Virus record (IMG/VR): IMGVR_UViG_3300009164_000028
Coordinates: 1 to 31,643 of that record
Length of the DNA: 31,643 nt
DNA from: a virus
Direction: 5' to 3' (one strand)
The position numbers and the translations under genes were made by a program. Positions within the stretch are counted from its first letter, which is position 1. The number at the start of each line of letters is the position of its first letter. This document shows, in pieces, positions 1-31,643 of this stretch. Under the pieces are notes generated by a model, which was not told the DNA's origin, searched no databases, and was given only the letters and a program-made list of their open reading frames with translations.

Positions 1-123
1 ACCTATTGTTGTTAATAATGAAATGATAGTTTTGGGAGGTAACATGCGATTAAAAGCATGTAAAGAAGCAGGGTTAAAAGAAGTTTATATTTTAAAAGCT
101 GATGATTTAACAGTTGAACAACA
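1..123. repeat. Terminal direct repeat, left copy (circle junction)
   Basis: Bases 1-123 are identical to 31521-31643. Joining the ends across this repeat restores one uninterrupted reading frame for the ParB-methyltransferase, which is strong evidence that the molecule is circular or circularly permuted with a unit length of 31,520 bp. The repeat may be an assembler overlap rather than a physical terminal redundancy; the sequence alone cannot separate these. Confidence 0.95.
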
Positions 124-1048
124 AAAGGAATTTATTGTTAAAGACAATGTAGGTTTTGGGGAATGGGATTGGGATATGTTAGCTAATGAATGGGATACTG
201 AAAAATTAGAAGAATGGGGTTTAGATTTGCCGATTGATTTTAATCCTGAAGTATTAGAAGCCGAAGAAGATGATTTTGACGTTCCTGAAGGTGGAATTGA
301 AACTGATATTGTACTAGGAGATCTTTTTGAAATAGGGGAACACAGATTACTTTGTGGCGATAGCACTCAAACAGATACTTTTCAAAAATTAATGCAAGGA
401 GAGTTAGCAGATATGGTTATAACAGATCCTCCTTATAACGTTGCTTATGAAGGAGCCACAAAAGAAAAATTAACTATACAAAATGACTCAATGAGCAATG
501 ATGATTTTTATAAATTTCTTTATGACTTTTATACTGCTCAGTCAACAGTTATAAAAAAAGGAGGTGCAATTTATGTTTGGCACGCTCCTTCTGAAATTAT
601 AAATTTTGCAAAGGCTATGGTAGATGCTGGTTGGCTTTTAAAACAACAATTGATCTGGGTAAAAAGTTCAATGGTAATGGGAAGACAAGACTACCAATGG
701 AAGCACGAGCCTTGCTTGTACGGTTGGTTAAAAGGAGACAGTCATAAATGGTATGCAGACAGAAAACAAACCACAGTTATAAATTTTGATAAACCAAGCA
801 GAAATGGAGAACACCCTACAATGAAACCAGTAGGTTTATTTTCATATCAGATTGAAAACAGTAGTAAAAAAGGAGACATCGTAATTGATGCTTTTGCTGG
901 AAGCGGAACCACAATGGTTGCTTGCGAGCAATTAAAAAGAAAAGCTTATGCAATTGAATTCGATCCAAAGTATTGTCAAGTAATTATAGATAGAATGAAA
1001 AAGCTAGATGAGACTTTAGTAATCAAACGCAACGGAGTTACAATGTAA
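1..1048 (+). CDS. ParB-like nuclease domain fused to DNA N6-adenine/N4-cytosine methyltransferase (3' part)
   Basis: This is the C-terminal part of a gene that starts at 31402 and crosses the circle junction; the joined protein is 388 aa. The N-terminal third is a ParB/Srx-like fold (GGNMRLKA motif), often found in front of phage methyltransferases. The catalytic part has motif IV DPPY (about residues 182-185 of the joined protein) before motif I FAGSGTT (about 338-344), the order of the beta class of amino-methyltransferases, with the target-recognition region probably between them. No restriction endonuclease lies nearby, so it is an orphan enzyme, probably used for protection against host restriction or for regulation. 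It sits directly before the terminase genes. The internal ATG at base 23 is not the true start. The recognition sequence cannot be predicted. Confidence 0.93.
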   Translation, partial: PIVVNNEMIVLGGNMRLKACKEAGLKEVYILKADDLTVEQQKEFIVKDNVGFGEWDWDMLANEWDTEKLEEWGLDLPIDFNPEVLEAEEDDFDVPEGGIETDIVLGDLFEIGEHRLLCGDSTQTDTFQKLMQGELADMVITDPPYNVAYEGATKEKLTIQNDSMSNDDFYKFLYDFYTAQSTVIKKGGAIYVWHAPSEIINFAKAMVDAGWLLKQQLIWVKSSMVMGRQDYQWKHEPCLYGWLKGDSHKWYADRKQTTVINFDKPSRNGEHPTMKPVGLFSYQIENSSKKGDIVIDAFAGSGTTMVACEQLKRKAYAIEFDPKYCQVIIDRMKKLDETLVIKRNGVTM

Positions 1049-1058
1049 AAACAGAGTT

Positions 1059-1403
1059 ATGGAAGGTAAAAACGGAGGCACATTAAAACCATTTGAAAAA
1101 GGCGAAAGCGGAAACCCTGCAGGGCGACCTAAAGGAAGTAAAAACCGAAGCACAATAGCAAGGCAATGGCTTGAAGTTAATCAATCATTAAAGAACCCAA
1201 TTACAGGCGAACAGGAAACAATGTCGCAAGAAGATTTAATGACTTTAGCGCTAATTAAAAAAGCAAGGGATGGCGATGTAAACGCTTACAAAGCATTAAT
1301 GGATTCAGGTTATGGTTCCCCGCAACAAACAACTGAAAGTTTAGTTACTGTTAATAACTTTGATTTAAAAGAAGTATTGAAATTTGATAATATTAAACCC
1401 TAA
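1059..1403 (+). CDS. Terminase small subunit-like protein (DUF5681-type)
   Basis: The 114-aa protein opens with a basic segment carrying GNPAGRPKGSKN (residues about 18-29), the signature of DUF5681-like phage proteins usually found directly before the large terminase. The rest is helical and acidic. By position and family it should recognise phage DNA and hand it to the packaging motor, but no classical helix-turn-helix is obvious, so the small-terminase role is inferred from context. The gene follows the methyltransferase by 10 bases and overlaps the start of terL by 20 bases, suggesting translational coupling. No Shine-Dalgarno sequence is seen. Confidence 0.75.
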   Translation: MEGKNGGTLKPFEKGESGNPAGRPKGSKNRSTIARQWLEVNQSLKNPITGEQETMSQEDLMTLALIKKARDGDVNAYKALMDSGYGSPQQTTESLVTVNNFDLKEVLKFDNIKP

Positions 1404-2589
1404 ATACTATCCTTTAGTAAATAACGAAACACGTTACTATATTGTAACGGGTGGGCGTGGATCTTCTAAATCATTCGGGGTTGCATCCTATCTTTGTGGA
1501 TTATCTTTTGAGCCCGATCATAAAATACTTTTTACAAGGCAAACAATGACTTCGGCACATTTGTCAATCATTCCTGAATTTCAAGAAAAGATTGAGCTAA
1601 TGAATGCTGAGCCATTTTTTGAGGTTAACAAAACAGAAATTAAAAATAAAACATCTAACACCGATATTATATTTCGAGGCATTAGAACAAGCTCAGGGGA
1701 TCAAACGGCTAACTTAAAATCGTTGCAAGGTATTACAACCTGGATTGTTGATGAAGCTGAAGAATTAACAGATGAAACAGTCTTTGATAAAATCAATTTA
1801 TCAATTAGGCAAAAGGGCAAACAGAATCGAGTTATATTAATTCTTAACCCTGCAACTAAAGAGCATTGGATATATAAGCGCTTCTTTGAAGATAGGGGCA
1901 TACAAGAAGGATTTAACGGCATTAAAGAAGATGTTACTTATATTCACACTACCTACTTAGATAACATAAATAACCTGGATCAATCTTTTATTAATGAAGT
2001 TGAACGTATCAAAGTAAACAACCCTACAAAATACAAACATCAAATATTAGGTGGGTGGTTAAACAAAGCTGAGGGCGTTGTATTTACTAACTGGCGTATT
2101 GATGAATTTAAAGAAGTAAACAAATCTGTTTACGGACAAGATTTTGGATTTAGTATTGATCCAACAACTTTAATTCAGGTTTCTGTTGACAAAGACCGCA
2201 AACAAATCTATTGCAAAGAACTACTTTATAAAACGGGGTTAACAACTTCACAAATCTACGATGAAAATAATCGGTATTGCGGTGCCTTTAATTTAATTAT
2301 TGCTGATAGTGCTGAGCCCCGTTTAATATCTGAATTACAAAGCAGGGGTTTAAATATAAAGGGTATTAAAAAACCTACAATAATTGAGCGGATTGCTTTA
2401 GTACAAGACTATAAATTAATAATAGATCCTAATTCAACTAACTTAGTTAAGGAACTAAATAACTACGTTTGGCACGATTCTAAAAGCCAAACGCCTATTG
2501 ATGATTATAACCATTTATTAGATGCTTTAGGTTATGCCGTTTGGGATTTAATCGGCAAACCTAATTATGGGCGTTACAATTTTGATTAA
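1384..2589 (+). CDS. terL: Terminase large subunit (packaging ATPase/nuclease)
   Basis: This is the motor that cuts and pumps phage DNA into the prohead. The 401-aa protein resembles the PBSX/Xtm-type large terminases. The ATPase domain has Walker A GGRGSSKS (23-30), Walker B IVDEAEE (about 121-127) and a coupling motif around ILILNPA (151-157). The C-terminal RNase H-like nuclease has acidic residues at GQDFGF (D253), IIADSAEP (D308) and DDYNHLLDALGYA (D380). The frame has no ATG near its beginning; TTG at 1384, three bases after an in-frame boundary, is the best start and overlaps the upstream gene. Its 3' end contains the TTACA half of the first late promoter. Confidence 0.95.
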   Translation: MIILNPKYYPLVNNETRYYIVTGGRGSSKSFGVASYLCGLSFEPDHKILFTRQTMTSAHLSIIPEFQEKIELMNAEPFFEVNKTEIKNKTSNTDIIFRGIRTSSGDQTANLKSLQGITTWIVDEAEELTDETVFDKINLSIRQKGKQNRVILILNPATKEHWIYKRFFEDRGIQEGFNGIKEDVTYIHTTYLDNINNLDQSFINEVERIKVNNPTKYKHQILGGWLNKAEGVVFTNWRIDEFKEVNKSVYGQDFGFSIDPTTLIQVSVDKDRKQIYCKELLYKTGLTTSQIYDENNRYCGAFNLIIADSAEPRLISELQSRGLNIKGIKKPTIIERIALVQDYKLIIDPNSTNLVKELNNYVWHDSKSQTPIDDYNHLLDALGYAVWDLIGKPNYGRYNFD

Positions 2590-2604
2590 TTTCGTTTATA
2601 TATT
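2574..2604 (+). promoter_or_regulatory. Candidate phage late promoter 1
   Basis: TTACA (2574-2578), 14 bases, CGTTTA (2593-2598), then 6 bases to the ATG at 2605. The same two boxes with exactly the same spacings precede the genes at 10761 and 13563. If CGTTTA acts as a -10 box, transcription would start at or next to the A of ATG, giving a leaderless mRNA. It does not match the TAnnTTTG boxes of the early and middle promoters. The upstream half lies inside terL. Confidence 0.75.
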
Positions 2605-3273
2605 ATGAAGATACTTATACCAACATCTTTAGAAGATGTAACTATTGAACAGTTTATTAAATACAACCGCATTACTAAACTTGAAGAAGTCGATGATGAA
2701 GTTATAATGGTTTCTATTATAGCAAACTTTTGTGATTTAAGCGTTGAAGATGTGCTTAAAATTCCTATTAAGGATATGAAGGAAATTGCTCAGCAAATTG
2801 TTGACGTTCTAAATACTGAGCCGAGGGATATACAAATTTACAAAGACTTAGGGCGCATTCCTAACTTTGATAATATAAGCGCTGGCGAATATATCGATTT
2901 GGATAAATACTTTACGGATCCTGAAAACTATCATAGGGCTATGGCGGTGCTTTACAGACCAATAAAAAAGAAATTAGGTAGTAAGTATATATTAGAAGAT
3001 TATAAGGGATCAGATGATACGTGTGAAAGTATGTTAAAACTACCTTTAGAATTGTTACTCAGTTCGATGGTTTTTTTTTCGAATTTAAACAGCGAATTAT
3101 TGAAAGCTACGAGGGACTTTTTACAACAACCGACAGCGGAGACAGATTTATTGGAGAAACATTTGGCGGAAAATGGGGCTGGTATCAATCAATTTACACA
3201 GTTGCTGGAGGAAACTATTTTGATTTTAAACGAGCAACGCAAACCAATATTCATCAATTTCTCACATATTTAG
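2605..3273 (+). CDS. Tail assembly chaperone-like protein, zero-frame product
   Basis: The zero-frame product is 222 aa. Residues 1-158 form a mostly helical acidic domain (starting MKILIPTSLEDVT) that I recognise only as typical of Bacteroidota phage structural clusters. At residues 156-158 the frame reads GTT TTT TTT across a run of nine T (3071-3079), a canonical T TTT TTT slippery heptamer. The -1 frame continues for 83 codons with convincing phage-like sequence. Short and -1 products from one gene are the hallmark of tail assembly chaperones (lambda G/GT). It is the first gene behind late promoter 1 and is followed by tail genes. The chaperone role is inferred from the frameshift and context. 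A homopolymer sequencing error would be the alternative explanation. Confidence 0.7.
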   Translation: MKILIPTSLEDVTIEQFIKYNRITKLEEVDDEVIMVSIIANFCDLSVEDVLKIPIKDMKEIAQQIVDVLNTEPRDIQIYKDLGRIPNFDNISAGEYIDLDKYFTDPENYHRAMAVLYRPIKKKLGSKYILEDYKGSDDTCESMLKLPLELLLSSMVFFSNLNSELLKATRDFLQQPTAETDLLEKHLAENGAGINQFTQLLEETILILNEQRKPIFINFSHI

Positions 3274-3329
3274 AATTTAAGATTGATTTAGCAAATGAAG
3301 AAAATAAACAATTAAAAAAGCATGAATAA
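3078..3329 (+). CDS. -1 frameshift extension of the tail chaperone-like gene
   Basis: After slippage at 3071-3079 the -1 frame reads from TTC at 3078 to TAA at 3327-3329, adding 83 residues to the first 158 for a 241-aa product. The extension includes GGKWGWYQSIYTVAGGNYFD and a charged C-terminus. The aromatic/Gly core followed by a helix ending in charged residues resembles the C-terminal part of several phage chaperone proteins. It has no start codon of its own near its beginning, and its stop overlaps the ATG of the gene at 3322, consistent with a coupled cassette. The zero-frame continuation stays open over most of this stretch, so both products may be made. Confidence 0.65.
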   Translation, partial: FEFKQRIIESYEGLFTTTDSGDRFIGETFGGKWGWYQSIYTVAGGNYFDFKRATQTNIHQFLTYLEFKIDLANEENKQLKKHE

Positions 3330-3786
3330 CGAATTTAATACAGTTATAAATTATCTAAAGGGGTTGTTAATTGCCGATCCTGATATTAATGTAGTAACAC
3401 ATGGTACTTCAAATGATATTGATATGGATAAAAAAACAAATTATCCATTAGGGCATATTCAATTCTTAAGCTTCAATCCAAATTATGCAATGGGGGTTAT
3501 GAGCTTTACATTTGATGTTTATATTTTAAACATTAGGGACACTTCAAAAATAACATCAACTGATAAATGGCTACGAAATGATAACGAGCTAAGCAACTAT
3601 AACAAAGCGGTTGCGATTTCAAACAGGTTATTTTATTCTTTAAAAAATATAAATGCAAATGATATTGAAGTTGCATCACAAACAAACCCTGAGGCAATAT
3701 CCTTACAGTTTTTAAATATGTTAGATGGATGTAGTTTTCAACTTGAATTGAGTATTACTAATTCTTATGATCCATGCGATGAATAA
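3322..3786 (+). CDS. Putative tail completion/terminator-like protein
   Basis: A 154-aa protein beginning MNNEFNTVINYLKGLL, with a mixed alpha/beta pattern and no membrane segment. Size and position, between a chaperone-like gene and an HK97 gp10-like gene, resemble small phage tail-completion proteins. I cannot name a diagnostic motif, so the function is a contextual guess. The ATG overlaps the stop of the frameshift extension, and its own end overlaps the next gene start by 8 bases. Confidence 0.5.
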   Translation: MNNEFNTVINYLKGLLIADPDINVVTHGTSNDIDMDKKTNYPLGHIQFLSFNPNYAMGVMSFTFDVYILNIRDTSKITSTDKWLRNDNELSNYNKAVAISNRLFYSLKNINANDIEVASQTNPEAISLQFLNMLDGCSFQLELSITNSYDPCDE

Positions 3787-4312
3787 AAAAGAAACTCAAA
3801 AAACACTTGATGAATTTAAGGAGTTTGTGATTGCAAAGTCAAAAGCAAATTTAGCTTCGATGAATAAAGATTCGAGCAAGAAGCTAAGCAATAGTATTGA
3901 TGGCGTTGCTAAAGTTATGCCGAATAGTTTTGCTTTAGATTTCACAATGGAAAAATACGGATTGTATCAGGATAAAGGGGTTAGTGGGGTTAAGAAAAAA
4001 TACAATACTGAATATTCATATACAACTAAAATGCCGCCACCTGCAAAGTTAGACAAATGGATTGTAAGAAGGGGTATAGCTCCAAGAACAAGCTCAGGGC
4101 AATTTAAAACAAGAAAAGTACAAGATCCAAAAAAATTAGCGCAATCAATACAATGGATAATTGCAAGGGGTATATTTATAAACGGTATAAAGCCAAGTTT
4201 GTTTTTTACCAAACCATTTGAACAGGCGTTTAAAGAATTGCCTAATGAAGTTGCTGAAGCGTATGGATTGGATGTTGAGAATTTTATGGAATTTAGTTTA
4301 AAAGATATATAA
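3779..4312 (+). CDS. HK97 gp10-like head-tail/tail protein
   Basis: From the ATG at 3779 (MNKKETQK) the protein is 177 aa; an in-frame ATG at 3767 is possible but would lengthen the overlap with the upstream gene. It is basic, with an N-terminal helix, a GLYQDKGVSGVKKKY segment in the middle, a conserved-looking arginine/serine region (RGIAPRTSSGQFK) and a C-terminal amphipathic helix. This layout resembles HK97 gp10-family proteins that act at the head-tail joint. The assignment is moderate. It overlaps the next ATG by one base (TAATG). Confidence 0.55.
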   Translation: MNKKETQKTLDEFKEFVIAKSKANLASMNKDSSKKLSNSIDGVAKVMPNSFALDFTMEKYGLYQDKGVSGVKKKYNTEYSYTTKMPPPAKLDKWIVRRGIAPRTSSGQFKTRKVQDPKKLAQSIQWIIARGIFINGIKPSLFFTKPFEQAFKELPNEVAEAYGLDVENFMEFSLKDI

Positions 4313-6105
4313 TGGCAAAGAAAATAGAAGTTAGGTTAATAGATAACCCTGAATTTACAAATGTATGGCGATTTAAAATAGCGTTCACTGGCAACCCTAC
4401 AATAGGTAATTATTTTGTTTTGGATATAAAAAAGAATGGAAGTGTATTAGAAAATATAGATAAAACTTTTACATCTTCAACAAGCAATACATTTAACACA
4501 ATTAGAAACGCTACAACATCGGTAACAATTTCAAATTTAAAAACAAACTTAGAAACATTTGATACAGATGCATCTATAACTTATTCATTATCACCTACAG
4601 TAAACGCTGCAGGTTTTTATGATATTTATATAAATGTAACAGGGTTAGGAACTGATACTTTTACTTTGCATAATTATACTAATACTACAGGCGGGTTAGT
4701 TACTATAACAGGACCTGAATTAATAAGTCAAACTACAACAGAAGAATTTACATATAATTTAGCAATCCCTTCGGAGTTTATAACAGCAACTAATTATCAG
4801 TTTCAATTTGCGCCAATATTAACAGCGGGAAAAATTACAATAGGAGCTGTTAAATTAGATACTATTGTAAACCTATATAACTTTTTAGCTAACTTTTGGG
4901 CACCATATTATTGGGCTACAGTTACTCAAGTTAATGATGGTGTTGATATTGTATTAAATAAAACGGATGTAACTATTTCAACAGTTTCTGTTTCTACAAA
5001 TGTAACTTTAAATTATGTAGATGTAGCAAATGTACTTTTTAGGGATAACATTATTTTATCAAGAAGCCCGTTTAACGTATTTATAGAACCAACTGTTTTG
5101 TTTGATTCAGCTGAAATTGAAATAAGAATATACCGAGGGGAATTTGATGTTGACAAACCTAACACGCCACAATTCACACTATCAAATCAGGTTATAAAGG
5201 CAGGGCAAACAAAGATAAATTTTGAAGTAGCTAAATTTGTAAACGATTATTGTAAATCAAATATCCCTACATTTGGTATTGGGGTTAACACTTCAACCGC
5301 TTATGATTCAGTTTGGTTAGAAACAACACTAACCGCTTTTTATCAAGGTAGCAATATAGGGCAGCAAATTAAAAACTTTTACGCTGTTGATGGCTTTGGT
5401 TACCATACTGAGTTAATGAATCCTAAGCTACAAACAAACGTATTAAGTAGTATAACTAATCATATTGTATATATGTATTCAGATTATCCTATTTACTTTT
5501 TAAGCGAAGGATTATTGAGTATTAAAGTAGGTGGCGTTTCACAACCATTTACATTAAACCCTGAGTTTAACAATCAATTAGTTTCTTATATAAATATAAA
5601 TAGCTATTTAGAAGATGAACTTTTAGGCGATTTCTTTTTAGTTAGGTTTACTTATGAAACAGGTAATGAAGATCATTACATAACGGTTAAAGATGCCTGC
5701 AAATATCCTTTATATAATTGTTTCTTTAAAAATAAATATGGCGTATGGCAATCAATCCCGTTTAATTTAAGAAATAAGCAATCATTTGAGGTTGAAAGTA
5801 GCGAATATATGCCTATAATTTCATCATTTGGTGAGTATTCTTTACAATCGCATCAGCAAAAAACATTTAATCCTAATGCAAAAGAAAAAATAACGTGCAA
5901 TACTGACTACTTACCTGAGTATTACAACGTATTATTTGATGAATTGATGTTATCGGAGTTCGTTTATTTAGAAAATGACGGTCAATATTTGCCAGTTAAC
6001 ATAAATAAAAAGTCATTTGAACGTAAATCAAGGTTGTTTGACAAGCTAATTCAGTACACAATGGACTTTGAATATTCGTTTAACAAGTTAAATCAAGTTT
6101 ATTAA
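4312..6105 (+). CDS. Large tail structural protein
   Basis: The 597-aa protein is rich in Thr, Asn and beta-strand patterns and lacks a signal peptide or membrane segments. The last 150 residues (KYPLYNCFFKNKYG, then LPVNINKKSFERKSRLFDKL) form a compact region of a type I associate with distal-tail or baseplate proteins of Bacteroidota phages. Its role is probably in the tail tip, together with the next gene. The exact part cannot be named. It is joined to its neighbours by TAATG overlaps on both sides. Confidence 0.55.
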   Translation: MAKKIEVRLIDNPEFTNVWRFKIAFTGNPTIGNYFVLDIKKNGSVLENIDKTFTSSTSNTFNTIRNATTSVTISNLKTNLETFDTDASITYSLSPTVNAAGFYDIYINVTGLGTDTFTLHNYTNTTGGLVTITGPELISQTTTEEFTYNLAIPSEFITATNYQFQFAPILTAGKITIGAVKLDTIVNLYNFLANFWAPYYWATVTQVNDGVDIVLNKTDVTISTVSVSTNVTLNYVDVANVLFRDNIILSRSPFNVFIEPTVLFDSAEIEIRIYRGEFDVDKPNTPQFTLSNQVIKAGQTKINFEVAKFVNDYCKSNIPTFGIGVNTSTAYDSVWLETTLTAFYQGSNIGQQIKNFYAVDGFGYHTELMNPKLQTNVLSSITNHIVYMYSDYPIYFLSEGLLSIKVGGVSQPFTLNPEFNNQLVSYININSYLEDELLGDFFLVRFTYETGNEDHYITVKDACKYPLYNCFFKNKYGVWQSIPFNLRNKQSFEVESSEYMPIISSFGEYSLQSHQQKTFNPNAKEKITCNTDYLPEYYNVLFDELMLSEFVYLENDGQYLPVNINKKSFERKSRLFDKLIQYTMDFEYSFNKLNQVY

Positions 6106-8537
6106 TGGATGTTACCCTATATTTAAAGCGATTTGATGCGGATGGTTACATAGCTTTGGACTTATTTAAGGATGAAAAGATTGAAATAAATCTACAAATT
6201 AAAAATTTATCTGATATTTCTAAAGTAAGAACGGATTTTACTCAAAATTTCACAATCCCCTGCTCACCTACTAATAACAAAATGTTTGATTATTGGTATT
6301 CAGGCGATGTTTTAAGGCGTGATGATTCGCAAGCCAACGCTTATAATGCTAACATTCGAGTTGATGCCTATATCGAAGTAAATCAAACGCCATTCAGATA
6401 CGGATCATTACAATTAGATTCAGCAAAATTAAAAAATGGTGTGCCAAATAGTTATTCAGTAACATTCTTTGGTGCTGGCGTTGGGTTATCTGATAAATTT
6501 GGTGAAGATGAATTAAAACATTTGTTTGAAACAATAACAACCTACGATCATACTTATAGTAGTTCGGTTATTAATAGTCTTAATACAGCTTCTATAAATA
6601 GCGGGGATGTTTACTATCCTTTAATAAGTGCTCAAAGTTATTTAAGATACGGCACAAATAATAATTATGATTTAAACTTCAGCACTAATACAATAGAATA
6701 CAAAGATTTTAAACCCGCATTACGAGTTATAAGAATTATTGAAGCTATTGAGCAAAAATACAATTTAACATTTAGCCGTGATTTTTTTGATCGTGCTATT
6801 TTTTATAATTTGTTTATGTGGTTGCATCGTGATACAGGTAGGCTAAAGCAAAGTTCAACATCATTATTAATTAATTATACTTCTTTAAATGTTATTCAAG
6901 CTGATTGGGCTCTCGCAACTCCTGAAATAAATATAACTACAGATTCTGTTAATATTGATTGGGTTAATAATTTTACATCATTAGCTTATCGGGACATAGG
7001 CATAATTTTATGGGTTTATCCAACTACAAATAATTTATATAAAGTAGACGTTTTTGATAATGGAATTTTGTACTATACTTACGATAATTTACAAGGAAAT
7101 GTAATGTTAAATCCTTATAATACAACTTGGCAAGATGATCCTAACAATCATTTATTTACTTATAAAATTTCAGCTATTGAAGGTCAATTAACTTTTACTA
7201 CTGTTTTACGATACAGTGGAAGGCAATTTAATGCTGGAATTCTAAAGCAGAGAAGAATTGATGCAACATCAGCATCACAAACAACAACTAATGCAATAGT
7301 TAAAATATCAGAGCAAATACCTAACATGAAAGTTAAGGATTTCTTTAATAGCTTGATAATACAATTTAATTTAATTTTAAAATCAACTTCAAGTTCAAAT
7401 TACTATATTGACACTTTAGATAATTGGTATAGCAAAGGCAAATCTTATGATATATCTAACCTTATAGATTTAAAAGAAATAACAGTAAACAAACCAAAAG
7501 CTAAAAAGTTTATTGAGTTTAAATATCAAAAAGCAACAGCAATTTTAGGCAATCAATACTTCGATAATAACCAAATAGGTTATGGCGATTTAAAAGCGGA
7601 TTTTAAAATACAAGGTGATGAGCTTAAAATGGAATCTAAGTTTGAAAATATGATGTTTGAAAGGTTAGTTAATAGCGCAACAACTATAGCAACAGATTAC
7701 CAATGTGGATTTGCAGTTGATAAAACTTTAGCTCCTGTTAAAACAGCGCCTTTATTATTTTATAGAAATGGCTTTGATACAGGCGGCAATATTTATATTA
7801 AAACAGCAATAACCCCATCCCCTGTAAATGCGACTTTTACATCAACTTGGCATACAGCAACTGAAGATAATAAAGTGGTTGATCAGGTTACAAATACTTT
7901 AAATTTTGGTGCTGATAACTCAACTTACTTTTATCAACCTTTAACAAATAGTTTATATCATAACTTTTGGGAAACATACATTGAAGATTTATATAATAAG
8001 CAAACAAGGGTATTAAATGTAAAGGGCAAAATGCCGATTAGAATTTTACAAAGGTTAGGTTTAAATGATCGGTTTATTATAGGACAAAAGAAATATAAAA
8101 TTTCATCTTTAAAAGTTGATCTAACTACAAGCCAATGCGATATTGAAGTGTTTAGTGATTTCAGTGATCCATTTGATAGCTATGATAATACAACTTCATT
8201 ACGGGTTGATTCAACAGATTATACTGTAGATAGTGAATTGTTAAGTGTGGATGCTGATTCTATTCATGAACCTGTAACAAGCTACATAATAAACGGGGTT
8301 AGTTTAACTGTTTACAATGCTACTAAAGGTGAGGAACATTTTGAGGTTAAAATTGATTCCAATACTAACTGGACTGCAACTCCTTTAAATAACTGGATAA
8401 CTGTAAATAAAACAACAGGGAATGCAAGTGATTACATTCGTGTTACAATTCCTATTAATACGGGAAGCGCAAGAAGTGGGGATTTAAAAATAACAATAGG
8501 AACTACGGATTTTAACATTGAAATAAACCAACTATGA
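6105..8537 (+). CDS. Tail tip/baseplate hub-like protein with C-terminal BACON domain
   Basis: An 810-aa protein. The N-terminus (MDVTLYLKRFDADGYIALDL) and a long beta-rich body suggest a tail-tip or hub protein. Residues about 727-810 match a BACON domain: an Ig-like beta sandwich with SNTNWTA (W756), NNWITV (W764), a G-rich turn and the closing TTDFNIEINQ strand. BACON domains are common in gut Bacteroidota proteins and in crAss-like phages, where carbohydrate or mucin binding has been proposed. Here it sits at the end of a tail protein and may aid adhesion to polysaccharide. The BACON call is strong; the hub role is inferred from size and from the tape-measure gene downstream. Confidence 0.65.
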   Translation: MDVTLYLKRFDADGYIALDLFKDEKIEINLQIKNLSDISKVRTDFTQNFTIPCSPTNNKMFDYWYSGDVLRRDDSQANAYNANIRVDAYIEVNQTPFRYGSLQLDSAKLKNGVPNSYSVTFFGAGVGLSDKFGEDELKHLFETITTYDHTYSSSVINSLNTASINSGDVYYPLISAQSYLRYGTNNNYDLNFSTNTIEYKDFKPALRVIRIIEAIEQKYNLTFSRDFFDRAIFYNLFMWLHRDTGRLKQSSTSLLINYTSLNVIQADWALATPEINITTDSVNIDWVNNFTSLAYRDIGIILWVYPTTNNLYKVDVFDNGILYYTYDNLQGNVMLNPYNTTWQDDPNNHLFTYKISAIEGQLTFTTVLRYSGRQFNAGILKQRRIDATSASQTTTNAIVKISEQIPNMKVKDFFNSLIIQFNLILKSTSSSNYYIDTLDNWYSKGKSYDISNLIDLKEITVNKPKAKKFIEFKYQKATAILGNQYFDNNQIGYGDLKADFKIQGDELKMESKFENMMFERLVNSATTIATDYQCGFAVDKTLAPVKTAPLLFYRNGFDTGGNIYIKTAITPSPVNATFTSTWHTATEDNKVVDQVTNTLNFGADNSTYFYQPLTNSLYHNFWETYIEDLYNKQTRVLNVKGKMPIRILQRLGLNDRFIIGQKKYKISSLKVDLTTSQCDIEVFSDFSDPFDSYDNTTSLRVDSTDYTVDSELLSVDADSIHEPVTSYIINGVSLTVYNATKGEEHFEVKIDSNTNWTATPLNNWITVNKTTGNASDYIRVTIPINTGSARSGDLKITIGTTDFNIEINQL

Positions 8538-8683
8538 TACGATTAATTATTGATTTACTACAGCAAGAAGAATGGCTTGGCAAAAGTGAAGTTATAGAAT
8601 TGGCAAAGGGAAAAAACGAATTGGCTACAGATTGGAAAAGCGCAAAATATAAAATTAAAAGGATATGGCAGTCGAAAAAATAA
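8534..8683 (+). CDS. Small basic protein between tail and tape-measure genes
   Basis: A 49-aa frame starts with an ATGA overlap on the upstream stop and runs 19 bases into the tape-measure gene. It is basic and amphipathic (MIRLIIDLLQ, then KSEVIELAKG, ending KIKRIWQSKK). The overlaps on both sides and coding-like composition support a real gene filling an otherwise 127-base gap. Function is unknown; no motif is recognised. Confidence 0.6.
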   Translation: MIRLIIDLLQQEEWLGKSEVIELAKGKNELATDWKSAKYKIKRIWQSKK

Positions 8684-10725
8684 TTAACTTAAAAGTTAAC
8701 GATGATATTAAGGATACGGAAAATAATGTTGTATCCCTTAAAAGACAGCTAAGGGAAGCGCAACAGGATGTTCAAACATTGTCGGATAAATTTGGTGCAA
8801 CTTCAAGAGAAGCAGTTGAGGCAGCTAAAAGAGCAGCAGAACTAAAAGACCGTATAGGAGATGCAAAAAACTTAACCGATGCATTTAATCCAGATGCAAA
8901 GTTTAAAGCATTAAGTGCATCTATTGGAGGTGTAGCAAGTGGATTTGCTGCTTACCAAGGTGCTTTAGGTTTGGCTGGTGTTGAAAGTAAAAAATTACAA
9001 GAGCAACTTTTAAAAGTTCAAAGTGCTATGGCTTTGGCTCAAGGTCTACAAGGATTAGGAGAGGCAAGAGATAGCTTTAAACAATTAGGAGCGGTTGCAG
9101 CAGATGCTTTAAAAGGAATAAAAACGGGAATACTGGCAACAGGAATAGGTGTTTTAGTTGTTGCTTTAGGTGCTATTGTTGCTTATTGGGATGATATTAA
9201 ACAAGCTGTAAATGGTGTTAGTGCTGCTCAGGCGAACTTAAATAATAAAGTAAATGCTAACTATCAAACACAATTACTAAACTTAAAAACATTAGATAAT
9301 CAAGATAATGTTTTGCGGTTGCAAGGTAAGTCAGAAGAATATATTTTAAAGAAAAAAAATGAACAAATTGAAAAAACTATTGAATTAGGGAAAGAAAAAT
9401 TATTACAAAATATATCAAGTGTAAAAGCTGAAGTAGCAGCAGCTGAAAGAAATGAAAAATATACTAAGTTAATTTTTACAAGAAGTTTACAATTAGGAAC
9501 ATTTATGGTTAGAATGATTGCAAAGCCATTTGACATAATTATAGCTGGTGTTAATAAAGTATCTGATGCATTAGGTTTTCAAAAAGTAGCAGCAATGAAT
9601 GTTACTGATGTTTTGGATGCGGGAATTGATAAAGCGACAACTTTTGTATCAACTAAATTATTTGATTCTGCTGGAATAAAAGCAGAAGGTGATAAAGCAA
9701 CTCAAGCATTAACTGAAGAATTACAAAATTTAGAAAATACTAAAGCGGGGAATCAAATTAAAATTAATGAAGGTAATAAAAAAGCAGGTAAAGAAAATAA
9801 TGACAATAACGAAAAATCAATTCAAGAAGGATTTGATAATGAAAGAAAATTAATTGAAGAAAAATTAAAAAATGATAAAATTTCTATTGATGAAAAAAGA
9901 AATATTGTTTTAGAGGATAATAAATTATCAATAGAAGATAAGACAAAATTTTTACTTGAATTACACGACAAAGAAATTCAATTAGAAGTAGAGAAGAATG
10001 AAAAATTAGCCGAATTAGAACAAGCTAAAATTGTTAAAGAAGATGAACAATGGTTAAAGTTGCAAGAATTAACTTTAGAAAAAAGCGACTATGATGCATT
10101 AGTTAGACAACAAAAATATGAAGCTGAATACATAGCCGCTCAAGGGAATGCTGAATTACAACTTGCTTTAAAAAATGATTATTTAAAAAAAGAAGAAGAA
10201 AGCGAAAAAGCAAATGCTGAGGCAATAAAAAAAATAGAAGAAGAAAAAGCAGCCGCAAAAGCTAAGGCGTTAAGTGCAATTTCTTCAGGTCTTAAAACGG
10301 CAGCAACTTTATTAGGTGAAAGTACAGCCGCAGGAAAAGCAGCAGCAGTTGCAGCAGCAACAATAGATACAATACAATCAGGAGTTTCAGCATATAAAGG
10401 AATGGTGGCAGCGGTTCCTGGTCCTGTAGGTATTGCATTAGGAGCAGTTGCAGCAGCTGGATCATTAGTTTCAGGTTATGCGTCTGTTAAAAAGATTTTA
10501 GCAGTTAAAACGCCAGGTAGTGGTGGTGGTGGATCAGCAGGTGGTGGCGCTGCAGCTCCAGCCCCTCCAAGTTTTAATATAGTAGGGCAAAATCCAACCA
10601 ATCAATTAGCGCAAACAATAGCAGGTCAACAACAGCAACCCCTACAAGCGTATGTTGTTAGTGGCAATGTTTCAAGTGCTCAATCATTAGATCGTAACCG
10701 AATAGATACAGCAACATTTAACTAA
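8665..10725 (+). CDS. Tail tape measure protein
   Basis: At 686 aa this is the likely ruler of tail length and DNA-injection channel component. It starts with an N-terminal coiled coil (about 1-70), followed by Ala/Gly-rich helices and a hydrophobic segment at about 152-175 (GILATGIGVLVVALGAIVAY). A long Glu/Lys coiled coil spans about 370-530. A second Ala/Gly-rich hydrophobic stretch follows, then a Gly/Pro/Gln-rich tail. This is the standard composition of short tape-measure proteins. If the usual helix-rise relation holds, the tail would be around 100 nm. No lysozyme or peptidase domain is seen. ATG at 8665 is in an A-rich context. Confidence 0.8.
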   Translation: MAVEKIINLKVNDDIKDTENNVVSLKRQLREAQQDVQTLSDKFGATSREAVEAAKRAAELKDRIGDAKNLTDAFNPDAKFKALSASIGGVASGFAAYQGALGLAGVESKKLQEQLLKVQSAMALAQGLQGLGEARDSFKQLGAVAADALKGIKTGILATGIGVLVVALGAIVAYWDDIKQAVNGVSAAQANLNNKVNANYQTQLLNLKTLDNQDNVLRLQGKSEEYILKKKNEQIEKTIELGKEKLLQNISSVKAEVAAAERNEKYTKLIFTRSLQLGTFMVRMIAKPFDIIIAGVNKVSDALGFQKVAAMNVTDVLDAGIDKATTFVSTKLFDSAGIKAEGDKATQALTEELQNLENTKAGNQIKINEGNKKAGKENNDNNEKSIQEGFDNERKLIEEKLKNDKISIDEKRNIVLEDNKLSIEDKTKFLLELHDKEIQLEVEKNEKLAELEQAKIVKEDEQWLKLQELTLEKSDYDALVRQQKYEAEYIAAQGNAELQLALKNDYLKKEEESEKANAEAIKKIEEEKAAAKAKALSAISSGLKTAATLLGESTAAGKAAAVAAATIDTIQSGVSAYKGMVAAVPGPVGIALGAVAAAGSLVSGYASVKKILAVKTPGSGGGGSAGGGAAAPAPPSFNIVGQNPTNQLAQTIAGQQQQPLQAYVVSGNVSSAQSLDRNRIDTATFN

Positions 10726-10729
10726 AGTA

Positions 10730-10760
10730 TTACACTTTTAAATTAATTCGTTTATATAAT
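10730..10760 (+). promoter_or_regulatory. Candidate phage late promoter 2
   Basis: TTACA (10730-10734), 14 bases, CGTTTA (10749-10754), 6 bases, ATG at 10761. Both spacings equal those of late promoters 1 and 3. It begins five bases after the tape-measure stop codon and fills the whole 35-base gap, so it probably gives the protease/capsid genes their own strong transcription. Confidence 0.78.
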
Positions 10761-11891
10761 ATGGATGCAGAAATGGAAACATACAGAGTAAATTTTATTG
10801 AAGGGGAAACTACAGGTGTTTATGGCATTAGTTTAGTAAACGATCCTGCCATGGAATCAATGTTTATTGCTTTGAGTAAAGAAGAACAATTCCAACTTAA
10901 AAGCGTTGATAATGAACAACGAATTGTTTGCGGTGCTGTATTGATTCCTGAGAAACCTATTTATAGAAATCAAAACGGAAGGGAATTTAACATTGTATTT
11001 CCTGCTCAGACTATTAAATTAGCAAGTGAAAACTTTTTTAAAAAGGGTTATCAATCAAGTTCAACTATTGAGCATGATGTTGATAGTAAAATTAAAGGCG
11101 TTACGATTGTTGAAAGTTGGATTAAAACAGATTTAGTAAATGATAAATCTGTAGTGTACGGTATGAATGAACCAATAGGCACATGGTATGCTTCTATGAA
11201 AATAGATAACGATGAAATTTGGAATGATTTTGTCAAAACAGGAAAAGTTAAAGGATTCAGTATTGATGCATTTTTTGACTTAGAACAAGTAAATTTAAAA
11301 ACCGAGAATAATATGATTGAACAAATTGTTGATGCTATTAAAAGTGGCTTTGCATCTTTGAATTTAACAAAGGATGTAAAAGTAAACTTAGGTAGCGTAA
11401 AGTTAGCGGATGGATCAATGGAGTTTAATTTCGATGGTGATACTGTTGCCGTTGGAACTCCTATGACTATGACCGCTCCTGATGGTATGGAGTTGCCAGT
11501 TCCTGATGGCGAGTACACTTTAGAAGGTGGAATGGCTGTTGTAATTGCAAACTCTTTAGTTGCTGAAATTTCAACTGTAGAAGAAGAAACTACAGATGTT
11601 GAAGAAGAAGCTCCGATGAATCCCGCAACTCCTATGAGTGCGCCTGTAGTTAAAAGCGAAAAAACTACAAATGAAATCTTTTATCAGTTATCAAAAGAAG
11701 ATTTTAACGCAATGGTTTTAGAAATTGGAAATCAATTTGAAACTAAACTAAATGCTTTAAGAAACGAGTTTGAAACTAAATTAAGCAATGAAGTTGAAGC
11801 GGTGCAACTTACTAAAACAAAACCTGCAAAAGAAAAAACTTGGGATGAAATGACAAGTTTGGAAAAACACAGAGCATTAAAAAATAACTAA
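10761..11891 (+). CDS. XkdF-like prohead protease/scaffold protein
   Basis: A 376-aa protein directly before the capsid gene. The N-terminal 180 residues match the XkdF-type putative phage serine protease pattern: GVYGISLVNDPAMESMFI (about 20-37), a histidine in the STIEHD segment (about residue 104), and the closing VKGFSIDAFF (about 164-173). The C-terminal half is acidic (TTDVEEEAPM) with a coiled coil (NQFETKLNALRNEFETKL), as expected of a scaffold. It would assemble inside the prohead and process capsid components. Catalytic residues cannot be assigned with certainty. A second in-frame Met at residue 5 is possible, but the ATG at 10761 fits the promoter spacing. Confidence 0.75.
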   Translation: MDAEMETYRVNFIEGETTGVYGISLVNDPAMESMFIALSKEEQFQLKSVDNEQRIVCGAVLIPEKPIYRNQNGREFNIVFPAQTIKLASENFFKKGYQSSSTIEHDVDSKIKGVTIVESWIKTDLVNDKSVVYGMNEPIGTWYASMKIDNDEIWNDFVKTGKVKGFSIDAFFDLEQVNLKTENNMIEQIVDAIKSGFASLNLTKDVKVNLGSVKLADGSMEFNFDGDTVAVGTPMTMTAPDGMELPVPDGEYTLEGGMAVVIANSLVAEISTVEEETTDVEEEAPMNPATPMSAPVVKSEKTTNEIFYQLSKEDFNAMVLEIGNQFETKLNALRNEFETKLSNEVEAVQLTKTKPAKEKTWDEMTSLEKHRALKNN

Positions 11892-11909
11892 TAAAAAAAA
11901 ATTTAAAAA

Positions 11910-12926
11910 ATGGCAATAACTGGAACAACAGTAGACATTCGTGGTAAGGCAGTAGAACCTATCCTAGAAGAAGTATTATTCGCAAATAAAACTATTGCGG
12001 ATGGATATGTAACATTTAACACTGACATCAAAGCAGGTACTATTTTTACCGAAGCAGGTGTTGATGTAACAGCACAACTTTATACAGGTGCTGCGCTTTC
12101 ATCAAGTGGATCAATTAGCATCAATGAAAGAATTATTACTCCTACAAAATTAGAATACAAACAAACATTCTTACAAGAATCTTTAAGAGCTGCACGTTTT
12201 AACCGTACAATGGCTCCTGGCGCTTTCAACATTGAATCGGATGAGTTCGCTTCAACTGTATTAGCTATGGTAGGACCAAACGTATCTCAAGATGCTGAAT
12301 CAATCTTTTGGGGTGGTATTACTTCAGCTACTAAATCAGCAATCGCTGCTTTAACGCCAGGTGGTGCTCAAGGTTCAATAACTGCTGCAACTCAAACTGC
12401 TGTAGCTGCTTTAACTGCAGGTCAAGTTGATGGTGTTTTTGCTAAAGTTCTTTACGATCAAGCTGCTTTAGGATCTTATATTAAAGTTGGCGGAACTACA
12501 GTAACTGCTGCTAACATCGCTTCACAATTTGCGCTTATTTATGCTGCAATCCCTGCTGAATTATTGGCTGATACTGTTAGCCCTGTTGTTGTTTACGCTC
12601 CAAGAGCTTGGAAACAATTAGCAAGAATAGCTAACAACGCTGTAGGTGCTGCTCAACAAATAAACTTCTTATTTGAAAGCGCTGCTAACGATAGCAAATG
12701 TTACTACAATGGTGTTGAAATTCTTTTCGTTCCAACTCCAAACAACTTGATGGCTTACGCTCAAAGAAAAGCGGCTGTATCTTGGAACACTGACTTATTA
12801 GATGACGTTAACAGATTTGAAGTAGGTAAATTAGTAAACGATGGCGATACTCAATTCGTACGTTCAATCTATACACTTGCTGCAAACGTTGGTCAAGCTA
12901 ACAAAGGAGTTCTTTACGGAGGTTAA
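11910..12926 (+). CDS. Major capsid protein (HK97-fold)
   Basis: The 338-aa protein is the likely shell subunit. Evidence is its position behind the protease/scaffold gene, its length, and a typical capsid composition: Ala/Thr-rich, with ITPTKLEYKQTFLQESLRAA in the N-terminal third and VVYAPRAWKQLARIANNAVG near the A-domain. Codon use differs from neighbours: more C-ending codons such as AAC, TTC and ATC, as expected of the most highly expressed gene. It is preceded by an A-rich leader and followed at once by an intrinsic terminator. Confidence 0.85.
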   Translation: MAITGTTVDIRGKAVEPILEEVLFANKTIADGYVTFNTDIKAGTIFTEAGVDVTAQLYTGAALSSSGSISINERIITPTKLEYKQTFLQESLRAARFNRTMAPGAFNIESDEFASTVLAMVGPNVSQDAESIFWGGITSATKSAIAALTPGGAQGSITAATQTAVAALTAGQVDGVFAKVLYDQAALGSYIKVGGTTVTAANIASQFALIYAAIPAELLADTVSPVVVYAPRAWKQLARIANNAVGAAQQINFLFESAANDSKCYYNGVEILFVPTPNNLMAYAQRKAAVSWNTDLLDDVNRFEVGKLVNDGDTQFVRSIYTLAANVGQANKGVLYGG

Positions 12927-12935
12927 TATTAATAT

Positions 12936-12962
12936 AAACCCCTATTAATTTAGGGGTTTTTT
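12936..12962 (+). terminator. Intrinsic terminator after the capsid gene
   Basis: A 9-bp perfect stem (12936-12944 with 12951-12959, core CCCC/GGGG), a 6-base loop and a run of T (12957-12962). It lies ten bases after the capsid stop and can limit read-through into the next gene, or protect the capsid mRNA 3' end. Confidence 0.85.
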
Positions 12963-12976
12963 AAAACAGATAAAAA

Positions 12977-13498
12977 ATGAGTTGTGATATAATTACAAAA
13001 GGGCGTAAATTGCCATGTAAAGATAATAGGATTGGGATTAAACTTGTAGATTTTGCTGTTTATGATTCAACAGGATTTACAGTTGCTGATCAAGAAATTT
13101 CATCTTTACCTGGATGGTTAGAAGATGTATATCGTTATGAAGTAAAAGCGACTGGCAACAGTTTAGTTGAAACTTCTACAACTGATATGGAAAAAAGAAC
13201 AGTTGATGTTAAACAAGTTTTAAGCTTGTTATTACAAAAAATAACTAAAGCAAGTGAGGTTGAATTATTAGCATTAATATATTCTACAGTTGTTGCATTC
13301 GTACATGATTATAACGGTAACGTATATGCTGTAGGAATTGATACAGGATTAGATGCTTCAACTTCAACTAAATCTACAGATGATGGTGGTTACAAATTAA
13401 CATTGGAAGCTACTGACACGAAATTTAGCCCATTCTTAAGCGGTGCTGCAATAACAGCATTAGATGCTTTAGTAAGTGCAAATAATGTAGAACCATAA
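12977..13498 (+). CDS. Putative major tail tube/structural protein
   Basis: A 173-aa protein, beta-rich, with VHDYNGNVYAVGIDTGLDAS and DDGGYKLTLEATDTKFSPFL near the C-terminus. The pattern of a late G-x-x-LTLEA...P-F strand resembles phage tail-tube-like subunits. It lies between two intrinsic terminators, which fits a dedicated highly expressed virion gene. Function is inferred; it could also be a capsid decoration protein. Confidence 0.5.
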   Translation: MSCDIITKGRKLPCKDNRIGIKLVDFAVYDSTGFTVADQEISSLPGWLEDVYRYEVKATGNSLVETSTTDMEKRTVDVKQVLSLLLQKITKASEVELLALIYSTVVAFVHDYNGNVYAVGIDTGLDASTSTKSTDDGGYKLTLEATDTKFSPFLSGAAITALDALVSANNVEP

Positions 13499-13517
13499 GG
13501 TTGATTATTATTTTTTT

Positions 13518-13550
13518 AAAAGCGCAAAGTGTTACATTTTGCGCTTTTTT
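13518..13550 (+). terminator. Intrinsic terminator overlapping late promoter 3
   Basis: An 11-bp perfect stem (13518-13528 with 13538-13548, core AGCGC/GCGCT), a 9-base loop and a T-tract to 13550. The TTACA box of late promoter 3 lies mainly in the loop, and the promoter spacer is the right arm and T-tract. Confidence 0.85.
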
Positions 13551-13562
13551 CGTTTAATATAT
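13532..13562 (+). promoter_or_regulatory. Candidate phage late promoter 3
   Basis: TTACA (13532-13536), 14 bases, CGTTTA (13551-13556), 6 bases, ATG at 13563. Box sequences and spacings are the same as in late promoters 1 and 2, although the spacer here is taken from a terminator. This element also fixes the portal start at 13563 rather than the upstream TTG at 13539. Confidence 0.78.
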
Positions 13563-15407
13563 ATGAAGGAAAATAAACAATCTTTAGAAATTATACAGCT
13601 CGCAAATTATGTGCGGCCTGTGGTTAAGGAATCAATGACAAATGATTTCGTAATGAATGGAGCTAAAAATTCATTCTATACCTATATAATTGACCGCTAC
13701 AACGGAAGCCCTACAAATCGTGCCATTATAGATAGCTATGCCAAATTCATTTATGGCAAAGGTTTAATGAGTACACAACAAAGTCAAAAGCCATTACAGT
13801 TTGCAATGGTTAATCAAAAGCTATCTAAAAAGGATTTAAAAAATATTTGTCAGGATTACGCTTTGTTTAGTGAAGCATCAATGGAAGTGATTTATAAAAA
13901 TGGTTCTTTGGATCGAATTAAACACGTTCCTAAAAATCAAATCCTACCTAACAAAATGAATGAAGAAGGGGATATTGATACTTATTGGTATTCTTTGGAT
14001 TTTAACGAGCCAAGAAAATATAAGCCCGTTCCAATACCTGCATTCACTTATGATAAAAAGAAAAATGGCAGTTATATTTATATAATTAACAGCTATCAAG
14101 TTGGTAAGATGTACTTCACCGATCCAATTTATATGGCGGGTTTACCATACGCTGAGCTTGAAGAAGAAATAGCAAACTATTGTATTAACCATATTAAAAA
14201 TGGTTTAAGCTTCGGGCATATATTTAATATGAATCAGGGCGAACCATCGCCTGAGGTTAAGCGTACAATGAAGGATATTATTAAACGTGAAGGTCAGGGA
14301 TCAATTAACGCTGGTGTTGCTTTAATAAATTGGAATAATGGCAAAGAAACAGGAATTGATGTAACGGCTTTAGAAGTTAGCGATGCGCATCAACAATATG
14401 AGTTTTTAACTAAAGAAGCTACGCAAAAGTTACTTATTTCGCACAAAGTTACATCACCTATATTATTCGGGATTAAAGATAATACGGGAATGGGTAATAA
14501 TGCTAATGAAATGGAAAGCGCATTTAACGAACTATCGATAAATGTTATTACGCCTATGAAGGAAACGATATTAGACTGTTTAATGGAATTATTTAGTGAT
14601 AGTGGAATTACTATTGATTTAGATTTTATCCCGCTTAGAATGTCTGATTTGGCTAAAAACGATCAATCATATAATGGAGCACAAATATCATCAGCAGTTG
14701 AAATTTTAACAAGCGTAAAAGCTGGCATTTTAACAAAAGAACAAGCTATTGTATTTCTTGTACAATTTTTACAAATACCTGCTGCAGTTGCTGAAACATT
14801 ATTTACTAACAAACCTGCTGATTTACAACAATTATCAAGTGATGCTGTACATACTGATCCAATAATTGCCGATGCTTTAATTAATTTAGGCGAAATTATA
14901 AGCGATGAATGGGAATTAATTGATGAAGAAGAATATAATGAACATTCTATTAATTTATCAGAAACATCATTAAATTTAGCAACCGTAATTTCAAACATTC
15001 CTTTAGCCCCAAGTTCAATAGATAATGAATATTTTAAAGTAAGATTTGAATACGCTGGGAGTTTAAAACCGCAAAGAGAATTTTGCCAAAAAATGATAAA
15101 TGCAGGTAGGGTATATAGAAAAGAAGATATTGATTTGGCAAGTAGCCAATCTGTTAATCCTGGTTTTGGTCCTGAAGGAACTGACACTTACGATATATTA
15201 AAATATAAAGGCGGTGCTCGATGCAATCATTATTTTTTAAGAAAAGTATATTTGAAAAAAGGTAACAATTATATTACAGTTTCTGATGCTCAAAAGTTAA
15301 TTAGTGATTTAAAAGCTCAAGGCATTCAAACTGAAATACCTACAAGTGGCGAGCCATTATCTACAATCAAACCTAACAACATGCCTAACAACGGCTTTTT
15401 AAATTAA
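13563..15407 (+). CDS. Portal protein with C-terminal Mu gpF/SPP1 gp7-like minor head region
   Basis: A 614-aa protein. The first 400 residues look like a phage portal: YNGSPTNRAIIDSYAKFIYG near the N-terminus, a central alpha/beta region, and TSPILFGIKDNTGMGNNANE with AFNELSINVITPMKETILD (stem/clip helices). The last 120 residues (EFCQKMINAGRVYRKEDID, GFGPEGTDTYDILKYKGGAR, then CNHYFLRKVY) resemble the core of Mu gpF-like minor head proteins, normally a separate gene. The portal forms the DNA entry vertex; the fused part may help capsid assembly or ejection. The ATG at 13563 is chosen because of the exact promoter spacing and because a TTG start at 13539 would lie in a terminator. Confidence 0.82.
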   Translation: MKENKQSLEIIQLANYVRPVVKESMTNDFVMNGAKNSFYTYIIDRYNGSPTNRAIIDSYAKFIYGKGLMSTQQSQKPLQFAMVNQKLSKKDLKNICQDYALFSEASMEVIYKNGSLDRIKHVPKNQILPNKMNEEGDIDTYWYSLDFNEPRKYKPVPIPAFTYDKKKNGSYIYIINSYQVGKMYFTDPIYMAGLPYAELEEEIANYCINHIKNGLSFGHIFNMNQGEPSPEVKRTMKDIIKREGQGSINAGVALINWNNGKETGIDVTALEVSDAHQQYEFLTKEATQKLLISHKVTSPILFGIKDNTGMGNNANEMESAFNELSINVITPMKETILDCLMELFSDSGITIDLDFIPLRMSDLAKNDQSYNGAQISSAVEILTSVKAGILTKEQAIVFLVQFLQIPAAVAETLFTNKPADLQQLSSDAVHTDPIIADALINLGEIISDEWELIDEEEYNEHSINLSETSLNLATVISNIPLAPSSIDNEYFKVRFEYAGSLKPQREFCQKMINAGRVYRKEDIDLASSQSVNPGFGPEGTDTYDILKYKGGARCNHYFLRKVYLKKGNNYITVSDAQKLISDLKAQGIQTEIPTSGEPLSTIKPNNMPNNGFLN

Positions 15408-15410
15408 ATT

Positions 15411-15971
15411 ATGGCATACTTAATTGAATATGAAGATTTAACAAATGCAACTCCATTAGGCGGCAATATAGATATTGATCGTTATAAGTTTTGTATAGAA
15501 GATGCGCAAAATAGTAAGCTAAAAGAAATTTTAGGTGACACGTTATATAACAAAATAGAAACAGACTATTTAGATGAGGAATTAACGGACAATTATTTAA
15601 TTTTGTACAATGACTTTGTAAAACCAATTTTAATCCATCAAAGCGCTGTAGAATACTTAATTATCGGTGGTTATCAAATATCAAACGGGGGAATCTACAA
15701 ACATACGCCTGCAAATGGCACGCCTGTAGATCAAACTGATATTGATATGTTGGTTAATCATCAAAGGTTAAAAGTAGAAATGTACGTTGAGCGTTGTTTA
15801 AGATGGTTATTAAAGGTAAATTTGCCTGAATATCAGTGGCATTATGAGAATATTGTTAACCCGCAATTTAGAAACAGCGGTTTTGGCTTTGATTTTATTG
15901 GATATAGAACAGAAACAACTCAAGATACATGGAAGGCAAACGACAGCGGAGACCTAACGGACAGTTATTAA
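15411..15971 (+). CDS. Head-tail connector-like protein (DUF6712-type)
   Basis: A 186-aa helical protein (MAYLIEYEDLTNATPLGG), with DAQNSKLKEILGDTLYNKI and a C-terminal segment rich in aromatic residues. Such proteins in Bacteroidota phages follow the portal and are annotated as DUF6712 or gp6-like connectors; they form the adaptor ring under the portal. Assignment rests on family resemblance and position, three bases after the portal stop. Confidence 0.6.
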   Translation: MAYLIEYEDLTNATPLGGNIDIDRYKFCIEDAQNSKLKEILGDTLYNKIETDYLDEELTDNYLILYNDFVKPILIHQSAVEYLIIGGYQISNGGIYKHTPANGTPVDQTDIDMLVNHQRLKVEMYVERCLRWLLKVNLPEYQWHYENIVNPQFRNSGFGFDFIGYRTETTQDTWKANDSGDLTDSY

Positions 15972-15992
15972 AGAAATTAGAAATTTATTTAA

Positions 15993-16442
<450 letters not shown>

Positions 16443-16763
16443 ATGGCAACAACAGTAAATTTTTTAGACGTAATTAAATCAAATTCATTTGGAGCTAAAA
16501 CAGTAACAATCGATGTTGATTTAACAAACATAACTTTGCACGTTCAATTTCGTAAAGAACAAAAGCAAGGTAAATTGTTACGGGATTGCACCGAAGGGGA
16601 TGGCATAACTGTAGTTAATAGCAGCACGTTTATTATCGATGATTTTATAGTAGATTTTCAAATAGGAACTATATATTATGATTGTAAATTTACCTATCAA
16701 AGTGGCAAAGTAAAAAGCTATTTTGGCGGGACTTTTAATGTAATTCAAAACGTAACCGACTAA
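16443..16763 (+). CDS. Small beta-rich baseplate/fibre-associated protein
   Basis: A 106-aa protein starting MATTVNFLDVIKSNSFGAKT. It is beta-strand rich with no Cys pattern or membrane segment. It starts right after the stop of the preceding fibre gene and overlaps the next gene by one base. Small proteins of this kind near fibres often modify or anchor them, but I recognise no specific family. Confidence 0.5.
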   Translation: MATTVNFLDVIKSNSFGAKTVTIDVDLTNITLHVQFRKEQKQGKLLRDCTEGDGITVVNSSTFIIDDFIVDFQIGTIYYDCKFTYQSGKVKSYFGGTFNVIQNVTD

Positions 16764-18733
16764 TGCCTGAAGAAATAATTAACATCACTATTGAAGATAG
16801 TAACGAGGCGGTTAACATTACAGTTGATGAAACAACTGAGCAGGTTAATATTACTATAGGCGAAACACAACCCGTTAAAACATCGGATTTAATTAACGAT
16901 GGTGAAGATGGCGTACATCCGTTTATAACTTTAGAAGATATACCCGCAAGTGCTGTTGAAAGTGTTACGGGTGATTTAGTTGATAATACTGATCCTGCAA
17001 ATCCTGTTATAAATAACCCAACTTTAGAAGGCGTTTTAATTGAAGGCAATTCAACGAATGGCAATAATATAAATTTAAATGGCACCGATGCTATTGTTTT
17101 AGATAATGCTTCAACGCTAAAAAAAGGAACGTATGATTTTGGTGCCGATGGTGGTATTTCAAGAATATGCGGGGTTGGTTATGAGGATATGTGGCAAAGT
17201 GGATTTAGACACGTTTTTGATTCTAATGGCTTAATTAGAAATACAACTAATGGTTTTGATTTAGTTCCTAATTATAGCTTTGATGTTACATTAAGATTTA
17301 AAGTTGGTTCAAGATGGACTTTAGATAATGGAGACACTTACGAATGTACGGATGCAACTGAGGGCGCTGCCGTTTGGGTGTTAGTAAATATTGGATCTAC
17401 TCCAACGCTTCAACAAGTTACTACTGCTGGGAATGAAACTATAAACCCTATAAAAGTAATTGATACAGGTAATAGTTCAGCACAATTACAACAAAACGGA
17501 ATTTATTTTGAAGATTTAGGTAATGAGGGTAATACTTTTTTAAATTTTCAATTTACATCAATTCCAAATCAAGTAGTTGAAATTAGACCATTAGGTGGTA
17601 CAATGGCTTTGCTTTCTGATATTCCAACTAATACAAGTGATTTAACTAATGATGGTGAAGATGGGGTTAATGCTTTTATTACGGCTGCTGATATACCATC
17701 GGCTGTTACTTCAGTAGGTTTAACTATGCCTTCAGCTTTTAGCGTTACAAATAGTCCTATAACTTCAACAGGAGATATTGCTGTAACAGGAGCGGGATTA
17801 GTTTCTCAATATGTAAGAGGTGATGGTACACTTGCTAATTTCCCAAATTCAACGGGTGGTGGTGCTTCTTTGTCTTTTTATTTAAATGGTAGTGTTTCTC
17901 AAGGTACATTTGGAGGAGTTGCATTTAAAGAAATGGATAGAACACCAATATTAGGTGCTGGAACTGATTTTACAATAAATGCAAATGGTTATATTCAATC
18001 ATTTATTACAGATGCTAATGTACCAAATCAATTAGAAATACCAGCTGGAAATTGGAATTTTGAAACTTATTTTAGTGCTAATAGTGGTGGTGGTACTCCA
18101 ACATTTTATGTTGAATTATATAAGTGGAATGGAACTACACTATCATTAATAGCAAGTAATTCATCAAATCCAGAAGGCATAACAAATGGAACTACAATAG
18201 ATTTATATGTTAGTGCTTTAGCAATACCACAAACAACATTATTAGCAACAGATAGATTAGCAGTTAGAATATATGTTAATCATAGTGGTAGAACTATTAC
18301 GCTTCATACAGAAGATAATCATTTATGCCAAGTTATAACTACATTTTCAACTGGAATAACTGCTTTAAATGGTTTAACAACACAAGTACAAAATTTAGCA
18401 GTAGGAACAAGTGGGACTGATTTTGCAATTAGTTCAACAAGTGCAACACACACATTTAATTTACCTACTGCAAGTGCTACCAATAGAGGTGCATTAAATT
18501 CAACAGATTGGAGTACATTTAATAATAAACAAAACGCATCAACAAGAAGAAACGCAAATAATAGTTCAAACAACAATATCAACTATTGCGGAGTAGCTTT
18601 AGGAACTGGAGTAAGTGAAAGTTCAGCAGTATGGACTATAAAAAGATTAACAATAGTTGCAAGTGGCTCAATAACTACTGCAACTGCTACTAACGTAGCT
18701 TGGACTAATAGAGAATCAGCAACATATATATAA
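16763..18733 (+). CDS. Tail fibre protein
   Basis: A 656-aa protein with a low-complexity beta-repeat N-terminus (INITIEDSNEAVNITVDETT). Two copies of a TSDL(I/T)NDGEDGV...DIP module lie at about residues 40-61 and 290-312, followed by Gly/Ser/Thr-rich fibre segments. The central part (about 370-530) is a globular beta domain, a candidate receptor-binding or C1q/TNF-like head. The C-terminus has the ALNSTDWSTFNNKQN motif found widely in phage fibres. No intramolecular chaperone domain is recognised. Confidence 0.72.
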   Translation: MPEEIINITIEDSNEAVNITVDETTEQVNITIGETQPVKTSDLINDGEDGVHPFITLEDIPASAVESVTGDLVDNTDPANPVINNPTLEGVLIEGNSTNGNNINLNGTDAIVLDNASTLKKGTYDFGADGGISRICGVGYEDMWQSGFRHVFDSNGLIRNTTNGFDLVPNYSFDVTLRFKVGSRWTLDNGDTYECTDATEGAAVWVLVNIGSTPTLQQVTTAGNETINPIKVIDTGNSSAQLQQNGIYFEDLGNEGNTFLNFQFTSIPNQVVEIRPLGGTMALLSDIPTNTSDLTNDGEDGVNAFITAADIPSAVTSVGLTMPSAFSVTNSPITSTGDIAVTGAGLVSQYVRGDGTLANFPNSTGGGASLSFYLNGSVSQGTFGGVAFKEMDRTPILGAGTDFTINANGYIQSFITDANVPNQLEIPAGNWNFETYFSANSGGGTPTFYVELYKWNGTTLSLIASNSSNPEGITNGTTIDLYVSALAIPQTTLLATDRLAVRIYVNHSGRTITLHTEDNHLCQVITTFSTGITALNGLTTQVQNLAVGTSGTDFAISSTSATHTFNLPTASATNRGALNSTDWSTFNNKQNASTRRNANNSSNNNINYCGVALGTGVSESSAVWTIKRLTIVASGSITTATATNVAWTNRESATYI

Positions 18734-18742
18734 ATAGAAATT

Positions 18743-19033
18743 ATGCCAATACAAAGCACAAACCCGATTGAAGTAAATGGAATTGTTTATCCATACTTTT
18801 TAGTAAATTTAGCAATATCGCCATTAGTTAAACCAACTGATATAGGTGCAAGTGTAGCTATGCGTTTAACACCTTATAGATTATTAGAAGATGGAAGCTC
18901 AGAAAGTTTGCCTAATAATTCTATTCCTATAACTTATATGGATGTTTTTGATAGTGAGGATACAGATGCTATTAATGCAGCAGCTACAATTATGGGTGCT
19001 TTGCAGACATTTATTAATGATAAAAATCTTTAA
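18743..19033 (+). CDS. Small fibre-associated protein
   Basis: A 96-aa acidic protein with PIEVNGIVYPYFLVNLAISP near the N-terminus and a C-terminal helix. It lies between two fibre-type genes with 9-base and 2-base gaps, so it is probably a virion component or fibre accessory. No family is recognised. Confidence 0.5.
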   Translation: MPIQSTNPIEVNGIVYPYFLVNLAISPLVKPTDIGASVAMRLTPYRLLEDGSSESLPNNSIPITYMDVFDSEDTDAINAAATIMGALQTFINDKNL

Positions 19034-19035
19034 TT

Positions 19036-20298
19036 ATGGCTTTTAGATATGCAGTAGCAAGTGGTAACTGGAGTAATACAGCAACTTGGGATGGTGGTAC
19101 TTTGCCTACAAGTTCAGACGATGTTTTTTCAAATAACTTTACTGTTACTATAAATGGAACTTTTACAGTCTTATCAATTAGAAATACATCAAATGCATCA
19201 GGTCCTACTATTGCAGCTGGTGGACAGTTTATTTTTGCAAATGGTGGTAACTTAACTTGTACTGCTGCTCAAGCTATTTATGTTGGCTCAACTACTGCAA
19301 CTTTAGAAATGAATTTAGCAAGTCCAAATACTGCTACTTTTAATGGTAGTGTATTGACAATGACAAATACTGGAAGTTATAATGCAATTAAGTTATCAAG
19401 TACAGGAACTTTAAATTGTAATGGAAATTATAATAATGATAATGGACAAGGTGGTAGGTCAGTTTTAATTGTAACAGGAAATGGAACTCTTAATATAGTT
19501 GGAGATATATCAAGTAGTTCAGGAGCATCGGCTATTACTTCAACTTGTTTAGTTTTATCTTCTGCTGCAACTATTAACATCACTGGAAATATAACTGGTA
19601 GTTCTTCAACTTTAACAACAACTGGAACTATTGTATCTTCTTCAACTGGGGCAATAAATATTACGGGAAATGTAACAACATCAGCTAATTGTTGTATTTA
19701 TTTAAGTGGTGGTACACCATTAACAGTTATAGGTAATGTTACAGCTGGTTCATTACAACCAAGTATTTTTAATATAACAAATGCCTCAATAATTACAGTT
19801 ACAGGAATACTTACTGCTGGTTCAGTTGCTCCAGCTATATACTCGTCTTTTGCTTTGACAAGTGGATATTCTTCAAGCACTTATGTAAAAGTAAGTGGTA
19901 ATGTTGTGAATACATCTAATAATATGGCTATTGTAGCACCAAGAGTAACAATAGATACAAACACTTCAAGTTGGTTATTTCAGATAAGCACAGGTGGTAA
20001 TAGAACACTTTATGCTGCTGGAGTAGCTTTAGGAAACCCCGCTACAACTAATGTAAGATTTGGGACTAGTTATGGTGCTTCAAGTGAATTAACTGGAACT
20101 TTAAGAGTTCCAAGTGCTGCAAACGTATTAAGTGGCGTTTTAACTGACAATACTACTGGAACATTGTTAATGACACCTGCTCAATTTTGGAACTATTTAA
20201 TTGCAAGTGGATTCACTGCTAATAGTATTGGGGATCGTTTACAAAATGCTTCAACAGTAGCAACAACAGGCGGGCAAATAGCCGCATATACAATATAA
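19036..20298 (+). CDS. Beta-helix tail adhesin with G8-like N-terminus
   Basis: A 420-aa protein. The first 50 residues (SGNWSNTATWDGGTLPTSSD) resemble the N-terminal strand pattern of G8-type domains. The rest is a Ser/Thr/Asn/Gly-rich repetitive beta-helix with recurring ITGN, TSS and GTL units. It most likely forms an elongated fibre or adhesin that binds host surface glycans. No catalytic residues for depolymerase activity can be picked out. The DNA is composed of simple tandem-like coding repeats, a place where variation is expected. Confidence 0.6.
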   Translation: MAFRYAVASGNWSNTATWDGGTLPTSSDDVFSNNFTVTINGTFTVLSIRNTSNASGPTIAAGGQFIFANGGNLTCTAAQAIYVGSTTATLEMNLASPNTATFNGSVLTMTNTGSYNAIKLSSTGTLNCNGNYNNDNGQGGRSVLIVTGNGTLNIVGDISSSSGASAITSTCLVLSSAATINITGNITGSSSTLTTTGTIVSSSTGAINITGNVTTSANCCIYLSGGTPLTVIGNVTAGSLQPSIFNITNASIITVTGILTAGSVAPAIYSSFALTSGYSSSTYVKVSGNVVNTSNNMAIVAPRVTIDTNTSSWLFQISTGGNRTLYAAGVALGNPATTNVRFGTSYGASSELTGTLRVPSAANVLSGVLTDNTTGTLLMTPAQFWNYLIASGFTANSIGDRLQNASTVATTGGQIAAYTI

Positions 20299-20301
20299 TT
20301 T

Positions 20302-20484
20302 ATGAGCAAAGAAACTTTAGATCGTTTATTAAACAAATGGATTAGTCGCAAGCTATTAGTTTTTTTAGTGGCTTCTATTGGTTTATTTTTAGCTAACATA
20401 ACTTCAAGGGATTGGGTTATAATTGCAACTGCTTATATAAGCATACAGGGATTTACAGATATAGTTGCAAAATTAAAACCATAA
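20302..20484 (+). CDS. Putative holin (two membrane segments)
   Basis: A 60-aa protein with a basic N-terminus, two hydrophobic segments (about 17-33, LLVFLVASIGLFLAN; and 37-54, DWVIIATAYISIQGF) and a basic end. Size and topology fit a class II holin or a related small lysis membrane protein. It precedes another membrane-anchored protein and an M15 endolysin, which supports a lysis cassette. The stop overlaps the next ATG (TAATG). Confidence 0.6.
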   Translation: MSKETLDRLLNKWISRKLLVFLVASIGLFLANITSRDWVIIATAYISIQGFTDIVAKLKP

Positions 20485-20828
20485 TGACTGAAGAATTTAT
20501 ACCTAAGACTAATAACGAAAAGATTGCCTATTTAATGGCTACAGATATTCGCAGGGATCAACACCATAAGGAATTAAAAAAAGATATTGCGCAACTAAGC
20601 GAAAATGTAAACGGGCTTATAACTTTAATTGCTGGCAATAATTTAAATGGCAATAAAGGGCTTTATATTTTAGTTGAAAAGATTGATGAAAAAGTTGATC
20701 GGCATGATAAAGATGTTGCAGAAATAAAACAGACTTTAGAATTAGTTAAATTTTGGGGCAAAGGAATTGCGGGATTAATGTTCGCATCGATATTAATAAT
20801 ATTTAATTATTTTAAAGATAAAATATAA
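20484..20828 (+). CDS. XhlA-like membrane-anchored lysis protein
   Basis: From the ATG at 20484 (MTEEFIPK) the protein is 114 aa: helical coiled-coil region (about 25-85) and one C-terminal membrane segment (about 91-110, GIAGLMFASILIIFNYF). This is the architecture of XhlA-type hemolysin proteins that work with holins in phage lysis. A longer frame from 20412 is rejected because it overlaps the holin gene by 73 bases; the TAATG overlap at 20482-20486 marks the proper start. Confidence 0.6.
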   Translation: MTEEFIPKTNNEKIAYLMATDIRRDQHHKELKKDIAQLSENVNGLITLIAGNNLNGNKGLYILVEKIDEKVDRHDKDVAEIKQTLELVKFWGKGIAGLMFASILIIFNYFKDKI

Positions 20829-20832
20829 TTTG

Positions 20833-20840
20833 TATATTTG
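20833..20840 (+). promoter_or_regulatory. Candidate host-type promoter (-7 box) before the endolysin
   Basis: TATATTTG matches the Bacteroidota -7 consensus TAnnTTTG. The -33 region is weak. A second candidate, TATTTTTG at 20862-20869, lies 21 bases after a TTTG. Either would start transcription only tens of bases before the terminator at 20874-20907, so the start may give a short terminated RNA or an attenuated endolysin transcript. Confidence 0.45.
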
Positions 20841-20873
20841 CTTTGATAATTTTTGTTTTAATATTTTTGTTTT

Positions 20874-20907
20874 AAACCCTTAGTTTGTAAAAGCAAGGGT
20901 TTTTTTT
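20874..20907 (+). terminator. Intrinsic terminator at the end of the structural operon
   Basis: An 8-bp perfect stem (20874-20881 with 20895-20902, core ACCCT/AGGGT), a 13-base loop and an 8-base T run (20900-20907). The loop TTTGTAAA is complementary to TTTACAAA just downstream (about 20912-20919), which could compete with hairpin folding. Confidence 0.8.
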
Positions 20908-20930
20908 ATACATTTACAAAAAAAACAATT

Positions 20931-21404
20931 ATGGACAACATCACATTACAAAGAATTACGCAAGCTCATCCTATTCTTAGGGATAGTTTATTACAGCAAT
21001 ACAAAGAAATAAACAACAAGCTACCTGCAAATGTACGTTTACGATTTAGCTCAGTATTTAGATCCCCTGAAGAACAACATCGTATATTTTTGCAACGCCC
21101 AAGAGTTACAAGAGCTGATTCCTGGCAATCAATTCACAATTACGGATTAGCTTTTGATATTGTTTTGTTATATGATAAAAATGGCGATGGAACTTTTGAG
21201 ACTGCAAGTTGGGAAGTTAACAAATATTGGATTCAAGTTGCAACCTATTTTAAAAACAACGGTTGGGAATGGGGAGGTGATTGGAAAACTTTTAAAGATG
21301 CGCCACACTTTCAAAAAACGCAATCAGGATGGAAGGAATTAAAAACAAAAATTGATATTGGTAATATAATTGTAGATAACGGCATTAAATATCCAAAATT
21401 ATGA
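20931..21404 (+). CDS. M15 family peptidase, phage endolysin
   Basis: A 157-aa zinc peptidase of the L-alanyl-D-glutamate/D-Ala-D-Ala carboxypeptidase type, which cuts peptidoglycan cross-bridges at lysis. Zinc ligands are visible in SIHNYGLAFD (H69, D76) and DAPHFQ (H126), with the WEWGGDW loop (112-118) expected for T5-endolysin/CwlK-like members. There is no signal peptide, so release depends on the holin-like proteins encoded upstream. It lies behind a terminator, so its expression may need read-through or the weak local promoter. The end overlaps the next gene by an ATGA. Confidence 0.9.
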   Translation: MDNITLQRITQAHPILRDSLLQQYKEINNKLPANVRLRFSSVFRSPEEQHRIFLQRPRVTRADSWQSIHNYGLAFDIVLLYDKNGDGTFETASWEVNKYWIQVATYFKNNGWEWGGDWKTFKDAPHFQKTQSGWKELKTKIDIGNIIVDNGIKYPKL

Positions 21405-22288
21405 GCAATCGCTACAGGTTAAAAGATAAAGAAGTTGAATTATTAGGGTTAAAAAAGAATACTGATAACAAATATCGACTTAACCCAAGCGATGAAAGGT
21501 TATTATTAAGAAGTAGAACAAATCAAAGCCATATTAAACGCTTATTCTTTGATATTGAAACATCCCCTAATGTTGTTTATTCATGGCGTATTGGTTATAA
21601 CCTAACATTAACCCCTGATAACATAATAGATGAGCGTAAAATTATATGTATATCCTACAAATGGGAAGATAGCGACAAGATTTATAGCTTAAAATGGGAT
21701 CAAAATCAATGCGACAAACAAATGTTGATTGATTTCATTCAACAAGCTAACCAAGCGGATGAATTAATTGCGCATAATGGGGATAGATTTGATATTAAAT
21801 GGATCCGCACACGCTGTATTTTTCATAGAATACCTATGTTTCCGCAATATAAAACCTTAGATACGCTTAAAAAGGCTAAAAACGGCTTTAATTTTAATTC
21901 AAATAAGCTCGATTATATAGCTCAATTCTTAGGAGTTGGTGCAAAAGTTAAGCATTCGGGCTTTGATATGTGGAAAAAAGTAATGAAAAATGATCCTGAA
22001 GCTATGCATGAAATGGTTAATTATTGCGAAGGGGATATAATTGTTCTTGAAGATGTATATTTCACTATGCAAAATTACATTAAAACTAATACTCATAACG
22101 GGGTTATTAATAACAACCTAAAATATAGCTGCCCAAGTTGTGGGAGTGAACATTCGGAGCTTATTAAAAATAATGTAACCGCTGCAGGAACTATTAAAAG
22201 ATTAATGGAATGTAACGATTGTGATTATAATTTTGAAATCAGCAACTCAAGCTACATTCTTAAATTAAAGTTTAACAATAAAATATAA
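21401..22288 (+). CDS. DEDD-type 3'-5' exonuclease with C-terminal zinc ribbon
   Basis: A 295-aa protein. The exonuclease core has ExoI FFDIETSP (D51, E53), ExoII IAHNGDRFD (D131) and ExoIII YCEGDIIVLEDVY (Y208, D212), as in YprB-like/RNase H-like exonucleases. Residues 244-247 (CPSCG) and 271-274 (CNDCD) form a zinc ribbon, probably for nucleic-acid binding. It may act in DNA degradation, repair or genome processing. Its place right after the endolysin, away from the replication genes on the other strand, is notable. It starts with an ATGA overlap. Confidence 0.8.
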   Translation: MSNRYRLKDKEVELLGLKKNTDNKYRLNPSDERLLLRSRTNQSHIKRLFFDIETSPNVVYSWRIGYNLTLTPDNIIDERKIICISYKWEDSDKIYSLKWDQNQCDKQMLIDFIQQANQADELIAHNGDRFDIKWIRTRCIFHRIPMFPQYKTLDTLKKAKNGFNFNSNKLDYIAQFLGVGAKVKHSGFDMWKKVMKNDPEAMHEMVNYCEGDIIVLEDVYFTMQNYIKTNTHNGVINNNLKYSCPSCGSEHSELIKNNVTAAGTIKRLMECNDCDYNFEISNSSYILKLKFNNKI

Positions 22289-22292
22289 AATT

Positions 22293-22577
22293 ATGCCTGA
22301 TATTTCAATGTGTGCTAATTCGCTTTGCCCTATGAATCAACAATGCTACAGATTTAAAGCTGAACCTGGTTATTATCAAAGTTATGCAGACTTCAAACCG
22401 TTTGTTAATGAGAATGAAGATATGGAATGTAATTACTTTATGGAGTTTCAACCGATTCATAAATTTAACAATGGCAAGGGCGCAACACTTTGCCATAAAT
22501 GTAGAACAATTATAACTGAGGGATTAACTAAAAAATACTATTGTGATGACTGCAAAACCAACAAGACACCTGACTAA
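22293..22577 (+). CDS. Cysteine-rich small protein with zinc-ribbon C-terminus
   Basis: A 94-aa protein with two Cys clusters. An N-terminal set (C7, C12, C18, C46, in MCANSLCPMNQQCYRF) resembles a small module found in many phages. A C-terminal ribbon has CHKC (67-70) and CDDC (84-87). It probably binds metal and perhaps nucleic acid. It follows the exonuclease by four bases and may be a partner; the function is unknown. Confidence 0.6.
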   Translation: MPDISMCANSLCPMNQQCYRFKAEPGYYQSYADFKPFVNENEDMECNYFMEFQPIHKFNNGKGATLCHKCRTIITEGLTKKYYCDDCKTNKTPD

Positions 22578-22680
22578 TAAGCAAAGGATCAATTTAGTAA
22601 TGGATTATTTATACAAAAGAGGCGGGAACTCCGAAAGGGTTAATGCTGTATATCATAAAATAATAAATTTAAAAAAATAA
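22546..22680 (+). CDS. Small basic protein
   Basis: A 44-aa frame starting MTAKPTRHLTNKQRINLVMD overlaps the Cys-rich gene by 32 bases and fills the following gap. It is strongly basic, with a helix (NKQRINLVMDYLYKRG) that could contact nucleic acid. Coding-like composition and the closely packed neighbourhood support it; a shorter start at 22600 is possible. No family is recognised. Confidence 0.45.
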   Translation: MTAKPTRHLTNKQRINLVMDYLYKRGGNSERVNAVYHKIINLKK

Positions 22681-22684
22681 TCTT

Positions 22685-22772
22685 GTCCCATATATTAGCT
22701 ATAATTGGGACTAAATGTAAGTTATAGTTAACATAATAGCTAAAATTGTTGTAAATAACAAACATTATAACT
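22685..22772 (+). promoter_or_regulatory. Structured leader upstream of the spanin-like gene
   Basis: This gap between 22680 and 22790 holds two inverted repeats. GTCCCA (22685-22690) pairs with TGGGAC (22706-22711). AGTTATA (22720-22726) pairs with TATAACT (22766-22772) and encloses TTGTT/AACAA around a 6-base loop. The loop of the first hairpin (TTAGCTA) is complementary to TAGCTAA inside the second. No clear TAnnTTTG box lies upstream. It probably controls or terminates transcription into the lysis gene. Confidence 0.4.
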
Positions 22773-22789
22773 AAAAAAAATAAATAAAG

Positions 22790-23308
22790 ATGGAAAATAA
22801 AAACAATTCAATTATCATGGCGTTCATTATTACAATGCTATTCATGCTACTAATGATGTTTAGCAGCTGTAGTATATTCAAACACAAAGAAAAAGTTAAA
22901 ATAGATACAGAAGAAAAAAAAGAAGTAGTTAGTGATACTAAAACAGAAACGCAAACAGATGGATTTAAAACATCATTTACTATTGAACCTATAGATTTAA
23001 CAAAACCTATAACATTTGGTGGTAAAACGTATACAAACACTAAAATAGTGTACATTACTGATAAAACTAAAACAAATGAAAATAAAGTTGAAGCTAAAAA
23101 AGAAGTTGCAGAAGTAAAACAAACTGTAAAGGCAAAGGAATCAATTAAAAAAGTTGAATTTAATATGAACTGGCTAATTTGGATTGTTGTTGTTCTTGGC
23201 TTTGTTTTTATTATTTGCTTTGTAATATTGCTCAGGTTGTATTTAAAAAATGCTACTAAGATTGTAAACCTTGCTGAGAATGTTTCTAACTTAGTTGGCA
23301 AGCTTTAA
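22790..23308 (+). CDS. Candidate unimolecular spanin (u-spanin): lipobox plus C-terminal membrane anchor
   Basis: A 172-aa protein. The N-terminus has a hydrophobic h-region followed by the lipobox FSSC (C27), indicating export and lipidation in the outer membrane. A Lys/Glu-rich periplasmic domain (about 28-125) has a short beta region (KPITFGGKTYTNTKIVYI) and a coiled coil. A strong membrane segment at about 128-148 (WLIWIVVVLGFVFIICFVIL) and a 24-residue tail follow. Lipid at one end and an inner-membrane anchor at the other is the architecture of the phage T1 gp11 u-spanin, which fuses the membranes after endolysin action. No separate Rz/Rz1 pair is present. Its 3' end overlaps the convergent NinG gene by 18 bases. 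Family similarity cannot be tested here. Confidence 0.65.
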   Translation: MENKNNSIIMAFIITMLFMLLMMFSSCSIFKHKEKVKIDTEEKKEVVSDTKTETQTDGFKTSFTIEPIDLTKPITFGGKTYTNTKIVYITDKTKTNENKVEAKKEVAEVKQTVKAKESIKKVEFNMNWLIWIVVVLGFVFIICFVILLRLYLKNATKIVNLAENVSNLVGKL

Positions 23309-23842
23309 ATTCAATCTAATTTCTTTTAAATTATCTAAATCCCAAACTTTGCTATATTGTTTGTCAATACCTGCTAATTTAACTAAATCATAATACCGAT
23401 CCTGACCTATTCGATTTGGTAAATTTAATGCATAGTTATCAAAATTGCCTTCTAAAAATAGGTTGCATTTTCTACATTGCCCATGAATGTTATCTAAGTT
23501 AAATTTTAATGTATTAAAAGAATTTGCTGAGTAAAAATGCCCCGCTTGGAATGTATCATTCCATTCAGCACCGCAACTAATACAATTTTTATGTTGATCT
23601 CTTTTGCGTATATATGCGTGAATTTGCATTTTAGTATTGATTAGAGACGCTTTTAACTTCTTTTGGTATGTATCTATACTTTTTAATTTTTCGTAGCTTA
23701 AAACGTCTTTAATTGCTTTTTCTTCAACTTTGATTTTAGAATATGCAATAGCGCAATCAGTTGAACAAACTTTTACAAGTGAGTTGTATTGATTAAATGC
23801 TTTATTACATTGAATGCAATTCTTTGTTTTTGGCTGTTTCAT
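23291..23842 (-). CDS. ninG: NinG/Rap-like recombination protein
   Basis: A 183-aa protein, last of the leftward operon. It has an N-terminal zinc finger (C9, C12, C26, C30) and the NinG core CISCGAEWNDTFQAGHFYSA, then C123 and C126 with nearby histidines. Lambda NinG (Rap) acts in recombination, binding branched DNA and stimulating exchange by the phage annealing system; here an ERF-type annealing protein is encoded on the same strand. It overlaps the upstream gene by 4 bases (ATGA). Confidence 0.85.
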   Translation of the reverse strand: MKQPKTKNCIQCNKAFNQYNSLVKVCSTDCAIAYSKIKVEEKAIKDVLSYEKLKSIDTYQKKLKASLINTKMQIHAYIRKRDQHKNCISCGAEWNDTFQAGHFYSANSFNTLKFNLDNIHGQCRKCNLFLEGNFDNYALNLPNRIGQDRYYDLVKLAGIDKQYSKVWDLDNLKEIRLNLKLAN

Positions 23843-24183
23843 CTTGAATGATTACGCTCATTTTTTAAAAACGATATATTTGTACGGATAGCATCGCTAA
23901 CCCTGTATGCTGAATCCATTATTCTACGCAATAAATAAAGCTCAGGAATTTCAACTTCGGCAAAATTAACAGCTCGATTTACTGCTAACTTTTTATCAGT
24001 TGTTAATTCATATATTTTAATTTCGTAAAGTTGCTTATACTTTGCCCTTTCGGATTCCAAATAAAACAAAATAGTATTTATCTTTTGTAATAAATAATTC
24101 AGCTGCTCGCCATCGTTTAAACTTACGCTGTTATATACTTCGATATAAGATGTTAGTTCTTTAAGTTGTTGTTCAAATTTCAT
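23839..24183 (-). CDS. Coiled-coil protein of the replication operon
   Basis: A 114-aa largely helical protein (MKFEQQLKELTSYIEVYNSV). It is charged, without Cys clusters or membrane segments, and predicted to form coiled coils. It sits between the helicase-like ATPase and NinG with close spacing on both sides, so a replication or recombination accessory role is likely. No family is recognised. Confidence 0.5.
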   Translation of the reverse strand: MKFEQQLKELTSYIEVYNSVSLNDGEQLNYLLQKINTILFYLESERAKYKQLYEIKIYELTTDKKLAVNRAVNFAEVEIPELYLLRRIMDSAYRVSDAIRTNISFLKNERNHSR

Positions 24184-24184
24184 A

Positions 24185-25030
24185 TTAAAACCAATTATTT
24201 TTTTTAATCCCGTTTATTTCAGTTACAAATGGAAGCCAGTCTTTGTTAATATCTATTGCAAAATTATCAAATGGCAAATTACGGCTATATTCACATTTGG
24301 CTAATGTTAAATTATTTTCATTTTCAACAAATAAAACTGTTTCCGCTTTTTTTAAAATTGAACTACCTACATGCCCTACAGGTTTTGAGGTGCCAAAATT
24401 CTTATGCAATATCCCTGTTAAATGGCATTTTGTTATCGATGTCCAATTTAATAACTTTTCAGTTAATTGTGTTGATTGTTCTAAAGAATTAAAATCAGTA
24501 ATTAAATCTACAAAGCCATCTATTGAAACCAATCCTAAATTATTACGATACTCAGATTCTAACATAACCCATTCTATAAATTGAAACCTAACAAGCGGAT
24601 CGTATTGCCTAAGCGAATAACTTTTGTAATATTCGTAATTAGATCCAACCATTTCTAAAACCCGCTTTGTAACTCTTTGCGTATGGTATTGTGATTGTTC
24701 TGTATCAAAACTAATTACAAATTTATCCTGATTGTTATGCCCTTTGATATGGGTATATTTATTAGCATCCCCGCCAATGTAACCCGCTTCAATCATAGAT
24801 TTAACAAAAGTTTTTCGTGACTTAGAAGCTCCAACTATGCAACTAAAATCGCCATAACTCCCAAACGGGATAGGGTACATTTCATTTTTATATTGTGATT
24901 CGCCTATTGAAATTGCAATCGGCTGCCTTTGTATTTCTTTTGCAGGGTTAATATAGCATTCTAATTCTATTTTTTTAAAATCTAATTTATCTTCTAACGG
25001 ATCATCCTGAATAATAATTTTATCAAACAT
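24185..25030 (-). CDS. RecA-fold helicase-like ATPase (RepA/AAA_25 type)
   Basis: A 281-aa P-loop protein. It has Walker A GASKSRKT (67-74), a FVISFDTEQSQYHTQRV segment (104-120) typical of hexameric RepA/DnaB-like and AAA_25 ATPases, Walker B LGLVSIDGFVDLI (165-177), and the sensor segment GILHKNFGTSKPVGHVGSSI (206-225). It most likely unwinds or loads at the phage origin after the initiator encoded two genes upstream. It lacks a DnaB N-terminal domain. The gene has an ATG in an AT-rich context and overlaps the previous gene by 8 bases. Confidence 0.8.
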   Translation of the reverse strand: MFDKIIIQDDPLEDKLDFKKIELECYINPAKEIQRQPIAISIGESQYKNEMYPIPFGSYGDFSCIVGASKSRKTFVKSMIEAGYIGGDANKYTHIKGHNNQDKFVISFDTEQSQYHTQRVTKRVLEMVGSNYEYYKSYSLRQYDPLVRFQFIEWVMLESEYRNNLGLVSIDGFVDLITDFNSLEQSTQLTEKLLNWTSITKCHLTGILHKNFGTSKPVGHVGSSILKKAETVLFVENENNLTLAKCEYSRNLPFDNFAIDINKDWLPFVTEINGIKKNNWF

Positions 25031-25526
25031 TTTTGTAGTTATTTAAGTTTAAACTTATGATCCAATTTAGTTGCATTTCAATTTCATCTGAATCCATAAT
25101 TCCCTTTGCGTATAATTCCCAATCTTTATGCTTTGTAACTTCTTTGTTAACATTTTCTTCAGCTGCATTGTAACAAGCTGGGTGTTTATTAAAGTCTAAT
25201 CCTTCAGAAATTAAGAAGTTATTAAATGCATAGGTATTAAATCTATTTTTAAAATCCAAATATAAGTTATCTATTGGTTTATTTAATGTTTGGCTAATTG
25301 CTTTTTGTGAAGCATCAACATCGTTGTTTAAACAGGTTAAATAATCGGTTAGCATCTTAACATATAATTTTGCAAACAATTCATTTTGATTAACTTCTTT
25401 TTTTACTGAGTTGTTTATATAATCTAAAATCAAATTAAAGGCATCAGCATCATTTTTGTTTGGTGTGAATTGTTTAGTTTGGCTAAATCGCCATTGCATT
25501 CTTTGTATTGCATCTTTTAATTTCAT
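25023..25526 (-). CDS. Replication-operon protein of unknown function
   Basis: A 167-aa helical acidic protein (MKLKDAIQRMQWRFSQTKQF), between the initiator-like and helicase-like genes and overlapping both by 4-8 bases. The position is where helicase loaders or primase-associated proteins are often encoded, but I see no P-loop or zinc site. The function is unknown; a loader/accessory role is an inference from context. Confidence 0.5.
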   Translation of the reverse strand: MKLKDAIQRMQWRFSQTKQFTPNKNDADAFNLILDYINNSVKKEVNQNELFAKLYVKMLTDYLTCLNNDVDASQKAISQTLNKPIDNLYLDFKNRFNTYAFNNFLISEGLDFNKHPACYNAAEENVNKEVTKHKDWELYAKGIMDSDEIEMQLNWIISLNLNNYKNV

Positions 25527-26182
25527 AACCTATCCTGTTTTATTTGTGGTTTAACATTAAATAAATTTTCTCGTTTTGCCCAAGTTTCTAATCTACGATC
25601 TAAGCTCCAAGTTTTTTCTAATTCAAAACGCATTTTAGATTTGCTTTGATTTGGTTCGGTCCAATAGTTATAAAATTCCTTTAGCATATTAACCTGATGT
25701 TTATTTTTATATTCTAATAAACTATCTTTAAAAATTTGGGAGCGTGCTTCTAAGCTATTTATCTTATCTTCTTTTATCTTATCTTCTCTTATGGCATCGT
25801 TTTCGCATTGCGGATTTGATGCGGTCGCATTGCGCTCGCATTCATCCTTTAGTTTACGGCGCTTTTCCCAACCTTCTTTTGCATTTTTTGAGTTTTGTTT
25901 ACTAGTATCTTCAAATTCATTTAGTTGTTCTGATAAGAATTTTATAAAAATATTACTATCTAAAACTTCAATTATTTTCTCATCGCAAAGCGAATTTAAT
26001 GCGGTCGCATTGCCAGCGCATAACTTTTGAATAGCAAGTTTTAAAGGCACATCCCCAAGTCTTGACCAATACATTGAACATAAGTCAATAAACAACCCTT
26101 TATCTTCACGAGAAAGCATTTGTATATTACCATTTTCCCATTGGTTAGGTTCAAATTTAAAGTATGGAAGTTCTTTAGCCAT
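25523..26182 (-). CDS. Replication initiator-like protein (DUF1376/DnaD-like)
   Basis: From the ATG at 26182 (MAKELPYFKFEPNQWENGNI) the protein is 219 aa. The first 110 residues (WENGNIQMLSREDKGLFIDL) are a winged-helix domain of the DUF1376/phage O-like type. A linker holds REDKIKEDKI repeats, and the C-terminus has a DnaD-like helical part. Such proteins bind the origin and recruit the helicase. Two Cys-x2-NATA-x-N-x2-Cys segments (in the domain and the linker) are encoded by GC-rich direct repeats that may be the origin itself. The upstream extension from 26236 is rejected because it overlaps the previous gene by 62 bases. Confidence 0.72.
   Translation of the reverse strand: MAKELPYFKFEPNQWENGNIQMLSREDKGLFIDLCSMYWSRLGDVPLKLAIQKLCAGNATALNSLCDEKIIEVLDSNIFIKFLSEQLNEFEDTSKQNSKNAKEGWEKRRKLKDECERNATASNPQCENDAIREDKIKEDKINSLEARSQIFKDSLLEYKNKHQVNMLKEFYNYWTEPNQSKSKMRFELEKTWSLDRRLETWAKRENLFNVKPQIKQDRL
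25755..26020. other. Candidate replication origin inside the initiator gene
   Basis: Two repeat units of about 40 bases lie at about 25802-25843 and 25982-26023. Each contains the identical 15-mer ATGCGGTCGCATTGC (25819-25833; 25999-26013), itself holding the inverted repeat ATGCG-GT-CGCAT, and a further CGCAT. They are GC-rich islands in AT-rich DNA. About 10-50 bases before the first unit, TTATCTTATCTTC-type 13-mers occur in tandem (about 25759-25790), a plausible unwinding element. The arrangement resembles lambda ori inside gene O. Confidence 0.5.
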
Positions 26183-26414
26183 TAGAAACCTCACCTTCTG
26201 TAATTTTGTTAATTTCAGTTCGCAAGGTTTTTGCAAATTTAATTGCTGTAGATTTATCTAATCTAATAAACATATCAGATTTTTCTTTATTCCAATCTCC
26301 TATACTGATATAAATTACATCTTCATTTTTAGTATAGAGTTCAATAGTTTGTTTATGTACTTCAATAAAATGAAATCCATATGCATCAATAAATTTTAAT
26401 TCAAATTTTGCCAT
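26175..26414 (-). CDS. First gene of the replication block, unknown
   Basis: A 79-aa protein (MAKFELKFIDAYGFHFIEVH) with alternating strands and a C-terminal helix rich in Lys/Glu. No motif is recognised. It is the first gene after the structured leader at 26454-26543 and overlaps the initiator gene by 8 bases, so it is co-translated with it. Confidence 0.55.
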   Translation of the reverse strand: MAKFELKFIDAYGFHFIEVHKQTIELYTKNEDVIYISIGDWNKEKSDMFIRLDKSTAIKFAKTLRTEINKITEGEVSNG

Positions 26415-26453
26415 TATAATAAAGGTTTTAAGATACCTATAAACTATTAAATT

Positions 26454-26543
26454 AAAAAAAGCTTTTCAACGCTTTCGGGGTGCATCCCTACTAACGCTAA
26501 AAAGCTATTAATGTTTTTACTTATTTGAATTATGCACAATTCT
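26454..26543 (-). ncRNA. Kissing-loop leader RNA B (replication block)
   Basis: Read on the minus strand from the expected start near 26543. Hairpin 1 (26542-26527) is GAATT-GTGCAT-AATTC. The block AAAAACATTAATAG follows (ending 26505). Hairpin 2 (26506-26460) has an outer stem AGCTTTT/AAAAGCT, a short inner stem and apical GGG-ATGCAC-CCC, followed by seven T (26460-26454). The 6-nt loops GTGCAT and ATGCAC are exact reverse complements. The same layout with different loops occurs in leader A at 28080-28166. The U-tract means hairpin 2 could terminate transcription. The leader fills most of the 196-base gap before the gene at 26414. Confidence 0.75.
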
Positions 26544-26547
26544 TTAG

Positions 26548-26577
26548 CAAATATACAAATTATTTTATTAAATCAAA
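26548..26577 (-). promoter_or_regulatory. Host-type promoter for the replication block
   Basis: On the minus strand, TTTG (26577-26574), 18 bases, TATATTTG (26555-26548), matching the Bacteroidota -33/-7 pattern. The expected start, about 12 bases from the first T of the -7 box, is 26543, immediately before hairpin 1 of leader B. Confidence 0.7.
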
Positions 26578-26610
26578 TGTTTTAATTAATAATTTTAAAT
26601 TTGTTTTTTC

Positions 26611-26940
26611 TCAGAAAGGCAAAATATTATGATTGTCAATAACTTCAATAACTTTAGCATCATGCACCGGCATATCATTAACACCTTTGTTAATTTTCCA
26701 ACCCTGAGCGTTTAAATAATACCTGCCGTTGTATTCAGATCCCCTTAAGTTGATGCCAACAGTAACTGCATCCCCTATTTTAAAAGAATCTAATAAAAAT
26801 GTTTTATCCTTAACAAAGTCAATAGGCAAATCTTGAGGATATTGCTCATTCGTTGTTACTACTAATAGTCTTTTTGTAAAGCCATTAGTTCCTACTTCTT
26901 CGGTTTGCCCGATTAATTTAACTGATCCTGTAATTTCCAT
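26611..26940 (-). CDS. SSB-like OB-fold protein (DUF3127)
   Basis: A 109-aa protein with the DUF3127 pattern: MEITGSVKLIGQTEEVGTNG, then TKRLLVVTTNEQYPQDLPID, VKDKTFLLDSFKIGDAVTV, and NLRGSEYNGRYYLNAQGWKI. This OB-fold family serves as a phage/Bacteroidota single-strand DNA-binding protein. It is the last gene of the recombination block, next to the ERF annealing gene, fitting a role in replication-linked recombination. The C-terminus is acidic and short (VIEVIDNHNILPF), with a final Phe as in many SSBs. Confidence 0.82.
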   Translation of the reverse strand: MEITGSVKLIGQTEEVGTNGFTKRLLVVTTNEQYPQDLPIDFVKDKTFLLDSFKIGDAVTVGINLRGSEYNGRYYLNAQGWKINKGVNDMPVHDAKVIEVIDNHNILPF

Positions 26941-26944
26941 AATA

Positions 26945-27391
26945 TTAAAATTTAATTGTTATCGATGATTTTCTTGGCGTTGTTGAAACTTTTGGCACAT
27001 CGTTACCATAAGCATCAATTATAGTTTGTTTTTGTGCAAGCTTAAGTAATTCAACCCTTGCATCTAAATCGGCTTTTAAAGTAGCGTATATTTCATCATC
27101 AGCATAGTTAATTGTATTGCCACCATCAACAGGGTTAAATTCAACCCCGTTAATAGTTACTTTTTCACATGGCAATAAATTTCGCATTTCACTTTCGGCA
27201 GCATCAATTACATTTTTTAGACGTACAAGTGTAGTCATAAATTCATGCTTACCTACTAAGCCATTTTCAATTACATTATCAACCATTCGTTTGCCTGTTA
27301 ATATAGCTTCTTTTTTTGTAAAAGTTGAATCGTACATTTGTAGCATTTCATCTTCTTTTAATTGTAAAAATATATTTCCTGATTGTCCCAT
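26945..27391 (-). CDS. Recombination-block protein of unknown function
   Basis: A 148-aa protein (MGQSGNIFLQLKEDEMLQMY). The C-terminal half carries EIYATLKADLDARVELLKLA and a basic end. Proteins of this layout are common beside phage SSB and annealing genes but have no assigned function that I can name. It starts with a TAATG overlap on the ERF gene and ends four bases before the SSB-like gene. Confidence 0.55.
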   Translation of the reverse strand: MGQSGNIFLQLKEDEMLQMYDSTFTKKEAILTGKRMVDNVIENGLVGKHEFMTTLVRLKNVIDAAESEMRNLLPCEKVTINGVEFNPVDGGNTINYADDEIYATLKADLDARVELLKLAQKQTIIDAYGNDVPKVSTTPRKSSITIKF

Positions 27392-27897
27392 TATGATAGT
27401 TTTGATTTAAGTTCAACAGTTAATGCAGTTATTTCTTTTGAAGGGTTGCTTATAGATTTAAACACTTTTGAAAGTTCATCTATAGTTTTGCAAGCTTTTA
27501 ATTTTGCGATGTTAATATCACCTGGAGCGCTTGCTTTATTGCCATCATCATCATCAGCGCCAACGCAAACAAATGATTGAAGCCCGTATCTTCTTGCATA
27601 AGTTATCCCTGATCCCTGAGCTTGCGCATCATTTAATTTGTTATATACTATTTCGGTAAAACTTTCAAGCATTTCGCCTGATTCGTGCATTAAAATTGTG
27701 CTTACAAAGTTCTTACCTTCAATATTTTTAATCGGCTGTAATACAACAATTCCATTATTGTTAAGTATTGGTATAACCGCTTCCCGAACTGCGTTTAAAT
27801 CAGCGTATTTTGATTTAAAAAATGGGTTAGTTGCATCCTTCTTTGGATTGCTCATTTCTGTTTGTGCTTTTAATAAAGCTGTAGCGATATTTTTCAT
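27391..27897 (-). CDS. erf: ERF-family single-strand annealing protein
   Basis: From the ATG at 27897 (MKNIATALLKAQTEM) the protein is 168 aa. It has the ERF signatures NPFFKSKYADLNAVREAV (24-41) and DAQAQGSGITYARRYGL (90-106), followed by an acidic DDDD stretch. ERF proteins (P22 Erf) anneal complementary single strands in phage recombination and genome circularisation. The longer frame from 27921 is rejected because it overlaps the upstream gene; the chosen ATG lies one base after that gene's stop (TAAGATG). Confidence 0.9.
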   Translation of the reverse strand: MKNIATALLKAQTEMSNPKKDATNPFFKSKYADLNAVREAVIPILNNNGIVVLQPIKNIEGKNFVSTILMHESGEMLESFTEIVYNKLNDAQAQGSGITYARRYGLQSFVCVGADDDDGNKASAPGDINIAKLKACKTIDELSKVFKSISNPSKEITALTVELKSKLS

Positions 27898-27898
27898 C

Positions 27899-28069
27899 TT
27901 AATAAATGTTTTTAAATTCAATTACTTTACTGTCAAATTTTTCAAAGCATTCTTTTGGAGTTAATCCGCTCCAATAAAGCTCAAATTTGTAAACTTGATA
28001 ACCTGTTTTTTTGCTATGGAATGTATATCCCATTGTTTCCCTGCAAAATTCTAAAAATGTATTTTTCAT
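27899..28069 (-). CDS. Small protein, first gene of the recombination block
   Basis: A 56-aa protein starting MKNTFLEFCRETMGYTFHSK, with an aromatic-rich centre (GYQVYKFELYWSGLTPKECF). It begins 10 bases after the U-tract of leader A and ends one base before the ERF start, so it is the first gene under leader A control. Placement and composition support a real gene; no family is recognised. Confidence 0.65.
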   Translation of the reverse strand: MKNTFLEFCRETMGYTFHSKKTGYQVYKFELYWSGLTPKECFEKFDSKVIEFKNIY

Positions 28070-28079
28070 ATTGTTAAAT

Positions 28080-28166
28080 AAAAAATCCCTGACTTAAATC
28101 CTGTAGGTCAGTACAGGCAAAGTCAGGAACTATTAATGTTTTTTTAAATATCCTGACCGATATTGT
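28080..28166 (-). ncRNA. Kissing-loop leader RNA A (recombination block)
   Basis: Minus strand. Hairpin 1 (28164-28147) is AATATC-GGTCAG-GATATT. The block AAAAACATTAATAG ends at 28130. Hairpin 2 has an outer stem CCTGACTT/AAGTCAGG (28127-28120 with 28095-28088), a 2x4 internal loop, an inner stem CCTGTA/TACAGG and apical loop CTGACC (28111-28106). Six T follow (28085-28080). Loops GGTCAG and CTGACC are exact reverse complements. GTCAGGA of hairpin 1 can also pair with TCCTGAC of the hairpin 2 outer stem, so a terminator/antiterminator switch is possible. Leader B has the same plan with other sequences. Confidence 0.8.
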
Positions 28167-28170
28167 TAAG

Positions 28171-28201
28171 CAAATATAATACTTATTTTTTAATATCCAA
28201 A
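28171..28201 (-). promoter_or_regulatory. Host-type promoter for the recombination block
   Basis: Minus strand TTTG (28201-28198), 19 bases, TATATTTG (28178-28171). It overlaps the 3' end of the gene at 28183. The predicted start near 28166 is two bases before hairpin 1 of leader A. Confidence 0.72.
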
Positions 28202-28434
28202 TTTATTTTTGATTCTACTATTAAATAACCATTATTATTTTGCCATTCATCTACTATACGATCTAATTGCGCTTTGTTAAATCCTAATTTATAGGCAACG
28301 GCACCAACTGAAACGCCATAACTAAATATAAAATATAATTCAAGCGCTATAATTTTTGATGGCTTATAATTAAATCTTTGATCGTAACCACTTTTTAAGC
28401 GCATATAGTTAGCAGCTCTTTCTTTTGCATTCAT
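28183..28434 (-). CDS. Small helical protein with HTH-like segment, last early gene
   Basis: An 83-aa protein with a basic N-terminus (MNAKERAANYMRLKSGYDQR) and a segment SVGAVAYKLGFNKAQLDRIV that resembles a helix-turn-helix of the AsnC/CRP kind. It could bind DNA and control the middle promoters; its 3' end contains the -33 region of the recombination promoter. The HTH is suggestive only. It overlaps the upstream gene by 4 bases (ATGA). Confidence 0.5.
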   Translation of the reverse strand: MNAKERAANYMRLKSGYDQRFNYKPSKIIALELYFIFSYGVSVGAVAYKLGFNKAQLDRIVDEWQNNNGYLIVESKINLDIKK

Positions 28435-28703
28435 ATTTTAAATATTTCTTCTTCAGAAACTACTTTATATTCACTCATTAAATTTTTATCTATTTCTTTA
28501 ATACATTTAAAAAAAATAAATAAATCCGCAAACTCATCATAATCTAATTTATGCCCATTTAAAATAAAGTTATTGCCAGTATCTACAATTCTATGAATAA
28601 ATTTTTTATTTTCATATAACTGATATACTGTTGAATTATTATCAACTTGTTCATAAGTAAATGTATATTCTAAATCCTCGTTATATATTTTAATTGTTTT
28701 CAT
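28431..28703 (-). CDS. Early protein of unknown function
   Basis: A 90-aa acidic protein (MKTIKIYNEDLEYTFTYEQV), with strand-rich first half and helical second half. No motif is recognised. It is linked to both neighbours by ATGA overlaps, showing it is translated as part of the early operon. Confidence 0.55.
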   Translation of the reverse strand: MKTIKIYNEDLEYTFTYEQVDNNSTVYQLYENKKFIHRIVDTGNNFILNGHKLDYDEFADLFIFFKCIKEIDKNLMSEYKVVSEEEIFKI

Positions 28704-28792
28704 AATTTTCCTTTATTTATTAAATAATACCATAACCAAATTAACTTTGATCTTAAAAATTCGTATGCAAATAATATTAATATGTACTTCAT
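28700..28792 (-). CDS. 30-aa membrane-like peptide
   Basis: MKYILILFAYEFLRSKLIWL and ten more residues form a hydrophobic/aromatic peptide with a basic end. It is supported by ATGA overlaps with the genes on both sides. It may insert into the membrane; function is unknown. Confidence 0.55.
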   Translation of the reverse strand: MKYILILFAYEFLRSKLIWLWYYLINKGKL

Positions 28793-28977
28793 GACATTTG
28801 TGGGGGTTGATTATATATATCTTCTTCTGTTTTAATATGTTCTTTTATAGTTTCAATATCCCAACCGTAACTTAATAACATACCTTGTAATGCTTTTGTA
28901 ATTTGCTCCATACTTACATCTACATTAGTAAATTCAGTTGTGTAAGTTTCAAATTTTGTTTGTATTATAATTTTCAT
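28789..28977 (-). CDS. Early protein of unknown function
   Basis: A 62-aa acidic protein (MKIIIQTKFETYTTEFTNVD), alpha/beta pattern, followed by EDIYNQPPQMS. It is in the early overlapping cluster, with 4-base overlaps to both neighbours. No family is recognised. Confidence 0.55.
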   Translation of the reverse strand: MKIIIQTKFETYTTEFTNVDVSMEQITKALQGMLLSYGWDIETIKEHIKTEEDIYNQPPQMS

Positions 28978-29216
28978 AGCTTTAGAAATTTTAAAAATTC
29001 TATTCGTTCATATAATGCTAAAATCCCTGAATCAATATCCCTGTTGAATTTAAATTTGTAGTTATGTAAGTTCTTTACAGCCGTTGGATTTGATTTAAAA
29101 CTTCTTTGTGGCGTATTGGGTTGCTTAATAAAGTGATCTACGTTATAACCGCTTAAATCAATTCCATTTTTAGCCATCCATTTATATTCTTTTTTTAGTT
29201 CTTTAATTGTTTTCAT
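28974..29216 (-). CDS. Early basic protein of unknown function
   Basis: An 80-aa basic protein starting MKTIKELKKEYKWMAKNGID. It is rich in Lys, Asn and Phe. It is translationally coupled to the 39-aa gene before it (ATGA). No motif is recognised; a DNA- or protein-binding role is only suggested by charge. Confidence 0.55.
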   Translation of the reverse strand: MKTIKELKKEYKWMAKNGIDLSGYNVDHFIKQPNTPQRSFKSNPTAVKNLHNYKFKFNRDIDSGILALYERIEFLKFLKL

Positions 29217-29332
29217 AAGTTTAAATAAATTAAGATTCCGATTATTGAAATTGATAGGATAAATACAAGGGCTTTTAACCCGCTGATAAATTCATCTTGA
29301 ATAAATTGCTTTTGTTCTTTAGATAGTTTCAT
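29213..29332 (-). CDS. 39-aa single-pass membrane peptide
   Basis: MKLSKEQKQFIQDEFISGLK is followed by a hydrophobic helix (ALVFILSISIIGILIYLNL) reaching the C-terminus. It has a charged N-terminus in the cytoplasm and one membrane segment. ATG follows the upstream stop by one base; the stop overlaps the next ATG. It could be an early membrane-acting protein such as a superinfection-exclusion factor, but this is speculation. Confidence 0.6.
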   Translation of the reverse strand: MKLSKEQKQFIQDEFISGLKALVFILSISIIGILIYLNL

Positions 29333-29333
29333 A

Positions 29334-29675
29334 TTAATAAAAATTAGATCGTTTAACTCCAAAATATTCGTGCAAATCTTCTATGCCTTCATCCGTTAAA
29401 TCATCTTCTAAGCATTCATCTTGCAAATCGCTAACAGCTTTTATTAATTTAGTTTGCATTAGCTCAGTTTGCATATCAGTTGGATAGTATTGACGCCATT
29501 TTTTATTAATTGACAATCCAAAATCTTCAACAACTAACTTATAATTATTTTCTTTAAGACCGTAAAAGCTAACTTTGTAATTTTCATACTCAGATTCTAA
29601 CCCAACAGTTAATAAATCTTTGCCAGTATATAACTTAACATTAGTTATAAGATGATCTATAATTCTATTTTCCAT
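29334..29675 (-). CDS. Early protein of unknown function
   Basis: A 113-aa acidic protein (MENRIIDHLITNVKLYTGKD) with a C-terminal Asp/Glu-rich helix (DDLTDEGIEDLHEYFGVK). It overlaps the 52-aa gene by 19 bases. The strong negative charge is common in phage proteins that mimic DNA or bind host enzymes, but no family is recognised. Confidence 0.55.
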   Translation of the reverse strand: MENRIIDHLITNVKLYTGKDLLTVGLESEYENYKVSFYGLKENNYKLVVEDFGLSINKKWRQYYPTDMQTELMQTKLIKAVSDLQDECLEDDLTDEGIEDLHEYFGVKRSNFY

Positions 29676-29815
29676 AAGTAGGGCTTTTTTTTATCGTTTA
29701 TAAATTCAATTATTTCTATTTTAGTTGCTGAAGGAACTATCATTCTAATTTCAGCGGTTAGCACATCAGGTTTAAACAATCGTTTTCGACCTGCATTTCT
29801 AATGTTTTTTTTCAT
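29657..29815 (-). CDS. Small basic protein, possible ribbon-helix-helix type
   Basis: A 52-aa protein: basic N-terminus (MKKNIRNAGRKRLFKPDVLT), then a strand and helix (AEIRMIVPSATKIEIIEFIN). The basic arm followed by a short strand and an amphipathic helix recalls ribbon-helix-helix DNA-binding proteins, though the second helix is short. Start overlaps the upstream stop by one base (TAATG). It may regulate early transcription. Confidence 0.55.
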   Translation of the reverse strand: MKKNIRNAGRKRLFKPDVLTAEIRMIVPSATKIEIIEFINDKKKPYLWKIEL

Positions 29816-29898
29816 TATCTTAAAAATTGAAGAGTTATGTATAAAATTACTACTATTATAAAAGTATATTGATTGCGGGGTTTTAAAAATGTTTTCAT
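29815..29898 (-). CDS. 27-aa membrane peptide
   Basis: MKTFLKPRNQ followed by a hydrophobic helix (YTFIIVVILYITLQFLR). It starts two bases after the stop of the upstream gene and overlaps the next start (TAATG). Small size makes coding uncertain, but the tight coupling and a clean hydrophobic segment favour it. Confidence 0.5.
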   Translation of the reverse strand: MKTFLKPRNQYTFIIVVILYITLQFLR

Positions 29899-29900
29899 AA

Positions 29901-30131
29901 TTAAATGCTTAAAACGATTTGTAAATTAGCTTTTTTAAATTCAATCATATCAACACGAGTATCATCGTATAAAATATAAGCTCGTTTAAACCCTAAAGCT
30001 GTAATTTGTTCTAATAATTCAGTATTGAAATCACCTATCATTCTAACTGTTGAATGATTAATTGAAATGTTAAAGAATGAATCTAAGTTTAAACCTGATT
30101 CTAATAATTCTAATGTTAAATCTTTTTTCAT
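29901..30131 (-). CDS. Early protein of unknown function
   Basis: A 76-aa protein starting MKKDLTLELLESGLNLDSFF, with alternating hydrophobic and charged residues consistent with a small alpha/beta fold. It is second in the early operon. The 58-base gap before it has no recognised promoter. No family is recognised. Confidence 0.55.
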   Translation of the reverse strand: MKKDLTLELLESGLNLDSFFNISINHSTVRMIGDFNTELLEQITALGFKRAYILYDDTRVDMIEFKKANLQIVLSI

Positions 30132-30189
30132 AATATTTGTTTTAATTATTAATGCAGTTTATAGTATGCTGCTCCACTTTGTTTTTTTA

Positions 30190-30342
30190 TTATAATCCTA
30201 ATGCTTTTTCTATTCCTTTTATAACTATTGTTCTTGAATCATTTTCATTATAACCAACGCTCATTAATTTATTCATCGCATCAGTATAAATTTTTGTAAA
30301 TTCTAATTCTGTAAATCCTGTAACTTTTAAAATTGCTTCCAT
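30190..30342 (-). CDS. First gene of the leftward early operon
   Basis: A 50-aa protein (MEAILKVTGFTELEFTKIYT) with two likely helices and basic C-terminus. It is the first gene behind the leftward promoter at 30374-30403, with an A/C-rich leader of about 25 bases. Immediate-early position suggests a role in host takeover or control, but no family is recognised. Confidence 0.6.
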   Translation of the reverse strand: MEAILKVTGFTELEFTKIYTDAMNKLMSVGYNENDSRTIVIKGIEKALGL

Positions 30343-30373
30343 TTTGTTTTTGTTTTTGTTGTTAATACTTCAG

Positions 30374-30403
30374 CAAATATACGCCAATAAATTAATTAAA
30401 CAA
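30374..30403 (-). promoter_or_regulatory. Leftward early promoter (host-type)
   Basis: Minus strand TTG (30403-30401), 19 bases, TATATTTG (30381-30374). A strong match to the Bacteroidota promoter. Expected start is near 30369, giving a leader of about 27 bases to the ATG at 30342. It is divergent from the rightward promoter. Confidence 0.75.
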
Positions 30404-30427
30404 CAATAAATTAAATTTTAACATAAA

Positions 30428-30461
30428 TTTAACATATCCATATTTATTATTTATAACTTTG
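30428..30461 (+). promoter_or_regulatory. Rightward early promoter (host-type), probably leaderless
   Basis: TAACTTTG (30454-30461) is a perfect -7 box; a TTTAACA segment (30428-30434) takes the -33 position. The -7 box begins 12 bases before the ATG at 30466, so transcription would start at or next to the start codon. TTAACATA occurs twice 11 bases apart (30418-30425 and 30429-30436), one helical turn, and may be an operator. Confidence 0.7.
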
Positions 30462-30465
30462 TAGA

Positions 30466-30690
30466 ATGATTGCACGATTATTGATATATGGCGATGATGA
30501 AGAAGATACAGATTATGTAGACTTTCACTTTGTTGCTATGGATATACAAGCGGGCTACAGATCAAAGGATGGATTTCACTATTGCATAGTAATAGGCGGC
30601 TCAATATACGAACTTGTTTACAGCATAGGTTTACAAATGGAATGTGAACGTGTGATTAAATTTAAAGATGGATATAATAATTTGCTTTAA
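30466..30690 (+). CDS. First gene of the rightward early operon, unknown
   Basis: A 74-aa acidic protein (MIARLLIYGDDEEDTDYVDF) with GFHYCIVIGGSIYELVYSIG in the middle. It is translated directly before the sigma-like factor with no gap (its stop abuts that ATG), so it may be a partner, for example an anti-sigma or activator, but this is speculation. No family is recognised. Confidence 0.55.
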   Translation: MIARLLIYGDDEEDTDYVDFHFVAMDIQAGYRSKDGFHYCIVIGGSIYELVYSIGLQMECERVIKFKDGYNNLL

Positions 30691-31179
30691 ATGTTAGAAA
30701 TATTAGCTAAAAACAATAGTCTTTGGCTTAAAATGGCATACGATATATCTAAAGATAGGGACACTGCTAAAGATATGGTGCAGGATATGTACTTAAAACT
30801 GCATAAAATTGACAAAGAAATTAATAATAGCTATGTTTACTTTACTTTAAAGTCACTTTACAACGATTCAAAGAAGCAAAAAACGATTAAAAATAGAATT
30901 GATTGCGTTGATTTTAACGATTTTGACTTCAATTTAATAGCTGAATTGTTAGATTGGGATCAACTAAACAGCATTAACGACTTTTACGAAAGGTTAAATA
31001 TAGAATTTGACAACTTAAGAAGCCATGAACAAATAATAATTTACCATTCAACTGACGATGGCTTAAGAAAATTTAGTCGGGATAGTGGTATATCAATAAG
31101 AACTATAACACAATGCAAACTAAAACTAAAAGAAAAGCTAAAGGACTCGGGGATATTGTTGAATCAATTACCGAAGTAA
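30691..31179 (+). CDS. Sigma-70-like (ECF-type) RNA polymerase sigma factor
   Basis: A 162-aa protein with two sigma-like regions. Region 2 contains LWLKMAYDISKDRDTAKDMV and QDMYLKLHK (about 11-40), then aromatic and Lys residues (NNSYVYFTLKSLYNDSKKQK) as in region 2.3/2.4. Region 4 is a helix-turn-helix (RKFSRDSGISIRTITQCKLK, about 126-145). Size and two-domain layout match ECF-type factors. It would redirect host RNA polymerase; the three TTACA-N14-CGTTTA elements before late genes are the likely targets. Lying upstream of the methyltransferase and terminase genes, it is under the early promoter at 30454, giving an early-to-late cascade. Confidence 0.78.
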   Translation: MLEILAKNNSLWLKMAYDISKDRDTAKDMVQDMYLKLHKIDKEINNSYVYFTLKSLYNDSKKQKTIKNRIDCVDFNDFDFNLIAELLDWDQLNSINDFYERLNIEFDNLRSHEQIIIYHSTDDGLRKFSRDSGISIRTITQCKLKLKEKLKDSGILLNQLPK

Positions 31180-31412
31180 TCCAAATTAAGAAGTGCAAAG
31201 AATGTGAGAATAGAAAGCAATGGCTTAACGTACATTTTCCATTTAACAGACCTACAGTATTAACTGAAGCACAAAAAGAACTAATTGAAAGCAACCCGCT
31301 GCAAGTTTATAACGAGGCGTTTAATGCTGATGTTACAGATGAAAGCTTTAACGGCGGGGTTAAAAAAGCTATATTAAAAAAGTTAAACAAATTAGCTGAA
31401 TATGATAGTTAA
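31113..31412 (+). CDS. Cys-motif small protein upstream of the methyltransferase
   Basis: A 99-aa protein. A single CKECENRKQWLN motif (about 28-39) near a basic N-terminus resembles small phage proteins found before terminase genes, perhaps metal-binding dimers. It overlaps the sigma-like gene by 67 bases and the methyltransferase start by 11. Coding-like sequence over the overlap supports it. Function is unknown. Confidence 0.6.
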   Translation: MQTKTKRKAKGLGDIVESITEVIQIKKCKECENRKQWLNVHFPFNRPTVLTEAQKELIESNPLQVYNEAFNADVTDESFNGGVKKAILKKLNKLAEYDS

Positions 31413-31643
31413 AATATCTGAAATAAAAAGCAACCCGAACAACCCTCGTTTAATTAAAGATGATAAATTTAAAAAATTAGTTAAATCAATACAGGAGTTT
31501 CCTGAAATGCTAAAGCTAAGACCTATTGTTGTTAATAATGAAATGATAGTTTTGGGAGGTAACATGCGATTAAAAGCATGTAAAGAAGCAGGGTTAAAAG
31601 AAGTTTATATTTTAAAAGCTGATGATTTAACAGTTGAACAACA
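31402..31643 (+). CDS. ParB-like nuclease domain of the ParB-methyltransferase (5' part)
   Basis: The true start is ATG at 31402 (MIVKISEIKSNPNNPRLIKD). The frame runs off the window end and joins base 1 in the same frame, where the ParB domain and the methyltransferase continue to 1048 (388 aa in all). The NPNNPR motif with KKLVKSIQEF is the usual ParB/Srx N-terminal signature. Confidence 0.92.
   Translation, partial: MIVKISEIKSNPNNPRLIKDDKFKKLVKSIQEFPEMLKLRPIVVNNEMIVLGGNMRLKACKEAGLKEVYILKADDLTVEQ
31521..31643. repeat. Terminal direct repeat, right copy
   Basis: Exact repeat of bases 1-123. See the left copy: the reading frame across the junction is continuous, which supports a circular map of 31,520 bp. 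Confidence 0.95.

Follow-up and report, generated by a model that had tools for sequence, protein, structure and literature searches.

What do two small leaders of the same build do at the heads of two separate gene blocks in one phage, and why should the two hairpin loops of each be exact reverse complements? We addressed this question in a viral DNA stretch of 31,643 nt (the window) and in its relatives. As an earlier note on this DNA had claimed, both leaders follow a single plan of promoter element, hairpin, identical block, second hairpin and U-tract; this can be read directly, as can the exact complementarity of loops 1 and 2 over 6 nt in A and in B. The exact block AAAAACATTAATAG occurs twice in the window, both times inside a leader.

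Leaders A and B and their parts

28080-28166, minus strand: leader A, whole (read directly)
28171-28178, minus strand: promoter element TATATTTG of leader A (sequence)
28147-28164, minus strand: hairpin 1 of leader A, AATATC-GGTCAG-GATATT, with kissing loop 1 at 28153-28158 (sequence, fold)
28130-28143, minus strand: conserved single-stranded linker block AAAAACATTAATAG of leader A (sequence, homologues)
28084-28131, minus strand: hairpin 2 of leader A, terminator-like, with kissing loop 2, CTGACC, at 28106-28111 (sequence, fold)
28080-28085, minus strand: U-tract of leader A (sequence)
26454-26543, minus strand: leader B, whole (read directly)
26548-26555, minus strand: promoter element TATATTTG of leader B (sequence)
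26527-26542, minus strand: hairpin 1 of leader B, GAATT-GTGCAT-AATTC, with kissing loop 1 at 26532-26537 (sequence, fold)
26505-26518, minus strand: conserved linker block AAAAACATTAATAG of leader B, identical to that of A (sequence)
26460-26506, minus strand: hairpin 2 of leader B, terminator-like, with loop 2, ATGCAC, at 26480-26485 (sequence, fold)
26454-26460, minus strand: U-tract of leader B (sequence)
26412-26450, minus strand: B-type 5' UTR element AATAGTTTATAGGTATCTTAAAACCTTTATTATAATG, past the terminator and up to the ATG (sequence)

The string TATATTTG, which we take to be a Bacteroidota -7 type promoter element (TAnnTTTG), occurs 7 times in the window against 5.6 expected, so that it is the combination that stands out and not the string by itself. 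Against shuffled sequences, leaders A and B fold with z-scores of -4.11 and -3.88, respectively (0 of 200 shuffles as good in each case), values that exclude any contribution of the loop-loop helix. A plain fold of leader B puts one G-U pair within the 6-nt loop of hairpin 1. Hairpin 2 of the same leader contains an internal loop, AGTA (26489-26492) opposite GAA (26474-26476), presumably a motif of the bulged-G/loop-E type. Under a strict rule, this motif was found in only 9 of 131 called leaders (including a double call in L313 and a probable chance match in L270); we therefore regard it as a property of some members and rejected it as a family-wide feature. The element AATAGTTTATAGGTATCTTAAAACCTTTATTATAATG contains a 4-bp hairpin that covaries across homologues.

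No tRNA or tmRNA was found in the window, and a simple terminator scan listed hairpin 2 of neither leader; the loop limit (3-8 nt) and unbroken-stem rule of that scan may exclude leader hairpins with internal loops. Rfam 15 gave 0 matches at gathering in the window. Across five leader-holding loci searched at E ≤ 1, the single match was BSnc120 (L215, 7234-7328, E 0.31), which at 24.5 bits falls far short of its gathering score (114) and overlaps the place of the second descriptor leader there (7213). As no leader was matched by Rfam above the cutoff, a known RNA family was rejected as the identity of the leaders, in agreement with the earlier view that they belong to no described class.

A leader family with a covarying loop-loop helix

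The search for homologues with preserved loop complementarity, set beforehand in the earlier note as a refutation test, returned them in large numbers: they are abundant in Bacteroidota phage contigs and also occur in cultured phages of Flavobacterium, Cellulophaga and Olleya. Among the phages of Flavobacterium sp. LMO9 or LMO6, leaders lie at 13861-13981 in filifjonk9-1, at 14178-14299 in morran9-1, and at 13580-13700 and 12545-12652 in stinky9-1. Scored at ≥52, a descriptor covering the full architecture gave 152 matches in 2.72 Mb of fetched sequence, in which some loci overlap, versus 1 in the same sequences reversed. This descriptor yielded 107 unique leaders, which together carry 65 different loop pairs 6-10 nt long; no fewer than three of the 107 are doubtful (L115, L049 and a minus-strand twin in L258), and the larger count of 131 called leaders contains double calls of single leaders. 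The first loose pattern scan returned at least 120 stretches, nearly all by chance, and a kiss test on 123 sources was passed only by the window, the window's own two loci and a spurious stretch (L090). At low scores, the earliest descriptor scans were not strict enough; an early one gave 20 real matches versus 0 in the reversed control at scores of at least 25 and could not separate the two at 24 or below (3 versus 3 at 24), and a later one gave 31 versus 0 at scores of at least 24.

From 80 loci we picked 51 leaders, the 29 omitted being near-copies, cut at contig ends or lacking a leader at the gene. Of these 51, 36 were hand-picked for alignment A1; the 15 omitted, mostly of other architectures, were L204, L210, L221, L224, L225, L227, L228, L229, L234, L239, L245, L252, L253, L262 and L268. 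Alignment A2 holds 25 leaders of class i only. Unprompted, RNAalifold returned the loop-loop helix as the sole consensus helix of the 36 chosen leaders; the helix appears alone because A1 leaves the hairpin stems of the two classes mutually unaligned. Its 7 pairs include 6 with compensatory changes and 0 with one-sided changes, and 2 of 252 cells fail. In the 25 class-i leaders, 99.5% of the kiss cells and 98.9% of the terminator stem cells are paired, with changes on both sides in 6 of 8 and 9 of 11 pairs, respectively; 0 of 500 shuffles reach any of these measures, and slid structures are 36-41% paired. All 15 of the new contigs found without regard to the loops keep the loop-loop helix.

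Covariation, the shuffles and the comparison of the descriptor with its reversed control rule out chance complementarity of the loops. On comparative sequence evidence, we thus demonstrate that the two hairpin loops are joined by a helix of 6-10 bp which is under selection and almost entirely Watson-Crick, and we demonstrate an RNA family of two-hairpin leaders with an A-rich linker and a U-rich tract. The earlier observation, which had proposed a selected tertiary contact from two copies, is right and was understated.

An automatic hairpin caller left 4 of the 80 loci uncalled, took the wrong hairpin in several and gave a match of 5 nt or less in 14 of 61 unique cases; because it took wrong hairpins, longest complementary matches were compared instead. 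These measured 7-10 nt in 50 of 53 leaders and 6 nt in window leader B, and in 2 of the 53 the longest match was other than the loop pair (TAAAAAA in window leader A and TAAAACCC in L234).

Outside the helix, the promoter-element columns are among the most conserved in the 36 aligned homologues, and the linker AAnAnATTA, present in most members of the family, is near-invariant in these. The stem of hairpin 1 mostly starts 3-6 nt past TTTG, at or beside the expected transcript start, and the distance from TTTG to the U-tract has a median of 92 nt (in the 131-leader set, which includes some double calls). Past the terminator stem of the class-i leaders, T106 is invariant and T107, T112 and T113 are at least 90% conserved. 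At least five T residues in an 8-nt window were found in 50 of 53 homology-defined leaders (including the window's two), versus about 47% of random 32-nt windows; the tract is weak in the other 3 (a maximum of 4 T per 8-nt window) and, by eye, in L239. Linker length and helix length correlate with r = -0.42, whereas a simple spanning constraint would predict the reverse sign; this relation is confounded by how the linker is delimited, and it was dropped as a test of cis geometry.

Genes behind the leaders

Leader A stands before a 56-aa ORF, whose ATG lies 10 nt past the U-tract, and before ERF-type and SSB-like genes; leader B stands before genes for a 79-aa protein and a primosomal-type protein. 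The placement at the start of the recombination and replication blocks was thus correctly described.

27899-28069, minus strand: 56-aa ORF, first gene behind leader A (ORF list)
27391-27897, minus strand: ERF-type ssDNA annealing protein, behind leader A (Pfam ERF, 9.9e-27)
26611-26940, minus strand: DUF3127/phage SSB-like protein, block of leader A (sequence searches)
26175-26414, minus strand: 79-aa protein (phrog_33177), first gene behind leader B (sequence searches)
25523-26236, minus strand: primosomal-type replication protein, block led by B (phrog_9327, 2.2e-07)

The 79-aa protein was considered as a phage-encoded partner of the leader RNA and rejected: its structure model (mean pLDDT 79.3) had no match in the PDB at E ≤ 0.001 and so gives no hint of an RNA-binding fold. 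In bacterial genome contigs, we found no relatives of this protein and one of ERF, on a Chitinophagaceae MAG contig in which model R1 found no leader. R1 matched 0 of 395 Bacteroidota genomes, a result of little weight given 9 candidates scored per listed genome and no positive control. The model has a narrow reach: of eight records, those of L160 and L171 yielded nothing at E ≤ 1 despite their descriptor leaders.

Across Bacteroidota phage contigs, the leaders stand before recombination, replication and homing-endonuclease genes, and the first genes behind them are mutually unrelated (ERF, replication proteins, HNH and GIY-YIG endonucleases, a methyltransferase). The ten first genes run through Pfam were chosen from 16, partly for their endonuclease look, so that 7 of 10 is no rate. 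In three contigs (L125, L127 and L129), a non-coding stretch follows the leader. Placement before unrelated genes and a non-coding stretch favors action on transcription over translation of one gene.

Possible functions of the loop-loop helix

The explanation we tentatively prefer, and which may well hold, is that the leaders attenuate transcription close to the promoter, the loop-loop helix of each either competing with its terminator or locking it. The layout is that of an attenuator: a promoter, then an intrinsic-terminator-like hairpin and U-tract ahead of the gene. Hairpin 2 would be the intrinsic terminator, and folding order would set whether polymerase stops there or reads through into the operon. 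If loop 1 captured the loop-2 strand while hairpin 2 was still forming, the terminator stem would be hard to close (its 5' arm being already held in a ring) and transcription would continue; if hairpin 2 closed first, a compact terminated RNA of ca. 90 nt would be released. The loop pair would set operon output, and released leader RNA could in turn exert feedback on the operon if its loops were the same. The proposed mechanism invokes folding order alone; the kiss and the lower part of the terminator stem involve separate sets of bases and could form together.

Several known systems bear comparison. Purine riboswitches also place a tertiary loop-loop contact upstream of a terminator (predicted in the leaders), but the leaders have no visible conserved ligand-binding core and their loops vary freely. 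In plasmid antisense attenuation and copy control (ColE1 RNAI/RNAII), kissing loops before replication functions likewise set specificity by their sequence; here, however, both loops are in the same transcript. In phage P4 CI RNA and P1 c4 immunity, short leader segments of the replication operon pair RNA to RNA, and this pairing is tied to premature termination, which in our leaders is predicted; unlike in those systems, both partners are loops of one ca. 90-nt leader, and several leaders per genome are possible. As would be expected of P4 CI-like immunity, specificity loops differ between close relatives, fully in L125/L127/L129 and partially in L207/L208.

This variability raises the unlikely alternative that the terminated ca. 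90-nt RNA is itself an effector which accumulates, kisses nascent leaders with the same loops and raises termination, much as P4 CI RNA or plasmid antisense attenuation does. Within a single infection the result would be feedback on copy number, and related coinfecting phages would be excluded. Loop sequences vary widely, also between some otherwise near-identical contigs: L127 and L129 share flanks that are 99% identical on both sides and have unrelated loop pairs (GGCTGAACA and GGGCGTA), and L125 is a third variant of this locus (GGCCTGA). The loop pairs of L207 and L208, GTGAGATTTA and GTGAGAC, share six letters only within flanks that are 99-100% identical. The core of a leader can, in this comparison, be hypervariable, although other close contig pairs retain their loops, and the three unrelated loop pairs at mean flank identity of at least 0.9 all come from the single locus family L125/L127/L129. 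In some phages the two loops of the same pair have swapped places: loop 1 is GTGAGAAG in L216 and CTTCTCAC in L247. Among leaders that share a locus, none of the 26 pairs is related, versus a type-matched random mean of 2.67 (P = 0.047, a weak value; same direction only, P = 0.12). That count omits the L137 contig (G004), whose leaders came as two loci and whose loops AGTGGAACG and CTTCCAC are complementary over 6 nt. Recombination of mosaic phages could give the same pattern without selection for novelty. Moreover, the Baltic Flavobacterium phages are mostly virulent (described as 38 virulent isolates and one temperate; PMC7077304), and for the majority immunity by lysogeny would therefore not come into play. 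An extended version, which we consider unlikely, is an RNA-only specificity system in which self-kissing terminator leaders head recombination and replication operons, the loop pair is an identity tag, RNA of one tag shuts the operons of further genomes of that tag (as exclusion or copy sensing) and so drives tags to diversify, and mobile homing-endonuclease genes each bring a tagged leader of their own.

It is improbable that the leaders are antiterminators of the HK022 put type, a two-hairpin RNA binding its own polymerase and letting it pass later terminators. The likeness suggested earlier is limited to layout, the level at which the two were compared: put RNAs are ca. 70 nt, two per HK022 genome and behind early promoters (PMC9378689), and the window likewise has two copies with two hairpins right behind the promoter element. 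The conserved linker could be a polymerase or factor contact. However, the word "kissing" occurs 0 times in the put paper, and in the passages considered put hairpins are not described as terminators, whereas hairpin 2 ends in its own U-tract (PMC9378689). The leaders have no fixed stem sequence, since 9 of the 11 pairs of the terminator stem change at both bases; variable stems and loops leave little fixed surface besides the linker, and there is no Rfam match.

Quite unlikely, finally, is a knot of kissed hairpins that would protect the 5' end and so act on RNA stability or translation, with the U-tract simply an AU-rich gene start region: hairpin 1 lies at the expected 5' end and, in 36 of 107 leaders, an ORF of 40 aa or more has its ATG 10-29 nt behind the U-tract start, but the ATG is 40-59 nt away in 62 of 107 (with a second conserved element between in the B type), a leader also precedes a non-coding stretch (where a protective knot could serve too), and protection gives no reason for loop variability.

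Returning to attenuation, the leaders look like a new family of RNA switches, possibly with trans specificity alongside. They constitute a strongly covarying structured RNA family that is common in Bacteroidota phages and unmatched in Rfam, standing before recombination, replication and homing-endonuclease genes. They make gene control of these phages directly testable, and their ca. 65 loop pairs on one architecture are a natural library from which orthogonal RNA switches might be drawn. Should the loops act in trans, phages would have in them an exclusion code made of RNA, and if they serve as tags, near-identical phages can differ in their loop-pair tag.

The leaders of the window and their relatives

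The window, a virus record of 31.6 kb, carries genes for terminase, portal protein and endolysin as well as for recombination and replication, and it is related to phages of Flavobacterium and of other Bacteroidota. Its two leaders, given below, follow a common plan: after a TATATTTG promoter element come hairpin 1 and the 14-nt block AAAAACATTAATAG, then hairpin 2 with a U-tract behind it.

28080-28166, minus strand: leader A, followed by a 56-aa ORF and then by genes for an ERF annealing protein and an SSB-like protein
26454-26543, minus strand: leader B, followed by the gene of a 79-aa protein and one of primosomal type

The earlier note had claimed that loops 1 and 2 of each leader are exact reverse complements, and this proved correct (GGUCAG/CUGACC in A and GUGCAU/AUGCAC in B). 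With the helix between the loops (the kiss) left uncounted, A and B fold with z scores of -4.11 and -3.88, each beating 200 of 200 shuffles.

Related loci were fetched mostly by protein (ERF, n = 66; the 79-aa protein, n = 80; SSB, n = 23), together with ten stretches of cultured phage records and others obtained via a DNA pattern or model. Our descriptor, a search pattern for the whole leader, requires the promoter, hairpin 1, an exact kiss of at least 6 nt, and the terminator stem with its U-tract. Run on 324 sources that total 2.72 Mb, with overlapping loci counted, it returned 152 hits at a score of at least 52 vs 1 when the same sequences were reversed. With duplicates merged, 107 unique leaders are left (at least three entries are doubtful), and 65 different loop pairs occur among them. 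The kiss measures 6 nt in 12 leaders, 7 nt in 26, 8 nt in 37, 9 nt in 26 and 10 nt in 6; hairpin 1 starts 3 to 6 nt past TTTG in 82 of the 107, and median energies are -3.2 (hairpin 1), -18.1 (hairpin 2) and -11.1 kcal/mol (kiss duplex).

Of the loci fetched with the 79-aa protein (n = 80, many of them near-copies), 67 have their descriptor leader no more than 200 nt ahead of the gene. A loop pair, identified by zone search, later check or eye, is present in 9 of the remaining 13 (L229, L234, L240, L245, L253, L255, L268, L275 and L277); in L220, L273 and L279 the leader lies 263 to 474 nt upstream, and L254 is truncated by the end of its contig. We compared the 5' and 3' zones of 53 leaders, the window's two and 51 selected from these loci. 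The longest match between zones reached at least 7 nt in 52; matches this long arose in about 8% of cases when 3' zones were shuffled and likewise in about 8% when leaders whose loop pairs are unrelated exchanged zones; in window A and L234 this longest match is not the loop pair, and window B stands at 6 nt.

B-type operons contain a second conserved element, AATAGTTTATNGGTANCTTAAAACCNTTATTATTATG, between terminator and ATG (window 26412-26450, minus strand; upstream of the 79-aa gene in L200 to L279). Its 4-bp hairpin covaries by eye (CGGU/ACCG, AGGU/ACCU, CCGU/ACGG and CUGU/ACAG) around an almost invariant 8-nt loop, and it is possibly a translation control site. A pattern for this element, blind to the leader loops, found 42 stretches in viral contigs, 15 of them on contigs new to the set. 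A complementary loop pair lies upstream in all 15, which include two near-identical pairs (L330/L337 and L336/L348) with one loop pair common to all four. Eleven scored at least 52 with the descriptor and L342 scored 49.6; L354, L357 and L361, whose promoter letters are outside its accepted set, were missed, and their loop pairs, seen by eye, were confirmed as exact 8-nt complements 51 to 53 nt apart.

Covariation and occurrence in cultured phages

The loop-loop contact had also been claimed to covary, and the alignment bore this out: from 36 chosen leaders aligned by MAFFT with no structure input, RNAalifold returned that contact as its sole helix. Six of its 7 pairs show changes on both sides and none shows one-sided changes, with 1 nonpairing cell and 1 gap among 252. 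The hairpin stems are absent from this consensus because those of the two leader classes are not aligned to each other. Within one of these classes, class i (25 leaders), pairing over the four named helices is 98.3%, vs a shuffle mean of 83.0%; it stands at 99.5% for the loop-loop helix, 98.9% for the terminator stem, 98.7% for the upper stem and 95.2% for the stem of hairpin 1. None of 500 shuffles reached any of five measures, and sliding the partners by 1 to 3 columns lowered pairing to 36 to 41%.

R1, a covariance model from which the loop-loop helix was left out, matched the cultured phages morran9-1 (E = 1.3e-20) and filifjonk9-1 and stinky9-1 (3.6e-20 each). Weaker matches were a second stinky9-1 leader (5.7e-05; loop pair GUCGUCG/CGACGAC), 11b (7.5e-04; CGGGCAGG/CCUGCCCG) and window A (0.019); five more, at E values of 0.13 to 1.1, were counted as noise. 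Window B gave no match at E ≤ 5 in the search that found window A, though its close relative in L124 matched at 1.4e-05 (contig record G005:2828-2937). By blastn, the morran9-1 leader and 5'UTR found 52 phage records (46 Flavobacterium and 6 Cellulophaga, GenBank and RefSeq copies counted separately), with coverage of at least 80% in 30. Descriptor leaders also occur in the cultured Cellulophaga phage phi18:3 and Olleya phage Harreka_1. The Baltic Flavobacterium isolates are described in PMC7077304 as 38 virulent phages and one temperate phage; the words "promoter," "terminator," "leader" and "noncoding" are absent from the text searched.

No leader has an above-cutoff match in Rfam, and no description of such leaders turned up in the open-access journal literature searched. 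In the text searched, "kissing" is absent from a human-microbiome structured-RNA paper, which lists a phage-linked Bacteroidetes candidate, HMP_4078, and, like "attenuation," from a phage sRNA review. Within the reach of these searches, this is a new RNA family.

Genes and noncoding stretches behind the leaders

The leaders head ERF, replication and 79-aa genes; individual cases include primase/helicase (L293), DnaD or replisome-organizer type (L295), ERF (L258) and methyltransferase (L315) genes. Of ten first genes picked by hand, Pfam finds an HNH or GIY-YIG domain together with NUMOD motifs in six, and PHROGs assigns a seventh (L210:7509-8216) to HNH; the gene behind the second leader of stinky9-1 is annotated as an endonuclease, gp34. 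Free-standing HNH/GIY-YIG endonuclease genes with their own promoter and kissing leader were seen in L306 (12545-12652), L210, L218, L219, L237, L258 and L313; loop GUCGUCG recurs in L306, L210 and L219. The 79-aa protein (window 26175-26414) has an almost invariant tail, LDKSTAIKFAKTLRTEINKITESE, and a variable middle; its predicted structure is beta-beta-beta-helix, and the model has no PDB match at E ≤ 0.001.

In L125, L127 and L129 (minus strand), the first and second leaders are about 300 nt apart, with no ATG ORF of at least 30 aa between them; in L160 (about 2840-3220), a leader precedes a different stretch of about 390 nt without an ATG ORF of 30 aa. These noncoding stretches are apparently structured. 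A 441-nt piece of L125 that includes the second leader and gene start folds with a z score of -3.32, equaled or bettered by 1 of 100 shuffles. Neither phage records nor Rfam (E ≤ 1) yielded a match to the L125 stretch; the single hit of the Rfam search, snoR12, lies elsewhere in L160 on the opposite strand.

Loop variability and proposed mode of action

In 50-nt bins, L127 and L129 are 92 to 100% identical across 700 nt upstream of the promoter and 98 to 100% at 150 to 500 nt downstream, vs 56 to 74% in the first 100 nt, the leader itself, where their loop pairs are unrelated (GGCTGAACA vs GGGCGTA). L207 and L208 are 96 to 100% identical at -150 to 0 and +100 to +900 vs 64% in the 50 to 100 bin, and their loop pairs have six letters in common. 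L159/L170 and L126/window are cases of plain mosaicism, in which the downstream gene differs as well as the loops. Loops are nevertheless conserved in many close pairs: of six pairs with mean flank identity of at least 0.9, three differ (all in the L125/L127/L129 family) and three share loops by a 5-nt rule.

Leader pairs within one locus had shared or complementary loops in 0 of 26 cases, where type-matched random pairs gave a mean of 2.67 (P = 0.047, or 0.12 if only same-direction sharing is counted), but beyond these 26 the L137 contig is a counterexample, with two leaders bearing AGTGGAACG and CTTCCAC. One and the same loop pair occurs in both orders among L216, L247 and others, GTGAGAAG lying in loop 1 of some leaders and loop 2 of others. 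An internal loop in hairpin 2, AGUA opposite GAA, a motif of the bulged-G/loop-E type, was seen in window 26474-26492, L313 (the L136 leader) and L330 and, by eye, in L173, L174, L273 and L333; a strict rule finds it in 6 of the 15 leaders whose kiss is 6 nt long vs 0 of the 31 whose kiss is 7 nt long.

Sequence comparison shows that the leader comprises a promoter element, a 5' hairpin, a linker, a terminator-like hairpin, a covarying loop-loop helix and variable loops. Placement before many kinds of genes and a noncoding stretch speaks for action on transcription, and the extreme 5' placement and free loop letters speak for a self-contained switch. A trans-specific RNA, in which any trans effect is one that we infer, seems unlikely; put-like antitermination and 5'-end protection are each more doubtful still. 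The reading that we favor, if at somewhat less than an even chance, is that the leaders are cis attenuators: transcription would terminate at the U-tract, and read-through would be set by which forms first, the kiss or the terminator stem. Because we infer its function, we place the system among phage leader or attenuator RNAs, as one kind of these.

Follow-up and report, generated by a model that had tools for sequence, protein, structure and literature searches.

The open reading frame at 30691-31179 encodes what is, as judged from family profiles and a structure model, a phage-encoded two-domain sigma factor of the ECF type. The best overall explanation, and one that we hold with high confidence, is that this protein would be made early and, together with the host core polymerase, would read about three late promoters. 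The window, that is, the whole stretch of 31,643 nucleotides that was analysed, belongs to a 31-kb phage of Bacteroidota-type bacteria.

The genome and the sigma operon

Positions 1-123 of the window are repeated exactly at 31521-31643. Given this 123-bp repeat at its ends, the record probably covers the whole phage genome, of about 31.5 kb and 31% GC, either circularly closed or terminally redundant. Its terminase large subunit (TerL) has 60% identity to the TerL of the Nonlabens phages P12024L/S (Inhavirus). The leftward genes at 23291-30342, among which Pfam recognizes ERF, a DUF3127 protein and NinG, look early. The rightward arm begins at 30466, has the sigma gene as its second gene, and runs past the end of the record to TerL and then to the virion genes; between the sigma gene and TerL lie a ParB-methyltransferase-like gene, a label read off the sequence and not taken from a database search, and then a small gene. 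The sigma gene thus lies in the early rightward operon, where the preliminary description had placed it, with the addition that TerL is in the sigma operon too, upstream of the first late promoter. The features of this region are:

30466..30690, + strand: open reading frame of 74 aa, first gene of the sigma operon
30691..31179, + strand: ECF-like sigma factor gene, 162 aa (P0001), recognized by profile, structure model and syntenic homologue
Residues ~1-72, ~73-88 and ~89-157 of the latter: sigma2 domain, linker and sigma4 domain
1384..2589, + strand: terminase large subunit (TerL), downstream of the sigma gene and upstream of late promoter 1

Group 4 ECF sigma factors consist of sigma2 and sigma4 only, without sigma1.1 or sigma3, in about 150-200 aa. 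The layout of the 162-aa protein is the same, and the homology extends across both domains in the family profile, the single sequence alone not settling the question: Pfam finds Sigma70_r2 at E=0.15 only, a PDB sequence search with P0001 alone returns chance matches, none of them credible, and a PHROG search gives the sigma family phrog_1740 at E=9e-5. An iterated profile search retrieves 62 homologous open reading frames in the loci of relatives, mostly 1-3 kb upstream of TerL. Among the 45 aligned members of this family, 28 match Sigma70_r2 in Pfam at E<=0.01 (best 2e-8) and 31 match PHROG 31712; the PHROG sigma families matched are phrog_1740, 1190 and 351. Compared with the PDB, the 45-member profile reaches SigL at 1.9e-8 (positions 2-139) and SigW at 1.1e-6, with both domains covered. 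PHROG 31712, listed as "unknown function", would be better described as a sigma factor.

The AlphaFold2 model has a mean pLDDT of 84 and a pTM of 0.43. Since the linker is uncertain, the whole-model Foldseek scores are modest: ECF sigmas rank best, with 9m9e_F at E 5.7e-4. VIA-align brings the model onto ECF sigmas with Z up to 10.1; superposed separately, region 2 fits 5uxx at 2.2 A across 72 residues and region 4 fits SigL 3hug at 2.9 A across 71 residues. Middling Z values for helical domains are no proof by themselves, and become convincing when joined with the sequence profile. The features of regions 2 and 4 noticed in the preliminary description are thus borne out, by the family profile and by the separate superpositions.

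ECF sigma genes frequently, though not universally, have an anti-sigma factor as neighbour. For the neighbours at 30466-30690 and 31113-31412, Pfam and PHROGs gave no anti-sigma match, and for the 74-aa reading frame they gave no match of any kind. When genome_contigs were scanned for host or prophage copies of the sigma, a single loose peptide pattern came up, and no confirmed relative.

Candidate late promoter elements

The bipartite motif TTACA-N14-CGTTTA occurs exactly three times in the window, where shuffles predict 0.05 occurrences. In each copy, the CGTTTA box begins 12 nt upstream of the ATG that opens a late (virion) operon:

2574..2598, + strand: late promoter 1, TTACA-N14-CGTTTA, before the post-TerL gene (ATG 2605); predicted transcription start 2605
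10730..10754, + strand: late promoter 2, TTACA-N14-CGTTTA, upstream of the gene for the head maturation protease (ATG and predicted transcription start both 10761)
13532..13556, + strand: late promoter 3, TTACA-N14-CGTTTA, upstream of the gene for the portal (ATG and predicted transcription start both 13563)
13518..13548, + strand: intrinsic terminator hairpin inside late promoter 3 (-15.1 kcal/mol, z -4.7, 0/200 shuffles as stable)

The gene at 10761 is a head maturation protease by its PHROG matches, and the gene at 13563 is a portal homologue whose counterpart in P12024L is annotated as portal. A CGTTTA box had been proposed as the mark of the late promoters: the CGT-type late element is real, but it is made of two boxes, not one. 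CGTTTA alone is too common to be a signal (35 occurrences in the window for 18 expected) and was rejected; the late motif with three mismatches allowed shows no excess over shuffles. The fixed spacing of 12 nt to the ATG was absent from the preliminary description.

The -35 box of late promoter 3 lies within the loop and stem of the terminator hairpin, whose T-run touches the -10 box. Such nesting is found elsewhere in G012, with a different stem, and, by eye, in G002; as a general feature it was rejected, being limited to window-type phages and these two, with z < -2 in 5 of 59 elements.

In relatives, equivalents of late promoters 1 and 2 are found at the same position, and the third element stands before the portal gene or before a gene of ~95-110 aa that ends just upstream of it. 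The -10 boxes at these positions, before orthologous genes, differ from the window's: CGTTAT, TGTTAT, CATTAT, CGTATA, AGTATT and others. Because the boxes diverge, the window's exact motif fails in other relatives: as their signal it was discarded, since at these genes it is present only in near-identical phages. P12024L has seven elements, each with a AAAACAAA-like box and CGTTAA or CGTTAT, and all seven -10 boxes begin 11-12 nt before the starts annotated by the depositors (179, 3031, 5412, 22090, 24771, 26011 and 27612). No first element could be recognized in G032. The boxes are of the kind found in ECF promoters, which have an AAC-type -35 box and a CGT-type -10 box about 16 nt apart: CGT occurs in most genomes and AAC in many, the window itself having TTAC at a spacing of 15 nt, while some relatives have AGT, CAT or CGTATA as -10 variants. 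From these sequences we infer that the ECF-like late promoters would belong to the sigma protein described above.

Sigma gene and elements across relatives

A family profile search finds the sigma gene in 32 of 40 whole records. Two of the eight others, G011 and G038, end near TerL; the remaining six were counted as sigma-less, namely G013, G017, G019 and G027, of 38-41 kb, and the fragments G021 and G028, the sigma gene of G028 possibly lying off the contig. With a rigid pattern, at least one correctly placed element is found in 20 of 29 carriers and in none of the six sigma-less records (Fisher p=0.003), and most of the carriers that score zero have variant boxes or spacings. The preliminary description had called for this comparison, and had named the presence of the motif in phages lacking the gene as a refutation: elements stand at 12 nt in sigma carriers, and the contrary case was looked for and found in 0 of the 6 sigma-less relatives.

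A single sigma-less clade, with no independent loss, was rejected as an account of these absences: the TerL tree requires at least four changes, and G021 is sister to the carrier G023. The six sigma-less relatives also have none of the capsid, portal and post-TerL genes of the window, and carry a different structural gene module, so that the co-occurrence partly reflects the inheritance of whole modules. In five loci that are sigma-less or incomplete (L048, L051, L065, L067 and L068, with upstream sequence too short to score the sigma gene in L048 and L065), the post-TerL gene has a host-type TAnnTTTG box instead.

G021 and G023 (loci L051 and L053) are close relatives by TerL, the sigma gene being absent from the first and present in the second; here it seems that the structural module was swapped together with its regulation, as one unit.

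The sequences of the elements carry further information. The elements of two unrelated genes, post-TerL and protease, resemble each other more closely in the same genome than across genomes (p=5e-5 when TerL is clustered at 95% into 25 groups), and this agreement persists with 13 TerL clusters at 80% (p=8e-4). All three elements read GAGCCA/CATTAT in G022, whereas in its relative G020 they read GATACA/CGTTAT; the sigmas of G020 and G022 have 75% identity, and one of the places where they differ is where the recognition helix of region 4 starts (SPTTV and GRGTV). In partial Mantel tests on 33 phages, the distance between elements correlates with that between sigmas when TerL is controlled for (r=0.33, p=2e-4), and with TerL distance when sigma is controlled for (r 0.23, p=0.01). 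When sigma residues were compared with the first base of the -10 box, no single column predicted the box cleanly. It is because boxes agree within a phage, and because their divergence tracks the sigma beyond TerL, that the sigma would be the protein that reads the late elements. This role, proposed in the preliminary description, is supported at the level of sequence by co-occurrence, by within-genome agreement and by covariation beyond phylogeny.

The same data bear on two other explanations. The late elements could be read by an ECF sigma of the host, the phage protein being a modulator or having some other role: F. psychrophilum encodes seven ECF sigmas, and CGT-type ECF promoters are known from it (PMC9723704). 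We consider this improbable, since boxes that differ among phages, agree within each phage and follow the phage sigma beyond TerL are hard to reconcile with a reader supplied by the host, as is the fact that the elements are missing from sigma-less relatives. The elements could also be operators for some different phage regulator that came along with the structural module, next to a sigma that is merely a co-inherited neighbour, as the joint presence or absence of sigma, elements and module would allow; that element divergence tracks the sigma beyond TerL relatedness, and that the elements have the boxes and spacing of ECF promoters, with a CGT -10 box and a T-rich spacer, makes this very improbable. 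Reading by the phage sigma is the explanation that we retain.

Phasing and the leaderless prediction

One generic pattern, A[AC]A-N11-14-[CT]GTT[AT][AT], was applied to carriers and sigma-less relatives. In the 29 sigma-carrying genomes, 51 of its sites are separated from a called gene start by exactly 12 nt, and the 54 other distances between 6 and 60 nt share 66 sites in total, about 1.2 each, with a maximum of 5. These carriers include G011, whose contig ends before the position of the sigma gene and whose relative L032 has the gene. The six sigma-less relatives have zero generic-pattern sites at 12 nt, and the overall density of the pattern is 1.03 per kb in carriers versus 1.01 in sigma-less genomes. 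The pattern was composed after seeing the elements, so that the site count is not independent of them; the phasing was not built in.

Such an exact spacing to the ATG might suggest a signal for the initiation of translation, Kozak-like or of some other RNA type, instead of a promoter, and Bacteroidota, without Shine-Dalgarno sites, do rely on nucleotides around the initiation codon (PMC6847099), yet this too has a very low probability: there are two boxes extending to about -31, only about three elements per genome, which stand where operons begin and are missing from internal genes, that of the capsid for example, and both boxes shift together, in step with the sigma.

As promoters, the elements can be placed relative to known transcription starts. 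Host sigma-A boxes occupy positions -12 to -5 relative to the first transcribed base (PMC9723704), and in phage 7-11 the promoter element and the transcript start are 6-9 nt apart (PMC8948821). Both comparisons suggest that, with a -10 box spanning -12 to -7 relative to the ATG, transcription would start at, or a few bases from, the A of this codon. The fixed spacing thus predicts that the late mRNAs would be leaderless. Leaderless mRNAs amount to 5.5% in F. psychrophilum (PMC9723704), and 87% of F. johnsoniae leaders are longer than 10 nt (PMC6847099). We think it likely that an entire group of small phages of Bacteroidota has a co-diversifying ECF sigma, promoters fused to start codons and leaderless mRNAs for the first gene of each late operon, in hosts that have few such mRNAs.

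Probable early control of the sigma gene

Two host-type boxes lie just before the start of the rightward arm:

30454..30461, + strand: TAACTTTG, a host-type -7 box and exact TAnnTTTG, just ahead of the first gene of the sigma operon (ATG 30466)
30374..30381, - strand: TATATTTG, a host-type -7 box belonging to the early operon that diverges leftward

The sigma operon had been said to be driven by a perfect host-type promoter. The -7 box is exact, but a TTTG -33 box is missing at the usual spacing, and no clear -33 box was found at this operon head; the -33 motif is weak in F. johnsoniae (PMC6847099). TAnnTTTG occurs 85 times in the window. Early control of the sigma by a host-type promoter is nevertheless supported by sequence comparison, because TAnnTTTG is enriched at the heads of the sigma operons of relatives: it is present within 110 bp in 15 of 24, for a background of 10% (p=5e-10). 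In G020 and G022, a TATATTTG box stands immediately before the sigma gene.

The TAACTTTG box of the sigma operon likewise sits at -12 from the start codon. In the 29 sigma-carrying genomes, TAnnTTTG sites form a minor peak 12-13 nt upstream of gene starts (7 and 3 sites), hinting that early mRNAs may be leaderless too. A 20-bp sequence, TTACGTT[AG]TT[AG]TATTAGTTT, lies directly upstream of TAnnTTTG-like boxes in the records behind L050, L051 and L052: at 7793, 18131 and 24588 in G020, at 7328 and 14446 in G021, and at 19877 in G022. Two of these sites are at the sigma gene and one, in the sigma-less G021, is before the post-TerL gene; this sequence is possibly the site of an activator or repressor of early promoters.

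A proposed early-to-late switch

In the proposed mechanism, the sigma would be made early from the host-type TAnnTTTG promoter, would bind the host core RNA polymerase, and would direct it to about three ECF-like late promoters (seven in P12024L). These putative promoters, whose two boxes are separated by about 15-17 nt and whose -10 box spans -12 to -7 relative to the start codon, would head the virion operons, for tail, head and portal; transcription starting at the A of the ATG would then yield leaderless late mRNA.

If this is true, Inhavirus-like phages have a defined early-to-late switch, PHROG 31712 receives a function, and dozens of natural sigma-promoter pairs become available to work out ECF promoter recognition. 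There would also be leaderless late mRNAs in flavobacterial hosts that have few, and the cultured P12024L allows a direct test.

Comparison with known systems

A close likeness is with the Inhavirus phages P12024L/S, whose gp35/gp33 is a syntenic homologue upstream of TerL, with seven matching elements in P12024L. P12024L differs in being a cultured phage and in its boxes, AAAACAAA and CGTTAA(T). Its gp35 is annotated only as containing Sigma-70 region 2, and no function for it is reported in the literature searched. That phage sigmas read late promoters is already known from phiEco32 and 7-11; the sigma family, the promoter set and the start-codon-locked geometry of this different, small-genome group of phages appear undescribed in the papers searched.

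With bacterial ECF sigmas (SigL, SigW, SigE, SigH), the window's protein shares the sigma2-sigma4 layout, the size, a CGT -10 box, as in Flavobacterium ECF promoters (PMC9723704), and an upstream box of AAC/ACA type. It differs from them in having no recognised anti-sigma neighbour, and its role would be that of a lytic timing switch, not of a stress response.

Escherichia phage phiEco32 also encodes a sigma, phi32_gp36, for middle and late genes (cited in PMC8948821). Contrary to the window's system, it uses a single-element promoter, tAATGTAtA, has no recognisable region 4, and relies on a helper, gp79. The late sigma of Salmonella phage 7-11, SaPh711_gp47, does have region 4, and together with the host core polymerase reads bipartite late promoters, GTAAtg-16-aCTA, as shown in vitro; these keep conserved genome positions while their sequences diverge, and the early genes depend on the host primary sigma (PMC8948821). 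Phage 7-11 is a phiEco32-like enterobacterial podophage with a larger genome and other boxes, for which no start-codon lock is reported. The likeness with 7-11 gp47 and phiEco32 gp36 is one of principle, the sigma proteins being set side by side by description: as in 7-11, and by computation only, a phage sigma is accompanied by bipartite candidate cognate promoters that precede the late operons at conserved positions.
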